Source: Massilia sp. YIM B02763 (lineage in GTDB: Bacteria > Pseudomonadota > Gammaproteobacteria > Burkholderiales > Burkholderiaceae_D). From it: a stretch of 64,000 bases of DNA. The translations under genes were made by a program, and so were the position numbers. A model generated the notes under the pieces. That model saw nothing but the letters and a program-made list of their open reading frames with translations. It ran no database searches and was not told the origin of the DNA. Positions 1 through 64,000 of the stretch are shown one piece after another (positions within the stretch are counted from its first letter, which is position 1; each line of letters starts with the position of its first letter). The stretch lies in the NCBI RefSeq assembly GCF_030412015.1, contig NZ_JASNRD010000005.1, positions 150,280 through 214,279 on the forward strand, given 5' to 3'.

Positions 1-336
1 GCCGAGCGCCAGGTTGCGCAGTTCGGGGTCCTTTGTACTCAGCAGCACGGCCTTGGCCATGTCGATGGCGCCCTGGTGGTGCGGCAGCATCATGGTCACG
101 AAGTCGTGGTCCGGATGGCCGTTCATGGGCGCCGCCTGCATGTCGCGGTCCATGATGGCCATGGCCTCGTCCATCAGCTGCGCGAACGGCTTGTCGCTGC
201 TGGCGATGAAAGTCTTCGGCGCCGGCGTCGATTCGTGGTGCATGGCGTGCTGCATGTCCTGCATGCCGTGCATGTCCTGGGCCTCGGCCGTGGAGGCAAG
301 GCATAGCGCCAGCAGGGTGGCATGGATCTTCTTCAT
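1..336 (-). CDS. DUF305 family Met/His-rich periplasmic protein (C-terminus cut by window edge)
   Basis: Begins with MKKIHATLLALCLASTAEA, a typical Sec signal peptide, followed by a Met/His-rich stretch (MHGM, MQHAMHH) and the DUF305 core with the signature MMLPHHQGAIDMA. The C-terminus runs off the left edge. DUF305 proteins are periplasmic and some (CopM-type) bind copper; the Met/His richness and the divergent heavy-metal two-component system fit a copper-binding or copper-tolerance role, which is inference. A good Shine-Dalgarno (GGAGAC) precedes the ATG at 336. It shares the upstream region with the response regulator and probably the dyad at 403-440. Confidence 0.85.
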   Translation of the reverse strand, partial: MKKIHATLLALCLASTAEAQDMHGMQDMQHAMHHESTPAPKTFIASSDKPFAQLMDEAMAIMDRDMQAAPMNGHPDHDFVTMMLPHHQGAIDMAKAVLLSTKDPELRNLALG

Positions 337-402
337 GGGATGTCTCCGCGATCGAATGGCTGCAGTCTAGGCGGGCGCCGCTGACGCGCGGGTGACGGAC
401 GA

Positions 403-440
403 ATGACAATTCGGTGACAGCCCACTGTCCGAATTGTCAT
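403..440. promoter_or_regulatory. Dyad operator between DUF305 gene and metal-responsive regulator
   Basis: ATGACAATTCGG (403-414) and CCGAATTGTCAT (429-440) form perfect 12-bp inverted arms around 14 bases; the pairing partly continues inward (ACAG/CTGT). The TGACA/TGTCA core resembles CusR/CopR-type boxes of metal-responsive regulators. Its location between divergent genes suggests autoregulation of the two-component system and co-control of the DUF305 gene. Confidence 0.65.
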
Positions 441-487
441 CCCCGTCCGGATCGAACTGCGGCACAATGACCGCCAGGAGAAATGCC

Positions 488-1159
488 ATGCACATACTGA
501 TTGTCGAAGACGAGCCCAAGACGGGCGATTACCTGCACAAGGGCCTGCGCGAATCGGGCTTCACGGCCGACCTGGCGCGCACGGGCCCGGACGGCCTGCA
601 CCAGGCGCTGGAACAGGACTACGACCTGGTCCTGCTGGACGTGATGCTGCCGAAGATGGACGGCTGGTCGGTGCTGCAGAAGCTGCGCGAGCAGAAGCAG
701 GTGCCCGTGCTGCTGCTGACGGCGCGCGACGAGATCCCGGACCGCGTGCGCGGCCTGGAACTGGGCGCCGACGACTACCTCGTGAAACCGTTCGCGTTCG
801 CCGAACTGGTGGCGCGCATCCGCACGCTGCTGCGGCGCGCCCCCGTGCGCGAACCGGACGTGCTGAAGGTGGCGGACCTGGAAATCGACGTGCTGCGCCA
901 CCGCGTGGTGCGCGCCGGCGACCGCATCGAGCTGACGCCCAAGGAATACGCGCTGCTGCAATTGCTGGCGCGGCGCCAGGGCGAGGTGCTGTCGCGTTCC
1001 CTGATCTCCTCGCAGGTATGGGACATGAACTTCGACTCCGACACCAACGTCGTCGACGTCGCCGTGAAGCGCCTGCGCGCCAAGGTCGACGACGCGTATC
1101 CGCAGAAGCTGATCCACACCGTGCGCGGCATGGGCTATGTGATGGAGGAGCGCGGCTGA
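488..1159 (+). CDS. Heavy-metal (CusR/CopR-type) two-component response regulator
   Basis: 224-residue OmpR-family regulator. The receiver domain begins [11 protein letters not shown], the phospho-acceptor is Asp51 ([12 protein letters not shown] context), the conserved Lys lies in DDYLVKPF near residue 101, and a winged-helix DNA-binding domain fills the C-terminal half ([28 protein letters not shown]). The sequence matches the heavy-metal subgroup (CusR, CopR, IrlR). The ATG at 488 is preceded by AGGAG at 476-480; upstream TTG extension is not needed. The stop overlaps the kinase ATG (TGATG), so the two are translationally coupled. It likely binds the dyad at 403-440. The metal is inferred to be copper from the DUF305 neighbour. 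Confidence 0.9.
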
Positions 1160-2583
1160 TGCGCCTGCCGATACGGCTGTTTTCGCGGGCGCCGATGTCG
1201 ATCGCATTGCGTCTCGGCCTGCTGTTCGCGGCCATCGCGGCCGCCGTGTTCGTCGCCGTGGGCGCCTACCTGTACCAGACGCTCGCCATGCAGATGGGCC
1301 GGCGCGACGATACCGACCTGCTGAACAAGGCGGCCCTCGTGCGCGAGATGCTGCGCACGCTGCCGGCCGACGAGCGCATGCCGCGCCAGATGCAGGCCGT
1401 GCTCGGACGCGCGATGGGGCAGGACGGCGTCATGATGCAAGTGGCGTCCGCCGACGGCAAGGTGCTGGCCACCACGATGCCGAACCGGCACGTCCCGCGG
1501 TCCGCACTGCCGCCCGTCGTGCCCCCCGACCGCGTGCCCGACACGGGAGATATCCGGACGTTCGAGGACCCGGCGCACCCCGCGCGCCTGCTGGCGATGC
1601 AGGCCGCCAGCGGCAAGGACGTGCTGCACGTGACGCTGGCGCGCGTGCGCTCGGACCGCCTGGCGATCCTGAAGCGCTACGCCTTCGACCTGCTCGGCGC
1701 GCTGGCCGCCGGCGCCGCCGTCGCGACTCTGCTGGGCTTCGTGGCGGTGCGGCGCGGCCTGCGCCCGCTGCACGGCATGGTCGCCAAGGCCAACGACATC
1801 AACGCCCAGCGCCTGACCACGCGCCTGTCGCTGGACGCCGTGCCGGCGGAACTGCGCGAGCTGTCCACCGCCTTCAACGCCATGCTGGACCGCCTGGAAG
1901 AAGGCGTGCAACGCCTGTCCGGCTTCGCCGCGGACCTCGCGCACGACATGCGCACGCCCGTGAATGCACTGATGATGCAGACCCAGGTTGCCCTGTCGCG
2001 CGAGCGCCCGGCCGAGGAATACCAGGCCCTCTTGGCATCGAACATCGAAGAATACGAGCGCCTGTCGCGCATGATCGAAAACACCCTGTTCCTCGCCCGC
2101 GCCGACAACGCCCAGCTGGCCATGCACCGCGACCGCCTGGACCTGGCATCGGAGCTGGCGAACATCGGCGACTACTTCGAGATGCTGGCCGAGGACAAGG
2201 GCGTGACGGTACAGCTGGACGTGGCGCCAGGCCTGGTGCTGAGCGCCGACCCGGTGCTGCTGCGCCGCGCCGTGAACAACCTGATGTCGAATGCGGTCGC
2301 GCACACGCCCGAGGGCGGCAGCATCCGCCTGGCGGCGCGCGAGGAGGGGCAGTGGCTGGCGCTGTCGGTGGGGAATAGCGGTGACGGCATTCCGCCGGAG
2401 CATGCCGAGAGGCTGTTCGAGCGCTACTATCGCGCTGATCCGGCAAGGGCGTCCGGTACCTCGTCGGGACTGGGACTGGCGATCGTGCGGGCGATCATGG
2501 CGTTGCACGGGGGGCGTGCCAGCGTGGACAGCGGGGCCGGCGAGGCGGCCGTGTTCACGCTGCGTTTTCCGCGCAATTCCTGA
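1159..2583 (+). CDS. Heavy-metal sensor histidine kinase
   Basis: 474-residue membrane kinase, partner of the upstream regulator. Two transmembrane segments (about residues 17-40 and 172-195) flank a periplasmic sensing region of about 130 residues, followed by HAMP, HisKA with His262 in the box AHDMRTPVNAL, and HATPase (NLMSNAVAHTPEGG, DGIPPEHAERLFERYYR, SGLGLAIVRAI). Architecture and length match CusS/CopS-type heavy-metal kinases (TIGR01386-like). The start overlaps the regulator stop by one base. The operon appears to end at the hairpin at 2608-2624. Confidence 0.9.
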   Translation: MRLPIRLFSRAPMSIALRLGLLFAAIAAAVFVAVGAYLYQTLAMQMGRRDDTDLLNKAALVREMLRTLPADERMPRQMQAVLGRAMGQDGVMMQVASADGKVLATTMPNRHVPRSALPPVVPPDRVPDTGDIRTFEDPAHPARLLAMQAASGKDVLHVTLARVRSDRLAILKRYAFDLLGALAAGAAVATLLGFVAVRRGLRPLHGMVAKANDINAQRLTTRLSLDAVPAELRELSTAFNAMLDRLEEGVQRLSGFAADLAHDMRTPVNALMMQTQVALSRERPAEEYQALLASNIEEYERLSRMIENTLFLARADNAQLAMHRDRLDLASELANIGDYFEMLAEDKGVTVQLDVAPGLVLSADPVLLRRAVNNLMSNAVAHTPEGGSIRLAAREEGQWLALSVGNSGDGIPPEHAERLFERYYRADPARASGTSSGLGLAIVRAIMALHGGRASVDSGAGEAAVFTLRFPRNS

Positions 2584-2607
2584 ACTCGATGGATGCCAGG
2601 CCGGTGC

Positions 2608-2634
2608 GCGCGCCTGCGGCGCGCCGTGTTTTTA
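2608..2634 (+). terminator. Likely intrinsic terminator of the metal two-component operon
   Basis: GCGCGCC (2608-2614), loop TGC, GGCGCGC (2618-2624), then CGTG and a five-T run. It lies 25 bases after the kinase stop codon. Confidence 0.55.
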
Positions 2635-2762
2635 CGCGTCGTGTAATCTGGCCTGATCTTGAATCAGGCAGGCGCGCCGCGTACGTCCAGCGACGCCAAC
2701 CGTACGCCCGGATCGTCCGCACATCGTGATGCACGTGTTCTCCTAATAAGGTTGAGACCGCC

Positions 2763-5135
2763 ATGTCCACACCATCGACATCGCAGGGGCTGGTCCGCAT
2801 CGTCAACCTGCTGTTCACCGCGCTGACAGGGCTGTATCTGCTGGCCGGCGGCGCCTGGCTGGTGGCAATCGGCGGGTCGGCCTATTACGTCGTGGCCGGC
2901 GTCGCTTTGCTGGGCGTGGCATGGCTGCTGGCGCGCCGCAATGCCGCGGCACTTGTGCTGTATGCGCTCGTGCTCGTAGGAACGGCCATCTGGGCATCGT
3001 GGGAGGCGGGGCCGGATTTCTGGGCGCTTGCGCCGCGCTCGGGCGTGCTCGTGGTGTTCGGCGTGTGGCTGCTGCTCACGAGCCTGCGCGGCGCCGGTGG
3101 GAGCCGGGCCGGACCGGGAGCGTTGCTCGCCGCGCTCGTCGTCTGGGCGGGCGTCCTCGTCCACGCGGCCTTCAACGATCCGCAGACGGTCGACGGCCGT
3201 TTCGCCGCGTCGGCAAGCCCGGCGCCGGGCGCCGGGCCCATCGCGCCCGCCGACTGGCCGGCTTATGGCCGCACGCAGGAAGGCACCCGGTATTCGCCGC
3301 TGCGGCAGATCACGCCGGACAATGTGAAAAACCTGCAGGTGGCGTGGACCTTCCGCACGGGCGACATGAAGGGGCCGGACGACCCCGTCGAGATTACCGA
3401 CGAGGTCACGCCGATCAAGATCGGCGACCTGCTCTACTTGTGTTCGCCGCACCAGAAGCTGTTCGCGCTCGATGCGAAGACGGGCGCGCTCAGGTGGACA
3501 TTCGATCCGAAGCTCAAGACGGATCCGACCTTCCAGCACGTCACCTGCCGCGGCGTGTCGTACATCGATCTCGCGGCACCGAACGGCGCCGCCGTGCCGG
3601 GTGCCGCAGCCGATGCCGCTTGCACGCGCCGTATCTACCTGCCGGTCAACAACGGCCATCTGTATGCGCTCGACGCGCTTACCGGCGCGCGCTGCGCGGA
3701 CTTCGCCGACCGCGGCGACCTGGACCTGCAGCACGCCATGCCGGTCACGAGGCCGGGCATGTACGAACCCACCTCGCCGCCGGTCGTCACGCCCAGGGTG
3801 ATCGTCGTCGCGGGCGCCGTCGAAGACAATTTTTCGACGCGCGAACCGTCCGGCGTCATCCGCGGCTACGACGTGCGCACGGGCGCGTTGATGTGGGCGT
3901 TCGATCCCGGCGCACCGGACCCGAACCGGATCCCCGGGCCCGGCGAGCACTACACATGGAATTCGCCGAACGCGTGGGCCCCTGCGGCCTACGATGCGGC
4001 GCTCGACATCGTCTACCTGCCGATGGGCGTGTCGACGCCCGACATCTGGGGCGGCAACCGCACGCCCGACATGGAGCGCTATGCGTCCGGCCTGCTGGCG
4101 CTGCACGTGTCGACGGGCAAGCTCGCTTGGTTCTACCAGACCGTGCACCATGACCTGTGGGACATGGACCTGCCTTCCCAACCCACTCTCGTGGATATCA
4201 AGGACAAGGACGGCAAGACCGTGCCCGCCGTGTACGCCCCGGCGAAGACGGGCAATCTGTTCGTGCTCGACCGGCGCACCGGCGCGCTCGTCGTCCCCGC
4301 GCCCGAGACGCCGGTGCCGCAGGGCCCGGCGCCCGGCGACCGTGTCGCGCCGACCCAGCCGTTTTCCCGCCTCACGTTCCGCCCCACGGCGCTGCTCACC
4401 GACGCCGACATGTGGGGCGCGACGATGTACGACCAGCTCGTGTGCCGCATCATGTTCCATCGACTGCGCTACGAAGGCACGTTCACGCCGCCCTCGGTGC
4501 AGGGCACGCTCGTCTTCCCGGGCAACCTGGGCATGTTCGAGTGGGGCGGCCTGGCCGTCGATACCGACCGCAAGATCGCCATCGCCAATCCGATCGCGCT
4601 GCCCTTCGTCTCGCGCCTGGTCCCGCGCGGGCCCGACAATCCCGTGGAGCCTGCGCCGGGCACCAAAAGCGGCGGCTCGGAGCTGGGCCTCCAGACCCAG
4701 TACGGCGTACCGTACGGTGTGATGCTGAATCCCTTCCTGTCGCCGCTGGGCCTGCCGTGCAAGGAACCGGCATGGGGCTATATCTCGGCGATCGACCTGA
4801 ACAGCCACGAGATCGTGTGGAAGAAGCGCATCGGCACGGTGCGCGACAGCGCGCCCGTCCCGCTGCCGTTCAAGATGGGCATGCCCATGCTGGGCGGCCC
4901 GATCGTGACGGCGGGCGGCGTGGCCTTCATCGGCGCGACGGCGGACTACTACCTGCGCGCGTTCGACGTGAATACGGGCGGCGAGCTGTGGCAAGCCCGC
5001 CTGCCGGCCGGCGCGCAGGCCACGCCGATGACCTATGCGGCCGGGGGCAAGCAATACGTCGTGATCGCCGCCGGCGGACACGGCTCCTTCGGCACCAAGC
5101 TCGGCGACTACGTGATCGCCTACGCGCTGCCTTAG
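2763..5135 (+). CDS. gcd: Membrane-bound PQQ-dependent glucose/quinate-type dehydrogenase
   Basis: 790-residue quinoprotein. The first ~140 residues hold about four to five hydrophobic segments, the membrane and ubiquinone-binding domain of the Gcd/QuiA family. The periplasmic beta-propeller follows from WPAYGRTQEGTRYSPL (about residue 165) through ITDEVTPIKIGDLLYLCSPH, and ends with GGHGSFGTKLGDYVIAYALP. The family oxidises an aldose (Gcd) or quinate/shikimate (QuiA) in the periplasm and passes electrons to ubiquinone. The OprB-like sugar porin downstream favours glucose or another aldose. No PQQ biosynthesis genes are visible here, so the cofactor must come from elsewhere in the genome or from outside. 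The substrate is not settled by the sequence. Confidence 0.9.
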   Translation: MSTPSTSQGLVRIVNLLFTALTGLYLLAGGAWLVAIGGSAYYVVAGVALLGVAWLLARRNAAALVLYALVLVGTAIWASWEAGPDFWALAPRSGVLVVFGVWLLLTSLRGAGGSRAGPGALLAALVVWAGVLVHAAFNDPQTVDGRFAASASPAPGAGPIAPADWPAYGRTQEGTRYSPLRQITPDNVKNLQVAWTFRTGDMKGPDDPVEITDEVTPIKIGDLLYLCSPHQKLFALDAKTGALRWTFDPKLKTDPTFQHVTCRGVSYIDLAAPNGAAVPGAAADAACTRRIYLPVNNGHLYALDALTGARCADFADRGDLDLQHAMPVTRPGMYEPTSPPVVTPRVIVVAGAVEDNFSTREPSGVIRGYDVRTGALMWAFDPGAPDPNRIPGPGEHYTWNSPNAWAPAAYDAALDIVYLPMGVSTPDIWGGNRTPDMERYASGLLALHVSTGKLAWFYQTVHHDLWDMDLPSQPTLVDIKDKDGKTVPAVYAPAKTGNLFVLDRRTGALVVPAPETPVPQGPAPGDRVAPTQPFSRLTFRPTALLTDADMWGATMYDQLVCRIMFHRLRYEGTFTPPSVQGTLVFPGNLGMFEWGGLAVDTDRKIAIANPIALPFVSRLVPRGPDNPVEPAPGTKSGGSELGLQTQYGVPYGVMLNPFLSPLGLPCKEPAWGYISAIDLNSHEIVWKKRIGTVRDSAPVPLPFKMGMPMLGGPIVTAGGVAFIGATADYYLRAFDVNTGGELWQARLPAGAQATPMTYAAGGKQYVVIAAGGHGSFGTKLGDYVIAYALP

Positions 5136-5218
5136 CAGGCGCGGCACACCGCGCGGATGAACTCCGCCGCCCCCGCGGCATCCAAGCTGCGTGAACGGCG
5201 TCGGAATCGGTGTGCGAC

Positions 5219-6553
5219 ATGGTGGCGTGTAACAGGCTCATTCGTTCCCGGCATTGCCTCGCCGGGCTCGGCGCGGCGGCGCTGGCGGTATCCGCCCTCG
5301 GCGCCGCCGAGGTCCGTGCCGACGACGTCGCGACCAGTCCCTACCTGCTGGGCAAATGGGACGGCGCGCGCAAGCGCCTCGCCGAGCAAGGCGTGGCGTT
5401 CAACGTCGGCTACGGCCACGAACTGGCCCACAATTTCAGCGGCGGCACCGAGGACCTGACGCGCTATACGGACCAGTGGGTGTTCGCCACGACGCTGGAC
5501 CTGGAGAAGCGCTGGGGCTGGCGCGGCGGCACGTTCCAGTTCACCATGACCGACCGTAACGGACGGGATCTCGGCGCGGATGCCCACATCGGCAACAACA
5601 TGCTGATCCAGGAAGTCTACGGGCGCGGCCAGACCTGGCACCTGACGCAGCTGTGGCTGAACCAGAAACTGCTCGACGACCGTCTCGAGGTCAAACTCGG
5701 CCGCCTGACCACGGGCGAGGACTTCTTCAGCTTTTCCTGCGATTTCCAGAACCTGACGTTCTGCAGCGCCCAGCCGGGCAACCTGGTGGGCGACTACTGG
5801 GTCAACTGGCCGACCAGCCGGTGGGCGGCGCGCGTCCGCTACCACACGGCGGCGGACGCCTACGTGCAGCTGGGCGTGTACCAGGTCAACCCGAAGTACG
5901 TGGACGACCATTACGCGCGCCACAACGGCTGGAAGCCGAACAATCCGAGCGGTACGACCGGCGCGCTGATCCCGCTGGAAGCGGACTGGGAACCGAGCTG
6001 GCGCGGCCTGCCGGGAGCGTACAAGCTGGGCGCCTGGTACAACACGTCGGACGGCAAGGACCTGTATCTGGACGTGAACCACGACCCGCGCGCCATCAGC
6101 GGCCTGGCGCCGCTCGAGCGCAGCGGCCAGTTCGGCGCCTACCTGAGTTTGCAGCAGCAGGTGAGCGGCACGGCGGGCGGCCGCGGCGCGACGCTGTTCC
6201 TGAACTTTACCCAGGCCGACCGCAATACGGCGCGCCTGGACCGGCAGCTTGCGCTGGGCATGCAGTACAAGGGCCCGCTCGCGGGACGCGGCCAGGATTC
6301 GGTCGGCCTGGCCGTGGGCGCCACCCACAACAACGGGGGCTACGCCGACCTGGTGAGAGAGCGCGACGCGCGATCCGGCCAGGACACCGTCGTCGGCGGC
6401 AGCTACGAATACGTGGGCGAGCTGTATTACTCGTGGGTGCCGGTACCGTCGGTCTACGTGCGTCCCAACCTGCAGTACATCCTGCATCCGGGCGGGACCT
6501 CGCGCAATGCCAATGCCCTCGTGCTCGGGCTGAAATTCAGCGTCGTGTTCTGA
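5219..6553 (+). CDS. OprB-like carbohydrate-selective porin
   Basis: Outer-membrane porin of the OprB family, about 444 residues. The N-terminus carries a basic then hydrophobic signal peptide ending near VRADD, followed by an early YLLGKWDGAR motif and beta-barrel strands up to a C-terminal aromatic residue (LGLKFSVVF), as expected for barrel assembly. OprB porins pass glucose and related sugars. The gene is 83 bases after gcd, so the porin probably feeds the periplasmic dehydrogenase. Start uncertain: ATG at 5219 is used; an in-frame GTG at 5210 would add three residues and has a weak GGAA upstream. It ends 13 bases from the convergent pilC stop. Confidence 0.87.
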   Translation: MVACNRLIRSRHCLAGLGAAALAVSALGAAEVRADDVATSPYLLGKWDGARKRLAEQGVAFNVGYGHELAHNFSGGTEDLTRYTDQWVFATTLDLEKRWGWRGGTFQFTMTDRNGRDLGADAHIGNNMLIQEVYGRGQTWHLTQLWLNQKLLDDRLEVKLGRLTTGEDFFSFSCDFQNLTFCSAQPGNLVGDYWVNWPTSRWAARVRYHTAADAYVQLGVYQVNPKYVDDHYARHNGWKPNNPSGTTGALIPLEADWEPSWRGLPGAYKLGAWYNTSDGKDLYLDVNHDPRAISGLAPLERSGQFGAYLSLQQQVSGTAGGRGATLFLNFTQADRNTARLDRQLALGMQYKGPLAGRGQDSVGLAVGATHNNGGYADLVRERDARSGQDTVVGGSYEYVGELYYSWVPVPSVYVRPNLQYILHPGGTSRNANALVLGLKFSVVF

Positions 6554-6566
6554 TGCCGGCGCCCGC

Positions 6567-7811
6567 TCAGCCGACCACCGACCCCAGCTTGAAGATCGGC
6601 AGATACATGGCAATCACCAGCCCGCCGATCAGCACCCCCAGCACCACCATGATGAGCGGCTCCATCAGCGAAGACAGCGCGGCGACGGCCTCGTCGACCT
6701 CTTCTTCGTAGAAATCCGCCACCTTGCCCAGCATGCCGTCCAGTGCGCCGGACTCCTCGCCGATCGAGACCATCTGCGTCACCATGTTCGGGAACACGTT
6801 CGCGTTCTGCATCGCCACCGTCAGGCTCGTACCCGTGCTGACTTCGTTCTGGATCTTCTTCGTGGCATCGAGGTAGACGGCGTTGCCGGAAGCGCCGCCC
6901 ACCGAGTCCAGCGCTTCGACCAGCGGCACGCCGGCGGCGAACATGGTCGACAGCGTGCGGGTCCAGCGGGCGATCGTGGCCTTGCGGATCACGTCGCCGA
7001 AGACGGGCACGCGCAGCAGGAAGCGGTCCATCGCCTGCTGCACCTTCAGCGAGCGGCGCCAGGCCTGGAAGAAGAAGTACAGGCCGGCGAACAGGCTGCC
7101 GAAGATGATGTACCACCAGGCCACGACGAAGTCGGAGATGGCCATCACGATGAGGGTCGGGGCGGGCAGGTCGGCGCCGAAGCTGGAGAACACGGACTTG
7201 AACGCGGGGACCACCCAGATCATGATGACGGCGGTGACGATGAAGGCGATCGCGATGATCGAGGTCGGGTACATCAGCGCCGACTTGATCTTCGACTTCA
7301 GCGCCAGCGTCTTTTCCTTGTAGATGGCCAGGCGCGTGAGCAGGTCTTCGAGAATACCCGCCTGTTCGCCGGCGCCGACCAGGTTGCAGAACAGCGGGTC
7401 GAAGTACAGCGGGTACTTGCGGAAGGCGTTGTTCAGGCTCGTGCCCGTCTCGATGTCGGCGCGCAGGTCCATGATCAGGCGCGACATCGACGGGTTCGCA
7501 TGGCCCTTGCCGACGATGTCGAAGGCTTGCAGCAGCGGCACGCCGGCCTTCATCATCGTGGCCAGCTGGCGGGTGAACAGGGTCAGGTCCTTGTCCTGGA
7601 TCTTCTTGCCGCTGCGGTAGGCCTTCTTTTTAATCTTCGTCATCATGATGCCCTGGCGGCGCAGGGTCACGTTGACGATGGTTTCGCCGCCGGCGCGCAT
7701 CTCGCCGCGCACGGTCTTGCCGGTCTTGTCCTTGCCTTCCCAGGCGAAGATGTATTCCTTGATCTTGCCGTTGGCGGCGCCGCGCATGCGGGCGGTCGAA
7801 GTCGTAGCCAT
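6567..7811 (-). CDS. pilC: Type IV pilus inner-membrane platform protein PilC
   Basis: 414-residue polytopic platform protein. Two T2SSF domains are visible: the first from FTRQLATMMKAGVPLLQAF (about residues 80-200) and the second from WTRTLSTMFAAGVPLVEAL (about 285-405), with hydrophobic segments around 180-250 and at the C-terminus (IMVVLGVLIGGLVIAMYLP). It works with the PilB ATPase to assemble pilin. The ATG at 7811 is preceded by AGGA and lies 8 bases after the pilB stop, so the two are co-transcribed. Unlike the usual pilB-pilC-pilD order, pilC is followed by the convergent porin gene, with no prepilin peptidase in the window. Confidence 0.95.
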   Translation of the reverse strand: MATTSTARMRGAANGKIKEYIFAWEGKDKTGKTVRGEMRAGGETIVNVTLRRQGIMMTKIKKKAYRSGKKIQDKDLTLFTRQLATMMKAGVPLLQAFDIVGKGHANPSMSRLIMDLRADIETGTSLNNAFRKYPLYFDPLFCNLVGAGEQAGILEDLLTRLAIYKEKTLALKSKIKSALMYPTSIIAIAFIVTAVIMIWVVPAFKSVFSSFGADLPAPTLIVMAISDFVVAWWYIIFGSLFAGLYFFFQAWRRSLKVQQAMDRFLLRVPVFGDVIRKATIARWTRTLSTMFAAGVPLVEALDSVGGASGNAVYLDATKKIQNEVSTGTSLTVAMQNANVFPNMVTQMVSIGEESGALDGMLGKVADFYEEEVDEAVAALSSLMEPLIMVVLGVLIGGLVIAMYLPIFKLGSVVG

Positions 7812-7819
7812 GGTGGGTC

Positions 7820-9547
7820 CTATTCGTTGGTACAGCCGAGCACTTCCTCGAGGCTGGTCATGCCTTGCTTGACTTTCATGAGGCCGGAGCGGCGCAGCGA
7901 GTTCACGCCCTCGGCCTCGGCCTGGGCGGCGATCTGCATCGCGTTGCCGTGCGCCAGGATCAGCGCTTCGATGGCGGGCGTGATCGGCATGATCTGGTAG
8001 ATGCCCACGCGGCCCTTGTAGCCGGAGCCGAGGCAGCGTTCGCAGCCCACGGGGCCGTAGGGCTTCCAGTCGCCGTCCAGGTCGCTGTCGCGGAAGCCCG
8101 CCGCCTTCAGCACGTCGCGGCCGATGTCGAGCGGCTGCTTGCACGCGCACAGGCGGCGCGCCAGGCGCTGCGCCGTGATCAGCACGACGGACGAGGCGAT
8201 GTTGAACGGCGCCACGCCCATGTTCATCAGGCGCGTCAGCGTCGACGGCGCATCGTTGGTGTGCAGCGTGGAAAACACCATGTGGCCCGTCTGCGCCGCC
8301 TTGACGGCGATGTCGGCCGTTTCCAGGTCGCGGATCTCGCCGACCATGATGATGTCCGGATCCTGGCGCAGGAAGGCCTTCAGCGCCACGGGGAAGGTCA
8401 GGCCCGCCTTTTCGTTGACGTTGACCTGGTTCACGCCGGGCAGGTTGATCTCGGCCGGGTCTTCCGCCGTCGAGATATTGATGCCCGGCTTGTTCAGCAG
8501 GTTCAGGCAGCTGTACAGCGACACCGTCTTGCCGGAACCCGTCGGCCCCGTCACCAGCACCATGCCGTAGGGACGCGTGATGGCGTCGATCAGCAGGGCC
8601 TTCTGGTCCGGATCGTAGCCCAGCGCGTCGATGCCCATCTGGGCCTGGGTCGCATCCAGGATACGCATGACCGTCTTTTCGCCGAACAGCGTCGGCAGGG
8701 TGCTCACGCGGAAGTCGATGGTCCTGGTGGGCGACATCACGAGGCGCATGCGGCCGTCCTGCGGCACGCGCTTTTCCGAGATGTCCAGCTTGGCCAGCAC
8801 CTTGATGCGCGAGACGAGCTTGTCGCGAATCGCCAGCGGCGGCGCCAGGTGGTCGCGCAGCACGCCGTCCACGCGCAGGCGGATGCGGTACTGCTTTTCG
8901 TAGGGCTCGAAGTGGATGTCGGAAGCGCCCAGCGTGATCGCGTCCAGCAGCACCTTGTTCAGGTAGCGCACGATGGGCGCGTCCTCGACCTCGGACGGCG
9001 CGCTTTCCGGCGCCTGCGCCTGCGTGTCCTCTTCCGCGAATTCGATCTCGTCGTCTTCACCGGCCAGGTCGCCCAGGTCCTGGTCGGCGTTCTTCGCCAG
9101 CGCGGCGAGGAGGGCCAGCAGGACGTCGTGGGCGACGATGACGGGTTCCACCGTGGACTCGGTCTGGAACTTGATCTGGTCGAGCGCCTGGGTATTGGTC
9201 GGGTCGGACACGGCCACCGACATCTTGTTGCCGCGCCTGGACAGCGCCACCACGCGCTGCGTCTGCATCAGGCGCGCGTCGATGGCGGTGGCGGGCAGCG
9301 CCTCCGGGCTGAACGTGGACAGGTCGAACAGCGGGTAGCCGAAGGTCTCGGAGCAGAAGGCGGCCAGGCCGCGGGCATCGATGAGGCCGGCGCCCAGCAG
9401 GGTATCGATGAAGCCGGCCTTGTCCGCCACGGCCTTCCTCTGCAGGCCGTCCGCCTGGGCAGGGCTGAGCCTTCCCGCCTGCAGCAGGGCGCGCGCCAAC
9501 CCCGGCAACGCCGTACCGGTGGTGGTGTTGGGGAGGACTGCTGCCAT
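7820..9547 (-). CDS. pilB: Type IV pilus assembly ATPase PilB
   Basis: 575-residue GspE/PilB ATPase. An N-terminal T2SSE_N domain (about residues 45-150) is followed by an acidic linker and the ATPase core with Walker A GPTGSGKT near residue 335, Asp box, Walker B DPDIIMVGEIRD and His box GHMVFSTLHTNDAP. A zinc-type cysteine set follows (LCACK and CERCLGSGYKGR). It powers pilus extension. It sits directly upstream of pilC with an 8-base gap. The upstream region holds no convincing sigma-54 promoter that I could see. Confidence 0.96.
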   Translation of the reverse strand: MAAVLPNTTTGTALPGLARALLQAGRLSPAQADGLQRKAVADKAGFIDTLLGAGLIDARGLAAFCSETFGYPLFDLSTFSPEALPATAIDARLMQTQRVVALSRRGNKMSVAVSDPTNTQALDQIKFQTESTVEPVIVAHDVLLALLAALAKNADQDLGDLAGEDDEIEFAEEDTQAQAPESAPSEVEDAPIVRYLNKVLLDAITLGASDIHFEPYEKQYRIRLRVDGVLRDHLAPPLAIRDKLVSRIKVLAKLDISEKRVPQDGRMRLVMSPTRTIDFRVSTLPTLFGEKTVMRILDATQAQMGIDALGYDPDQKALLIDAITRPYGMVLVTGPTGSGKTVSLYSCLNLLNKPGINISTAEDPAEINLPGVNQVNVNEKAGLTFPVALKAFLRQDPDIIMVGEIRDLETADIAVKAAQTGHMVFSTLHTNDAPSTLTRLMNMGVAPFNIASSVVLITAQRLARRLCACKQPLDIGRDVLKAAGFRDSDLDGDWKPYGPVGCERCLGSGYKGRVGIYQIMPITPAIEALILAHGNAMQIAAQAEAEGVNSLRRSGLMKVKQGMTSLEEVLGCTNE

Positions 9548-9852
9548 ATGGTTAAGGTCGAACGGACGACAGGGGGCAGGGCAGGACGAGCGGCCCCGAG
9601 GGATTCAAGGGATGATGCCCGCAGGCATCAAATTGGTCAAGCGTTTGGCCCCCGGAGGGAGGCATGCTTACCACGTAGACGATTTGCTCATGACAGCGTG
9701 ACATCGGATCTCCCGCAAAAACCTGCCAAGTCGGCATTGCTTGCCATCATCGGACGATGCCGGATGTGCAAGCCGGGATTGGACCGGTGCCGGACGCGGC
9801 AGTTTCAGCGGATTGTTTGATGCGGTCGCGAGAAAAGTACGGTACATGAAGA

Positions 9853-9933
9853 ACGTCGTCCCTGCGCAGGCAGGGACCCAATGTTGCCAGCATGGCGACG
9901 ACACTGACAGAACTGCTTGCGCAGGGACGACGT
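9853..9933. repeat. REP-pair (REPIN-like) intergenic palindrome, family A
   Basis: ACGTCGTCCCTGCGCA (9853-9868) is repeated exactly inverted at 9918-9933, with an internal GCAGGCAGGGACCCA stretch. Related copies occur at 18385, 25744, 43546, 49725, 51140 and 57556. The rest of the 470-base gap between pilB and the ClpP-like gene (9548-10017) shows nothing else I can name. Confidence 0.75.
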
Positions 9934-10017
9934 ATTTCTTTGCGGGGACTTGAAGATCGAGCGCGCGCCAGTGCCAGGCGCGTGCCGGCGGATGAGGACA
10001 GTGCCGGCACACATTCG

Positions 10018-10575
10018 TCAATTCCACCAGTGGGCGGTGGTCCCGGCTTCCGGCAGCCGCGCCTGGCGCGCCGCGTGGACGATGCCGGCGTCGACGGCCT
10101 GGTCGGCCGTGTAGATGCGCGAGCTGCCGGTGAGGAAGCCGCGGATGTCCTGGGGCGCGGGCGCGCCGCGCGTGGCTTCCTCGAAGATGGACGCGTAGCG
10201 CTCGGCATCGAAGTCCAGGCAGTCGCGCCATTCGGAGATGCGGGCATGGTCGGCCGCCACCAGGTTGCCGAAGCCCCAGTGCAGCGGGTGGATCAGGAAG
10301 CGGGTGCCGGGGCAGGCATAGCGCTTCTGCCCGGCCAGGAAGATGGCGACGCCCACCGACTCGACGCTGCCCACGTTCCAGGTGGTGAGCGGCAGCGGCA
10401 GCGATTTGAGGAAGAAGTACAGCGCGAAGCCGGCCGTCATGTTGCCGCCTTCGGTGGACATGTGCAGTTCGATCTCGGTGGCGCCGCTCTGCAGCGCCTG
10501 GAGGCACAGATTACGGATGGTGCAGGCCGTGGTCGCGTTGATGGGGCCGATGAAATGGACGACGTGCAAAGACAT
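10018..10575 (-). CDS. Orphan ClpP-like serine peptidase
   Basis: 185 residues with the ClpP/crotonase-like fold. The motif GSVESVGVAIFLAG aligns with the ClpP nucleophile region (Ser73), and FLIHPLHWG supplies the catalytic His (His96), spaced 23 residues apart against about 25 in ClpP. SMSTEGG-type and ATRGAP segments also fit. No ClpX, ClpA or trigger factor gene is nearby, and divergence from canonical ClpP is large, so any partner ATPase is unknown. ATG at 10575 has a strong GGGAGG Shine-Dalgarno; a longer reading to 10707 would run into the palindromic repeat and is rejected. It lies downstream of uraH on the same strand, separated by a repeat, so co-transcription is possible. Confidence 0.75.
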   Translation of the reverse strand: MSLHVVHFIGPINATTACTIRNLCLQALQSGATEIELHMSTEGGNMTAGFALYFFLKSLPLPLTTWNVGSVESVGVAIFLAGQKRYACPGTRFLIHPLHWGFGNLVAADHARISEWRDCLDFDAERYASIFEEATRGAPAPQDIRGFLTGSSRIYTADQAVDAGIVHAARQARLPEAGTTAHWWN

Positions 10576-10633
10576 GGAAATCCTCCCGGAGCCAAGGATA
10601 GCAATTTCTTCATGCCGGGCTCGTACGACTGGT

Positions 10634-10714
10634 GGGTGGACGGCTCCGCTTGCCGCGGCGGCACATCGAGCGGCTACTATCACCGCGTGGACGGCAGAGC
10701 CGTCCACCCTACGG
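10634..10714. repeat. REP-pair intergenic palindrome, family B
   Basis: GGTGGACGGCTCCGC at 10634 faces an ACCGCGTGGACGGC-AGA-GCCGTCCACC palindrome ending near 10714. The right half is identical to that at 48338-48369. Copies also lie at 26734 and 39314. Confidence 0.7.
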
Positions 10715-10716
10715 GT

Positions 10717-11070
10717 TCAGCTGCCCCGGTAGGTCGAATACGACCAGGGCGTGACCACCAGCGGCACGTGGTAGTTCTGGGACGCGTCCGCCACGCCGAA
10801 GGCGATCGTCACGCGGTCCACGAAGCGCGGGAACGGCAGCTGGACGCCCTGGGCCGCGAAATAGTCGCCGGCCGCGAACACCAGCTCGTACTGGCCGGCC
10901 CGCAGGGCGTCGCCCTCCAGCAGCGGCTTGTCGCAGCGCCCGTCCGCATTCGTGGCCGTGCTGGCGAGCAGGATGCGCGTGCCGTCGCGGACGGCATGGA
11001 GTTCCACCGCCACGCCCGCGGCCGGCCGGCCGTGGGCGGTATCGAGTACGTGGGTGCTGAGTTTTCCCAT
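10717..11070 (-). CDS. uraH: 5-hydroxyisourate hydrolase (transthyretin-like)
   Basis: 117 residues, the usual length. The N-terminal motif KLSTHVLDTAHGRPA carries the catalytic His (His7) and the protein ends in the diagnostic YRGS; the middle VFAAGDYF and PFPRFVDRVTIAFGV stretches are typical. It hydrolyses 5-hydroxyisourate, the product of urate oxidase, to OHCU in the cytoplasm. It is divergent from puuE, so the pathway is split across a shared control region of 105 bases. No uricase or OHCU decarboxylase is present in the window. Confidence 0.95.
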   Translation of the reverse strand: MGKLSTHVLDTAHGRPAAGVAVELHAVRDGTRILLASTATNADGRCDKPLLEGDALRAGQYELVFAAGDYFAAQGVQLPFPRFVDRVTIAFGVADASQNYHVPLVVTPWSYSTYRGS

Positions 11071-11138
11071 TTGTCATCCTATACGTGGAGCCTGAGCAGG
11101 CGTATGCGGCTGATGATATAACGATGTACTTCCTGCAA

Positions 11139-11156
11139 TATATGATGGAACATATA
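11139..11156. promoter_or_regulatory. AT-rich dyad in the uraH/puuE divergent promoter region
   Basis: TATATG-N6-CATATA at 11139-11156, extended by one matched base each side, inside the only AT-rich part of the 105-base divergent gap. It is a candidate operator for a purine-catabolism regulator; no such regulator gene is adjacent. Confidence 0.4.
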
Positions 11157-11175
11157 CCCATCTTCGCGAGCGCCC

Positions 11176-12138
11176 ATGGACACCTACCGAGATTATCCGC
11201 GCGACCTCGTCGGCTACGGCCGCAACCCGCCGCACCCGCAATGGCCGGGCCAGGCGCGCATCGCCCTGCAGTTCGTGCTGAACTACGAGGAAGGCGGCGA
11301 AAACAACGTGCTGCACGGGGACGCCGGCTCGGAAACCTTCCTGTCCGAGATCATCGGCGCCCAGTCCTTCCCCATGCGCCACATGAGCATGGAATCGCTG
11401 TACGAATACGGCTCGCGCGCGGGACTGTGGCGCATCCTGCGCCTGTTCGAGGAAAGGCGGATGCCGCTGACGGTGTTCGGGGTGGCGATGGCCCTGAAGC
11501 GCCATCCGGAAGCGGTGGCGGCGTTCCGCGAGCTGGGCCACGAGATCGCCTGCCACGGCCTGCGCTGGATCTCGTACCAGAACGTCGACGAAGCCACCGA
11601 GCGCGCGCACATGAAGGAAGCCGTCGACATCCTCCGCGAACTCACGGGAGAAGCGCCGCAGGGCTGGTACACGGGCCGCGATTCGCCGAACACGCGCCGG
11701 CTGGTGCTGGAGCACGGCGGCTTCGTCTACGATGCCGACCATTATGGCGACGACCTGCCGTTCTGGACCGAGGTATCGTTCACCGACGCCAATGGCTGGC
11801 ATGCCAAGCGTGAGCACCTCGTGGTGCCGTACACGCTGGACACGAACGACATGCGCTTCGCGGCCATGCAGGGGTTCAATTCGGGAACCCAGTTCTTCGA
11901 TTACCTGAAGGATGCGTTCGACGTGCTGTATGCGGAGGGCGACCCCAACGGCCTGGACCAGCCGAAGATGCTGTCGATCGGCCTGCATTGCCGCCTGGCC
12001 GGCCGTCCCGCCCGCGCGGCGGCGCTGGCGCGCTTCCTCGACTATGTGCAGCGCCACCACCACGTGTGGATCGCGCGCCGCATCGACATAGCGCGCCACT
12101 GGCAGGACGTGCATCCCTGGCAGCAAACAGGTACCTGA
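11176..12138 (+). CDS. puuE: Allantoinase, polysaccharide-deacetylase type
   Basis: 320 residues of the PuuE family: starts MDTYRDYPRDLVGYG, with NYEEGGENNVLHGD, the SETFLSE stretch, LGHEIACHGLRWI and WYTGRDSPNTRRL, all typical of the cofactor-poor allantoinase related to polysaccharide deacetylases, unlike the amidohydrolase AllB. It hydrolyses allantoin to allantoate. It is followed after 109 bases by xdhA on the same strand. The ATG at 11176 lies just after the AT-rich control region; no strong Shine-Dalgarno is visible. Confidence 0.93.
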   Translation: MDTYRDYPRDLVGYGRNPPHPQWPGQARIALQFVLNYEEGGENNVLHGDAGSETFLSEIIGAQSFPMRHMSMESLYEYGSRAGLWRILRLFEERRMPLTVFGVAMALKRHPEAVAAFRELGHEIACHGLRWISYQNVDEATERAHMKEAVDILRELTGEAPQGWYTGRDSPNTRRLVLEHGGFVYDADHYGDDLPFWTEVSFTDANGWHAKREHLVVPYTLDTNDMRFAAMQGFNSGTQFFDYLKDAFDVLYAEGDPNGLDQPKMLSIGLHCRLAGRPARAAALARFLDYVQRHHHVWIARRIDIARHWQDVHPWQQTGT

Positions 12139-12150
12139 GCGGCGCTTCCT

Positions 12151-12181
12151 GATATGCTTCATCGATGATATTCGACATATC
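12151..12181. promoter_or_regulatory. AT-rich dyad upstream of xdhA
   Basis: GATATG (12151-12156) and CATATC (12176-12181) are inverted around 19 bases that include ATCGATGATAT. The ATATG/CATAT halves recall the dyad at 11139-11156, so one regulator may act on both purine promoters. The match is short and could be chance in an AT-rich spacer. Confidence 0.3.
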
Positions 12182-12247
12182 GATTTAGTTATATGAAGAA
12201 AGTGCCGCACTGCTAATCTTGCATGTTGGGTTCACTCCGAGGCAACG

Positions 12248-13711
12248 ATGTCCACACCGATCCGATTCTTTTACCGCGGTGCCGTCCATGAAGTGGTGGA
12301 CGTCGCGCCGACGCAGACCGTGCTGCAGCACCTGCGCGAAGACCTGCATTGCACCGGCACCAAGGAAGGTTGCGCCGAGGGCGATTGCGGCGCTTGCACG
12401 GTCGTGGTCGGATCGCTGGAGGGCGGCGAGGTGCAACTCAAGGCCGTGAATGCCTGCATCCAGTTCACGCCCACGCTGGACGGCAAGGCGCTGTTCACCG
12501 TCGAGGACCTGCAGCAGCCGGACGGCGCCCTGCACCCCGTGCAGCAGGCGCTGGTCGAATGCCACGGTTCCCAGTGCGGCTTCTGCACGCCGGGCTTTGC
12601 CATGTCCTTGTGGGGCATGTACCTGAACCAGGACGGCCGCGCACCCACGCGCTGCCAGATCGACGACGCCCTGTCCGGCAACCTGTGCCGCTGCACGGGC
12701 TACCGTCCCATCATCGATGCCGCCCGCCGCATGGGCGAGCTGCCGCCCGTCGCCTTCGACCGCGCGGCGCTGGCCGAGACGCTGCGCGGCCTGCAGCGCG
12801 AAGCGGGCGCCGTCTACGGCTTCGCCGGCCAGTCCTTCCACGCGCCGCGCACGCTCGACGAACTCGTCGCCGCCCGCGGCGCGCATCCCGAGGCCGTGCT
12901 GCTGGCCGGCTCGACGGACGTCGGCCTGTGGGTCACCAAGCAGATGCGGGTGCTCACGGACATCATCTACCTGGGCCACGTGGCCGAGCTGAAGACGGTG
13001 CGCGAGGCCGGCGGCTGCATCGAGATCGGCGCCGGCGTCTCGCTGGAAGACGCGTACGCGGCCGTGTGCCGCCACTATCCCGCCGAGCTGGGCGAACTGC
13101 GCCAGCGCTTTGCCTCGCTGCCGATCCGTAACGCGGGCACGCTGGGCGGCAACGTCGCCAACGGTTCGCCGATCGGCGATTCGATGCCGTGGCTGATCGC
13201 GCTGGGCAGCAGCATCGTGCTGCGCGGGCCGGAGGGCGAGCGCACGCTGGCGCTGGAGGATTTCTATCTCGGCTACCAGGTCAAGGACCTGCGCGCCGGC
13301 GAGATCGTGGCCGCCGTGCGCGTGCCGCTGCCGCGCCCGAACGTGGTGCTGCGCACCTATAAACTGGCCAAGCGCTTCGACCAGGACATCTCGGCCGTGT
13401 GCGCCGCCTTCGCCTTCACGCTGGAAGACGGCATCGTGCGCGACGCCCGCATCGCCTTCGGCGGCATGGCGGCGACGCCGAAGCGCGCCGCGCAGGCGGA
13501 AGGGGTGCTGCGCGGCCGCGCCTGGGACGAGTCGGCGGTGGACGAGGCGATGGCCGCGCTGGCGCGCGACTACGCGCCGCTGTCCGACATGCGCGCCTCC
13601 AGCAACTACCGCATGAAGGCGGCGCGGAACCTGCTGCGCCGCTACTGGTACGAGACGCGCCGCGACGATCCGTTGCCGGCGGCGGCACTGAACGCATTCG
13701 CGCAGGCTTGA
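12248..13711 (+). CDS. xdhA: Xanthine dehydrogenase small subunit (2Fe-2S and FAD)
   Basis: 487 residues. The N-terminal plant-type [2Fe-2S] domain has Cys42, Cys47, Cys50 and Cys70; the second cluster domain has Cys110/Cys113 (CGFC) and Cys147/Cys149 (CRC). The FAD-binding domain spans about 195-370 (LLAGSTDVGLWVTK, RNAGTLGGNVANGSPIGD) and the CO-dehydrogenase flavoprotein C-terminal domain the rest. It passes electrons from the molybdenum subunit to NAD. First gene of an xdhA-xdhB-xdhC-guaD operon with tight spacing. Confidence 0.96.
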   Translation: MSTPIRFFYRGAVHEVVDVAPTQTVLQHLREDLHCTGTKEGCAEGDCGACTVVVGSLEGGEVQLKAVNACIQFTPTLDGKALFTVEDLQQPDGALHPVQQALVECHGSQCGFCTPGFAMSLWGMYLNQDGRAPTRCQIDDALSGNLCRCTGYRPIIDAARRMGELPPVAFDRAALAETLRGLQREAGAVYGFAGQSFHAPRTLDELVAARGAHPEAVLLAGSTDVGLWVTKQMRVLTDIIYLGHVAELKTVREAGGCIEIGAGVSLEDAYAAVCRHYPAELGELRQRFASLPIRNAGTLGGNVANGSPIGDSMPWLIALGSSIVLRGPEGERTLALEDFYLGYQVKDLRAGEIVAAVRVPLPRPNVVLRTYKLAKRFDQDISAVCAAFAFTLEDGIVRDARIAFGGMAATPKRAAQAEGVLRGRAWDESAVDEAMAALARDYAPLSDMRASSNYRMKAARNLLRRYWYETRRDDPLPAAALNAFAQA

Positions 13712-13721
13712 GGAGGACAGG

Positions 13722-16073
13722 ATGAACGACGCAGCCAACCCGGCCATCGACTCAGTTGCGAGCAGCGCGGCCTGGACCCAGGTCGGCCGCTCGCGCCCGC
13801 ACGAATCGGCGCGCCTGCACGTGCTCGGCCAGGCCGACTACACGGACGACATCGCGGAAACGCGCGGCACGCTGCACGGGGCGCTGGGCCTGTCGGCCAA
13901 GGCGCACTCGCGCATCCTCGGCATCGACCTGGCGGCCGTCAAGGCCAGCCGCGGCGTGCGCGCCGTCTACACGGCCCGCGACATCCCTGGCACCAACGAC
14001 TGCGGCCCGATCATCCACGACGATCCGATCCTGGCCGATGGCCTCGTGCAGTACGTGGGCCAGCCCCTCTTCATCGTCGTCGCCGACAGCCACCAGGATG
14101 CGCGCCGCGCCGCGCGCCTGGCGACCGTCACCTACGAGGAGCTGCCGGCGATCCTGACGCCGCAGGCGGCCCGTGCCGCGCAATCGTACGTGCTGCCGCC
14201 GATGCGCCTGCAGCGCGGCGATGCGCAGGCCGCGTTCGAACGGGCGCCACACCGGGTCAAGGGCGAGCTGCTCGTCGGCGGCCAGGAACAGTTCTATCTC
14301 GAAGGCCAGATCGCCTACGCGATCCCGCAGGAAAACGACGGCATGCTGGTGCAGTGCTCGACCCAGCACCCGAGCGAGATGCAGCACGTGGTCGCGCACG
14401 CGCTGGGCCTGCATTCGCACCACGTGACGGTCGAGTGCCGGCGCATGGGCGGCGGCTTCGGCGGCAAGGAATCGCAATCGGCCTTGTGGGCGGCGGCGGC
14501 GGCCGTCGCGGCGAAGAAGAGCGGGCGCCCGGTGAAACTGCGCGCGGACCGGGACGACGACATGCTCGTCACGGGCAAGCGCCACTGCTTCCACTACGAA
14601 TACGAGGTCGGCTACGACGACGCGGGCCGCATCGTGGCGGCGAAGGTCGACATGGTCAGCCGTGCCGGCTTCTCGGCCGATCTGTCCGGCCCCGTGGCCA
14701 CGCGCGCCGTCTGCCATTTCGACAACACGTATTACCTGTCCGACGTCGACATCCGCGCCGCCTGCGGCAAGACGAACACCCAGTCGAACACGGCGTTCCG
14801 CGGCTTCGGCGGGCCGCAGGGCGCCATCGCGATGGAATACGTGCTCGACGAGATCGCCCGCAACCTAGGCCGCGACGCGCTCGACATCCGCAAGCTGAAT
14901 TTCTACGGCAAGGCCGATCGCAACGTCACGCCCTACGGCCAGACCATCGTCGACAACGTGATCCACGAACTGGTCGACGAGCTGGAAGCGACGAGCGACT
15001 ACCGCGCGCGGCGCGCGGCCATCGACGCCTACAACTCCACGAGTCCCGTGCTGAAGAAAGGCCTGGCGCTGACGCCCGTGAAGTTCGGCATCGCCTTCAA
15101 CGTGACGCACCTGAACCAGGCCGGCGCCCTCGTGCACGTGTACGTGGACGGCTCCGTCCTCGTGAACCACGGCGGCACCGAGATGGGGCAGGGCGTCAAC
15201 ACCAAGGTGATGCAGGTGGTGGCGCACGAGCTGGGCGTGGACCTGGCGCGCGTGCGCATCACGGCCACGCGCACGGACAAGGTCGCGAACACCTCGGCCA
15301 CGGCGGCATCGACGGGCGCCGACCTGAACGGCAAGGCCGCGCAGGATGCGGCGCGCCAGATCCGCGAGCGCCTGGCGGACTATGCGGCCAGGACCTGGGG
15401 CGGCAAGGCCGAGGACGTGCGCTTCGCGGCCGATACCGTGTTCGTGGACGGCCACGAGGTGCCGTTCGGCGAGCTGGTCGCGCGGGCCTACCTGTCGCGC
15501 GTGCAGCTGTGGTCGGACGGCTACTATGCCACGCCGGGCCTGCACTGGGATGCCAAGACGATGACGGGCCGGCCGTTCTCGTATTTCGCCTACGGCGCGG
15601 CGGTGGCCGAGGTGGTCGTCGACACGCTGACCGGTGAATGGAAGCTGCTGCGCGCCGACTGCCTGTACGACGCCGGCAACTCCCTGAATCCCGCGCTCGA
15701 CATCGGCCAGGTCGAAGGCGCCTTCATCCAGGGCATGGGCTGGCTGACGACGGAAGAGCTGTGGTGGAACGACGGCGGCAAGCTGATGACGCATGCGCCG
15801 TCCACCTACAAGATCCCCGCCGTGTCCGACTGCCCCGAGGACTTCCGCGTGCGCCTGTTCGACAACCGCAACGTCGAGGATTCGATCCACCGCTCCAAGG
15901 CCGTGGGCGAGCCGCCGCTGCTGCTGCCGTTCTCCGTGTTCTTCGCCATCCGCGACGCCATCTCCAGCGTGGGCGGGCACCGCGTGAACCCGCCGCTGCG
16001 CGCGCCGGCGACGGCGGAGGCGATCCTCGATGCGATCGCGGCGGTCGAAGCCGGCGCGACTGCCGAAGGCTGA
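13722..16073 (+). CDS. xdhB: Xanthine dehydrogenase molybdenum-binding large subunit
   Basis: 783 residues. Aldehyde oxidase/xanthine dehydrogenase a/b hammerhead domain (about 25-135) then the molybdopterin-binding domain with GGGFGGKES, the RGFGGPQG arginine loop and the GGTEMGQGVNTK motif. It hydroxylates hypoxanthine to xanthine and xanthine to urate. The ATG at 13722 has a GGAGGACAGG ribosome site and is 10 bases from the xdhA stop. Confidence 0.96.
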   Translation: MNDAANPAIDSVASSAAWTQVGRSRPHESARLHVLGQADYTDDIAETRGTLHGALGLSAKAHSRILGIDLAAVKASRGVRAVYTARDIPGTNDCGPIIHDDPILADGLVQYVGQPLFIVVADSHQDARRAARLATVTYEELPAILTPQAARAAQSYVLPPMRLQRGDAQAAFERAPHRVKGELLVGGQEQFYLEGQIAYAIPQENDGMLVQCSTQHPSEMQHVVAHALGLHSHHVTVECRRMGGGFGGKESQSALWAAAAAVAAKKSGRPVKLRADRDDDMLVTGKRHCFHYEYEVGYDDAGRIVAAKVDMVSRAGFSADLSGPVATRAVCHFDNTYYLSDVDIRAACGKTNTQSNTAFRGFGGPQGAIAMEYVLDEIARNLGRDALDIRKLNFYGKADRNVTPYGQTIVDNVIHELVDELEATSDYRARRAAIDAYNSTSPVLKKGLALTPVKFGIAFNVTHLNQAGALVHVYVDGSVLVNHGGTEMGQGVNTKVMQVVAHELGVDLARVRITATRTDKVANTSATAASTGADLNGKAAQDAARQIRERLADYAARTWGGKAEDVRFAADTVFVDGHEVPFGELVARAYLSRVQLWSDGYYATPGLHWDAKTMTGRPFSYFAYGAAVAEVVVDTLTGEWKLLRADCLYDAGNSLNPALDIGQVEGAFIQGMGWLTTEELWWNDGGKLMTHAPSTYKIPAVSDCPEDFRVRLFDNRNVEDSIHRSKAVGEPPLLLPFSVFFAIRDAISSVGGHRVNPPLRAPATAEAILDAIAAVEAGATAEG

Positions 16074-16074
16074 C

Positions 16075-17061
16075 ATGGACGACTGGCTGCAAGCGCCGGC
16101 GCTCCCCGCCGTGCTGGTCACGGTCGCGCGCGTCGAAGGTTCGGTGCCGCGCGAGGCGGGTGCCCGCATGCTCGTCGGCGCCGCGCGCCAATGGGACACG
16201 GTGGGCGGCGGCCACCTCGAGCTGCGCGCCGTCGAGATCGCGCGCGCCATGCTGGCGGGCGGCGCGCCCCGCCGCCTGGAACGCTTCCCGCTCGGCCCCG
16301 GCCTGGGCCAGTGCTGCGGCGGCGTCGCCCACCTTGCCTTCGAGCGCGTCGACGGCGCGCACCTCGCCGCGCTGGCGGCGCGCCGCACCGTCGATACCTG
16401 GCGCCTGGTGGCCTTCGACGGAGAACCCGGCCTGGCCTTGTGCGACGAAGCGGGCAAGCCCCTGGCCGGGACCGCGCCGGCCTTCGACCGCGCGGCCGGC
16501 ACCCACGTGCTGCGCGACGCCGATGGCCGGCGCTGGCTGGCCGACCTGGTGGCGGCGCCGCGCGCCCATGTGATGCTGTTCGGCGCCGGCCACGTGGGCG
16601 CCGCCATCGTGCGCGCGCTGGCGGAGCTGCCGTGCCGCGTGACCTGGGTCGACGAGCGCGACGCCATGTTCCCCGCGAATCTGCCGCATAATGTGACCGT
16701 CGAGGCGACCGACGTGCCCGAGGCGCTGGCGCAGCACGCCGCGCCGGGCACGTTCTTCCTCGTCATGACGCACAGCCACGCGCTCGACCAGCGCCTGGCC
16801 GAAACCATCCTGAAGCGCCCCACCGACGACTGGTTCGGGCTGATCGGATCCGATACGAAACGCAAGCAGTTCGAGCGCCGCCTGCTGGAGCGCGGTGTCG
16901 ACGGCGCGCGCCTCGACGCCATGGTCTGCCCGGTGGGCGTGCCCGGCATCGAAGGCAAGCAGCCCGCCGTCATCGCCGTGGCCGTGGCCGCGCAACTGCT
17001 GATGGCCTGGGAGCGGGCGTTCGCGCCCGGCCCCGGCCACGCATTACCCGAAAGAAGCTGA
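16075..17061 (+). CDS. xdhC: Xanthine dehydrogenase accessory/maturation protein XdhC
   Basis: 328 residues. An N-terminal XdhC/CoxI domain (VEGSVPREAGARMLV, GGGHLELRA, GQCCGG) and a C-terminal Rossmann-like domain (FGAGHVGAAIVRAL, WVDERD). XdhC delivers sulfurated molybdenum cofactor to XdhB. The ATG at 16075 is one base after the xdhB stop; the upstream in-frame extension lies wholly inside xdhB. It overlaps guaD by one base (ATGA). Confidence 0.93.
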   Translation: MDDWLQAPALPAVLVTVARVEGSVPREAGARMLVGAARQWDTVGGGHLELRAVEIARAMLAGGAPRRLERFPLGPGLGQCCGGVAHLAFERVDGAHLAALAARRTVDTWRLVAFDGEPGLALCDEAGKPLAGTAPAFDRAAGTHVLRDADGRRWLADLVAAPRAHVMLFGAGHVGAAIVRALAELPCRVTWVDERDAMFPANLPHNVTVEATDVPEALAQHAAPGTFFLVMTHSHALDQRLAETILKRPTDDWFGLIGSDTKRKQFERRLLERGVDGARLDAMVCPVGVPGIEGKQPAVIAVAVAAQLLMAWERAFAPGPGHALPERS

Positions 17062-18380
17062 TGTCCAACGCACCCTCCACCTTGCAGGCATTCCGCGCGA
17101 GCCTGCTGCATTTTCACGCCGATCCGGCGTTTTCCGACGCGGCCCACGCCTGGCACGCGGACGGCCTGCTCGTCGTCGACGCGGCAGGGCGCATCGTCGC
17201 GGCCGGCGATTACGCCGCGCTGGAAGGCACGCTGCCGTTTGGAACGCCCGTCACCGACTGGTCCGGCAAGATCATCTGCCCCGGCTTCATCGACACCCAC
17301 CTGCATTTCCCGCAGACCGACATGATCGCCTCGCCGGCCCCGGGCCTGCTGCCCTGGCTGGAGACGTATACCTTTCCCACCGAGGGGCGCTTCGCGGACC
17401 CGGCGCATGCGCGCGCCACCGCCGACTTCTTCCTCGACGAGCTGCTGCGCAACGGCACCACGACGGCCTCCGTCTACTGCACCGTGCACGCCGATTCCGT
17501 CGACGCGCTGTTCGAGGCGAGCGCCGCGCGCAATCTGCGCATGGCGGCCGGCAAGGTGCTGATGGACCGCCATTGCCCGGACTTCCTGCGCGACACGGCC
17601 GACATGCGCGCGAGCGAGGACCTGATCCGCCGCTGGCACGGCAAGGGCCGCGCCATGTACGCGATCACGCCGCGCTTCGCCCCCACGTCCACCGAGGCCC
17701 AGCTGGCCGCCACCGGCGAGCTGGCGCGCGCCTTCCCGGACACCATCATCCAGACGCACGTGGCGGAAAACCGCGACGAATGCGCCTGGGTGCGGGAGCT
17801 GTTCCCGCAGCAGCGCAGCTACCTGTCCGTGTACGAGCACTATGGCCTGATGCGCCCGCGCGCGTTGTTCGGCCACTGCATCTGGCTCGACGACGAGGAC
17901 TTCCGCCTGATGGCCGATACGGGATCGGCGATCGCCCATTGCCCGACCTCCAACCTGTTCCTGGGCAGCGGCCTGTTCGACATGGCGCGCGCCGACGCGG
18001 CCGGGGCCCTGGTCTCGCTGGGCACGGACGTGGGTGCGGGCACGTCGTTCTCGATATTGCAAACAATGAATGAAGCGTATAAAGTTGCGCGGTTGAAAGG
18101 CAGCTACCTTCCGGCCTTGCGCATGTTCTACCTCGCCACGCTGGGCGCCGCGCGCAGCATGCAGCTCGAGGGCACGATCGGCAATTTCGCGGCCGGCGCC
18201 GAGGCCGACTTCATCGTCCTCGACCCCAAGGCCACGCCGCTGCTGGCGCGCCGCACGGCGAACGCCGGCACCCTCGAGGAAACGCTGTTCGCGCTGGCCC
18301 TGCTGGGCGACGACCGTGCCATCCGCGCCACCTACGCGGCGGGCCGGCTGGTGCATGAACGGGAAGAACTGCCGGCCTGA
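17061..18380 (+). CDS. guaD: Guanine deaminase
   Basis: 439-residue amidohydrolase. The metal site is visible as PGFIDTHLHFPQTD, THVAEN, FGHCIWL and SLGTDVGAGTS, with CPTSNLFLGSG between, all diagnostic of GuaD. It deaminates guanine to xanthine, the substrate of the xdhABC enzyme encoded just upstream. A patch at about 18047-18100 uses AT-rich codons (ATA, TTG, CAA, ACA, AAT, TAT, AAA, GTT) unlike the rest of the gene although the protein motif (LQTMNEAYKVA) is conserved. Confidence 0.95.
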   Translation: MSNAPSTLQAFRASLLHFHADPAFSDAAHAWHADGLLVVDAAGRIVAAGDYAALEGTLPFGTPVTDWSGKIICPGFIDTHLHFPQTDMIASPAPGLLPWLETYTFPTEGRFADPAHARATADFFLDELLRNGTTTASVYCTVHADSVDALFEASAARNLRMAAGKVLMDRHCPDFLRDTADMRASEDLIRRWHGKGRAMYAITPRFAPTSTEAQLAATGELARAFPDTIIQTHVAENRDECAWVRELFPQQRSYLSVYEHYGLMRPRALFGHCIWLDDEDFRLMADTGSAIAHCPTSNLFLGSGLFDMARADAAGALVSLGTDVGAGTSFSILQTMNEAYKVARLKGSYLPALRMFYLATLGAARSMQLEGTIGNFAAGAEADFIVLDPKATPLLARRTANAGTLEETLFALALLGDDRAIRATYAAGRLVHEREELPA

Positions 18381-18384
18381 ATTC

Positions 18385-18409
18385 CGTCGTCCCCGCGCAG
18401 GCGACGACG
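18385..18409. repeat. Short single copy related to repeat family A
   Basis: CGTCGTCCCCGCGCAGGCG followed by ACGACG forms one small imperfect palindrome between guaD and the adenosine deaminase gene. It looks like a truncated or solitary member of the family described at 9853. Confidence 0.5.
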
Positions 18410-18439
18410 CTTCACTTACGACCTGAGCCGAGAATATCC

Positions 18440-19930
18440 ATGATGCAGAAAACCCTGCTTGCCGCCCTGACCGCCGCCGCCTTCGCCGTCCCGGCCCACG
18501 CGCGCCCGCCGGCCGCCGGCGCCGCCAACGAAGCCGCCACAGCGCGCCACTACGCGGCCCTGGTTGCCGGCACCCCGAAGACGGCCGAACTGACGCTGTT
18601 CTTCTCGCAGATGCCCAAGGGCGGCGACCTGCACCACCATTACTCGGGCGCCGTGTATGCCGAGACCTATGTCGACTTCCTGGAAAAGCGCGGTTTCTGC
18701 GTCGACAAGCGCAGCTACACGATCGTGACCGACAAGGCCGCCATCGACGCGGACCGCGCCAAGCCGGCGGCCGCGCGCAACTGCCTCACGACTGCCGAGG
18801 TGTACGCGGACGACCATACCTACCGCGAGCTGCTGCAGCGCTGGTCGAGCAAGGACTTCCACAACCACGGCGCCGACCAGCCGCCGCCGGACCGCCAGTT
18901 CTTCTCGACCTTCGGCTACTTCGGCCCGGTCGCGGACAGCGGCAACTTCCACGACGGCCTGCTCGAGCTGAAGGAACGCGCCGTGCGCGAGAACGTCGCC
19001 TACATCGAGACGATGTACAAGCTGGCGCCGTTCGTCGCGAACGCCGACTTCGACGCCAAGGCCTGGCAGAACGCCGAGAACGATGCCGCGCTGGACGCCC
19101 AGCTGCGCAGCTGGATGACGGCGCTGGACCAGGATGCGAAGTTCACCGCCAACCTGGCCGACTTCGTCGCCGCCATCGACAAGGAAGCGGCCGGCATCGA
19201 CGACGAGCGCTTCACGATGCGCTACCAGCTGTACGTGCTGCGCCTGCTGAACCCGTCGCAGGTGTTCTCGTCGATGGTGTCGGCCTTCAAGGCGGCGCAC
19301 CGCGGTGGCAAGATCGTCGGCGTGAACATCGTCGGCCAGGAAAGCCGCATGGTGCCGATGCGCGACTACACGCTGCACATGAAGATGTTCCGCTTCCTGA
19401 AGAAGGTCTACCCGGACGTCAAGGTGGCCATGCATGCGGGCGAGCTGGCGCTGGGCGACGTGCGTCCGGAAGACCTGCAGTACCACATCGACCAGGCCCT
19501 GAACATCGCCGGCGCCAACCGCATCGGCCACGGCATCGACCTGGCCCACGAGACCAATGCGCCCGCCTTGATGAAGGCAATGCGCGCCAAGGACATCCCG
19601 GTCGAGATCAACCTGACCTCGAACGCCTTCATCAGCGGCATCGAAGGCGAGAACCACCCGGTCACGCTGTACCGTAAATACGGCGTGCCCTACGTGATCT
19701 CGACCGACGACGCCGGCGTCACGCGCCACACGCTGTCCAACGAGTACGTGCTGTTCGCCAGCCGCTACAAGCCGAGCTACGCGGAAATCAAGAAGACCGC
19801 GTACGACAGCATCCGCTACAGCTTCCTCGACAAGGACGGCAAGGCGCGCCTGGTGCGCCAGCTCGATGCGCGCTTCGCCAAGTTCGAGGCCGACATGGCG
19901 GCGCTGGAGCGCAGCAGCGCCAAGCGCTGA
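18440..19930 (+). CDS. Exported adenosine deaminase family protein
   Basis: 496 residues, longer than cytosolic Add (about 330). It opens with the signal peptide MMQKTLLAALTAAAFAVPAHA, so it is exported. Metal and active-site motifs of the ADA family are all present: MPKGGDLHHHYSG, VAMHAGELALGD, RIGHGIDLAHE, EINLTSNAFISGI and VISTDDAGVTRHTLSNEY. It would turn adenosine and deoxyadenosine into inosine outside the cytoplasm. It sits between the purine operon and a TonB-dependent receptor, 5'-nucleotidase and S1 nuclease, consistent with periplasmic nucleoside processing. No cytoplasmic Add is in the window. Secreted ADGF-like enzymes are the closest analogy; exact substrate is inferred. Confidence 0.9.
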   Translation: MMQKTLLAALTAAAFAVPAHARPPAAGAANEAATARHYAALVAGTPKTAELTLFFSQMPKGGDLHHHYSGAVYAETYVDFLEKRGFCVDKRSYTIVTDKAAIDADRAKPAAARNCLTTAEVYADDHTYRELLQRWSSKDFHNHGADQPPPDRQFFSTFGYFGPVADSGNFHDGLLELKERAVRENVAYIETMYKLAPFVANADFDAKAWQNAENDAALDAQLRSWMTALDQDAKFTANLADFVAAIDKEAAGIDDERFTMRYQLYVLRLLNPSQVFSSMVSAFKAAHRGGKIVGVNIVGQESRMVPMRDYTLHMKMFRFLKKVYPDVKVAMHAGELALGDVRPEDLQYHIDQALNIAGANRIGHGIDLAHETNAPALMKAMRAKDIPVEINLTSNAFISGIEGENHPVTLYRKYGVPYVISTDDAGVTRHTLSNEYVLFASRYKPSYAEIKKTAYDSIRYSFLDKDGKARLVRQLDARFAKFEADMAALERSSAKR

Positions 19931-19953
19931 CCGTTTTCCCCGTTTTCCCTCCA

Positions 19954-19974
19954 CCGGCGGCGTCCTGCCGCCGG
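19954..19974 (+). terminator. Hairpin after adenosine deaminase gene
   Basis: CCGGCGGC, loop GTCCT, GCCGCCGG, 23 bases after the stop. No T-run follows, so termination is uncertain. Confidence 0.35.
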
Positions 19975-20192
19975 TATCCCACCCCATGACGTTGTTATAT
20001 GGCGACGATCACGCATCTCCCGCTTGTAACTGCTGTGGTGACGGCGCGACAAAAATCACGCTTTCTCACCATCGGTGCTTAAAAAAGTAGCAAAAAAATT
20101 TCGCAAAAGCATGCCTCATCTATAATCGCGCCGTCGGTTTACGTAGTGCAGTGCACAAAAGAGTTGAAAAACAAAGTTGGTTTTCCTCGTTG

Positions 20193-20215
20193 ATTTATAC
20201 ATATTCCGTATAAAT
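20193..20215. promoter_or_regulatory. 23-bp operator ATTTATA-N9-TATAAAT before the TonB-dependent receptor
   Basis: ATTTATA (20193-20199), nine bases, TATAAAT (20209-20215); the inner C/G also pairs, giving 8-bp arms. The same 7-9-7 layout recurs at 42515-42537 (perfect) and 31759-31781 (one mismatch). It lies 260 bases before the receptor start in an AT-rich 545-base gap (19931-20475), which otherwise contains only the hairpins at 19954 and 20388. Confidence 0.7.
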
Positions 20216-20387
20216 GCTTAAAGGAAAACATATTTGTCAGGCATGAAGGGCTCATGCATGATCGAGCGCTGGAGCTGGAAAAATTAGCAAGATTTTCCTG
20301 CTCCGCCGGATCGGCGAGAACGAGCACCCACATGCTGATCGGTCATCAACCTGAAATATCCGTCCTCTACACTACCGTTTTTTGTTT

Positions 20388-20413
20388 TTTTGAAGCATGC
20401 ATATGCTTCAAAA
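20388..20413. promoter_or_regulatory. Perfect 11-bp hairpin in the receptor leader
   Basis: TTTTGAAGCAT, loop GCAT, ATGCTTCAAAA, 63 bases before the receptor ATG, preceded by a T-rich run. There is no T-run after it on the plus strand and an A-run on the minus strand, so it is not a standard terminator in either direction. It could be an operator or a stable 5' leader stem. Confidence 0.5.
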
Positions 20414-20475
20414 GCAGAAGTTGCAAGAATATAGCTGCTGTTGAAATTTTTACAATAAACTCTAGGGAGTTCTCG

Positions 20476-22848
20476 ATGCAATCCGCTTTTAACCACCAAC
20501 CCAAGCTGCGCTTGAGCCTGATCGCCGTCGCATGCCACATGGCATGCCTGGCGACCGCGGCGCATGCCCAGACTGCCACGCAGAAGACCGACGCCGACGC
20601 AGGCCAGATGCGCGAAGTGGTCATCACCGGCAAGAAGACGGGTATGGGTTTGATGGTGTTGGAAGATGCGCCGAAAGCACGTTCGACCATTACCGCACAG
20701 GAGCTGGAAAAGCAGCGTCCGACCGGTAACGCCTACCAGGCGCTGGAACTGCTGCCGTCGGTGAACAGCTTCAACTACGACGCGACCGGCCTGTTCGGCG
20801 GCGGCCTGACCCTGCGCGGCTTCAACAGCGACCAGATCGGCGCCACCATCAACGGCGTGCCGGTCAACGACTCGGGTTCGTTCTCGATCTACCCGCAGGA
20901 ATACGTCGACCAGGAAAACACCTGCTCGACCTTCGTGACCCAGGGTTCGACCGACGTCGACTCGCCGCAAGTGGGCGCATCGGGCGGTAACTTCGGCATC
21001 GTGACCTGCAACCCGGAAGACAAGCAGCGCGTGCGCTTCATGCAGACCTTCGGTCAGCTGAACATGTACAAGAGCTATGTCCGCTACGACACCGGCCTGC
21101 TGCCGGGCGGCAAATCGAAGGCCTTCATCTCGGTCTCGCGCGCCAAGTCGGACAAGTGGAAAGGCGAGGGCGAAGCCCAGCGTAACCACATCGACGCCGG
21201 CTACAACTACGACTGGGACCGCTTCAACTACATCCACGCCACGATCCTGTGGAACGAAGCGAAGAACAACAACTTCCAGAGCTACTCGCGCGCCGACTTC
21301 GCCAAGTACGGCTACTACTACGACTTCGCGCCGACCTTCGCCGGCCACAAGACCCCGACCCCGGGCAAGGCGGACGCCGACGTCAACCAGTCGCCGGCCT
21401 ACTACAAGCTGGCCAACAACCCGTTCAAGAACGCCATCGCCTCGGCCACCGCCAAGTTCCGCCTGGCGGACAACCTCGACCTGAAGATCGTGCCTTACTA
21501 CTGGTACGGCTTCGGTAACGGCGGCACCCAGCAGAAGCTGCTGTCGGAAGCCACCGGCCTGATCGGCGGCGGCGTCGACCTGAACGGCGACGGCGACAAG
21601 CTCGACAGCGTCATCGTCGGCAGCGCCAGCGTCACCCAGACCAGCCGTCCGGGCGTGACCACCTCGGTCAACTGGACCGTCGCCAACCACAACGTCCTCG
21701 CCGGCGTGTGGTACGAGCGCGCCAGCCACCAGCAGACCCAGCCTGCCGTGAGCGTGGACAATGCCGGCAACATGTCGGACATCTGGATCGACGAAGACCG
21801 CATCCAGCGCGCCAACGGCAGCCTGTACCAGGGCCGCGACTGGAAGACGACGTCGACCGCCTACCAGGCCTTCGTGCAGGACACCATCTCGTTCCTGGAC
21901 GACCGCCTGAGCATCAACGTCGGCCTGCGCACCCCGCACATCAAGCGCGACTTCAAGAACTTCCCGAACGAAGGCACGGGCGCGAACGTGATGTACCAGG
22001 TCAAGCGCACCTATGACGACGTGCTGCCGCAGCTGGGCATCCGCTACAACCTGACCAACGAAGACCAGCTGTACGCTTCGCTGGCCAAGAACATGAAGGC
22101 CCCGGGCAACTTCGTGTACGCGACCACCAACGGCAACATCACGGTGAACCAGAAGACCGGCCAGGTCACGATCACCAACGACGTCAAGCCGGAGAAATCG
22201 TACAGCTTCGACGCCGGTATCCGCCACCAGGCCAAGTCCTGGATCGGTACCTTCGACGTCTACGCGACGGACTTCCGCGACCGCATGGCGACCGCCTTCG
22301 ACCCGATCAGCCAGCTGAGCTCGACCACCAACGTGGGCAAGGTCAAGAACTACGGCTTCGAAGTCGAAGCGGGCAACACCCCGATCAACGGCTGGTCGGC
22401 CTACGTCTCGTACGGCTACCTCCACACCGAGGTCAAGCAGAACCTGCAAGTCGGCACCAACCAGTTCCTGCCGACCGCCGGCAACGAGTTCCCGCTGGCA
22501 CCGAAGCAGAAGGCCGGCATCTCGATCCAGTACGAGAACGGTCCGTTCTGGGCGCGCCTGACCGGCAAGGCCACCAGCAAGCAGCAGGCCACGCTGACCA
22601 ACGACGAAACCGTCCCGGGCTACACCCTGTTCGGTATCGACGGCGGCTACAAGTTCGCCGACTGGGGCTATGCGAAGAATCCGAAGATCACCTTCAACGC
22701 CAGCAACATCTTCAGCAAGGAGTACTACAACCCGTCGTCGCAGAGCGTGACCAACGCCCGCGCCTACGGTACCTACGCTGCGAAGAACGTGTTCTACTAC
22801 GCGGGCGCGCCGCGCTTCGTGTCGGCCACCCTGTCGGTCGACTTCTAA
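20476..22848 (+). CDS. TonB-dependent outer-membrane receptor, probably for nucleic-acid breakdown products
   Basis: 790 residues. Signal peptide ends at ATAAHAQT; a TonB-box-like MREVVITGKK follows, then the plug domain (DAPKARSTITAQELEK, FGGGLTLRGFNSDQIGATI) and a 22-strand type barrel ending in FVSATLSVDF. The ATG at 20476 has AGGGAG upstream; the longer reading from 20254 starts in the leader and is rejected. Plug carries two cysteines about 50 residues apart. It stands between exported adenosine deaminase and 5'-nucleotidase/S1 nuclease genes, so nucleosides, nucleotides or oligonucleotides are the inferred cargo; sequence alone does not show this. It ends at the terminator at 22910. Confidence 0.9.
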   Translation: MQSAFNHQPKLRLSLIAVACHMACLATAAHAQTATQKTDADAGQMREVVITGKKTGMGLMVLEDAPKARSTITAQELEKQRPTGNAYQALELLPSVNSFNYDATGLFGGGLTLRGFNSDQIGATINGVPVNDSGSFSIYPQEYVDQENTCSTFVTQGSTDVDSPQVGASGGNFGIVTCNPEDKQRVRFMQTFGQLNMYKSYVRYDTGLLPGGKSKAFISVSRAKSDKWKGEGEAQRNHIDAGYNYDWDRFNYIHATILWNEAKNNNFQSYSRADFAKYGYYYDFAPTFAGHKTPTPGKADADVNQSPAYYKLANNPFKNAIASATAKFRLADNLDLKIVPYYWYGFGNGGTQQKLLSEATGLIGGGVDLNGDGDKLDSVIVGSASVTQTSRPGVTTSVNWTVANHNVLAGVWYERASHQQTQPAVSVDNAGNMSDIWIDEDRIQRANGSLYQGRDWKTTSTAYQAFVQDTISFLDDRLSINVGLRTPHIKRDFKNFPNEGTGANVMYQVKRTYDDVLPQLGIRYNLTNEDQLYASLAKNMKAPGNFVYATTNGNITVNQKTGQVTITNDVKPEKSYSFDAGIRHQAKSWIGTFDVYATDFRDRMATAFDPISQLSSTTNVGKVKNYGFEVEAGNTPINGWSAYVSYGYLHTEVKQNLQVGTNQFLPTAGNEFPLAPKQKAGISIQYENGPFWARLTGKATSKQQATLTNDETVPGYTLFGIDGGYKFADWGYAKNPKITFNASNIFSKEYYNPSSQSVTNARAYGTYAAKNVFYYAGAPRFVSATLSVDF

Positions 22849-22909
22849 GCCGTACCGCGCCGGCCGGGGATGGATGTAGCGTCCCCGGCAGCGTAGAATG
22901 CGTCATTCA

Positions 22910-22931
22910 GCGGGCCTTCGGGCCCGCTTTT
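22910..22931 (+). terminator. Intrinsic terminator after the TonB-dependent receptor
   Basis: GCGGGCC, TTCG loop, GGCCCGC, then TTTTA; a textbook rho-independent terminator 62 bases after the receptor stop and just before the 5'-nucleotidase gene. A second stem (CCGGGGA/TCCCCGG) lies between the stop and this site. Confidence 0.8.
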
Positions 22932-22959
22932 ACTTTCAACTTCGAAAAGTATTTACCGA

Positions 22960-24648
22960 ATGTTCTCCCGCACCCTTGTCTCCAGCGCTGCGCTGGCCCT
23001 GCTGCTGGCTGCTTGCACGACGCCGGCATCCCGCCAATCGACGGCTCCCGCGCCGGTCGAGATCAACCTGGTCGCCCTGAACGACTTCCACGGCAACCTG
23101 GAACCGACCCGCTACACCTACACGCCGCCGGGTGGCAAGGAGCCCGTGACCATCCAGGCCGGCGGCATCGACCTGATCGGCGGCGCCATGCAGGCGTTCC
23201 GCCAGGAAGACAAGGACACCTTGCTGGTCGCCGCCGGCGATCTGATCGGCGCCAGCCCGGCGCTGTCCGGCCTGTTCGCCGACGAGCCGACGCTGGCCGC
23301 CATGGACCGCATCGGCCTGGCCGCCAGCTCGCTGGGCAACCACGAATTCGACCCGGGCAAGAAGGAACTGCTGCGCCAGCAGCACGGCGGCTGCGATTCG
23401 CCGCGTCCTGAAAAAGCCTGCCGCTACGACCAGCGCTTCAAGGGCGCCGGCTATACCTACCTGGCCGCCAACGTGACCGATACCGAGACCGGCAAGACCC
23501 TCGTGCCGGCCTGGCGCGTCGTCGACGTCAAGGGCGTCAAGGTCGGCCTGGTGGGCGCCGTGCTGAAGGGCGTGCCGTCGGTCGTCACCTCGTCGGGCGT
23601 GCGCGGCCTGGCGTTCGGCGACGAGGCGGATGCCATCAATGCCCAGCTGCCCGCGATGCGCGCGGCGGGCGCCCAGGTCTTCATCGTGCTGATCCACGAA
23701 GGCGGCCATACGGGCGAACCGTTCGACAAAGTGTATTGCGACGGCCTCGAAGGCCCGATCGTCGGCATCGTCAAGCGCCTCGATCCGGCCATCCGCCTGG
23801 TCATCTCGGGCCACTCGCACAAGGGTTACCTGTGCAAGGTCGACGGCCGCGTCGTGACCCAAGGCGATGCCTACGGCCACCTGCTGTCGCGCATCAAGAT
23901 GAAGGTCGACCCCGTCAGCGGCACCGTCGAGGACATCGACGTGCGCAACGTCGTGATGGCGCCGGGCGCCTTCACCCCCGATGCGCAATTGACCGCATGG
24001 CTGAAGGACGTGCGCGCGCGCAGCCAGGCCGTGCTCGACAAGGAAGTGGCGCGCATCGCCGCGCCGCTGGTCACCCGCAAGCAGAACGATGCCGGCCAGT
24101 CGGTGCTGGGCGGCGTGGTCGCCGATGCCGCCCTGGCCGCCGCGCGCGGGCAGGGCGCGCAGGTCGGCTTCGTGAACCCGGGCGGCATGCGCAACGACCT
24201 GCAGTCGGGAGACGGCGGCGCCGTCACGTTCGGCCAGGCCCAGGCCGTGTCCCCGTTCAACAATACCCTGGTCGTGATGGACCTGACGGGCGCGCAGCTG
24301 CGCACGCTGCTGGAACAGCAGTGGGACCGCAAGGAAGGTTCGACCACGCTGGGGGCGTCGCGCAACCTGGCCTACCAGTGGGACAGCACCCGCCCCAAGG
24401 GCAGCCGCATCGTGCCGGGCAGCCTCAAGGTCGACGGCAAGGCGGTCGAGGACAAGCGGACCTACCGCGTCGTCGCCAACAACTTCCTGGCCGAGGGCGG
24501 CGACGGCTTCCCGATGTTCGCGCAAGGAACCAATCGCAAGGACACGGGCATCGCCGACCTCGATGCGCTGATCGCCTTCCTGAAGCAGCATCCGGAAACG
24601 GGTGCGGCGGGCGTGGCGGCGCAGTCGCCCATCACGAAGCTGCGTTGA
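22960..24648 (+). CDS. Lipoprotein 5'-nucleotidase / UshA-like metallophosphoesterase
   Basis: 562 residues. Signal peptide with lipobox LAAC (Cys19), so anchored in the cell envelope. The metallophosphoesterase domain has NDFHGNLEP, AAGDLIGASP, LGNHEFDPG, IHEGGH and SGHSHKGY; the C-terminal 5'-nucleotidase domain has NPGGMRNDL, PFNNTLVVMDLTG and NNFLAEGGDGFP. This set cleaves nucleoside monophosphates to nucleosides and phosphate in the periplasm, in line with the nuclease downstream and the nucleoside importer nearby. It overlaps no neighbour; S1/P1 nuclease starts 25 bases later. Confidence 0.92.
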   Translation: MFSRTLVSSAALALLLAACTTPASRQSTAPAPVEINLVALNDFHGNLEPTRYTYTPPGGKEPVTIQAGGIDLIGGAMQAFRQEDKDTLLVAAGDLIGASPALSGLFADEPTLAAMDRIGLAASSLGNHEFDPGKKELLRQQHGGCDSPRPEKACRYDQRFKGAGYTYLAANVTDTETGKTLVPAWRVVDVKGVKVGLVGAVLKGVPSVVTSSGVRGLAFGDEADAINAQLPAMRAAGAQVFIVLIHEGGHTGEPFDKVYCDGLEGPIVGIVKRLDPAIRLVISGHSHKGYLCKVDGRVVTQGDAYGHLLSRIKMKVDPVSGTVEDIDVRNVVMAPGAFTPDAQLTAWLKDVRARSQAVLDKEVARIAAPLVTRKQNDAGQSVLGGVVADAALAAARGQGAQVGFVNPGGMRNDLQSGDGGAVTFGQAQAVSPFNNTLVVMDLTGAQLRTLLEQQWDRKEGSTTLGASRNLAYQWDSTRPKGSRIVPGSLKVDGKAVEDKRTYRVVANNFLAEGGDGFPMFAQGTNRKDTGIADLDALIAFLKQHPETGAAGVAAQSPITKLR

Positions 24649-24673
24649 ACACCAACCGAACCGAGGAACCATC

Positions 24674-25726
24674 ATGAAACAACTCGCTTGCGCCATCGCC
24701 CTGGCCGGCGCCTTCTTCTCCCAGGGCGCGCTGGCCTGGGGCACCGACGGCCACCGCGCCGTGGGCGCCATCGCCGACCGCCTGCTCAAGGGTAGCGACG
24801 CGGAAAAGCAGGTCAAGGCCATCCTGCTGCAGGGCGAAACCCTGCAGTCCGTCTCCACCTGGCCCGACTGCGTCAAGGGCAACTGGTGCGGTCCGCAGAC
24901 CCCGGACATGATCGAGTACGTGAACGCCAATCCGCGCCACAGCGAATACCACTACACCGACGTGCCGTTCCAGCTCGACCACTACCATGACGGCGCGGTC
25001 GGCACGGCCGACGTCGACATCGTGCAGACGCTGAAGCAGGCGATCTCCGTCCTGCAGGGCAAGGACACGCCGGAGACGAACCCGCACAAGTTCACCAAGC
25101 GCCAGGCCTTGATCCTCGTCGTCCACCTGGTCGGCGACATCCACCAGCCCCTGCACGTGGGCGCGGCCTTCGTGTCGAAGGACGGCAAGTTCGTCGTGCC
25201 GAAGACGCCGGCCGAGATCGACGAGACGGCCGTCTTCGATTCGCGCGGCGGCAACAACCTCCTGATGAACGAGGACTGGCTCGAGAAGATCAGCGCCGGC
25301 GTCATCCCGCCGGGCGAGCCGAAGGAAGTCAAGCCGGGCGTGCCGAAGGCGCTGACCAAGCCCTTCCACTCCTACTGGGACAGCACCACCGTCGACTACG
25401 CCTTCCGCCGCAACCGCGTGAAGACGCCGGACCAGTTCGCGCAGTGGGCGATCGACTCCAAGCCCGGGCTGGCCCCGAACACGGGCGCGCCGATCACCTG
25501 GGCCTACCAGTGGGCGGACGATGCGCTGGTCGCTTCCAAGCAGGCGTACGCGGGCGTCACCGTCGGCAAGCTGACGCCGCAGACCAGCAAGAAGGGCGAG
25601 ACCTACTACACCTGGACGCTGGAAGTGCCGAAGGACTACCCGGTGCCCAGTTCGGCGCTGGCGCGCACCCAGCTCGTCAAGGGCGGCTACCACCTGGCCG
25701 AGCTGCTGCAGGCGATCTGGCCCTAA
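24674..25726 (+). CDS. Secreted S1/P1-type nuclease
   Basis: 350 residues. The signal peptide MKQLACAIALAGAFFSQGALA ends before WGTDGH; mature Trp1 is one of the zinc ligands in this family. Other zinc-site motifs are VSTWPD, EYHYTDVPF, VVHLVGDIHQPLHVG and NLLMNEDWL (NLHxxWD-like region) . The family hydrolyses single-stranded RNA and DNA to 5'-mononucleotides, which the 5'-nucleotidase upstream could then dephosphorylate. The ATG at 24674 follows GAGGAACC; the longer reading from 24602 is inside the previous gene. The gap of 25 bases suggests one operon. Confidence 0.92.
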   Translation: MKQLACAIALAGAFFSQGALAWGTDGHRAVGAIADRLLKGSDAEKQVKAILLQGETLQSVSTWPDCVKGNWCGPQTPDMIEYVNANPRHSEYHYTDVPFQLDHYHDGAVGTADVDIVQTLKQAISVLQGKDTPETNPHKFTKRQALILVVHLVGDIHQPLHVGAAFVSKDGKFVVPKTPAEIDETAVFDSRGGNNLLMNEDWLEKISAGVIPPGEPKEVKPGVPKALTKPFHSYWDSTTVDYAFRRNRVKTPDQFAQWAIDSKPGLAPNTGAPITWAYQWADDALVASKQAYAGVTVGKLTPQTSKKGETYYTWTLEVPKDYPVPSSALARTQLVKGGYHLAELLQAIWP

Positions 25727-25743
25727 GCGCAACGCCTGAACAA

Positions 25744-25830
25744 CCGTCGCCCCTGCGTAGGCAGGGGCCCAATTTCTCGTGCACCGACGCGGCGCGCGCA
25801 AATGGGCCGCCGCCTGCGCGGGGGCGACGG
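25744..25830. repeat. REP-pair intergenic palindrome, family A
   Basis: CCGTCGCCCCTGCGTAGGC at 25744 is answered by GCCTGCGCGGGGGCGACGG ending at 25830, about 50 bases apart. The inner GGGCCCAAT also matches other members. Confidence 0.7.
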
Positions 25831-25877
25831 CTTTCCGGGCGGTAGAATGATCGCGACTCTCTTTCACGACGCCGATC

Positions 25878-26714
25878 ATGCCGAAACTACTTCTCCTGGC
25901 CGCCATCCTGCTCGCCGCCTCGGCAAGCGCCGCCGCCGAACCCGCCGAACAACGCACGCTCCCCCTCTGGGAAGCCGGCATCGGCGCCGCCGCCCTGACG
26001 ATGCCCGCCTATCCCGGCGCCGACGACCGCTCCAACCGCGGCCTGGTGCTGCCTTACTTCCTCTACCGCGGCAAGGTGCTGCGCGCCGACCAGAACGGCG
26101 TCGGCGCGCGCCTGCTGAACACGGACCGGGTCGAGTTCGACATCGGCTTTTCCGGCGCGCTGCCCGCGCACTCGGACGACGTCGACGCGCGCCGCGGCAT
26201 GCCCGACCTCGGCACGCTGGTCGAATTCGGCCCGCGCGTGAAATACAAGTTCGCCGACTTCGGCGAGCGGGGCCGCCTGCGCGCCGAACTGCCGCTGCGC
26301 GCCGTGATCGAAGGGCGGGGCGGGCTGCGCCGCCAGGGCTGGACGACGGAACCGCGGCTCGTGTGGGAAACGCGCGGCGACGGTGCGCGCTGGACGCTGG
26401 AGGCGCAGCTGGGCGCCGTGTTCGGCGACCGCCGCATCAACCGCTATTTCTACGAGGTGGCGCCGCAGTATGCGACGCCCGACCGTCCCGCGTATCGGGC
26501 CGATGCCGGCCTGCTGCTGGTGCGGACGGGCGTGAGCGGCACCTGGCGCGTCAATCCGGACGTGCGCCTGTTCGGCTTCGTGCGGGTGGAGTCGTATTCG
26601 GGCGCGGCGAACGAGGACAGTCCGCTGCTGCGCAAGTCGACGGGGACGTCGGCGGGAGTGGGATTGGCGTGGACGTTCGCGCGGTCGCAGCGGCCGGCGT
26701 ATTCCAACGAGTGA
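25878..26714 (+). CDS. MipA/OmpV family outer-membrane protein
   Basis: 278 residues. Signal peptide ends around ASASAAAEP; the mature part begins LPLWEAGIGAAALTMPAYPGAD, typical of MipA/OmpV, and alternates hydrophobic residues through barrel strands to SAGVGLAWTFARS near the C-terminus. MipA-type proteins are small barrels linked to murein-enzyme scaffolding or permeability. Its place between the S1/P1 nuclease and the transporter operon may be incidental, since a repeat separates it from the nuclease gene and it converges on the transporter. Confidence 0.85.
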   Translation: MPKLLLLAAILLAASASAAAEPAEQRTLPLWEAGIGAAALTMPAYPGADDRSNRGLVLPYFLYRGKVLRADQNGVGARLLNTDRVEFDIGFSGALPAHSDDVDARRGMPDLGTLVEFGPRVKYKFADFGERGRLRAELPLRAVIEGRGGLRRQGWTTEPRLVWETRGDGARWTLEAQLGAVFGDRRINRYFYEVAPQYATPDRPAYRADAGLLLVRTGVSGTWRVNPDVRLFGFVRVESYSGAANEDSPLLRKSTGTSAGVGLAWTFARSQRPAYSNE

Positions 26715-26733
26715 TGGTGGGAAGGAGCCGCTT

Positions 26734-26766
26734 GAACGCGTGGACGGCAGAGCCGTCCACGCGTTC
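26734..26766. repeat. Single family B palindrome
   Basis: GAACGCGTGGACGGC, AGA, GCCGTCCACGCGTTC: perfect 15-bp arms. It lies between the convergent mipA-like and permease genes and may act as a bidirectional stem, though no T-run follows. Confidence 0.7.
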
Positions 26767-26780
26767 GACGCACGTTCGAA

Positions 26781-27746
26781 TCAACGCGACTTGACGAACG
26801 GCTTGCCGATGGCCTTCGGCGCCACCGACTTGGCCATCAGGCCCGCCAGCACCAGCACCGTCACGACGTACGGGATCATCTGGATCAGCGAACCCGGAAT
26901 CTGTCCCACCACCGGCAGGTCGACGCCTTCGAGCTGGATCTGGATCGCGCCGAACATGCCGAACATCAGGCAGCCCAGCACCGTGTAGACGGGACGCCAG
27001 TTGCCGAACACGAGGGCCGTCAGCGCCAGGTAGCCGGCGCCGGCCGACATGTCGCGCAGGAAGAAGCCGCTCTGGACGATGGCCAGGTAGGCGCCCGAGA
27101 ACGAGCACAGCACGCCGGCGACGAACATCGCCAGGTAGCGCGTGCGCTCGACCGAGACGCCGGCCGCGTCGGCCGCGTGCGGGTTCTCGCCGCAGGCGCG
27201 CAGGCGCAGGCCGAAGCGGCTGTGGTAGATGGTCCAGTGCACGATGGGCACCAGCAGGAAGGCCAGGTACACGAGGATCGACTGGTTGCCGATCACGTGG
27301 CCGTACAGCCAGCCGATGAAGGGGATGTTGTCCAGCGCGGCGGTGCCGGGCAGGACCACGTCGGCCAGGCGCGCGCCGCCCAGGTCCGGCGTGCGGCCGC
27401 CCTGCTGGAAGAAGAACTGCGCCAGCACGAAGGTCAGGCCGCTCATGGCGATGTTGATCGCGATGCCGCACACCAGCTGGTTGCCCTTCTGGGTGATCGA
27501 GACGAAGGCCTGCACCATGGCCAGCGCCACCGACACGGCGATGCCGGCGAGGATGCCGTACCACGGGTTCTGGGTCGAATAGGCGACGGCGGCCGAGACG
27601 AAGGCCGAGGCGAGGATCTTGCCTTCCAGGCCGATGTCCACCACGCCGGAACGTTCGGCGAACAGGCCCGCCATGGCGGCGAACATCAGGACCGGCGCGT
27701 TGCGGATGGTGGAGACGATGATGCTGGCGATGTGGAAGTCTTCCAT
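26781..27746 (-). CDS. Nucleoside ABC transporter permease (second subunit)
   Basis: 321 residues, about eight to nine hydrophobic segments, BPD_transp_2 family. The features SGVVDIGLEGKIL and the ENPHAADAAGVSVERTRYLAM loop identify the NupQ/YufQ-type permease that works with BMP-family binding proteins. It lies two bases after the partner permease stop and ends the operon. Confidence 0.9.
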   Translation of the reverse strand: MEDFHIASIIVSTIRNAPVLMFAAMAGLFAERSGVVDIGLEGKILASAFVSAAVAYSTQNPWYGILAGIAVSVALAMVQAFVSITQKGNQLVCGIAINIAMSGLTFVLAQFFFQQGGRTPDLGGARLADVVLPGTAALDNIPFIGWLYGHVIGNQSILVYLAFLLVPIVHWTIYHSRFGLRLRACGENPHAADAAGVSVERTRYLAMFVAGVLCSFSGAYLAIVQSGFFLRDMSAGAGYLALTALVFGNWRPVYTVLGCLMFGMFGAIQIQLEGVDLPVVGQIPGSLIQMIPYVVTVLVLAGLMAKSVAPKAIGKPFVKSR

Positions 27747-27747
27747 G

Positions 27748-28836
27748 TCACGCCTCTTTCTTGCTCGTGAGGTTGATGAGTTTCAGCAGGGCCGGCGCAT
27801 AGAAGTTTTCCATCGCGCCGCAGAACAGGATGATCAGGCCCTGGATGAAGATGAAGGTCTCCTGCGGGATGTTCGGTTTTTCCAGCGACAGGTCGAAGCC
27901 GCCCTGGATCAGCGCGCCGAACAGCACCGAGGACAGGAAGATGCCGAGCGGGTTCTGGCGTCCCATCAGCGCGATCGCGATGCCGATGAAGCCGGCGCCG
28001 GCCGGGAAGTTCAGCGACAGGTAGTGGGTCGAGCCGAGGATCGAGTTGACCGAGGCCAGGCCCGCCAGCGCGCCCGAGACCAGCATCGCGACGATGATGG
28101 TGCGGCTGATGCGCACGCCCGCGTAGTGGGCGGCGTGGGCATTCAGGCCGGTGGCGCGCAGCTTGTAGCCCCAGGACGAACGCCACACGGCGAAGCGGTA
28201 GAGTACCAGGGCGGCGATCGCCAGCAGGAAGCAGATGTTGAGCGGGGTGTCGCCCAGCACCGGGAACCAGGCGTTCAGCAGCGGCAGCTCGGCGGCGCTG
28301 GAGAACACGCGCGAGGCCGGGTTCTGTTCGCCCACGGGGATCATCTTGATGATCAGGTAGTTCATCAGGCTGGCGGCGATGAAGTTGAACATGATGGTCG
28401 TGACCACCACGTGGCTGCCGCGCTTGGCCTGCAGGTAGCCGGGCAGGAAGGCCCACAGCGCGCCGAACAGGGCGGCGCCGACCATGCCGGCCGGGATCAG
28501 CAGCCAGCCGGGCAGGTGGGCGTCGAACGCCAGCATGGCCAGCGTCAGGCCCAGGCCGCCCACGTACATCTGGCCTTCGGCGCCGATGTTGAACAGGCCC
28601 GCCTGCATGGCGATCGAGACCGCCAGGCCGGTGAAGATGAAGGTCGATGCGTAGAACATCGTGTAGGCCAGGCCTTCCGGGTTCACGATCGCGCTGTCGA
28701 ACAGGATCGCCAGCGATTCGGTCGGGCTTTCGCCCAGCAGGTGGATGACGAAGCCGGCCACGATCAGCGCCGACAGCAGGTTCAGGATGGGCAGGACGAA
28801 ACCCGTGGCCCAGCGAGGTAGTTCAGTCTTTTTCAT
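27748..28836 (-). CDS. Nucleoside ABC transporter permease (first subunit)
   Basis: 362 residues, BPD_transp_2 family, with N-terminal cytoplasmic MKKTELPRWA and about nine to ten membrane segments; the NIGAEGQMYVGGLG and RATGLNAHAAHYAGV stretches are the family markers (NupP/YufP type). It follows the ATPase gene by six bases and overlaps nothing. Confidence 0.9.
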   Translation of the reverse strand: MKKTELPRWATGFVLPILNLLSALIVAGFVIHLLGESPTESLAILFDSAIVNPEGLAYTMFYASTFIFTGLAVSIAMQAGLFNIGAEGQMYVGGLGLTLAMLAFDAHLPGWLLIPAGMVGAALFGALWAFLPGYLQAKRGSHVVVTTIMFNFIAASLMNYLIIKMIPVGEQNPASRVFSSAAELPLLNAWFPVLGDTPLNICFLLAIAALVLYRFAVWRSSWGYKLRATGLNAHAAHYAGVRISRTIIVAMLVSGALAGLASVNSILGSTHYLSLNFPAGAGFIGIAIALMGRQNPLGIFLSSVLFGALIQGGFDLSLEKPNIPQETFIFIQGLIILFCGAMENFYAPALLKLINLTSKKEA

Positions 28837-28842
28837 GTCGGA

Positions 28843-30372
28843 TCAGGACTTGTGCAAGCCGCCCATCAAGAGGCCGATGCGGGTGGTGTCGAATTCGTCG
28901 ATCGGCAGGATGCCGGTGATGCGTCCGCCCGACATCACGATGATGCGGTCGGCCAGCGCGCGCACTTCTTCCAGTTCCACCGAGGACAGCAGGATGGCCA
29001 CGCCTTCGTCGCGCAGGCGCAGCAGCTGGGTGTGGATGCTTTCGATGGTGCCGATGTCGACGCCGCGGGTCGGCTGGCCCACCAGCATCAGCTTCGGGCA
29101 GGCCGCGACTTCGCGCGCGATCACGACCTTCTGCTGGTTGCCGCCCGAGAGCAGGCCGATGCGCAGGTCGGGATTGTTGGGGCGTACGTCGAAGGCCTGC
29201 ATCAGGCCCGCGCAGCGCTGGGCGATCTTCTTGAAGTCGAACAGGCCGACGCGGTTCTTGACCTCGTCCTGGTAGCCGAACACGGTGTTCTGCATGACCG
29301 AGAAATCCTTGATCACGCCGTCGCGCAGGCGGTCTTCCGGCACGTGGCCGATGCCCAGCTGGCGGAAGGTGGCCGGCAGGCCGTCGGCGTTGGCGCGGCC
29401 GGCGTAGGGCAGCTCCTTGCCGAGGAATTCGACGCGGCCGGAGGTCGGCAGGCGCATGCCCGACAGGATCTCCAGCAGCTCGCTCTGGCCGTTGCCCGAG
29501 ACGCCGGCGATGGCGACGATCTCGCCCGCGCGCAGCGTGAAGTCGATGTCGGACAGCAGCGCGACGCCGTTGGCGTCCTTCAGCTGCAGGTTCGACACCT
29601 TCATCACCTCGGCGCCCGGATTGTAGGGCGCGCGCGGCAGCTCGCTCTGGATCGGGCGGCCGACCATCATGTTGGCTAGCTGCTCCTTCGACGTGTCCCG
29701 GGTCTGCACGGCGCCCACCACGCGGCCGGCGCGCATCACCGTCACTTCGTCGGTGATGTCCATGATTTCCTGCAGCTTGTGGGTGATCAGGATGATGGTC
29801 TTGCCCTGTTCCTTGAACAGCCGCAGGATCTCGAACAGCGACGCCGTCTCCTGCGCCGTCAGCACGGCGGTGGGCTCGTCCAGGATCAGGATCTCGGCGC
29901 TGCGGTAGATCTGCTTGAGGATCTCGACGCGCTGCTGGGCGCCCACCGACAGGTCGTGCACGGTGGCGCGCGGGTCGACGTCGAGGCGGTAGCGCGCGCA
30001 GATCTCGCGCAGCTTCGCCTCGACCTCGCCGCGCTTGGCGGCCAGCTTGATGCCGCCCTCGTTGCCCAGCATGACGTTGTCGAGCACCGTCATGTTCTCG
30101 ACCAGCATGAAGTGCTGGTGCACCATGCCGATGCCCAGGGCGATCGCCTCGTGGCTGGTGCGGATGTCCTGCGGCTGGCCGTCGATCAGCACCTGGCCGC
30201 CGTCGGCATTGTAGTAGCCGTACAGGATGCTCATCAGGGTCGACTTGCCGGCGCCGTTCTCGCCGATCACGCCGTGGATCGAGCCCTTGGCGATCGCGAA
30301 GCTGACGTCGGCATTCGCCTGCACCGCCCCGAAGGCTTTGCTAATGTTGCGAAATTCTACGGCTGGCTGCAT
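28843..30372 (-). CDS. Nucleoside ABC transporter ATP-binding protein (two ABC domains)
   Basis: 509 residues with two fused ABC domains, as in NupO/YufO and sugar RbsA-type ATPases. Domain 1 has Walker A GENGAGKS, signature LSVGAQQR and Walker B ILILDEPTA; domain 2 has a weaker P-loop GVSGNGQSE and signature LLSGGNQQK. It energises the two permeases encoded downstream. ATG at 30372 is used; a TTG 39 bases upstream would add residues that look non-homologous. No clear Shine-Dalgarno. A strong hairpin at 30410-30446 separates it from the binding-protein gene. Confidence 0.93.
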   Translation of the reverse strand: MQPAVEFRNISKAFGAVQANADVSFAIAKGSIHGVIGENGAGKSTLMSILYGYYNADGGQVLIDGQPQDIRTSHEAIALGIGMVHQHFMLVENMTVLDNVMLGNEGGIKLAAKRGEVEAKLREICARYRLDVDPRATVHDLSVGAQQRVEILKQIYRSAEILILDEPTAVLTAQETASLFEILRLFKEQGKTIILITHKLQEIMDITDEVTVMRAGRVVGAVQTRDTSKEQLANMMVGRPIQSELPRAPYNPGAEVMKVSNLQLKDANGVALLSDIDFTLRAGEIVAIAGVSGNGQSELLEILSGMRLPTSGRVEFLGKELPYAGRANADGLPATFRQLGIGHVPEDRLRDGVIKDFSVMQNTVFGYQDEVKNRVGLFDFKKIAQRCAGLMQAFDVRPNNPDLRIGLLSGGNQQKVVIAREVAACPKLMLVGQPTRGVDIGTIESIHTQLLRLRDEGVAILLSSVELEEVRALADRIIVMSGGRITGILPIDEFDTTRIGLLMGGLHKS

Positions 30373-30409
30373 AGCGGTCTGTTGTCGTTGGTTGGGAATG
30401 CATGCTTTC

Positions 30410-30446
30410 AAAAAACGCGCCGCGCCGGACTGACCGGCGCGGCGCG
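30410..30446 (-). terminator. Strong intrinsic terminator between binding protein and ATPase genes
   Basis: On the minus strand, CGCGCCGCGCCGG, loop TCAGT, CCGGCGCGGCGCG, then six Ts (13-bp perfect stem). It follows the BMP protein stop by about 30 bases, so it probably makes the binding protein more abundant than the membrane parts by partial termination. Confidence 0.85.
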
Positions 30447-30476
30447 CTTCCTCTTGGTACGGGTAAATCGATGCGC

Positions 30477-31475
30477 TTACTGCGGGCAGGAACCGGCCGC
30501 GCGATAGTCGACGACCTTGATCTTGCCGCTGATGATGTCGGCACGGGCCGCCGTCACGCGCTGCTCCATCGCCGCCGGGACGATGGCGCGGTTGTTCTTG
30601 TCCAGCGCCCAGTCGACGCCGCCTTCCTTCAGGCCCTTGTAGCTCACGCCGGCCTGGAACTGGCCGTTCTTGGCCTGGGTGAAGGCGTCGTAGGCGGCAT
30701 TGCCGACCTGCTTGACCATCGAGGTCAGGACGAAGCCGGGCTGCACGTCGTTCTGGTTCGAGTCCACGCCGATCGCCAGCTTGCCCTTGGCCTTGGCCAT
30801 CTGCAGCGCGCCCAGGCCGGAACCGCCGGCCACGGCGAACACCACGTCGGCGCCGCGGTCGAACTGGGCGCGGGCCAGCTCGCCGCCCTTGGCCGGGTCG
30901 TTCCAGGCCGCGGCGGTGGTGCCCACCATGTTCTGCTGCACCTCGATCTTCGGATTGACGGCCTTCGCGCCCTGCACGTAGCCGCAGGCGAAGGCGCGGA
31001 TCAGCGGAATGTCCATGCCGCCCACGAAGCCGACCTTGCCCGACTTGGCGGCCATGGCCGCGGCGATGCCGACCAGGTAGGAGCCTTCCTGTTCCTTGAA
31101 CAGGATCGAATTGATGTTCTTGCCGACGGCATTGCCGTCGATGATCGCGAAGTGCACCTTCGGGTATTCCGCCGCGACCTTCTGCACCGCCTGGGTCTGG
31201 GAGAAACCGATCGACACGATCAGCTCGAGCTTCTTGCGCGCCAGCGCACGCAGCACCTGTTCGGCCTGGGTATCGCTGCTGGCCTGGGCTTCGAAGACGT
31301 TCAGGCCGGTTTCCTTCTTGAAGCGCTCGACGCCCCCGGCCGCGGACTGGTTGAACGACTTGTCGAACTTGCCGCCAGCATCGTAGACGACGGCGAACCT
31401 GGGCATCGCAGCGGCAGCGGCGCCGCCGGCGAGGCAGAAGGCCGCGATCGCCATACTGAACTGCTTGAATCTCAT
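30477..31475 (-). CDS. BMP-family periplasmic nucleoside-binding protein
   Basis: 332 residues, BMP/PnrA/Med family. A signal peptide ends after the Ala run at about residue 23; no convincing lipobox, so it is likely a soluble periplasmic protein rather than a lipoprotein. Family motifs: FAVVYDAGGKFDKSFNQ, VGFVGGMDIPLIRAFACGY, DVVFAVAGGSGLGAL and GVDSNQND. BMP proteins bind purine and sometimes pyrimidine nucleosides. First gene of the binding protein-ATPase-permease-permease operon. Confidence 0.92.
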   Translation of the reverse strand: MRFKQFSMAIAAFCLAGGAAAAAMPRFAVVYDAGGKFDKSFNQSAAGGVERFKKETGLNVFEAQASSDTQAEQVLRALARKKLELIVSIGFSQTQAVQKVAAEYPKVHFAIIDGNAVGKNINSILFKEQEGSYLVGIAAAMAAKSGKVGFVGGMDIPLIRAFACGYVQGAKAVNPKIEVQQNMVGTTAAAWNDPAKGGELARAQFDRGADVVFAVAGGSGLGALQMAKAKGKLAIGVDSNQNDVQPGFVLTSMVKQVGNAAYDAFTQAKNGQFQAGVSYKGLKEGGVDWALDKNNRAIVPAAMEQRVTAARADIISGKIKVVDYRAAGSCPQ

Positions 31476-31758
31476 GGTGTGCTCCTGGGAATCCTATATT
31501 GTAACCGGCACAACGGTTGCGTTGGGCGGCATTGCACGGGCGTTCGCAACGGCAGGCAATGGCGTGGCCGCGGCGCAGGCGCCGGTGGCTCGCTCAAACC
31601 CTGAAGAAGTCCTGTGGTCGCGATGGAGATCGCGTCGGGGCCGGACGCGGACCCGGCACAAGGGGCCGCGCGCATCCGCATGGCGGCGGTCAGCGCAGTC
31701 CGGCTTGGCAACTATGCATCAGTCCGTTTACTCGTGGCAAATTCGATTTTACTTCGCA

Positions 31759-31781
31759 ATTTATTTAGTTGAAATATAAAT
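31759..31781. promoter_or_regulatory. 23-bp operator (one mismatch) upstream of the nucleoside transporter operon
   Basis: Plus strand ATTTATT-N9-TATAAAT; one mismatch against the sites at 20193 and 42515. It is 283 bases upstream of the BMP gene start (31475) inside an AT-rich patch of the 386-base gap 31476-31861; I see no other gene or RNA there. Confidence 0.6.
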
Positions 31782-31861
31782 GGCGACAACTTTTGGCACT
31801 TTCTCACGGAAAACCACAAATATTGGGCATCGTAATGACGCCAACAAGCATCGATCCGGCG

Positions 31862-32845
31862 TCAATGGTGTTCTTCTTCCAGCGGCGCCGTGCTTGCCAG
31901 CACGATGCCGTCGACGCCCGCCGCCGTCTCGAGGATGGCCGGCAGCGTGGGCGTGCCGCCGGCGGCGGCCTCGAGCGGCCTGGCGAACTGCGTCGCGAGG
32001 AAGCGGGCGATGCGCGCCTGCGTGTCTTCCAGGTAGGGGATGTCCAGGTGGTCGGAACCGGGCACCACGTCGTCGCCGCACAGCGTGGCCAGCTTGGCGA
32101 CCAGCTGGTCGGTGTGCGAGTGGGGCACGATGTCGTCGCTGGCCGCGCGCAGCACATAGGTCGGCGCCTTGAGCGCGGGGGCGTACTTGATCGACTCGAA
32201 GCGGTGGCGCAGCATGTACTCGACCGGCATCACGCGGAACTTGCGCTTGGCGATCGCGACGATCGAGTCGTAGGGCGTGATCAGCACGACGGAATGGGCG
32301 GGCCGTTCCTTGGCGACCTGCACGGCCACGCCGGAACCGAGGCTGCGCCCGACCACGGCGATACGGTCCGGATCGACGTGGACGCGCGCGGCCATCCAGT
32401 CGAACAGCATGCAGCCATCCTCGACCATGTGGATCTCGGCCGGCACGCCATGCGACTCGCCATAGCCGCGGTAGTTCACGGCCAGCACGGCCATGTCGGG
32501 AAACAGCTTGCCCGCGTCGCGCACGACCCAGGACACTTCCTCGGAACGTCCGCCGAAATAGATGACGGCCGGATGGCGGCCCGCGATGCGCGGCGTCATC
32601 AGCCAGCCGGACAGGCGCGTGCCGTCCTTGGCGCGCAGCACGACGGGGCGGGTGCGGTGGCCGCTGCTGCGCGGGCTCTGCACCTCGCGCTCGACGTTGG
32701 GATTGAAGACGAGGCGGCGCTGGTTGGCGGCCACGGCCGCCGTCAGGCCCAGCCAGACCATGCTGGCGAAGCCGGCCATGCCGGCGGCGATCTTGTTCCG
32801 GGTGCTCATCGTGCTCATCTCGTACTCGCTCGTTTGCTCATGCAT
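31862..32845 (-). CDS. Membrane-anchored alpha/beta hydrolase
   Basis: 327 residues. One N-terminal hydrophobic segment (about 19-40), then an alpha/beta hydrolase fold: oxyanion region VIYFGG, NYRGYGESHG, nucleophile elbow GRSLGSG, acid near SDDIVPH and a His in GSDHLDIPY. Similar to the FrsA/BEM46-like serine hydrolases. Substrate unknown. Start uncertain: ATG at 32845, with in-frame ATGs at 32818 and 32809 and no strong ribosome site for any. Confidence 0.8.
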   Translation of the reverse strand: MHEQTSEYEMSTMSTRNKIAAGMAGFASMVWLGLTAAVAANQRRLVFNPNVEREVQSPRSSGHRTRPVVLRAKDGTRLSGWLMTPRIAGRHPAVIYFGGRSEEVSWVVRDAGKLFPDMAVLAVNYRGYGESHGVPAEIHMVEDGCMLFDWMAARVHVDPDRIAVVGRSLGSGVAVQVAKERPAHSVVLITPYDSIVAIAKRKFRVMPVEYMLRHRFESIKYAPALKAPTYVLRAASDDIVPHSHTDQLVAKLATLCGDDVVPGSDHLDIPYLEDTQARIARFLATQFARPLEAAAGGTPTLPAILETAAGVDGIVLASTAPLEEEHH

Positions 32846-33010
32846 TCAGTCTACGCCTGCCGCGCCGTTTTTCCGTGCGCTGCCCATCGGAAGTGTTGAC
32901 TATAGGCTACAAAACGACCTGATTGGTATTCCTGCAACAGCTTGTTACAGCGCGCACGTTGTTGGCGGCCATCCCCTTTGCTAGGCTGGCGCCAGGCATG
33001 AGGAGGAAGC

Positions 33011-33898
33011 GTGGAAAGGACGAAGACGGCAGCGGCGCTACTGGCCATCGGGCTCGGACTGGGCGCTTATTTCGGCGTATCCCTGGCGCGCCGCGATGCC
33101 GGCGGCACGGATCCGGCGGGCGTGCCCGCGGTCGCGGCGCCCGGGTCCGCGTCCGTTTCCGCGCCGCCGACGGCATGGTTCTCGGACCGGCTGACCGTCG
33201 CGCCGGCCGCGTCCACGGCGCCGCCGGCCGCCACGCTGGCCGAGCGCCTCGATGGCCTCGCGGCCAGCGCCGCACCCATGGACGCTTATCGCGCCTGGTG
33301 GCTGCTGAACGCCTGCATCGCCTGGCAACGCGACGGCCGCCTGCCGCAGCCGGCGATGCGGCTCGACGCGGCCGTGGCCGAGCCGATCGCCGACCCCGCG
33401 CGCTGGTGCGGCGCGCTGACCGAGCGGATGAAGATGGCGCGCATCGATTACCTGGAGCGGGCGGCGCGCGGCGGCATCGACGAGGCGCTCGGGCCGCTGG
33501 TGGAACAGGGGCCGTTCGGCGACCCCAGCGCATTGCAGACCCGCCCCGACGATCCGCTCGTCAGGGAATGGAAGGAGCGCGTCAGCGCCCTGGCGCAGGG
33601 ACGCGCCGAGCAGGGCAGCTGGGCCGGCCTCTACCTGCTCTTTACCGGCCTGCTGTTCGACAATCCCGCCATCGTCGTCAGCCGCCAGGACGCGCTGGCC
33701 TATGGCATGGCCATGCGCGACATCATGGTCAAGCTCGACGGCGTGACCGAGCAGGAGGCGATCCCGTTCAACGGCCCGTTCCTGCACATCATCGGCAAGG
33801 ACTTGAGTCCGGCCCAGGTGGCGCAGGCGAGCCGGAAAGCGGCGGCCATCGTGGCGAAGGCCGCTGCCCTGCGCGCCGCCGACAATCAGGAACACTGA
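33011..33898 (+). CDS. Hypothetical protein with N-terminal membrane anchor
   Basis: 295 residues, GTG start with a perfect AGGAGG at 33001-33006. One N-terminal hydrophobic segment (LLAIGLGLGAYFGVSLA) then an Ala/Pro-rich linker (about residues 25-75) and a helical, soluble domain containing paired Cys (LLNACIAWQR, ARWCGALTERM). I do not recognise a family. The anchor and low-complexity linker suggest a periplasm-facing helical domain. No clear operon partner. Confidence 0.7.
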   Translation: MERTKTAAALLAIGLGLGAYFGVSLARRDAGGTDPAGVPAVAAPGSASVSAPPTAWFSDRLTVAPAASTAPPAATLAERLDGLAASAAPMDAYRAWWLLNACIAWQRDGRLPQPAMRLDAAVAEPIADPARWCGALTERMKMARIDYLERAARGGIDEALGPLVEQGPFGDPSALQTRPDDPLVREWKERVSALAQGRAEQGSWAGLYLLFTGLLFDNPAIVVSRQDALAYGMAMRDIMVKLDGVTEQEAIPFNGPFLHIIGKDLSPAQVAQASRKAAAIVAKAAALRAADNQEH

Positions 33899-33983
33899 CG
33901 CGTTGTTGCGTGCCGCCGACACGGCGCGGACGGCATGCGGCGTATGATCGCGCCAGGGGCCGCCTGCCCCGTCGGAGGCCGTC

Positions 33984-35105
33984 ATGAATCGATGCTTGCG
34001 TGCTGGAACGGGCTTGATCGTCGCGATGCTGTGCGGTGCCGCGCTGGCCGGACCCTTGCCCGACTATAAGGTGGTGCCGGTCCTGACGCTGGCGCCCGGC
34101 GGCGACAAGCTGGTACCGCGTGCGATCAACAACCGCGGCGACGTGCTCGGCATCCGGTCCGGATGGGGCACCGCGGCCTTCGTCGACCGCGGCGGCACGC
34201 TGAGCTGGCTGCCCTCGCTCGGCGGCATTGACACCAACGGTGGCGACATCGACGACGCCGGCGACGTCGCCTATGCCGCCGCGACGGCCGACGGGTGGAT
34301 GCACGCGGCCCTGTACCGCAATGGCCAGGTCATCGACCTGGCGCCCTTGCCGCGGCTGTCGAGCAGCGCCGGCGCCATCAGCGCCTCCGGCCGCTTCATC
34401 GTCGGCGACACCAGCTGCGCCGGCTGCGCGCCGGACGCCGCCGGCTTCGACGGCCGGGGTGGCCTGGTCGACCTCGGCACGCTGGGCGGCAGCAGCCGGG
34501 CCTGGGACGTCAACGATGCGGGCCAGGCCGTCGGCATCGCCTACCGCGCCGGCGATCCGGCGCCGCGCGCCTTCCTCTCGCAAAACGGCGTCATGACGGA
34601 CCTCGGCGACTTTGGCGGCAACAACGCGGGGGCCGTCGCCATCAACGGGGCCGGGGTCGTCGCCGGCGGCGCCGACGACGCCAGCCACCTGTCGCACGCC
34701 TTCCTGTACCGGGACGGCGCCATGATCGACCTGGGCACGCTGTACCCGAACCGCTCCACCGCCGCGACGGCGCTGAACGATACCGGCATGGTCGTCGGCA
34801 TCGGCACCTATGCGTCCATCAGCGACACGGCCTTCGTCTGGCGCGACGGCGTGATGATGGACCTGAACGCGCTGCTCGATCCCGCGTCCGGCTGGCGCAT
34901 CGACGATGCGCGCGGCATCAACGATATCGGCCAGATTGCCGCCCACGGCTGCAATGCCGGCCTGGGCGTATGCGGCGTGCTGCGCCTCGATCCGCTGGTG
35001 CCGGTGCCGGAACCCGGCACGGTCGCCATGCTGGCGGCGGGGCTGGCCGGGTTGGCATTGCTGGCGCTGTCGGAGATGGCGGGCCGGCGCGGGAGGGTGG
35101 CCTGA
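33984..35105 (+). CDS. HAF-repeat PEP-CTERM sorting-signal protein
   Basis: 373 residues. Signal peptide (VAMLCGAALAGP), then HAF-type repeats (DLGTLGGSSRAWDVNDAGQ, DLGDFGGNNAGAVAINGAG, AINNRGDVLG) through most of the protein, and a C-terminal PEP-CTERM tripartite signal: VPEPGT, hydrophobic helix, RRGR. Such proteins are processed by exosortase EpsH/XrtB and end up in the envelope or extracellular polysaccharide. No exosortase gene is in the window. Function otherwise unknown. Confidence 0.88.
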   Translation: MNRCLRAGTGLIVAMLCGAALAGPLPDYKVVPVLTLAPGGDKLVPRAINNRGDVLGIRSGWGTAAFVDRGGTLSWLPSLGGIDTNGGDIDDAGDVAYAAATADGWMHAALYRNGQVIDLAPLPRLSSSAGAISASGRFIVGDTSCAGCAPDAAGFDGRGGLVDLGTLGGSSRAWDVNDAGQAVGIAYRAGDPAPRAFLSQNGVMTDLGDFGGNNAGAVAINGAGVVAGGADDASHLSHAFLYRDGAMIDLGTLYPNRSTAATALNDTGMVVGIGTYASISDTAFVWRDGVMMDLNALLDPASGWRIDDARGINDIGQIAAHGCNAGLGVCGVLRLDPLVPVPEPGTVAMLAAGLAGLALLALSEMAGRRGRVA

Positions 35106-35163
35106 AGCGTTGCCGGAGTTGGTCTACACTGGACATGTTTTCGACCACTGTCCGGGAGACCAT

Positions 35164-35466
35164 GTGCACTACCTCTTGATGTATGAGCTGTCCGACGACT
35201 ATTTCGAACGCCGCGGCGAATTCCGCGACGCCCACCTGAAACTGGGCTGGGATGCCCACGACCGCGGCGAACTCGTGATCGCCGGCGCGCTGCCGGATCC
35301 GTTCGACACCGCGCTGCTGCTGTTCTCGGGCGATTCGCCGGAGGCGGCCGAACGCTTCGCGAAGGCCGACCCCTACGTTACCCATGGACTCGTGAAAAGC
35401 TGGCGCGTGCGCCAGTGGAACACGGCCATCGGCAAGGACGCGGCGACGCCGGTGCGGCCGGCGTAG
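35164..35466 (+). CDS. YciI-like family protein
   Basis: 100 residues, dimeric alpha-beta barrel (YciI/YCII-related) family: HYLLMYELSDDYFERR at the N-terminus, GELVIAGALPDPFDTALLLF and FAKADPYVTHGLVKSW, with the His/Asp typical of the family. GTG start at 35164 is chosen because GGGAG sits at 35154-35158; an ATG two bases upstream gives a five-codon peptide only. Reaction unknown. Confidence 0.85.
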   Translation: MHYLLMYELSDDYFERRGEFRDAHLKLGWDAHDRGELVIAGALPDPFDTALLLFSGDSPEAAERFAKADPYVTHGLVKSWRVRQWNTAIGKDAATPVRPA

Positions 35467-35549
35467 CGGCTGCCAACCCACGCCTGCGGACGCTGACACA
35501 CCATCAAACAACGACGGGTATTTGCGCACGCGCGTCTTGGCGCCTCACG

Positions 35550-36713
35550 CTAACGCGCCGGCAGCAGCTTGACCACCATATTGTGCGTGGTCAGCGCGAA
35601 CGAGCGGTCCGGCGCCAGCGTGATGCCGATCGGGCGCTCCAGGCCGCCGGGCAGGGCACCCAGCACGATCTCCTGGCGGCCCGGCACCCCCGCGACCGTG
35701 CTGGTAACGTTGTCGAGATTGATGCGGCGCACCGTCGCATTGCCGCTGTCCGTGATGTACAGGTCGTTGCCCTCGACGGCGATGCCGGACGGCGCGCACA
35801 GCCGCGACACGCCCGGGCTGCCGTCGTTGCTGCCGCATTGCCCCGCCTGGCCCGCCAGCGTCGTCACGGTGCCGTCCTCGTCGATCATGCGCACGGTCGA
35901 GTTGCCCGTGTCGACCACGTACACATTGTCCCACTGGTCCACGCCGACGTCCTGCGGATCGCAGAAGCGCGCCTGGCTGCCCTTGCCGTCGCGGCTGCCG
36001 CACACGCCGGGGCTGCCGGCCACGGTGCTGACGTTGCCGGACTGGTCGATGCGGCGCACCGTATGGTTGCCGCTGTCGGCCACCCACAGGTTGCCGTGGC
36101 GGTCGAGCGCGATGCCGCGCGGCGAGCAGAACTGCGCCGTCGTGCCGCGGCCGTCCAGGCTGCCGCAGCTGCCGCTGCCGGCCACCGTGCCGGCGAGGCC
36201 TCCGGACGTGATGCGGCGCACGGTGGAATTGCCCGTGTCCGTCAGGTAGACGTTGGCGCTCGCATCGGTGGTGAGCCGGGTCGGCGTGTCGAAGCGCGCC
36301 GCCGCCCCCTGGGCATCCGCGTAGCCGATGACGCCCGGACTGCCCGCCAGCGTGGTGACGACCCCTGCCGGCGTGATCTTGCGGATGACGGCGCTGGCCG
36401 GCTCCGCCACGTACAGGTTGCCGGCGTTGTCGGCGCCGATGCCTTGCGGCGCGTTGAAGCGCGCGTAGGAACCCGTGCCGTCGCGCGTGGTGGCGCACTG
36501 GCCGCAGATGTCGCCGGCGATGGGAAACAGGCCCGTCGCGCCCTGCGGACGGTCGGGATAGCTGGGCCAGTCCGGATGGTCGGGCCAGTGCGGTCCGGAA
36601 TGCCAGCCGAAGCCGACGGCGACTTCGCCGCCGCAACCGTTCAGGCCGGCAGCGACGACCGTCGCCAGCAGGCAGGACGACAGCCGAGAAGAAAGGGAAG
36701 TGAAGGCACGCAT
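35550..36713 (-). CDS. NHL-repeat lipoprotein (six-bladed propeller)
   Basis: 387 residues. Signal peptide with lipobox LNGC (Cys27) then a Pro/Trp-rich linker and five or six NHL-like repeats of about 55 residues, each with a GIA(L/V)D..GN(L/V)YV.D(T/S)GN.TVRRI pattern followed by a TVAGSPG.CGS.DG turn. This predicts an extracytoplasmic beta-propeller. The Cys pairs in each CGS-DG-..FC turn may form disulfides. Ligand unknown. ATG at 36713 with GGGACC upstream; the longer reading is rejected because it leads away from the signal peptide. Confidence 0.85.
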   Translation of the reverse strand: MRAFTSLSSRLSSCLLATVVAAGLNGCGGEVAVGFGWHSGPHWPDHPDWPSYPDRPQGATGLFPIAGDICGQCATTRDGTGSYARFNAPQGIGADNAGNLYVAEPASAVIRKITPAGVVTTLAGSPGVIGYADAQGAAARFDTPTRLTTDASANVYLTDTGNSTVRRITSGGLAGTVAGSGSCGSLDGRGTTAQFCSPRGIALDRHGNLWVADSGNHTVRRIDQSGNVSTVAGSPGVCGSRDGKGSQARFCDPQDVGVDQWDNVYVVDTGNSTVRMIDEDGTVTTLAGQAGQCGSNDGSPGVSRLCAPSGIAVEGNDLYITDSGNATVRRINLDNVTSTVAGVPGRQEIVLGALPGGLERPIGITLAPDRSFALTTHNMVVKLLPAR

Positions 36714-36930
36714 GATCGGTCCCGGAACGATGAGCAAAGACGGGAAGAGGTTACGGTGTGGGGCGGCGAGCACCATGCGGGCGCTCAATATGCGCCAGCC
36801 GGCGTGTGCAGGTCGGCGCGATCCGGCGTAAAAGCGACGCCGCCGCCGCCGACGGTCGCGGCGCCGGCTCATGCATGATGGATCAAGCACTGAGGTAATA
36901 TTCTTGCAACAACAACTCAGTCGACATCCC

Positions 36931-37632
36931 ATGCATACCGCCGTCAACCTGTGGCCGCTGCTCGGCATCGCCGTCGTCGTCGCCGGATTCCTGCTGCGCG
37001 CCCATCCGGTGCTCGTCGTGGTCGCCGCCTGCGGCGTCACCGGCGCGGCCGCCGCGATGGCCCCGCTGCAGCTCCTCGAGACCCTGGGCAGCGCCTTCGT
37101 CAAGACCCGCAACCTGCCGCTGATCCTGTTGTTGCCGCTGGCTGCGATCGGCCTGCTCGAGCGCTTCGGCCTGAAGGAGTACGCGCAAGCGCGCATCGCC
37201 CGGGTGCGCTCGGCGACGGCAGGGCGCCTGCTCACCGTCTACCTGCTGGCGCGCGAGACGGCGGCCGCGTTCGGCCTGACGAGCCTGGGCGGCCATCCGA
37301 ACATGGTGCGTCCGCTGGTGGCGCCGATGGCCGAGGCGGCGGCCGAGGCAGCGGCGCGGCAACGGGGCGGCAGGCTGGACGAAGCGCAGCGCCTGCGCAT
37401 CCGCGCGATGAGCGCGGCCACCGACAACGTCGGCCTGTTCTTCGGCGAGGACATCTTCGTCGCCTTCGGCGCCATCGTGCTGATGCAGACCATCCTGCGC
37501 GCCGAAGGCATCGAGGTCGATCCGCTGCACATGGCGCTGTGGGGCATCCCGACGGCCGTCACCGCGTTCGTGGTGCACGCCTGGAACCTGCGCCGGCTGG
37601 ACGCGCGCCTGCGCCGGGAGATGGCGCGATGA
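36931..37632 (+). CDS. DUF969 membrane protein
   Basis: 233 residues with about five to six hydrophobic segments; motifs KTRNLPLILLLPLAAIGLLE, TSLGGHPNMVRPLVAPMAEA and TDNVGLFFGEDIF match DUF969. Overlaps the DUF979 gene by four bases (ATGA), so translationally coupled. DUF969 and DUF979 are typically adjacent and have been proposed as a transporter for 5-oxoproline; the pyroglutamyl peptidase gene downstream supports this. Confidence 0.88.
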   Translation: MHTAVNLWPLLGIAVVVAGFLLRAHPVLVVVAACGVTGAAAAMAPLQLLETLGSAFVKTRNLPLILLLPLAAIGLLERFGLKEYAQARIARVRSATAGRLLTVYLLARETAAAFGLTSLGGHPNMVRPLVAPMAEAAAEAAARQRGGRLDEAQRLRIRAMSAATDNVGLFFGEDIFVAFGAIVLMQTILRAEGIEVDPLHMALWGIPTAVTAFVVHAWNLRRLDARLRREMAR

Positions 37633-38585
37633 TCGTCTCGATCGACCTTTTCTACGTGCTGGTGGGCCTGCTGTTCGCGGCCGTCGCCGTCATGAACCTG
37701 CGCGACCGCGCCAATCCGCGCCGCTTCACGACCGCGCTGTTCTGGGGCCTGTACGCCTTGCTGTACCTGGCCGGAGAGCGGCTGCCGGCGGCGGCGGCGG
37801 GCGCGCTGATGATCGCGATGGCGCTCGTCGCCGGCTGCAACCTGGTGCGGCCCGGACGCGCCGCGGTGCCGCCGGAAGAGGAGCGGCGCGCCGGCGGCGC
37901 GCGCCTGGGCGGCAAGCTGCTGCTGCCGGCGCTGGCGATTCCCGTCGTCACGGTGATCGGTTCCACGCTGCTCAAGGACGCAACGCTCGACCTGCGTCCG
38001 CTGCTCGACCCGAAGAACCTGACGCTGGTGAGCATGGGCTGCGGCACCGTGGCCGCGCTGGCGCTGGCCTGCGCGGTCACCCGCGCCACCCCGTGGCAGG
38101 GCGTGCGCGAGGCGCGCCGCCTGGTCGACGCGATGGGCTGGGCCGTGGTGCTGCCGCACATGCTGGCGGTGCTGGGCCTGCTGTTCGCCGAGGCGGGCGT
38201 GGGCAAGGCGGTCGCCCACGTCGTCACCACGGCGATCCCGCTCGATTCGCCGTTCGTCGCCTGCGCCGCGTTTTGCATCGGCATGGCATTATTTACCGTC
38301 GTGATGGGCAACGGCTTCGCGGCCTTCCCCGTGATCGCGGGCGGGATCGGCATTCCGGTGCTGGTCGGCAGCTACCATGCGAATCCGGCCGTGATGGCCG
38401 CGATCGGCATGTTCAGCGCCTACTGCGGCACCCTGATGACGCCGATGGCGGCCAATTTCAACGTGGTGCCGGCGGCCTTGCTGGAACTGCCGGACAAGCA
38501 CGCCGTGATCAAGGCCCAGGTGCCCACCGCCCTGCCGGTGCTCGTCGCGAACATCTTCCTGCTGTACTTCCTGATGCACCACTGA
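37629..38585 (+). CDS. DUF979 membrane protein
   Basis: 318 residues, about nine hydrophobic segments; contains FTVVMGNGFAAFPVIAGGIG and SAYCGTLMTPMAANFN, typical of DUF979. It probably forms a membrane complex with the DUF969 protein. Followed by pcp after 18 bases. Confidence 0.88.
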   Translation: MIVSIDLFYVLVGLLFAAVAVMNLRDRANPRRFTTALFWGLYALLYLAGERLPAAAAGALMIAMALVAGCNLVRPGRAAVPPEEERRAGGARLGGKLLLPALAIPVVTVIGSTLLKDATLDLRPLLDPKNLTLVSMGCGTVAALALACAVTRATPWQGVREARRLVDAMGWAVVLPHMLAVLGLLFAEAGVGKAVAHVVTTAIPLDSPFVACAAFCIGMALFTVVMGNGFAAFPVIAGGIGIPVLVGSYHANPAVMAAIGMFSAYCGTLMTPMAANFNVVPAALLELPDKHAVIKAQVPTALPVLVANIFLLYFLMHH

Positions 38586-38603
38586 TGTACGAATGAGCGA
38601 AAC

Positions 38604-39290
38604 ATGACGACGACGACCTCCACCAGCGCGGCACCGGCCGCTGCCAAGACCATCCTGCTGACCGGCTTCGAGCCCTTCAACGGCGCAGCCATCAATCCGT
38701 CCTGGGAAGCGGCGCGCGCGCTCGACGGCTGGTCCGGGCCGGGCTTCACGGTGGTGGCGCGCCAGCTGCCCTGCGAATTCGGGCGCGTGAACATCGCGCT
38801 GCTGGAAGCCGTGGCGGCCGTGCAACCGGACATCGTGATCGCCGTGGGACAGGCCGGCGGCCGTCCCGAGATCTCGGTCGAGCGGGTGGCGATCAACGTC
38901 GACGACGCCGCCATCGTGGACAATGCGGGAGCGCAACCGGTCGATACCGCGATCATCGCCGACGGCCCCGCCGCCTATTTCAGCACGCTGCCGATCAAGG
39001 CCATCGTGCGCGCGCTGCGCCTGCGCGGCTTCCCGGCCGGCGTCTCGCAGACGGCCGGCACCTTCGTGTGCAACCACGTGTTCTACGGCCTGATGCACCA
39101 TGCCGCCGGCTCGCCGAGCCTGAAGGCGGGCTTCATCCACGTGCCCTTCCTGCCCGAGCAGGCGGCCGACCGCCCGGAGCGTCCGCCGTCGATGGCATTG
39201 AAGGACATCGTCGACGGCCTGCGCATCGCCGTCGAGGTGGCCGTCACGGCCGACGAGGACGTGGCGGAGGCGGGCGGCGCCACGCATTGA
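38604..39290 (+). CDS. pcp: Pyrrolidone-carboxylate (pyroglutamyl) peptidase I
   Basis: 228 residues, C15 family. ILLTGFEPFNGAAINPSWEA at the N-terminus; catalytic Glu93 (ISVERVAIN), Cys156 (AGTFVCNHVFY) and His179 (FIHVPFLPEQ) with the same spacing as B. amyloliquefaciens Pcp (63 and 23 here). It removes N-terminal pyroglutamate from peptides in the cytoplasm, releasing 5-oxoproline, which fits the DUF969-DUF979 pair upstream. Confidence 0.95.
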   Translation: MTTTTSTSAAPAAAKTILLTGFEPFNGAAINPSWEAARALDGWSGPGFTVVARQLPCEFGRVNIALLEAVAAVQPDIVIAVGQAGGRPEISVERVAINVDDAAIVDNAGAQPVDTAIIADGPAAYFSTLPIKAIVRALRLRGFPAGVSQTAGTFVCNHVFYGLMHHAAGSPSLKAGFIHVPFLPEQAADRPERPPSMALKDIVDGLRIAVEVAVTADEDVAEAGGATH

Positions 39291-39313
39291 TGTCGCGGTG
39301 CGCGAACGGTGTC

Positions 39314-39407
39314 GAACGCGTGGACGGGGAACCCGTCCACCCTACGACGGCGTACCGGCTTCGGTAGGGTGGACGGCTGTGCCGTCCACGCGTTCAGCCA
39401 GCGGGGA
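39314..39407. repeat. REP-pair intergenic palindrome, family B
   Basis: GAACGCGTGGACGGGGAACCC begins one stem and GGTAGGGTGGACGGC-TGT-GCCGTCCACGCGTTC the other, in opposite orientation, between convergent pcp and LysR genes. Confidence 0.75.
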
Positions 39408-39409
39408 AA

Positions 39410-40312
39410 TCATTCCGCCGCCGGATGCAGGATGTTCAAGAACGCCCTGACCACCGGCGCATCGTCCTGCACCGGATACGTGATGTACAGGTTGGCCGAC
39501 GGCGCATTGGCGCGGATCGGCAGGAAGCGCACGCCCGGCCAGCCGATGCGGCTGGTGGTCTGCGGCATCAGCGCGACGCCCAGGCCCGCACCCACCATGG
39601 CCAGCAGCGTCTGCGGCTCGGCCGCTTCCTGGAAGATGGTGGGCTGGAAGCCGGCGGCCACGCAGCACTGGATCAGGTAGCGCGGCTCGGCCGACTGGTC
39701 CAGGTGCAGCGTCAGCATCGGCTCGCCCGCGATGTCGGCCAGGTCGACGGCCTCCCGCTGCGCCAGCGGATGGCGCGCGTTGACGGCCACGCAGAAGCTC
39801 TCCTGGAACGCCAGTTCCTGGCGCAGGCTGGCGTGCCGCAGGGCGTCGTCGTCGACGCGCGGCTCGCGCCAGAAACCCACGTCGATCTGCTTGGCGCGCA
39901 GCGCGTCCCACTGGTCGTTCGGCCCGAGTTCGTGGATGGTCCAGGTCACGCGCGGATACTGGCTCTGGAACTGTTCCAGCAAGCCCGGGATCGGCCCCCA
40001 CATCGCCGAGCCCACGATGCCCACGCGCAGCCTTCCGACTTCGCCGCGGTCGATCTGGCGGATGGTGTCGATGGTCATGCGCATGCGGCCCAGCAGGTCG
40101 GCCGCCTCGTGCATCAAGGCCTTGCCGGCCACCGTCAGCTCGAAGCTGCGCGTGGTGCGCGCGAACAGGCGCACCCCGAGTTCGCTCTCCAGCTTCATGA
40201 TCTGCTGCGACAGCGGCGGCTGCGAGATGTGCAGGCGCTCGGCGGCGCGGCTGAAACTTTTTTCTTCGGCCACCGCCAGGAAGTATTTCAACTGCTTCAG
40301 GTCGATCGACAT
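39410..40312 (-). CDS. LysR-family transcriptional regulator
   Basis: 300 residues. N-terminal winged helix (LKQLKYFLAVAEEKSFSRAA, SQPPLSQQIMKLE) and a LysR substrate-binding domain (LRVGIVGSAMWG, EPQTLLAMVGAGLGVALMPQ). It is 31 bases downstream of psuG on the same strand, so may be read with psuKG. It has no other regulator in this stretch and could control pseudouridine or nearby genes; target not shown. Its DNA contact would be expected at T-N11-A sites, which does not match the 23-bp dyad. Confidence 0.9.
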   Translation of the reverse strand: MSIDLKQLKYFLAVAEEKSFSRAAERLHISQPPLSQQIMKLESELGVRLFARTTRSFELTVAGKALMHEAADLLGRMRMTIDTIRQIDRGEVGRLRVGIVGSAMWGPIPGLLEQFQSQYPRVTWTIHELGPNDQWDALRAKQIDVGFWREPRVDDDALRHASLRQELAFQESFCVAVNARHPLAQREAVDLADIAGEPMLTLHLDQSAEPRYLIQCCVAAGFQPTIFQEAAEPQTLLAMVGAGLGVALMPQTTSRIGWPGVRFLPIRANAPSANLYITYPVQDDAPVVRAFLNILHPAAE

Positions 40313-40343
40313 GGGCGTATTCGCGCGTGGTTGCGTCGTGTCT

Positions 40344-41264
40344 TTATTCGTGGGCCGTCTTGCCCAGCGCGACGGCCAGGCGCGCGCCGACGAGGGCGTT
40401 GTGCTTGACGAGGGCGATGTTCGTCGCCAGGCTGCGTCCGCCCGTCAGTTCCTTGATGCGCGCCAGCAGGAAGGGCGTGACGGCCTTGCCCTTGACGCCC
40501 TGTTCGTCCGCCTCGCGCAGCGCCTGGGCGATGATGCCGTCGATCTCGTCGTTTTGCATGGCGTGCGCTTCCGGCACCGGATTGCTGACCACCACGCCGC
40601 CGTCCAGGCCGAGCAGCCACTTGGCGCGGATGAAGCGCGCCTGGTCTTCCGGGCTGTCGAGCTGGAAGTCGGCGTTGAAGCCGCTCTCGCGCGTGAAGAA
40701 GGCGGGGAAGCCCGGCTGGCCCACGCTGACGACCGGCACGCCGTGCGTTTCCAGGTATTCCAGCGTCAGGCCGATGTCGAGGATCGACTTCACGCCGGCG
40801 CACACGACGGCCACACTGGTCTGCGCCAGTTCCTGCAGGTCGGCCGAGATGTCGAAGCTGGTCTCGGCGCCGCGGTGCACGCCGCCGATGCCGCCCGTGA
40901 CGAACACCTCGATGCCGGCCAGCCGCGCGCAGATCATGGTGGCGGCGACGGTGGTGGCGCCCAGCTTTTTCGTCGCGAGCACATAGGCCAGGTCGCGCCG
41001 GCTGACTTTCAGCGCATCCTTCGACTGGCCCAGCAGCTCCAGCTGTTCGTTCGACAGGCCGACGCAGATCTTGCCGTCGATGAGGGCGATGGTGGCCGGC
41101 ACCGCGCCCGCGTCGCGGATCACCTGCTCGACCTCGCGCGCGGTCTGCACGTTCTGCGGATACGGCATACCGTGCGAGATGATGGTCGACTCGAGGGCGA
41201 CGACGGGCTTGCCGGCGGCGCGCGCGGCCTGCACTTCGGGGGAGAATTGGAGGTAGGCTTGCAT
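40344..41264 (-). CDS. psuG: Pseudouridine-5'-phosphate glycosidase
   Basis: 306 residues, IndA/PsuG family: [65 protein letters not shown] and [15 protein letters not shown]. It cleaves the C-C glycosidic bond of pseudouridine 5'-phosphate to uracil and ribose 5-phosphate. It lies three bases after the kinase stop; its AGGA ribosome site is inside psuK. Confidence 0.95.
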
Positions 41265-41267
41265 GGA

Positions 41268-42437
41268 TCAGTCCTGTTCGTTGAATGGCGTATCTTGCGG
41301 TTCGAGGTCGGCAAGGCTGGAGGGCGTCAGTGCCGGGTGTACGGTGTCCGGCGTGGCGAGCGTCAGCGCCGACAATTGCAGGCCGCGGCGGCAGGCCAGC
41401 ACCAGGTCGTCGTCTCCCTGTACCAGCGACCAGCACACGCCGGCCGCGAAGGCGTCGCCGGCGCCCGTGACGTCGACCACGTCGGCCGGCGGCGCCTGCA
41501 GGCGCTCGATGGCGCCGCCGGTGGCGCCGCCCGTGGTGCCGCCCGTGGTGCCGCCCGTGGTGGTGCCGGTCGTGACCAGCACGCCCTGCGCGCCGCGCGT
41601 GACGACCAGGTCGCGCACGCCCTGGGCCTGCACCTCGCGCATGGCGGCTTCCAGCGCGGCGTCGCCGTCGAGCGGACGGCCCACGCGCGCGGCCAGTTCG
41701 CCGGCGTTCAGGATCAACAGGCGCACGCCGGACAGGTCCTGCGGCAGGCGCGCCATCTTGGGTTCGGACACGGCGACCAGCACCAGCGGCACCTCCGCGC
41801 GGCGCGCCTGCGCGACGAGCGCCTCGACGGTGTCGAGCGGCAGGTTCAGGTCGGCGACGAGCAGCGCGGCCGCCGCGATCCGGGCCTGGCGCGCGGCCAC
41901 GAAGGCGGGGTCGATGCGGTCGTACAGCGCCATGTCGGCCAGTGCGACGACCATCTCGCCGTTCTGGTCCAGTAGCGCCGTGTAGGTGCCGCTCGAGATG
42001 TTCTCCAGGCGCAGCGCGCCGCGCGTGTCGATGCCCAGCGTCTCCGCATGGGCGAGCAGGGCGGCGCCCGCGCTGTCGCCGCCGATCGCCGTCAACAGCG
42101 CCGCCGGGGTGCCCAGGCGCGCCAGGTTCTCGGCGATGTTGCGCGCCACGCCGCCGAACGATTCGGTCTGGGTGGCCGGGTTCGAGGTGCCCATGGCGAG
42201 CAGCGCGTGCGAGCGCAGCTTGCGGTCCAGGTTGGCGGCGCCGATGCAGACGACGGGCCGGCGGTCCGGCAGCACATAGGCGCGGCCGAGCAGCTTGCGC
42301 TCGCGGATCAGGCCGGCGATATGGCCGGCCACGGCCGAGCGCGACAAGCCCAGCTGGTTCGCCAGGTCCTGCTGCGCAATGAACGGATTCGACCGTATCA
42401 AGTCGAGCAATTGTTGTTTTTTAGAGTATTCGCTCAC
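41268..42437 (-). CDS. psuK: Pseudouridine kinase with N-terminal helix-turn-helix
   Basis: 389 residues. An N-terminal winged-helix segment (QQDLANQLGLSRSAVAGHI, residues about 20-40) is fused to a PfkB/ribokinase-type kinase (VVCIGAANLDRKL; signature 2 DVTGAGDAFAAG). Phosphorylates pseudouridine for PsuG. The HTH is typical of the PsuK/YeiI-type family and may give DNA binding or self-control. GTG start at 42437 with weak ribosome site. A 12-base tandem repeat encodes a Gly/Thr run just before the kinase signature (41521-41568). Confidence 0.92.
   Translation of the reverse strand: MSEYSKKQQLLDLIRSNPFIAQQDLANQLGLSRSAVAGHIAGLIRERKLLGRAYVLPDRRPVVCIGAANLDRKLRSHALLAMGTSNPATQTESFGGVARNIAENLARLGTPAALLTAIGGDSAGAALLAHAETLGIDTRGALRLENISSGTYTALLDQNGEMVVALADMALYDRIDPAFVAARQARIAAAALLVADLNLPLDTVEALVAQARRAEVPLVLVAVSEPKMARLPQDLSGVRLLILNAGELAARVGRPLDGDAALEAAMREVQAQGVRDLVVTRGAQGVLVTTGTTTGGTTGGTTGGATGGAIERLQAPPADVVDVTGAGDAFAAGVCWSLVQGDDDLVLACRRGLQLSALTLATPDTVHPALTPSSLADLEPQDTPFNEQD
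41521..41568. repeat. 12-bp tandem repeat inside psuK
   Basis: Four in-frame units close to GTGGTGCCGCCC (on the plus strand), three nearly identical, encode repeated GGTT/GGAT in the kinase. It is just before the DVTGAGDAFAAG catalytic motif. Repeats of 12 bases keep frame but could change length by slippage. Confidence 0.75.
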
Positions 42438-42472
42438 GTGGGGAACCGCGTTAAACTTTTGTTTTTAATGTT

Positions 42473-42484
42473 AGACAATTGTCT
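42473..42484. promoter_or_regulatory. 12-bp palindrome AGACAATTGTCT
   Basis: A perfect palindrome 36 bases upstream of the psuK start codon, in the divergent region to the phosphorylase. Candidate operator, possibly for the PsuK HTH; it differs from the 23-bp dyad. Confidence 0.45.
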
Positions 42485-42514
42485 GAATAGCGTCAACGCT
42501 GGGGCAAACGGGTA

Positions 42515-42537
42515 ATTTATATCTTTCAAGTATAAAT
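42515..42537. promoter_or_regulatory. 23-bp operator ATTTATA-N9-TATAAAT before purine nucleoside phosphorylase
   Basis: Perfect 7-bp arms, same layout as at 20193-20215 and 31759-31781. It lies 134 bases before the PNP start and 78 bases upstream of psuK, so it could control both divergent units. Confidence 0.7.
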
Positions 42538-42549
42538 CGTCCAGAAAAA

Positions 42550-42566
42550 TGGTATTTGCCATACCA
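42550..42566. promoter_or_regulatory. Small dyad TGGTAT-N5-ATACCA in PNP leader
   Basis: Six-base inverted arms between the 23-bp operator and the PNP start. Further on, GCCGGAAC-CCACT-GTTCCGGC (42620-42640) makes an 8-bp stem 31 bases before the ATG, which itself lacks a clear Shine-Dalgarno. Confidence 0.35.
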
Positions 42567-42671
42567 ATCCGCGATAATGCATAGTTCGGCAATTCCCCCA
42601 AATCCATTGACGACCATGCGCCGGAACCCACTGTTCCGGCCGGCATACCACATCCTCGACCCATTGCGACC

Positions 42672-43523
42672 ATGACCACTCACCAGTTCAGCAACACCCC
42701 CTTCGAAGCCGCCGACGTCATCCGTGCCCGCAAGCCGGGCTTCACGCCGCGCGTGGCCCTGATCCTCGGTTCCGGCCTCGGCGTGCTGGCCGAGCAGATG
42801 ACGGACGCCGTCTCGATCAGCTATGCCGACCTGCCGGGCTTCCCGATCAGCACCGTGCACGGCCACGCCGGCGAACTGGTGCTGGGCATGCTGGCCGGCG
42901 TGCCGGTCGTGTGCATGAAGGGCCGCGGCCACTTCTACGAAGGCTACGGCCCGGGCGTGATGACCTCCGCCGTGCGCACCTTCAAATTGATCGGCTGCGA
43001 ACTGCTGTTCGTCACCAATGCCGCCGGCTCGCTGCGTCCGGAAGTGGATGCGGGCAGCGTCGTCGTCCTGAACGACCACATCAACCTGCTGCCGGGCAGC
43101 CCGATGGCCGGCCCGAACGACGAGCGTTTCGGCCCGCGCTTCTTCAGCATGGCCAATGCCTACGACGCCGACATGCGCGCGCTGGTCAAGGCGACCGCCG
43201 AAGAGAAGGGCATCACGCTGGCCGAAGGCGTGTACCTGGCCTGCCCGGGCCCGAACTTCGAGACCGCCGCCGAAATCCGCGCGTTCAAGGCGCTGGGCGC
43301 CGACGTGGTGGGCATGTCGGTGGTGCCGGAAGTGATCGCCGCGCGCCACTGCGGCCTGAAGGTGGCCGGCCTTTCCGCCATCACCAACCTGGCCGAGGGC
43401 CTGACGCCGTTCCCGCTGTCGCACGAGCAGACGCTGAAGTACGCGGCCATCGCGGCCAAGGACATGGTGGCGCTGATCCATGGCTTCATCGAGCGACTGG
43501 GCAAGACCGCAACCGCTGCTTAA
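42672..43523 (+). CDS. Purine-nucleoside phosphorylase (trimeric, XapA-like)
   Basis: 283 residues, PNP/MTAP family 2: ILGSGLGVLAEQM, PISTVHGHAGELVLG, GRGHFYEGYG, TNAAGSLRPEVDAGSVVVLNDHIN, GPNFETAAEIRAFKALGADVVGMS. It cleaves purine (deoxy)nucleosides with phosphate to base and (deoxy)ribose 1-phosphate, linking the nucleoside importer to DeoB and to guaD/xdh. Whether it favours xanthosine as XapA does, or inosine/guanosine, cannot be told here. First gene of the deo-type operon. It lacks an obvious ribosome site, and its leader holds several stems. Confidence 0.92.
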   Translation: MTTHQFSNTPFEAADVIRARKPGFTPRVALILGSGLGVLAEQMTDAVSISYADLPGFPISTVHGHAGELVLGMLAGVPVVCMKGRGHFYEGYGPGVMTSAVRTFKLIGCELLFVTNAAGSLRPEVDAGSVVVLNDHINLLPGSPMAGPNDERFGPRFFSMANAYDADMRALVKATAEEKGITLAEGVYLACPGPNFETAAEIRAFKALGADVVGMSVVPEVIAARHCGLKVAGLSAITNLAEGLTPFPLSHEQTLKYAAIAAKDMVALIHGFIERLGKTATAA

Positions 43524-43545
43524 CCTCAGCCGCTGCTTAAACTAA

Positions 43546-43664
43546 CCGTCGTTCCCGCGAAGGCGGGAACCCATGCCGAGTCTCGGAAAACGTCAGCTGA
43601 TTATTCACTGTCACGATTGCCGGAACCTCAGCATGGATCCCCGCCTTCGCGGGGATGACGTGCT
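43546..43664. repeat. REP-pair intergenic palindrome, family A
   Basis: CCGTCGTTCCCGCGAAGGC plus GGGAACCCATGC at 43546, and GCATGGATCCCCGCC...GGGATGACG ending near 43662, head to head about 60 bases apart. It interrupts the PNP-deoB gap. Confidence 0.75.
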
Positions 43665-43683
43665 AACTGACGAGTACAAAAAC

Positions 43684-44877
43684 ATGTCACGCGCATTCAT
43701 CCTCCTGCTTGACTCCTTCGGCCTCGGCGCCTTGCCCGACGCGGAGAAATACGGCGACGCAGGCGCCAACACCCTCGGCCACATCGCCAAGTGGGCCGCG
43801 GACGCAGGCAAGCCGATGTCCTTGCCGCACCTGGAACAAATCGGCCTGGGCGCGGCGGCGCACAAGGCCAGCGGCGCCTGGCCGGCCGGCTTCGACCGGC
43901 GCGACGGCTTCACCGGCGCCTGGGGCGTCGCGCGCGAGCAGTCGACCGGCAAGGACACGCAGAGCGGCCACTGGGAAATCGCCGGCGTGCCCGTGCTGTT
44001 CGACTGGGGCTACTTCCCCAAGACCGTGCCGACCTTCCCGCAAGAGCTGACCGACAAGCTGCAGGAGTTGACCGGCGTGCCGGGCTGGCTGGGCAACTGC
44101 CATGCATCGGGCACGACGATCATTACGGAACTCGGCGACGAGCACGTCGCCACCGGCAAGCCGATCATCTATACCTCGGCCGACTCGGTGATGCAGATCG
44201 CCGCGCACGAGGAACACTTCGGCCTGGAACGCCTGTACCAGGTGTGCGAAGCCGCGTATGAACTGGTCAAGCCCTACAACATCGGCCGCGTGATCGCGCG
44301 TCCGTTTACCGGCGAAGCCGGAGTTTACAAGCGTACCGGCAACCGCCACGACTACGCCGTGCCGCCGATCGCGCCCACGCTGCTGGACCACGTCAAGGAC
44401 GCCGGCGGCGAGGTCATCGCGCTGGGCAAGATCAGCGACATCTTCGCGGGGCAGGGCGTCACGCGCCTGGTCAAGGGCGCCGACAACATGGCGCTGTTCG
44501 ACCGCTTGCTGGAAGTGGCTGACGAGGCGGGCGACAAGTCCCTCACCTTCGTGAACTTCGTCGACTTCGACATGCACTTCGGCCACCGCCGCGACGTCGC
44601 GGGCTACTCGAACGCCCTGCACGAGCTGGACGCGCGCCTGCCGGACTTCCTGGCCAAGCTGAAGGAGGGCGACCTGGTGGTCGTCACGGCCGACCACGGC
44701 TGCGACCCGACCTGGCCCGGTTCCGACCACACGCGCGAACACATCCCCGTGCTGTTCTTCGGCCCCGCCGCCCCGACACGCGAGCTGCCCGTGTCCGACA
44801 CGTTCTCCGACATCGGCGCCACGCTTGCCAAGCACCTCGGCGTCAAACCCCTTGCTAACGGAACTGCCTTGCTATGA
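43684..44877 (+). CDS. deoB: Phosphopentomutase
   Basis: 397 residues, alkaline-phosphatase superfamily. FILLLDSFGLGALPDA (metal and active-site region), STGKDTQSGHWEIAG, and the metal-binding end VVVTADHGCDPTWPGSDHT. Converts (deoxy)ribose 1-phosphate to 5-phosphate. The ATG at 43684 follows the repeat; the longer reading from 43573 passes through it and is rejected. It overlaps deoC by four bases. Confidence 0.96.
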   Translation: MSRAFILLLDSFGLGALPDAEKYGDAGANTLGHIAKWAADAGKPMSLPHLEQIGLGAAAHKASGAWPAGFDRRDGFTGAWGVAREQSTGKDTQSGHWEIAGVPVLFDWGYFPKTVPTFPQELTDKLQELTGVPGWLGNCHASGTTIITELGDEHVATGKPIIYTSADSVMQIAAHEEHFGLERLYQVCEAAYELVKPYNIGRVIARPFTGEAGVYKRTGNRHDYAVPPIAPTLLDHVKDAGGEVIALGKISDIFAGQGVTRLVKGADNMALFDRLLEVADEAGDKSLTFVNFVDFDMHFGHRRDVAGYSNALHELDARLPDFLAKLKEGDLVVVTADHGCDPTWPGSDHTREHIPVLFFGPAAPTRELPVSDTFSDIGATLAKHLGVKPLANGTALL

Positions 44878-45830
44878 GCCAGCCTATCGATTTCAAACGT
44901 AACACGGCCGTCGGCCTCGACCTGGGCTGGATCAACCACCTGAAGGTCAACCGCAACGCCGCCGACCGCCGCGCCGCCAGCCTGGCGAACCGCCGCACCG
45001 TCAAGAAGGACTACCAGGCGGCCTGGCTGGTCAAGGCGATCCAGTGCATCGACCTGACCACGCTGTCCGGCGACGATACCCCGGGCCGCGTCGAGCGCCT
45101 GTGCCGCAAGGCGATGCGCCCGCTGCGCGCCGACCTGATGGACGCGCTGGGCCTGGAGAACCTGACCACGGGCGCCGTCTGCGTGTACCACGAGATGATC
45201 CAGCCGGCCGTGCAGGTGCTGCAGGGCCGCCTGCCGATCGCCGCCGTGTCGACCGCGTTCCCGGCGGGTCTCTCCAGCATGGAAACCAAGCTGCGCGAGA
45301 TCGAACTGTCGGTGGCCGCCGGCGCCACCGAGATCGACATCGTCATCACCCGCCAGCACGTCCTGACGGGCAACTGGCAGGCGCTGTACGACGAGATGGT
45401 CGCCTACCGCCAGGCTTGCGGCGACGCCCACGTGAAGGCGATCCTCGCGACCGGCGACCTGGTCACGCTGGAAAACGTGGCCAAGGCTTCGTGGGTCTGC
45501 ATGATGGCGGGCGCCGATTTCATCAAGACCTCGACGGGCAAGGAAGGCGTGAACGCGACCATCCCCGTCTCGCTGGTGATGGTGCGCGCGATCCGCGAGT
45601 ACTACGAAAAGACCGGTTTCATGGTCGGCTACAAGCCGGCCGGCGGCGTCTCCACCGCGAAGTCGGCGCTGCAGTACCTGACCGTGATGAAGGAAGAGCT
45701 GGGCAACGAATGGCTGCAGCCGCACCTGTTCCGCATCGGCGCCTCGAGCCTGCTGACCGACATCGAGCGCCAGCTCGAGCACCACGTCACGGGCTTCTAC
45801 TCGGCCGCCCACCGCCACGCGCAACCTTGA
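44874..45830 (+). CDS. deoC: Deoxyribose-phosphate aldolase (eukaryote-like long form)
   Basis: 318 residues; Schiff-base Lys218 in FIKTSTGK and Lys254 in GYKPAGGV, the same numbers as in the human DERA, whose length it also shares. E. coli DeoC is about 259 residues, so this is the longer class. It splits deoxyribose 5-phosphate into glyceraldehyde 3-phosphate and acetaldehyde. ATG overlaps deoB; the ALDH starts 23 bases later. Confidence 0.95.
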   Translation: MSQPIDFKRNTAVGLDLGWINHLKVNRNAADRRAASLANRRTVKKDYQAAWLVKAIQCIDLTTLSGDDTPGRVERLCRKAMRPLRADLMDALGLENLTTGAVCVYHEMIQPAVQVLQGRLPIAAVSTAFPAGLSSMETKLREIELSVAAGATEIDIVITRQHVLTGNWQALYDEMVAYRQACGDAHVKAILATGDLVTLENVAKASWVCMMAGADFIKTSTGKEGVNATIPVSLVMVRAIREYYEKTGFMVGYKPAGGVSTAKSALQYLTVMKEELGNEWLQPHLFRIGASSLLTDIERQLEHHVTGFYSAAHRHAQP

Positions 45831-45853
45831 ACACGCAGACCACCGGAAACGTC

Positions 45854-48238
45854 ATGCCAACGATTAAAGAGATTCTTCAGACTATGGATTACGGCCCCGC
45901 ACCCGAAAGCACCAAGGAAGCGCAAGCGTGGCTGGAAGGGCGCGGCCGCCGTTTCGGCCTGTTCATCGACAACAAGTGGACCGAGCCGGGCGAGACCTTC
46001 GGCACCTTCAATCCGGCCGACGGCAGCGAGCTGGCGCAGGTCACCCAGGCCACCGAGGCCGACGTGCAGCTGGCCGTGGAAGCGGCGCGCCGCGCGCACC
46101 CGGCCTGGGTCGCCATGGGCGGCCACGGCCGCGCCACCGTGCTGTACACGCTGGCCCGCCTGCTGCAGAAGCATGCGCGCCTGTTCGCCGTGCTCGAGAC
46201 GCTGGACAACGGCAAGACCATCCGCGAAACCCGCGACGCCGACCTGCCGCTGGCCGCGCGCCACTTCTACCACCACGCCGGCTGGGCCCAGCTGCAGTCG
46301 GAAGAATTCGCCGACTACCGCGCCGTGGGCGTGGTCGGCCAGATCGTGCCGTGGAACTTCCCGCTGCTGATGCTGGCATGGAAGGTCGCGCCCGCGCTGG
46401 CCGCCGGCAATACCATCGTGTTCAAGCCGGCCGAGTACACCTCGCTCACCGCGCTGCTGTTCGCCGAGATCTGCCAGATGGCCGGCGTGCCGGCGGGCGT
46501 GGTCAACGTCGTCACCGGCGACGGCCGCGTGGGCGAAGCCATCGTCAACCATCCGGACATCAACAAGCTCGCGTTCACCGGCTCGACCGAAGTGGGCCGC
46601 ATCATCCGCAAAGCGACCGCCGGCAGCGGCAAGAAGCTGTCTTTGGAACTGGGCGGCAAGTCGCCGTTCATCGTGTTCGACGACGCGGATCTCGATGCCG
46701 CCGTCGAGGGCCTCGTGGACTCGATCTGGTTCAACCAGGGCCAGGTCTGCTGCGCCGGTTCGCGCCTGCTGGTGCAGGAATCCGTGTACGACCGCTTCAT
46801 CGCCAAGGTCAAGGCGCGCATGCAGAACCTGCGCGTCGGTTCGCCGCTGGACAAGTCGACCGACATTGGCGCCCTCGTCGATCCGGTCCAGCAGCAGCGC
46901 ATCCACGGCCTGGTCGAATCGGCCCGCGCGGAAGGCTGCGAGGTCTGGCAGCCGGCCTGCGCGGCCCCGGCCGAGGGTTCCTGGTACCTGCCCACGCTGA
47001 TCACCGGCGCCTCGACCACGGCGACCGTGAGCCAGACCGAGATCTTCGGCCCCGTGCTGGTGGCGATGAGCTTCCGCACCCCGGGCGAGGCCGTGCAGCT
47101 GGCCAACAATACCGTCTATGGCCTGGCAGCCTGCGTCTGGACCGAATCGATCAGCCTGGCGCTGGACGTGGTCCCGCAGATCAAGGCCGGCGTCGTGTGG
47201 ATCAACACGGCCAACCAGTTCGATGCCGCATGCGGCTTCGGCGGCTACAAGGAATCGGGCTTCGGCCGCGAAGGCGGCAAGGAGGGCATGTACGAGTACC
47301 TGACCCCGCGTTCGGAAGATGCGCGCCCGAACCTGCCGCAGGCGGTCGCGAAGGCCAAGGCCAACGCCAAGCCGGCGCAGGAAGCCAATCCGTTCCAGAT
47401 CGACCGCACCGCCAAGCTGTACATCGGCGGCAAGCAGGCGCGCCCGGACAGCGGCTACAGCCGCGCGATCCACGGCGCCGGCGGCGAGTTCCTGGCCGAC
47501 ATCGGCGAAGGCAGCCGCAAGGACATCCGCAACGCCGTCGAAGCGGCGCACAAGGCGTCCGGCTGGGCCAAGGCCACGGCGCACAACCGCGCCCAGGTGC
47601 TGTACTACATCGCCGAGAACCTGGCCGTGCGCGCCGACGAATTCGCCGCGCGCATCGCCAAGCAGACCGGTTCGAAGGATGCCGAAAAAGAAGTGCAGGC
47701 ATCGATCGAGCGCCTGTTCTACTGGGCCGCGTGGGCCGACAAGTACGACGGCCAGGCCCACCAGCCGCCGATGCACGGCATCACCGTGGCGCTGAACGAA
47801 CCGGTCGGCGTGATCGGCATCGTGTGCCCGAACGAGAACCCGCTGCTGGGCTTCGTCTCGCTGGTGGCGCCGGCGCTGGCGCTGGGCAACCGCGTCGTGG
47901 CCGTGCCGTCGGAAGCGCATCCGCTGTCCGCGCTGGACCTGTACCAGGTGCTGGACACCTCGGACCTGCCGGGCGGCGCGCTGAACATCGTCACCGGCTC
48001 GGCCGACGAACTGGCAAGGACGCTGGCCTCGCACTTCGACGTCGACGCCGTGTGGCGCCACGACGGTTCGGAAGCGGGCTGCGCGGAAGTGGAGCGCCTG
48101 TCGGCCGAGTCGCTGAAGCGCACCTGGACCGGCGGCGCCAAGGGCCGCAACTGGTTCGATGCCAAGCAGGCTTGCGGGCGCGTGGTGCTGCAGCATGCGA
48201 GCCAGGTGAAAAACGTCTGGATTCCGTACGGCGTCTGA
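45854..48238 (+). CDS. Two-domain (ALDH16-like) aldehyde dehydrogenase
   Basis: 794 residues. Domain 1 (about 20-495) is a complete ALDH: VPWNFPLLM, FKPAEYTSL, FTGSTEVG, LELGGKSPF, catalytic Cys299 in GQVCCAGSR, and EIFGPVL. Domain 2 (about 510-794) is ALDH-like in its NAD-binding part (LYIGGKQARPDSG, VGVIGIVCPNENPLL) but lacks the catalytic Cys/Glu motifs and stops early. This is the ALDH16 plan seen in bacteria and animals. Adjacent to deoC, so it probably oxidises the acetaldehyde released there; that is inference. Frame is intact through both domains, so this is one fused protein, not two genes. ATG at 45854. Confidence 0.92.
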   Translation: MPTIKEILQTMDYGPAPESTKEAQAWLEGRGRRFGLFIDNKWTEPGETFGTFNPADGSELAQVTQATEADVQLAVEAARRAHPAWVAMGGHGRATVLYTLARLLQKHARLFAVLETLDNGKTIRETRDADLPLAARHFYHHAGWAQLQSEEFADYRAVGVVGQIVPWNFPLLMLAWKVAPALAAGNTIVFKPAEYTSLTALLFAEICQMAGVPAGVVNVVTGDGRVGEAIVNHPDINKLAFTGSTEVGRIIRKATAGSGKKLSLELGGKSPFIVFDDADLDAAVEGLVDSIWFNQGQVCCAGSRLLVQESVYDRFIAKVKARMQNLRVGSPLDKSTDIGALVDPVQQQRIHGLVESARAEGCEVWQPACAAPAEGSWYLPTLITGASTTATVSQTEIFGPVLVAMSFRTPGEAVQLANNTVYGLAACVWTESISLALDVVPQIKAGVVWINTANQFDAACGFGGYKESGFGREGGKEGMYEYLTPRSEDARPNLPQAVAKAKANAKPAQEANPFQIDRTAKLYIGGKQARPDSGYSRAIHGAGGEFLADIGEGSRKDIRNAVEAAHKASGWAKATAHNRAQVLYYIAENLAVRADEFAARIAKQTGSKDAEKEVQASIERLFYWAAWADKYDGQAHQPPMHGITVALNEPVGVIGIVCPNENPLLGFVSLVAPALALGNRVVAVPSEAHPLSALDLYQVLDTSDLPGGALNIVTGSADELARTLASHFDVDAVWRHDGSEAGCAEVERLSAESLKRTWTGGAKGRNWFDAKQACGRVVLQHASQVKNVWIPYGV

Positions 48239-48256
48239 TTAATCTGTAATATCAAT

Positions 48257-48369
48257 GTAGGGTGGACGGCTTCGCCGTCCACGCGGTGATAGGCCAGGGC
48301 TCCGATCTCGAGCACGATCAGGAGGCCGCCAACAATCACCGCGTGGACGGCAGAGCCGTCCACCCTACG
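48257..48369. repeat. REP-pair intergenic palindrome, family B
   Basis: TAGGGTGGACGGC-TTC-GCCGTCCACGCGG at left and ATCACCGCGTGGACGGC-AGA-GCCGTCCACC at right, separated by about 55 bases, between the ALDH and deoA. Confidence 0.75.
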
Positions 48370-48395
48370 GTACTTTTTGAGAGAGCGATTACGCT

Positions 48396-49718
<1,323 letters not shown>

Positions 49719-49724
49719 TGACCA

Positions 49725-49808
49725 CCGTCGCCCCTGCGCAGGCAGGGGCCCAATCCGGCGCAGCCGCTACGCATGCGACATTGGGTCCCTGCCTTCGCAG
49801 GGACGACG
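49725..49808. repeat. REP-pair intergenic palindrome, family A
   Basis: CCGTCGCCCCTGCGCAGGC and the GGGCCCAAT element at left; ATTGGGTCCCTGCC and GCAGGGACGACG at right, facing each other between deoA and cdd. Confidence 0.75.
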
Positions 49809-49823
49809 CTTTTGGGAGTTCCC

Positions 49824-50228
49824 ATGCAATACCAAAAACTCATCGACGAAGCCCGCGAAGCGCGCCTGCTTGCTTATACGCCGTACTCGAACTTCAAGGT
49901 CGGCGCCGCCCTGCAATGCAAGGACGGCCGCGTGTTCCGCGGTTGTAACGTGGAGAACGCGTCCTATGGCCTGTGCAACTGCGCCGAACGCACCGCCTTC
50001 TTCTCGGCCATCGCCCATGGCTACCAGCCGGGCGACTTCGCGGCGCTGGCCGTGATCGGCGAGACGGATGGCCCCATCGCCCCGTGCGGCGCCTGCCGCC
50101 AGGTGATCCTGGAACTGGGCGGCAACGAACTGCCTGTCGTGCTGGCGAACCTGAAGGGCGACGTGACGGAAACGACGGCCGCCGCGCAACTGCCGAACGC
50201 CTTCGGCGGCCGCGATCTGGCGAAATAA
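49824..50228 (+). CDS. cdd: Cytidine deaminase (tetrameric zinc type)
   Basis: 134 residues. YTPYSNFKVGAAL, zinc and active site NVENASYGLCNCAERTA (Cys ligand instead of His, as in homotetrameric CDAs), and PCGACRQ giving two further Cys ligands. Deaminates (deoxy)cytidine to (deoxy)uridine, feeding DeoA. ATG at 49824 with GGGAG at 49814; last gene of the deo group, followed by a hairpin at 50250. Confidence 0.95.
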   Translation: MQYQKLIDEAREARLLAYTPYSNFKVGAALQCKDGRVFRGCNVENASYGLCNCAERTAFFSAIAHGYQPGDFAALAVIGETDGPIAPCGACRQVILELGGNELPVVLANLKGDVTETTAAAQLPNAFGGRDLAK

Positions 50229-50249
50229 GCGCCGGCGACACGAGCGGCT

Positions 50250-50284
50250 GGCGCTGAACCAAAGACCAGGCTTCAGCGCCCTTT
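50250..50284 (+). terminator. Likely terminator after cdd
   Basis: GGCGCTGAA, 13-base loop, TTCAGCGCC, then CTTTAA. Long loop and short T-run make it moderate. Confidence 0.45.
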
Positions 50285-50375
50285 AAGTCAGCGGCGGCCA
50301 AATCTGCGAAACTTGAAAATATGGATAAGCCCACAACATGATGGGCTATCCCCTGTCATCAGCAAGGAGTAGAAC

Positions 50376-51137
50376 ATGAGCCCGCAAGACACGCAGATGT
50401 TGCAAGACTTCCTTGACCAGCTGGTCAAGGCCCGTGGCATCCAGAAGGACCAGGAAGCGGATGCGATGATCCAGCGCGCCGTCGCGCAACAGCCGGATGC
50501 CGCCTATCTGCTGGTGCAACGCGCATTGCTGGTGGGACAGGCGCTCGACAACGCCAAGGCCCGGATCGCCACGCTGGAAGACCAGCTGCGCCAGGCCCAG
50601 TCCGGCCAGCAGGGCGGCAACGGCCGCTTCCTCGATGCCGACGCCTGGGGCAATAGCGGCGCATCGCGTCCGGCCGCGCAGGCCCCGGCCTATACCCGCG
50701 CAACCCCGGCACCGGCGCCGTACCAGCCGCAATACGAACCCCAGTATCAGCCGCAATATCAACCGCAGTACCAGCAACCGCAGCGTGGCGGCTTCCTGAG
50801 CGGCGGCTTCGGCTCGACCCTCGGCTCGATCGCCACGACGGCCGCCGGCGTGGCCGCGGGCGGCTTCCTGTTCCACGGGCTGGAAAGCATGTTCAACCAT
50901 AACGAGGGCGGCGGCGGTTCCCAGCACCTGTTGAACAGCGACGACAAGGGCAACAACCTGTTCAGCGACCAGTCGGGCAGCTCGCTGGCCGACCAGGCCG
51001 GCGTAGGCGACGTCGACAGCGCCCTGAGCAGCGACAACGGCCGCGGGCAGGGCTTGTTCGACAGCAATGCCGAGAACGGCATCGACGGCGGCGGCTTCTT
51101 CGACGGGGATGGGTCGGACGAAGGGCTGTTCAGCTGA
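50376..51137 (+). CDS. DUF2076 family protein with PQY repeats
   Basis: 253 residues. N-terminal helical DUF2076 domain (QDTQMLQDFLDQLVK, AAYLLVQRALLVGQAL), then a coiled stretch (KARIATLEDQLRQAQ), a low-complexity region with tandem PQYEPQYQPQYQPQY near residues 118-135, a Gly-rich segment with a hydrophobic IATTAAGVAAGGFLFHGL and an acidic Asp/Gly/Ser tail. Localisation not clear: no signal peptide. Good GGAG ribosome site at 50364. Function unknown. Confidence 0.85.
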   Translation: MSPQDTQMLQDFLDQLVKARGIQKDQEADAMIQRAVAQQPDAAYLLVQRALLVGQALDNAKARIATLEDQLRQAQSGQQGGNGRFLDADAWGNSGASRPAAQAPAYTRATPAPAPYQPQYEPQYQPQYQPQYQQPQRGGFLSGGFGSTLGSIATTAAGVAAGGFLFHGLESMFNHNEGGGGSQHLLNSDDKGNNLFSDQSGSSLADQAGVGDVDSALSSDNGRGQGLFDSNAENGIDGGGFFDGDGSDEGLFS

Positions 51138-51139
51138 CG

Positions 51140-51308
51140 CGTCGTTCCCGCGGAGGGTAAAACAGTCCAGTGGACTGTTTTACCCCATGCCGACTCGCCG
51201 AAGTCAGTCTGCTTGAAGCACTCCGGTATGTCCAACGCAAGGAATTCTGTTGCTCAGTATGGGGGGAATAGTGCCGGGGGCACTATTCCCGCTTTCGCGG
51301 GAACGACG
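51140..51308. repeat. Composite repeat with nested palindromes, family A
   Basis: Outer arms CGTCGTTCCCGCG (51140-51152) and CGCGGGAACGACG (51296-51308). Inside are two further palindromes: 15-bp perfect arms around one base (51155-51185, containing AAAACAGTCC) and 12-bp arms GGGAATAGTGCC/GGCACTATTCCC around three bases (51264-51290). The first also looks able to act as a strong hairpin after DUF2076. Confidence 0.75.
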
Positions 51309-51310
51309 TG

Positions 51311-51739
51311 CTAGGAGCGAAACAGCGCCTCCGGATTCCACGGATCGTAGGTCCCCACGTTCCACACATGGCCCTCGGGGTCGCGGCACATGAAACCGCG
51401 GCTGCCGAATTCCGTATCGGACGGCTCCTGCAGGATGACGGCGCCGGCATTGCGGGCGCGCTCGCAGACGCGGTCGGCATCGTCCACCTGCAGGTAGACC
51501 GTCTGCGTCTCGCGCCCGTCGACCTGGTCCGGCTGCACCAGCACGCGGCCATAGTCGTCGTCCTCGCTCACCGTTCCCAGCATGATCATGCCGCCGCCCA
51601 GCGTGAGCTGGGCATGGGCGATGGCGCCGTCGATGCCGGGAACGGCCACCTGGCAGGCGAAGCCGAAGACCTCGCCGAGCCAGTCGATGGCGGCGGGGGT
51701 GTCGCGGTAGCGCAGGCAGGGGATGGCGATCGATGGCAT
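51311..51739 (-). CDS. VOC-superfamily (glyoxalase/bleomycin-resistance-like) protein
   Basis: 142 residues: IPCLRYRDTPAAIDWLGEVFGF, AQLTLGGGMIMLG, QTVYLQVDDAD and RDPEGHVWNVGTYDPW are the paired beta-alpha-beta-beta-beta motifs. Metal ligands typical of the fold are partly visible (His in GHVW). Substrate unknown. Confidence 0.88.
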   Translation of the reverse strand: MPSIAIPCLRYRDTPAAIDWLGEVFGFACQVAVPGIDGAIAHAQLTLGGGMIMLGTVSEDDDYGRVLVQPDQVDGRETQTVYLQVDDADRVCERARNAGAVILQEPSDTEFGSRGFMCRDPEGHVWNVGTYDPWNPEALFRS

Positions 51740-51790
51740 GGCGACTCTCCTTGAAGGCGATACCCCATGCTACCAGCCTTGCATGAGGAT

Positions 51791-52597
51791 TCACATCTGC
51801 TGGAACAGATAGGTGTGATTGCGGCTCACCTCGACCTCGCCCGCATGGTTGCGCAGGCGCAGCATGTGGCGTCCGCGCGCATCGCGCACGACCTCGCTGA
51901 TGGCATCCACGCGTACCAGCGTCGAGCGGTGCACGCGCCAGAATTCGTCCGGATCCAGTTCGTCCAGTAATTCCTTCAACGTCTTGCGGATCAGAAATTC
52001 GCCGCCGGCCGTCTGCACCCGCGTGTATTTTTCGTCGGACTGGAAGTACAGCACCTCGCGCGTGCTGATCATGCGCAGGCTCGTTCCCACCTGGGCCTGG
52101 ATCCAGCGCAGGTAGTTCGGGCGGGACGGCTTGCCCTGGTGTTCCAGCAGCGTCGTCAGGCGGGCCAGCTGCTGGCCGATGTCCTGCGGCGCCGGGGCAT
52201 CGCCGGCGCGGGCCTGCAGGCGCTTCCTGATGCGCGCGCAGGTGGTGGCCATGCGCTCGGGCGACACCGGCTTGAGCAGGTAGTCGAGCGCGCCCTGTTC
52301 GAAGGCGTCCAGCGCGTACTGGTCGTAGGCCGTGGCGAACACGATGTGCGAGCGCGCGTACAGGCGCTTGGCCGCCTCGATGCCGGACAGGCCGGGCATG
52401 CGGATGTCCAGGAAGGCGATGTCGGGCCCGTGCAGCTCGCCCAGTTCGACGGCCTCGACGCCGTTGGCCGCCTCCGCCACGATGGACAGTTCCGGCCACG
52501 CGGCGGCCAGGCGCGCGCGCAGCAGGTCGCGCATCGGGGCTTCGTCGTCGGCGATCAGCGCCGTCACGGCTCGCTTGTTCATGCCTTGCTCATTCAT
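51791..52597 (-). CDS. LytTR-family response regulator
   Basis: 268 residues. Receiver domain with Asp64 in AFLDIRMPG and the YLLKPVSP Lys; LytTR DNA-binding domain at the C-terminus (FQSDEKYTRVQTAGGEFLIR, VHRSTLVRVDAI, SRNHTYLF). Overlaps the LytS-like kinase stop by four bases. Regulates unknown genes, perhaps its own or the small membrane protein. Confidence 0.93.
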   Translation of the reverse strand: MNEQGMNKRAVTALIADDEAPMRDLLRARLAAAWPELSIVAEAANGVEAVELGELHGPDIAFLDIRMPGLSGIEAAKRLYARSHIVFATAYDQYALDAFEQGALDYLLKPVSPERMATTCARIRKRLQARAGDAPAPQDIGQQLARLTTLLEHQGKPSRPNYLRWIQAQVGTSLRMISTREVLYFQSDEKYTRVQTAGGEFLIRKTLKELLDELDPDEFWRVHRSTLVRVDAISEVVRDARGRHMLRLRNHAGEVEVSRNHTYLFQQM

Positions 52598-53490
52598 GCG
52601 GCTTCATCCTCCATCATCTTGTACGGAAGCCGGATCGTGGCGCAGGCGCCGCCGCCTTCCGGCATCGAGATCGCGAGCTCGGCCTGCTCGCCGTACAGCA
52701 GCTGCAGGCGCTCGCGGATGTTCGCCAGGCCCACGCCGTCGTCCGCATGCGGATCGATGCCCACGCCGTCGTCGCACACCTCGACCTGCAGCGTGCTGCC
52801 CGCCACGCCGGCGCGCACGACGACGGTGCCGCCGGCGATCTTCGGTTCCAGCCCGTGCTTGATGGCGTTCTCGATCAGCGTCTGCAGCATCATGGGCGGG
52901 AAGGGCGCGCTGCATAAAAAGTCCGGCACCTCGAAGCGCACCTGCAGCCTTTCCTTCATCCTGGCCTGCATGATCGCGAGGTAGGCGCGCGACAGTTCGA
53001 CCTGCTTGCCGAGCGTGGCGCCGCCGCGCGCGCGCATCTGCGGCAGCGTGGAGCGCAGGTATTCGATCAGGTGGGCGTGCACGCGCGCCGCCTCGCGCTG
53101 GTCGGTCTCGATCAGCTGGCCGATCAGGGCCAGCGTGTTGAACAGGAAGTGCGGTTCGACCTGGGCCTGCAGCGCGGCCATCTGCGCTTCCATCAGGCGC
53201 CGTTCCAGCGTGGCGACGTTGGCCTGCAGCGTGGCGTCGCGCGCCGCCAGCTCGGCCTTTCTCTTTCCGCCGGCCAGCACCTTCACGCCGAAGGACACGA
53301 ACATGTACCAGAACGCGGGCTCCGGCGTGTTCACGATGATGAAGAACGCCCACGCCAGGAACCAGGTCAGCAGCAACTGGCGCCACTCGACGACGGCGAG
53401 CCAGTCGAAGAAGCGCCACCACAGCTTGCTCGCCTCGTTCACGGCATCGCGCACGAAGTCGAGCGTGCGATTGATCTGGCTGGCGCGCAT
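52594..53490 (-). CDS. LytS/YehU-type sensor histidine kinase
   Basis: 298 residues. N-terminal hydrophobic segments (WRQLLLTWFLAWAFFIIV, FWYMFVSFGVKVLAG), coiled coil, then His_kinase domain with QVEPHFLFNTLALIGQL and HATPase NAIKHGLEPKI, CDDGVGI, GVGLANIRERLQLLYG. Short membrane part suggests an intramembrane sensor. The ATG at 53490 has a GAGGG/CAGAG-type ribosome site. Confidence 0.92.
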   Translation of the reverse strand: MRASQINRTLDFVRDAVNEASKLWWRFFDWLAVVEWRQLLLTWFLAWAFFIIVNTPEPAFWYMFVSFGVKVLAGGKRKAELAARDATLQANVATLERRLMEAQMAALQAQVEPHFLFNTLALIGQLIETDQREAARVHAHLIEYLRSTLPQMRARGGATLGKQVELSRAYLAIMQARMKERLQVRFEVPDFLCSAPFPPMMLQTLIENAIKHGLEPKIAGGTVVVRAGVAGSTLQVEVCDDGVGIDPHADDGVGLANIRERLQLLYGEQAELAISMPEGGGACATIRLPYKMMEDEAA

Positions 53491-53513
53491 CGTCTCTGGC
53501 CCTCGCTGCTTGC

Positions 53514-53792
53514 TTATTGTTTTCCGTAGGGGGCGTCGGCCTGCTCGCGCATGGTGCGGCGGCGGTCGATGACGAAGGCGCCCGCCACCAGCTTGACGAG
53601 CATGAACAGGACGAACAGGAACAGTGCCAGCGGCAGGATGCTGATCAGGAGCGCCAGGCCGAGGCAGCAGGCAAGCATGGCGGGCCAGGGCATGGCGACG
53701 ATGGCGTCGAGGGCGCGGCGGCAGGCGCGCACGATGTCGCGGGCGACGTCTTCCATGGTGGCGGCGAATTCGCGGAATGTGGTGTGGCGCAT
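53514..53792 (-). CDS. Small membrane protein upstream of LytS
   Basis: 92 residues with two close hydrophobic segments (LACCLGLALLISILPLALFLFVLFMLVKL around residues 40-70) and a basic C-tail (DRRRTMRE). ATG at 53792 with GGGAGC; 23 bases before the kinase gene, likely the first gene of this operon. Family not recognised; could be a sensor partner. Confidence 0.75.
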   Translation of the reverse strand: MRHTTFREFAATMEDVARDIVRACRRALDAIVAMPWPAMLACCLGLALLISILPLALFLFVLFMLVKLVAGAFVIDRRRTMREQADAPYGKQ

Positions 53793-53980
53793 GGGATGCT
53801 CCCGGTGGCGTGGCGATGGTTTCACTATACGGCCGGCGCCCGCAGCCTTCCAGTGGCGGCCGACGAACCGTCGAAAACGCGGCATGAGCGGTCGTGCCGA
53901 CCGACGGATGGTATGCATGGCAAATGTGCGGCCGACCATCGACGGCATGCCCTTGACCGGCTTCGACCGGGAGGGGCGTG

Positions 53981-54030
53981 TGCTTCTTTCCGCTTCTTTC
54001 CGCCTCTTGCCGCTTCTTTCCGCTTCTTGC
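53981..54030. repeat. Five tandem 10-bp repeats CGCTTCTTTC-like
   Basis: Units at 53981, 53991, 54001, 54011 and 54021, differing by one to three bases (CTTC core). Non-coding gap between the lyt operon and cytochrome oxidase operon. Period of ten bases equals about one helical turn. The rest of the 591-base gap (53793-54383) holds the sites at 54117-54165 and otherwise nothing that I recognise. Confidence 0.7.
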
Positions 54031-54116
54031 GTTTCGATCCGCTCCTGCACCCGCGATCCCGGCGACGCCATGTCGACGATGCGGCGATCGGCATTTCTTT
54101 CGACAGGGGCATGACG

Positions 54117-54165
54117 GAATTCCCGGTCGACTACGCGGGAATTCACCGTATCGAGACGGGAATTT
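54117..54165. promoter_or_regulatory. Three GGGAATT half-sites before the cytochrome oxidase operon
   Basis: GAATTCCCG (54117-54125), CGGGAATTC (54136-54144) and CGGGAATTT (54157-54165). The first two form a dyad around ten bases. Candidate operator, about 220 bases before the first gene. Confidence 0.4.
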
Positions 54166-54383
54166 GAGCAATTTGGGAAAACGCCGCAGGTCCTCCTCCT
54201 TGTGGCCAATTGCCTGCCGTTGGGACCGCGCCGTATGATTTTTTTTATCTGGAAGCATTTCGCGGGATGGTCCAAGGACCCGGCCGCCGATCCGACCCGG
54301 TGGGGCGGCGGTGCCGGCCCGCGAAGTCGACCAGCTGCGCTCGGCGACCGTCGAGCGAAACCTGTGTAACAAGAGGAACGAGC

Positions 54384-54560
54384 ATGATCGTGGAACAGAT
54401 CGACGAGGATGGCGGGGCCGGCGAGCAAGGGCGCGTCGATGCCATCGTCGCCCGGGGTCCGCGCGGCGCCTTCGCCGTGGCGGGGGCAGGCGTGGCGGTG
54501 GTGGTGGCGCTATGGGTGGTTTTCTACGTCCTGGTGTTCGTCGCCAGGGAAGGAGCCTGA
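54384..54560 (+). CDS. Small single-pass membrane peptide at head of the oxidase operon
   Basis: 58 residues; a hydrophobic segment (AVAGAGVAVVVALWVVFYVL, about residues 30-52) after an acidic N-terminus. ATG at 54384 has AAGAGGAA upstream, and the stop lies one base before the subunit II ATG. Position recalls the tiny subunit IIa of ba3 oxidases, which is inference; no motif proves it. Confidence 0.7.
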   Translation: MIVEQIDEDGGAGEQGRVDAIVARGPRGAFAVAGAGVAVVVALWVVFYVLVFVAREGA

Positions 54561-54561
54561 C

Positions 54562-55134
54562 ATGGACACGCTGGATCGGAACGCCCATGGAGGCGCCGAC
54601 GTCGCCGCCGCGGCGGAGGCGCGCTGGGGCGTCGTGGTGGCTGTCATCGTGCTGTTCCTGGTCGGGATGATGGGCTACATGAGCCTGCACTGGGCGGCGA
54701 CGCCGCCCGTGCGCACGGAAACCATCGACCCGTCCACGCTGCACATCGCCGGCGAATTCGTCGAGTCCCGCCTCGGCACGGTGGCCGAGGCGGACGGCTC
54801 GGCCACCGTGCGGGTGCTGGCCAACCAGTATTCGTTCACGCCGCAATGCATCGTGGTCCCGGCCGGCATGCCGGTGCAGATCCGCGGCACGGCGGCCGAC
54901 GTCGTGCACGGCTTCTCGGTCAGCGGCACCAACGTCAACGTCATGCTGGTGCCGGGCTACATCACGAATTTTCGCACCCGCTTCGAGAAGACGGGCGACC
55001 ACCTGATGCCGTGCCACGAGTTCTGCGGCACCGGCCACGCCGCCATGTGGGCGCACGTGAAGGTGATCGACAGGGACGAATTCATGCGCCGTGCGCGCGA
55101 GCAGGATGGAAAGGGGATGAGCTGTGTTCAGTAA
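54562..55134 (+). CDS. Cytochrome c oxidase subunit II (ba3-type, CuA)
   Basis: 190 residues. N-terminal membrane segment (VVVAVIVLFLVGMMGYM, about 24-40), then a cupredoxin domain with the CuA motif CHEFCGTGHAAM (Cys, Cys, His, Met ligands) and an upstream His in VHGFSVSG. Short, single-span subunits of this kind occur in ba3-type oxidases rather than the two-span aa3 ones. Overlaps subunit I by 11 bases. Confidence 0.9.
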   Translation: MDTLDRNAHGGADVAAAAEARWGVVVAVIVLFLVGMMGYMSLHWAATPPVRTETIDPSTLHIAGEFVESRLGTVAEADGSATVRVLANQYSFTPQCIVVPAGMPVQIRGTAADVVHGFSVSGTNVNVMLVPGYITNFRTRFEKTGDHLMPCHEFCGTGHAAMWAHVKVIDRDEFMRRAREQDGKGMSCVQ

Positions 55135-56755
55135 CGATACCAAGCGGCTGGTGCTGGGCCATTTCTGGTTCGCCTTCGCCGCGTTCTTCGCCGCGCTGCT
55201 GCTGGGCGAATGGCAGATGTACATCCGCAGCCCGCTGGCGGCGTGGATCCGCCAGCCCGAGCTGTACTACCGCTCGGTGACGGCGCACGGGTCCGTGATG
55301 GGCTACGTGTTCCCGACCCTCGTGGCGATGGGCTTCGGCTATGCCATCGTCGAGCTGTCGCTCAAGCAGGCGCTGGTCGGCCGGCGCTGGGCCTGGACCG
55401 GGCTGGCACTGGTGATCGCCGGCACCATCACGGCGCTGGGGCCCGTGTCCGCCGGCCTGGCCTCGGTGCTGTACACCTTCTATCCGCCGCTGATCGGCCA
55501 CCCGGCCTACTACATCGGCGTGGTGCTGGTGGTGGTCGGGTCGTGGATCTGGGTCGCGCTGATGGCCGTGAACCTGCGCGTCTGGCGCAAGGCGCATCCG
55601 GGCGAGAACGTGCCGCTGCCCATGTTCGCCAACCTGGCCGGCGCCTACCTGTGGGCCTGGACCTCGCTCGGCGCGGCCATCGAGATCCTGTTCCTGATCC
55701 TGCCGGTGGCGCTGGGCTTCAAGTCCACCATCGACGCCGGCCTGTCGCGCGTGTTCTTTTCCTGGACCCTGCACGCGATCGTGTACTTCTGGCTGATGCC
55801 CGCCTACATCGCGTTCTACACGCTGGTGCCGCGCGCCATCGGCGGCCGCCTGTACAGCGACACGATGGGACGCATCTCCTTCGTCCTGTTCCTCGTGTTC
55901 TCGATGCCGATCGGGATCCACCACCTGTTCCAGGACCCGCAGGTGGGCTCCGGCGTCAAGTTCCTGCACGCCGTATTCACCGGCATGGTCTCGGTACCGA
56001 CCTTCCTGACCGTGTTCACGATCGTCGCCTCCGTCGAGATCGCGGGACGGCTGCGCGGCGGCACCGGCCTGCTGGGCTGGGTCAAGGCGCTGCCCTGGCA
56101 TAACCCGATGATGCTGGCGGCGGCATTTTCCTTCATCCTGCTGGGCTTCGGCGGCGCGGGCGGCCTGATCAACATGAGCTACCAGCTCGACTTCGCCGTC
56201 CACAACACCCAGTGGATCACGGGCCACTTCCACCTGATCTTCGGCGGCGCCATCGTGATCATGTACTTCGTCCTGGCCTATGACCTGTGGCCGCACCTGA
56301 CCGGCCGCGCGCTGGTGCAGGGACGGATGATGAAGGCGCAGCTGTGGCTGTGGTTCGCCGGCATGATCGTGCTGACCTTCCCCTGGCACGTGGTCGGCGT
56401 CATGGGCATGCCGCGCCGCATGGCTTATTTCGACTACAGCAACCCCGAGCTGGCGGCGCAAGCGATCGGCGTGGTCATCACCTTCTGCGGCGGCCTGCTG
56501 CTGGTGGCGTCCGGCCTGCTGTTCCTGCTGGTGCTGCTGCGCGGCCACCGCAGCGCGGTGGTCGAATTGCCCGAGTTCCGCTTCGCCCAGCCGGTGCACG
56601 CGACCGGGCGCCTGCCCGTGGCCCTCAACGGCTATGCGCTGTGGCTGGTGCTGATGATCGGCGTGTCGGTCCTCAACTACGGCTACCCGATCGCGCAGCT
56701 GCTGGCACTCAAGGAAACGTCGGTGCCGGCCGTGCCGGTGGGAGGCGCGCCATGA
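55124..56755 (+). CDS. Cytochrome c oxidase subunit I (ba3-like)
   Basis: 543 residues with about 12-13 membrane segments; GTG start overlapping subunit II. Haem and copper ligand motifs: VTAHGSVMGY (low-spin haem His), WTLHAIVYFWLMPAY (CuB His and crosslink Tyr region), GIHHLFQD (CuB His pair) and WITGHFHLIFGG (haem His pair). Oxygen reduction coupled to proton pumping at the inner membrane. GTG at 55124 has GGGGA upstream. Confidence 0.92.
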   Translation: MFSNDTKRLVLGHFWFAFAAFFAALLLGEWQMYIRSPLAAWIRQPELYYRSVTAHGSVMGYVFPTLVAMGFGYAIVELSLKQALVGRRWAWTGLALVIAGTITALGPVSAGLASVLYTFYPPLIGHPAYYIGVVLVVVGSWIWVALMAVNLRVWRKAHPGENVPLPMFANLAGAYLWAWTSLGAAIEILFLILPVALGFKSTIDAGLSRVFFSWTLHAIVYFWLMPAYIAFYTLVPRAIGGRLYSDTMGRISFVLFLVFSMPIGIHHLFQDPQVGSGVKFLHAVFTGMVSVPTFLTVFTIVASVEIAGRLRGGTGLLGWVKALPWHNPMMLAAAFSFILLGFGGAGGLINMSYQLDFAVHNTQWITGHFHLIFGGAIVIMYFVLAYDLWPHLTGRALVQGRMMKAQLWLWFAGMIVLTFPWHVVGVMGMPRRMAYFDYSNPELAAQAIGVVITFCGGLLLVASGLLFLLVLLRGHRSAVVELPEFRFAQPVHATGRLPVALNGYALWLVLMIGVSVLNYGYPIAQLLALKETSVPAVPVGGAP

Positions 56756-57549
56756 ACGAACGCCTGTTCTCGCTGAAAAACCGCTGGTTCACCATCAGCG
56801 TCGGCGCGGTCGTCCTGATCGCCGTGCTGTCGATCGCCGTCGGTTTCGTCTGGGTGCCGCGCGTGCATGGCGGCGCCACCGTCGATTCGCTGTGGGATGC
56901 GATCTGCAGCGCCGCCGGCGCCCCGGCGCGCTACCGCAACGCCACGCCGCAGGGCGACAAGGCGCTCCCGCCGAGCGACGTCATCGTCAACAGCGCGATG
57001 ATGGGACCGCCGGACCCGGGGGCGGTGCGCCGCGGCAGCACGCTGGCCCAGCAATGCAGCATGTGCCACGATGCGCGCGGCACGGCCGCGGCGGGCATCG
57101 ACGCGCCGCACCTGGCCGGCGAGCCGGCCTCGTCGACCTACAAGCAGCTGCGCGACTTCAAGGCGGGCCACCGCACGAACCCGATCATGCAGGCGATGGC
57201 GGCCAACCTGGGCGAGCAGGACATGCGCGACCTGGCCGCCTACTACGCGGCGCAGCCGCCCGCCACGCAGGCCGCCCGGCCGGGCGCGCGCCCGGACGTG
57301 CCGCGGCTCGTCAGCAACGGCGCGCCGATCCGCAACATCGGCGCCTGCGCGACCTGCCACGGCCCGGGCGTGGGCCGTGCCGCCACCCCGGTGCTGGATG
57401 GCCTGTCCGAGACCTACCTGCGCGCGCAGCTGACGGCATTCCGCGCCGGCACCCGCGCCAACGACATCAACCGCCAGATGCGCAATGCCGCCCATGGCCT
57501 GACGGACGCCGAGATCGCGCTGTTGGCGCGCTATTACGCCAGCCGCTAG
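56752..57549 (+). CDS. Membrane-anchored di-haem cytochrome c
   Basis: 265 residues. One N-terminal hydrophobic anchor (ISVGAVVLIAVLSIAVGFVW) then two cytochrome c domains with CSMCH (about residue 103) and CATCH (about 200). It would carry electrons to the CuA subunit. Overlaps the subunit I stop by four bases; last gene of the operon, followed by the 27-bp palindrome at 57556. Confidence 0.93.
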   Translation: MNERLFSLKNRWFTISVGAVVLIAVLSIAVGFVWVPRVHGGATVDSLWDAICSAAGAPARYRNATPQGDKALPPSDVIVNSAMMGPPDPGAVRRGSTLAQQCSMCHDARGTAAAGIDAPHLAGEPASSTYKQLRDFKAGHRTNPIMQAMAANLGEQDMRDLAAYYAAQPPATQAARPGARPDVPRLVSNGAPIRNIGACATCHGPGVGRAATPVLDGLSETYLRAQLTAFRAGTRANDINRQMRNAAHGLTDAEIALLARYYASR

Positions 57550-57555
57550 CGTCAT

Positions 57556-57646
57556 CGATCGTCGCCCCGGCGCAGGCCGGGGTCCAAGTTTCGTTGCTCC
57601 GTCGGCGCGAAACATCGGGCCCCGGCCTGCGCCGGGGCGACGATCG
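57556..57646. repeat. REP-pair palindrome, family A, perfect 27-bp arms
   Basis: The arms (57556-57582 and 57620-57646) begin CGATCGTCGCCCCGGCGCAG and are perfectly inverted. Between them lie 37 bases. It sits after the cytochrome c gene and could also slow transcription. Confidence 0.8.
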
Positions 57647-57785
57647 TTTACCTTTCATTCCGCCCATTCTGCATTTCGTCGCAAACCGGCCCGCTTCACA
57701 GGATGCGTGCTTCATAGTATTTTCAGCAAGGCCGTATCGGCCATGCCTGACGCACACTCCCATCCACTTTCGTTGCGAGGTCCGC

Positions 57786-59816
57786 ATGCTACGTACCACC
57801 CTGGTCGCATTGTCCGCAGTCGCTTTCGTCCCGTCCGTGCACGCACAGTCCGCGCAGGCGGCGGCCGCCCCCGTGCCGCTGATCGAGCGCGCCAAGCTGT
57901 TCGGCAATCCCAGCAAGATCGCCGCCGCCATCAGCCCCGACGGCCGCTGGCTATCGTGGATCGCCCCGCGCGACGGCGTGCTCAACGTCTGGGTGGCGCC
58001 GATCGACAAGCCCGACCAGGCCAGGGCGCTGACGGCGGAAAAGACGCGTCCGATCCGCAGCGTGTTCTGGGCGCCGGATTCGAAGTCGCTGCTGTTCGTG
58101 AACGACAAGGGCGGCGACGAGAACTTCCTGCTGTACGGCGTCGACGTCGCCAGCGGCAGGCAGAAGGTGCTCACGCCGTTCGAGAAGACCCGGGTGCAGG
58201 TGGTGAACATCAGCCGCCACGTCAAGGACCGCATCCTCATCGGCGTGAACAACCGCGATCCGCGCTGGCACGACGTCTACAGCCTCGACCTCGCCAGCGG
58301 CAAGCTGGCGCTGGTCCACAAGAACACGGGCGACTACGCCGGCTTCGTCGCCGACGAGCAGCTGGTGCTGCGCCTGGCCGTCAAGAGCCGCCCCGACGGC
58401 GGCAGCGATTACTTCCGCGTCGTGAAGGACAAGGTCGAAGAGAAGCCGGTGGCCCAGGTCGACCTGGACGATGCGCTGACCACGTCGCCGCTGGGATTCA
58501 CGACGGACGGCAAGACCTTGTACTGGAACGATTCGCGCGGGCGCGACACGGCCGCCCTGGTGGCGCAGGACGTCGCCGGCGGCACGTCCAGGGTGGTGGC
58601 CCAGGATGCCCGCGCGGACATCGCCTCCGGCCTGTTCGACGTGCGCACGGGACAGGTGCAAGCCTACGAGGTCGACTTCCTCAAGCACGAATACGTCGCG
58701 CTGGACAAGGACGTGAAGGCCGACCTGGACCACCTGAAACGGGAGATGAAGGGCGACTTCCAGGTGCGCTCGCGCACGGATGCGGACGACAAGTGGATCG
58801 TCGACCTCGACCCCGTCTCCGCGCCGCCCTCGACCTGGCTGTACGAGCGCAAGGGCAAGCGCCTGACCAGGCTGTTCACGGCCCGTCCGGAACTGGAAGG
58901 CGCGCCGCTGGTGCCGATGTTCCCGCAGGAGATCAAGGCCCGCGACGGCCTGAACCTGGTGTCCTACCTGTCGCTGCCGAAGTCCGCCGATCCCACCGGC
59001 AGCGGCAAGGCCGCGCGGCCCGTGCCGATGGTGCTGCTGGTGCACGGCGGACCCTGGGCGCGCGACACCTACGGCTACCGCGGCTACCACCAGTGGCTGG
59101 CCAACCGCGGCTATGCGGTGCTGTCCGTGAACTACCGCGGCTCGACCGGCTTCGGCAAGGGCTTCATCTCGAAGGCCGACCTGCAATGGGGGCGCAAGAT
59201 GCACGACGACCTGGTCGACGCCGTCGAGTGGGCCGTCAAGAGCGGCGTGACCACGCGCGACAAGGTCGCCATCATGGGCGGTTCCTACGGCGGCTACGCC
59301 ACGCTGGCGGGCCTGACCTTCACGCCCACGACCTTCGCCTGCGGCGTGGACATCGTCGGCCCCTCGAACCTGTTCACGCTGCTGCAGACGATCCCGCCGT
59401 ACTGGGAATCGGGCAAGCAGCAGTTTTATAAACGCATGGGCGACCCGACCACCGAGGAAGGCCGCGCGCTGCTGAAGGAACGTTCGCCGCTGAACTTTGC
59501 CGACCGCATCCAGCGCCCGCTGCTGATCGGCCAGGGCGCGAACGACCCGCGCGTGAACGTGCGCGAATCGGACCAGATCGTGGCGGCGATGAAGGAGAAG
59601 AACATCCCCGTCACCTACATCGTGTTCCCGGACGAGGGCCACGGCTTCGCCCGTCCCGTCAACAACATCGCCTTCAATGCGGTGGCCGAGAACTTCCTGT
59701 CGTCCTGCCTGGGCGGACGGGCGGAGGCGATCGGCACGGCGCTGGCGCCGTCGACGGCGCAGGTGAAGGAAGGGGCGGCCGCGGTGCCGGGCCTGCAGCA
59801 GGCCGCGGCGAAGTGA
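57786..59816 (+). CDS. Exported S9-family (prolyl oligopeptidase-type) peptidase
   Basis: 676 residues. Signal peptide ends at SVHAQ; a beta-propeller (about 40-390; DGRWLSWIAP, FWAPDSKSLLF) precedes the hydrolase domain with HGGPWARD, nucleophile Ser500 in GGSYGGYA, Asp587 (GANDPRVN) and His619 (DEGHGF). Cleaves peptides in the periplasm or outside. ATG at 57786 has GAGG upstream; the longer reading from 56892 runs through the cytochrome gene and repeat and is rejected. Confidence 0.95.
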   Translation: MLRTTLVALSAVAFVPSVHAQSAQAAAAPVPLIERAKLFGNPSKIAAAISPDGRWLSWIAPRDGVLNVWVAPIDKPDQARALTAEKTRPIRSVFWAPDSKSLLFVNDKGGDENFLLYGVDVASGRQKVLTPFEKTRVQVVNISRHVKDRILIGVNNRDPRWHDVYSLDLASGKLALVHKNTGDYAGFVADEQLVLRLAVKSRPDGGSDYFRVVKDKVEEKPVAQVDLDDALTTSPLGFTTDGKTLYWNDSRGRDTAALVAQDVAGGTSRVVAQDARADIASGLFDVRTGQVQAYEVDFLKHEYVALDKDVKADLDHLKREMKGDFQVRSRTDADDKWIVDLDPVSAPPSTWLYERKGKRLTRLFTARPELEGAPLVPMFPQEIKARDGLNLVSYLSLPKSADPTGSGKAARPVPMVLLVHGGPWARDTYGYRGYHQWLANRGYAVLSVNYRGSTGFGKGFISKADLQWGRKMHDDLVDAVEWAVKSGVTTRDKVAIMGGSYGGYATLAGLTFTPTTFACGVDIVGPSNLFTLLQTIPPYWESGKQQFYKRMGDPTTEEGRALLKERSPLNFADRIQRPLLIGQGANDPRVNVRESDQIVAAMKEKNIPVTYIVFPDEGHGFARPVNNIAFNAVAENFLSSCLGGRAEAIGTALAPSTAQVKEGAAAVPGLQQAAAK

Positions 59817-59843
59817 AGCAGGGTGACGGCGGGGACGCGCGCC

Positions 59844-60398
59844 TCAGGCCGCGTCCCGGTAGCGGCGCAGCAGGCCGTAGTTGACCGTATCGGCCGGCTC
59901 GCCGTGCACGATCCAGCGTTCCGGCATATAGCCTTCCTTGCGGAAGCCCAGCTTTTCCAGCACCCGCGCCGATGCGCCGTTGCGCGGGTCGATGTCCGCT
60001 TCGACGCGGTTCAGGCCCAGCACGTCGAAGCCGTAGTCGAGCAGGGCGGCCAATGCTTCGCTGACGTAGCCGCGGCCCCAGTGGCGGCTGCCGATCGCGT
60101 AGCCCAGTTCGCAGCGCCGGCTCGCCTCGAAGAAGTGGTGCAGCGCGCAGTTGCCGATCAATTCGCCCGTCTCCAGCAGTTCGATGCCGAAGCGCGCTTC
60201 GCTGCCGTCGGCATAGGCGGCGCGGATGCGGGCGATGGCGCGCACGGCCTGGTCGATATCCGTCCACGGCTCGCTGCTCCAGTAGCGCGTGACCAGCGGA
60301 TCGGAAAACACGGCGTAGTGGGCTTGCGTGTCGCGCTCGTCCATCCAGCGCAGCGTCAGGCGCGGCGTGCGCAGTTCGGTCGGGGTCAGGTGGGGCAT
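59844..60398 (-). CDS. GNAT acetyltransferase (RimJ/RimL-like)
   Basis: 184 residues: ELRTPRLTLRWMDERD at the start, IGNCALHHFFEASRRCELGY, GRGYVSEALAALLDYGFD (acetyl-CoA loop) and NGASARVLEKLGFRKEGY. N-acetylates an unknown amine, perhaps a ribosomal protein or metabolite. Divergent from the transaminase gene. Confidence 0.9.
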   Translation of the reverse strand: MPHLTPTELRTPRLTLRWMDERDTQAHYAVFSDPLVTRYWSSEPWTDIDQAVRAIARIRAAYADGSEARFGIELLETGELIGNCALHHFFEASRRCELGYAIGSRHWGRGYVSEALAALLDYGFDVLGLNRVEADIDPRNGASARVLEKLGFRKEGYMPERWIVHGEPADTVNYGLLRRYRDAA

Positions 60399-60512
60399 GG
60401 CATCCTCGTTCTCGTCGCTCGGGGCACGCGGCGCGCGCCGCTGCTGTTATCCTGTCAGCCATTATCGCATCACGATTTTGCTGACAGGTAAATCACTCGC
60501 CCGGAGGTGCAC

Positions 60513-61829
60513 ATGAACGAAGCGAAGCCGGCATCGATGTCCTCATTCTGGATGCCGTTCACGAACAACCGCGACTTCAAGGCGCATCCGCGCCTGCTGG
60601 TGTCGGCGCAGGGCATGTACTACAAGGACGTCGACGGCAATGCGATCCTGGACGGCACGGCCGGCCTGTGGTGCGTGCCCTGCGGCCACGCGCAGCCGAA
60701 GATCGTCGCGGCCGTCAGCGAGATGGTGGGCCAGCTGGACTTCGCGCCCACCTTCCAGATGGGCCACCCGGCCGCCTTCGACCTGGCCGAGCGCCTGATG
60801 GACTACACGGGCCACAAGTTCGGCCACGTGTTCTATACCAATTCCGGTTCCGAGGCCGTGGACACGGCGCTGAAGATCGCGCTGGCCTACCACCGGGCCC
60901 GCGGCGAGGGCAGCCGGACCCGGCTGATCGGCCGCGAGCGCGGCTACCACGGCGTGGGCTTCGGCGGCCTGTCGGTCGGCGGCATCGGCCCCAACCGCAA
61001 GGCCTTCGGTCCCCTGCTGCCAGGCATCGACCACCTGCCGCACACCCACGACCCGCTCAGGAATGCCTTCGTCCGCGGCGAGCCGGACTTCGGCGTCGAG
61101 CTGGCGGACGAGCTGGAACGCCTGGTGGCCCTGCACGACGCGTCCAACATCGCCGCCGTCATCATCGAGCCCGTGTCCGGCTCGACCGGCGTGCTGGTGC
61201 CGCCCAAGGGCTACCTCAAGCGCCTGCGCGAACTCTGCACGAAGCACGGCATCCTGCTGATCTTCGACGAGGTCATCACGGGCTTCGGGCGCCTGGGGAC
61301 GCCGTTCGCGGCCGACTATTTCGACGTCGAGCCGGACCTGATGACGACGGCCAAGGGCATCACCAACGGCACAGTGCCGATGGGCGCCGTGTTCTCGAAG
61401 GCCTTCATCCACGACGCGTTCATGGAGGCGCCGCCCGGCATCGAGCTGGCCCACGGCTATACCTATTCCGGCCATCCGCTCGCCTGCGCCGCGTCGCTGG
61501 CCACGCTGGACGTGTTCCAGGAACAGGGCATCGTCGAGCACGCACGCGCGCTGCAGCCTTACTGGGAAGATGCCGTGCATGCGCTGCGCGGCCTGCCGCA
61601 CGTGATCGACATCCGCAGCATCGGCCTGGTGGCCGGCATCGAGCTGGCGCCGATTCCGGGCAAGCCGGGCGCGCGTGCCTTCGCCGCCTTCAAGCAGGCG
61701 TTCGCCGACGGCGTGCTCATCCGAGTCACGGGCGACATCATCGCGCTGTCGCCGCCATTGGTGCTCGAGAAGAAGCATATCGACGAACTGTTCGGCAAGC
61801 TCGCCGACGTGCTGAAACGGCTGGACTGA
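60513..61829 (+). CDS. Omega-amino acid (beta-alanine):pyruvate aminotransferase
   Basis: 438 residues, class III PLP enzyme. [19 protein letters not shown]-site DEVITGFGR and Lys281 in [23 protein letters not shown] at the start is characteristic of the beta-alanine:pyruvate group. ATG at 60513 with GGAGG at 60503. Next to a CoA-acylating semialdehyde dehydrogenase 16 bases downstream: transamination of beta-alanine or beta-aminoisobutyrate then oxidation. Confidence 0.92.
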
Positions 61830-61845
61830 CAACAAAAGGACAAAC

Positions 61846-63339
61846 ATGGAGACGATCGGACACTACATCGGCGGCAAGGCGCATGCCGGCACGGGCGGAC
61901 GCCAGGCCGACGTGTTCAACCCCGCGCTGGGCGAACCCTGCGCGCGCGTGGCGCTGGCGTCGCGCGCGGACGTGGACGCCGCCGTGGCGGAGGCGGCCGC
62001 CGCTTTTCCCGCCTGGGCCGCCACGCCGCCGCTGGCGCGGGCGCGCGTGTTGTTCAACTACCTGCAGCTGTGCCGCCGGCACACGGACGATTTCGCGGCG
62101 CTGGTGGTGCGCGAGCACGGCAAGACCTTCGCGGACGCCGAGGGCGAAGTGGCGCGCGGCATCGAAGTCGTCGAGTTTGCCGTCGGCATCCCGCAACTGC
62201 TCAAGGGCGAGTTTACGGACCAGGTCGCGCGCGGCATCGATGCCTGGTCGATGCGCCAGCCGCTGGGCGTGGTGGCCGGCATCACACCGTTCAATTTCCC
62301 CGTGATGGTGCCGATGTGGATGTTTCCTGTCGCAATCGCCTGCGGCAATACCTTCGTGCTGAAGCCGTCGGAGCGTGATCCCTCTCCCGCGCTGCTGCAC
62401 GCCCATCTGTTGCAGCAGGCGGGCCTGCCGGACGGCGTGTTCAACGTCGTGCAGGGCGACCGGGACGCCGTCGATGCGCTGCTCGACCATCCGGACGTGG
62501 AGGCGCTCAGCTTCGTCGGTTCGACGCCGGTCGCGGAGTACGTCTACACGCGCGGCACGGCCGCCGGCAAGCGCGTGCAGGCCCTGGGCGGCGCGAAGAA
62601 CCACCTGGTCGCGATGCCGGATGCCGACATGGACATGGCCGTGGACGCCCTGGTCGGCGCCGCCTACGGTTCGGCGGGCGAGCGCTGCATGGCGATCTCG
62701 GTCGCGGTGGCGATTGGCGACGCCGGCGATGCGCTGGTGGCCAGGCTGGCCGAGCGTACGGCGGCCCTGAAGATCGGCGACGGCATGACGGCCGGGGCCG
62801 AGATGGGCCCCGTCGTCACGCAGGCGGCGAAGCAGCGCATCGAGAGGCTGATCGGCGAGGGCGTGGAACAGGGCGCCACCCTCGTCGTGGATGGACGCGG
62901 CTGCCGCGTCCCGGGCCGCGAGAACGGCTTCTTCGTCGGCGGCACGCTGTTCGACCACGTGCGGCCGGACATGTCGATCTACCGCGAAGAAATCTTCGGC
63001 CCCGTGCTGTGCGTCGTGCGCCTGCCGGACATCGGCAGCGCCCTCGAACTCGTCAACGGCAACGAGTACGGCAATGGCGTGGCCCTGTTCACCCGCGACG
63101 GCGGCACGGCGCGCGAATTCGTGCGCCAGGTCGAGGCGGGGATGGTCGGCGTGAACGTGCCGCTGCCGGTGCCGATGGCGTTCAACAGCTTCGGCGGCTG
63201 GAAGCGCAGCCTGTTCGGCGACCATCATGCGTACGGGCCGGAGGGCGTGCGCTTCTACACGCGCCACAAGGCGGTCATGCAGCGCTGGCCGAATACGGCC
63301 GGCCGCGGGGTAGAATTCGCGTTCCCGCACACGACATGA
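61846..63339 (+). CDS. mmsA: CoA-acylating methylmalonate/malonate-semialdehyde dehydrogenase
   Basis: 497 residues. [39 protein letters not shown] and catalytic Cys281 in GERCMAIS identify the MmsA/IolA type, which lacks the general-base Glu of other ALDHs (the GGAKNH replaces LGGK). Produces acetyl- or propionyl-CoA from the semialdehyde made by the transaminase. Followed by an NCS1 permease. Confidence 0.93.
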
Positions 63340-63373
63340 ACGCCGGTCCGGCCGGCGCCACACGACGAATCCG

Positions 63374-64000
63374 ATGAGCAGCCCCGCAGCCGACAACGAC
63401 CTCTGGAACGACGACCTGGCGCCCACCGGCGCCGCCCAGCGCACCTGGCGCTGGTATCACTTCGCCGCCCTGTGGGTGGGAATGGTCATGTGCATTCCCG
63501 CCTACACGCTGTCGGCGAGCCTCGTCGAAGCCGGCATGTCGGCCTGGCAGGCGGTGCTGACGGTATTCCTCGCGAACGCCATCGTGCTGCTGCCGATGCT
63601 GCTGATCGGCCACGCCGGCACCAGGTACGGCATCCCGTACGCCGTGCTGGCGCGCGCCGCCTTCGGCACGCGCGGGGCCAGGCTGCCGGCGCTGATGCGC
63701 GCCATCGTCGCCTGCGGCTGGTACGGCATCCAGACCTGGTTCGGCGGCAGCATGATCCATACGCTGCTGGGCGTGCTGGCGGGCCACGAGATCGGCGGCG
63801 AGCGCATCGCGGGCCTGGGCATCAACGGGGCGCAGCTGGGCTGCTTCCTCGCGTTCTGGGCGATCCAGTTCTGGTTCATCGTGCACGGCATGGAATCGAT
63901 CCGGAAGCTCGAGACCTGGACCGCGCCGCTGAAGATCGCCATCTGCTTCGTGCTGCTGGCCTGGGTGTACGACAAGGCGGGCGGCTTCGGCCCGCTGCTC
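63374..64000 (+). CDS. NCS1-family nucleobase/hydantoin permease (C-terminus beyond window)
   Basis: At least 209 residues: NDDLAPTGAAQRTWRWYHF, AALWVGMVMCIPAYTL, QAVLTVFLANAIVLLPM, HAGTRYGIPYAVLARAAFG and CGWYGIQTWFGG, all NCS1 hallmarks. Likely cargo is uracil, dihydrouracil, hydantoin or allantoin. Its place after the transaminase and dehydrogenase suggests reductive pyrimidine degradation, inferred. Truncated by the right edge. Confidence 0.9.
   Translation, partial: MSSPAADNDLWNDDLAPTGAAQRTWRWYHFAALWVGMVMCIPAYTLSASLVEAGMSAWQAVLTVFLANAIVLLPMLLIGHAGTRYGIPYAVLARAAFGTRGARLPALMRAIVACGWYGIQTWFGGSMIHTLLGVLAGHEIGGERIAGLGINGAQLGCFLAFWAIQFWFIVHGMESIRKLETWTAPLKIAICFVLLAWVYDKAGGFGPLL

Follow-up and report, generated by a model that had tools for sequence, protein, structure and literature searches.

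Free nucleosides can pass the outer membrane through porins or through Tsx, a small channel that provides the outer-membrane step of nucleoside salvage independently of TonB. Where the nutrient is a polymer, as in polysaccharide utilization, SusC-type TonB-dependent receptors are encoded together with enzymes that degrade what is imported. TonB-dependent uptake of nucleosides has reportedly been predicted in Shewanella, a prediction that our literature search did not recover. A preliminary description of the locus studied here held that few TonB-dependent receptors are assigned to nucleic-acid products; the accessible part of the open-access literature (bioRxiv excluded) yielded none, and the accessible part of PMC8289736 did not contain the term TonB.

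A TonB-dependent receptor encoded among nucleic-acid-processing genes

We analyzed a stretch of 64,000 nucleotides from Massilia sp. YIM B02763 (the window). The preliminary description had placed a TonB-dependent receptor gene between a gene for an exported adenosine deaminase and genes for a 5'-nucleotidase and a nuclease, and both flanks proved to be as described.

10717-11070, - strand: hiuH
11176-18380, + strand: purine catabolism block (puuE-like deacetylase, xdhA, xdhB, xdhC, guaD)
18440-19930, + strand: adenosine deaminase-family enzyme with an N-terminal signal sequence
20476-22848, + strand: TonB-dependent receptor, 790 aa, with a predicted signal peptide, plug, and 22-strand barrel (Pfam, AlphaFold, PDB fold matches)
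22960-24648, + strand: 5'-nucleotidase, predicted lipoprotein (lipobox LAAC)
24674-25726, + strand: S1/P1-type nuclease, N-terminal half recognized, predicted mature N terminus Trp
25878-26714, + strand: MipA-family outer-membrane protein (Pfam)
26781-31475, - strand: Bmp-type ABC importer (whole)
26781-27746 and 27748-28836, - strand: permeases of the importer, that at 27748-28836 named by position and synteny
28843-30411, - strand: ATPase of the importer
30477-31475, - strand: binding protein of the importer

The receptor open reading frame starts with the ATG at 20476, and its stop codon ends at 22848; a longer in-frame reading frame begins at 20254, and the signal peptide is obtained with the start at 20476. 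Pfam matches above cutoff to Plug (PF07715, 6.8e-12) and TonB_dep_Rec_b-barrel (PF00593, 1e-41) confirmed the receptor class, as did an AlphaFold model (pLDDT 83.3, pTM 0.82) in which the plug closes the barrel. Structure prediction had been proposed as a check in the preliminary description, and the model predicted a plug and, by our own parse, a barrel of 22 strands. The sequence REVVITG at about residues 46 to 52, which resembles a TonB box, lies within the low-confidence part of the model (residues 1 to 54). The plug match begins at residue 63, and Pfam detected neither an N-terminal signaling domain of the FecA/FpvA type nor a CarboxypepD_reg domain in the receptor; SusD was absent from the scanned neighbors. 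A PDB sequence search with the receptor as a single query gave no match at 1e-3, and the best PDB profile matches spanned mainly the C-terminal barrel. Cys150 and Cys178 in the plug are near-invariant. An acidic loop, DLNGDGDKLD (residues 368 to 377, window positions 21577-21606), is conserved across the ortholog clades A to D described below, and its DxNGDGDxxD pattern resembles that of calcium-binding loops.

The genome contains 57 TonB-receptor barrel matches, three 5'-nucleotidase C-terminal domains, and a single S1/P1 nuclease. Judged by position, the window receptor is the only one of the 57 that lies less than 10 kb from any such 5'-nucleotidase domain or the S1/P1 nuclease. The Pfam match of this nuclease is limited to the initial 130 of the 258 positions in the S1/P1 model, and we counted this half-length match against a role of the receptor in nucleic-acid uptake. 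In alignment with S1/P1 nucleases of solved structure, W22, the predicted mature N terminus of the nuclease, falls on their residue 1. Signal sequences were assessed by eye and with a hydropathy score, without a signal-peptide program. The nearest NCBIfam models to the ABC importer are those of a putative B6 importer, below cutoff, and nucleosides are its presumed cargo. In the purine block, the names puuE, xdhA, and xdhB are putative and were assigned from sequence.

An operator common to the receptor, the ABC importer, and a nucleoside operon

The preliminary description had mentioned a shared operator without coordinates. The operator is real: a 23-bp palindrome of the form ATTTATAY-N7-RTATAAAT, with the sequence ATTTATAYNNNNNNNRTATAAAT, occurs at three sites in the window.

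20193-20215, + strand: operator, receptor copy, 0 mismatches
20388-20413, + strand: leader hairpin (palindrome), its stem sequence not conserved in other loci
31759-31781, - strand: operator, ABC importer copy, before the binding-protein gene, 1 mismatch
41268-42437, - strand: PfkB-family kinase with an N-terminal winged HTH, candidate regulator
42515-42537, + strand: operator flanked by the HTH-PfkB kinase gene and the PNP operon, 0 mismatches
42672-50228, + strand: nucleoside catabolic operon (whole)
42672-43523, + strand: purine-nucleoside phosphorylase (PNP)
43573-44877, + strand: deoB
44874-45830, + strand: deoC
about 45854-48238, + strand: aldehyde dehydrogenase, by our reading of the translation
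48396-49718, + strand: deoA
49773-50228, + strand: cdd

At one mismatch or fewer, these are the only three sites in the 5.9-Mb genome, and three matches were not reached in any of 100 shuffles; when the pattern was relaxed to two mismatches, nine places in the genome matched. We surveyed 24 genomes, chosen with and without the receptor, and found the operator in 23 of them, at 51 sites that include the three in the window. All except one of the 51 are accounted for by four places: the receptor, the side of the receptor slot next to the deaminase, the vicinity of bmp, and the interval separating the HTH-PfkB gene from PNP. The sole operator-like site distant from nucleoside genes (L238, G319:C11:1447567) may be a chance match or another regulon member. 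Among receptor orthologs located in a purine cluster, 28 of 35 have the operator at two or fewer mismatches and 7 are without it; it was absent from receptors located elsewhere (0 of 46) and from outgroups (0 of 12).

A promoter-like block, AAAACATATTTGTC ... ATGCAT, begins 32 bp after the first base of the operator, and this spacing is exactly 32 bp in the 25 clade-A loci that have both elements. Placement of the operator just upstream of such a block would suit an activator. A second promoter-like stretch, CATCAANCTGAAATATCC ... TACACTNCCG, lies nearer the gene at about 20330-20375 and is common to several orthologs.

The genes for the winged-HTH-PfkB protein and for PNP point away from each other, and the operator lies in the gap; the other loci whose sequence extends to this region share the arrangement. 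This protein is a candidate regulator of the regulon and possibly a nucleoside-sensing kinase.

The palindrome at 20388-20413 was considered as an operator and rejected, because even the ortholog of 81% identity does not conserve it. It has no other match in the window and matches two other places in the genome at 3 mismatches. Five orthologous loci (L076, L078, L079, L082, and L088) carry a stem of other sequence at about the same place in the leader, and not every ortholog shows one; the hairpin may stabilize the mRNA.

Gene neighborhoods of the orthologs

We searched 392 genomes of the family and found matches to the receptor at 1e-50 or better in 162, the nearest named ortholog being that of Massilia sp. 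PDC64 (81% identity). A class-wide search of 369 genomes at 1e-40 returned only three matching genomes beyond the window's own, at 26 to 28% identity. In the receptor tree, clades A to D form one long branch (SH-aLRT 100), with a long-branch warning on L160 and L163 joining the receptor clade.

Clade A, to which the window receptor belongs, showed nucleic-acid-processing neighbors, within the DNA retrieved for each locus, in all 55 loci compared. The 5'-nucleotidase was present in 53 and was the next recognized downstream gene in 52; the S1/P1 nuclease was present in 44, the deaminase in 40, and xanthine dehydrogenase in 34. The expectation that orthologs always sit with nuclease genes, a check proposed in the preliminary description, was largely borne out. 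These counts cover 49 regions taken out of the 86 clade-A genomes (five of which, G028, G373, G387, G288, and G401, have split or partial matches) plus 6 other loci; the regions, a nonrandom choice guided by rank and genus, include at least three apparent same-strain pairs (L046/L075, L042/L089, and L044/L110), leaving about 52 distinct loci. The block is rearranged in Undibacterium, where some loci retain only the receptor and the nucleotidase. In Massilia sp. H-1 (L047), the receptor frame is broken after 242 aa and the adjoining genes are fragmented too; these breaks are possibly assembly errors.

The more distant clades carry a dedicated energy module, ordered ExbD-TonB-receptor-ExbB, in clades B, C, and D (L124 to L149); it was seen in none of the 55 clade-A loci. 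All 14 clade-B loci have ExbD, TonB, the receptor, and ExbB, 13 have a PLD-family gene, and 4 have the 5'-nucleotidase. The one clade-B PLD protein that was scanned matches the PLD3/PLD4 5'-3' exonucleases with an E value of 1.8e-32; a bacterial "phospholipase" (7e0m) ranks first among its matches. Clade C has the same energy module as clade B (ExbD seen in 7 of 8 loci), a PfkB kinase in 7 of 8, and a nucleoside or purine importer in every locus (a GntR-Bmp-ABC set in 5, an NCS2 permease in 3), and the neighbor queries found no nuclease there. Both clade-D loci have the 5'-nucleotidase. Two distant loci, L134 and L137, have energy-module genes and none of the queried nucleic-acid genes in their neighborhoods, downstream DNA included. 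The queries for the distant clades were drawn in part from the same loci, and their counts are descriptive and not a blind test. Five outgroup loci at 27 to 29% identity have none of these neighbors, one of them (L151) having phosphoesterase genes by Pfam; one outgroup set entered the tree and the operator count and not the neighbor count.

Unrelated receptors replace one another in a single slot

The most unusual part of this system is that the receptor has been exchanged repeatedly for an unrelated receptor in one slot. We compared the neighborhoods of 26 members of the window's genus that have no receptor of the window type. The deaminase gene was present in all 26, and in the 24 that could be evaluated (2 contigs end too early) the gap between the deaminase and the 5'-nucleotidase was filled by another TonB-dependent receptor, which we take to be of the Oar type from its CarboxypepD_reg, Plug, and OMP_b-brl_4 domains. 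This protein is about 1140 aa long. The two that were scanned had CarboxypepD_reg, OMP_b-brl_4, and barrel matches; Plug exceeded its cutoff in one of them and fell slightly short in the second. BLASTP of the window receptor against the Oar-type receptor gave only 27 bits, over the plug, and a PDB sequence search with the Oar-type receptor at 0.01 gave no match. The operator precedes the Oar-type receptor at two or fewer mismatches in 17 of 24 slots and is missing from 7.

The two types rarely coexist. Scoring two candidates per genome, we found the window type in 86 and the Oar type in 130 of the 392 family genomes and both in 1, versus 28.5 expected (Fisher 2e-16, uncorrected for kinship). 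Every one of the 56 members of the window's genus has exactly one type, 12 the window type and 44 the Oar type. In the only genome with both (G191), the window-type copy (L115) lies outside the purine slot and adjoins a class II cAMP phosphodiesterase gene.

A deaminase tree of 59 loci (35 window type, 24 Oar type) required at least 10 changes of type by parsimony, 8 of them among its 36 genus loci, and a permease tree of 52 loci required 12. Shuffled labels on the deaminase tree required 14 to 24, so the receptor types are partly inherited; several branches are weak, which makes the number of switches rough. Closely related genomes show where the break lies. The DNA of G030 and G009 is 94 to 97% identical up to the end of the deaminase gene, and identity is 93.5% once the nucleotidase gene is reached; the two differ in the receptor segment only, leader and operator included. 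Three further pairs, one of which includes the window, have the same break between flanks that are 77 to 94% identical.

As the slot takes either of two unrelated receptor families, the class of cargo is probably fixed by the slot and not by the receptor family. We tentatively propose, at a little under even chance, an exchangeable receptor slot: two non-orthologous families, each with its own copies of the operator, would have been swapped about ten times by recombination in the flanking genes, would have short RNA or DNA fragments as their common class of cargo, and would have been driven to exchange by phages or bacteriocins. Such exchange amounts to a natural complementation experiment and prompts the question, open to test, whether nutrient receptors are under pressure from phages or bacteriocins. 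It also offers a general route to the assignment of orphan receptors, which is to ask what else fills the same regulated slot.

Proposed cargo and alternatives

We consider it likely that the receptor admits nucleotides or short oligonucleotides across the outer membrane with TonB energy, as the entry point of a pathway that scavenges nucleic acids. The predicted fold, the conserved linkage, and the operator and promoter-like block in common with the ABC importer and the PNP-deo-cdd operon point in this direction, as do the Oar-type receptors that fill the slot in genus members lacking the window type and the export signals on the enzymes, and genomic context and regulation likewise favor the nucleic-acid-product cargo suggested in the preliminary description. 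In the proposed pathway, TonB energy would drive RNA and DNA fragments (nucleotides or short oligonucleotides and not free nucleosides) into the periplasm, where the S1/P1 nuclease and the 5'-nucleotidase would yield nucleosides and the deaminase would convert adenosine to inosine. The ABC importer would carry the nucleosides inward for use by the phosphorylases, guanine deaminase, and xanthine dehydrogenase.

The extracellular loops have a total charge of 0 in the window receptor and a mean of -0.8 in clade A, and such near-neutral, not positive, loops do not favor a long polyanion as cargo. We had considered an argument about the binding pocket from loop charge and dropped it as uninformative.

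A possible alternative, which we hold with some doubt, is that the receptor imports free nucleosides or nucleobases too scarce for passive entry while the nucleases work extracellularly or at the cell surface. The near-neutral loops would suit such a cargo, as would the operator that joins the receptor to the Bmp-type importer and PNP-deo-cdd and the clade-C loci, with their importers and no nuclease among the queries; the signal peptide and lipobox are compatible with enzymes facing either out or in. However, the ligands of TonB-dependent receptors are usually scarce or large, and since nucleosides pass porins and Tsx-type channels, a nucleoside cargo would not need TonB. The export signals on the enzymes, together with these simpler routes for nucleosides, are why we favor nucleotides or oligonucleotides.

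It is unlikely that the ligand is another nucleotide-containing or phosphate-ester compound (NAD, cyclic nucleotides, or dinucleotides) with phosphate as the prize. Models of NAD nucleotidase and UDP-sugar hydrolase also match the 5'-nucleotidase, below cutoff, and this alternative would account for the phosphodiesterase gene beside the paralog in G191 and the phosphoesterase genes beside one outgroup receptor, but the co-regulated thymidine phosphorylase, deoxyribose-phosphate aldolase, and cytidine deaminase point to general salvage of RNA and DNA nucleosides.

The preliminary description had named siderophore loci and induction by iron or cobalamin as signs of a different cargo. No siderophore genes were found among the neighbors scanned, and the siderophore-receptor model TIGR01783 scored 140 bits against a cutoff of 223.5. 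Rfam gave no match, cobalamin riboswitch included, in the whole window at gathering score or in the receptor leader at E 1. The best match to a simple Fur consensus before the receptor covered 11 of 19 positions and was equaled or bettered in 273 of 300 shuffles, which permuted dinucleotide blocks only. With these results and a linkage that persists through rearranged loci, it is very improbable that this is a receptor for iron, cobalamin, or another micronutrient that sits in the purine locus by chance or supplies the metal of the pathway, despite best fold matches to FecA, FoxA, PqqU/YncD, Fiu, and FhuA, the weak TIGR01783 match, and the calcium-site-like loop.

If uptake of nucleotides or short oligonucleotides is the true function, two receptor families would gain a cargo class, the distant relatives would have a self-contained ExbD-TonB-receptor-ExbB module for it, and Massilia, Duganella, and Undibacterium would be active consumers of extracellular RNA and DNA.

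Comparison with known systems

The predicted fold of the receptor is ordinary. It shares plug and barrel with FoxA, PqqU/YncD, and FecA (VIA Z scores of 37.4 for FoxA, 37.3 for PqqU, and 35.2 for FecA over about 610 to 630 residues) at only 16 to 20% identity, and unlike them it is not accompanied, among the scanned neighbors, by genes for iron, PQQ, or citrate. In close relatives the Oar-type receptors fill the slot that the window receptor has between the deaminase and 5'-nucleotidase genes, but they differ from it in their greater length, an extra N-terminal domain, and a different barrel family. Like the SusC-type receptors, the window receptor is encoded with degradative enzymes, but it lacks both the CarboxypepD_reg domain and the SusD neighbor of that type, and its presumed polymer is nucleic acid. 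It would share with Tsx a place at the outer-membrane step of salvage, whereas in place of a small channel the window encodes a TonB-dependent receptor with nuclease and nucleotidase partners.
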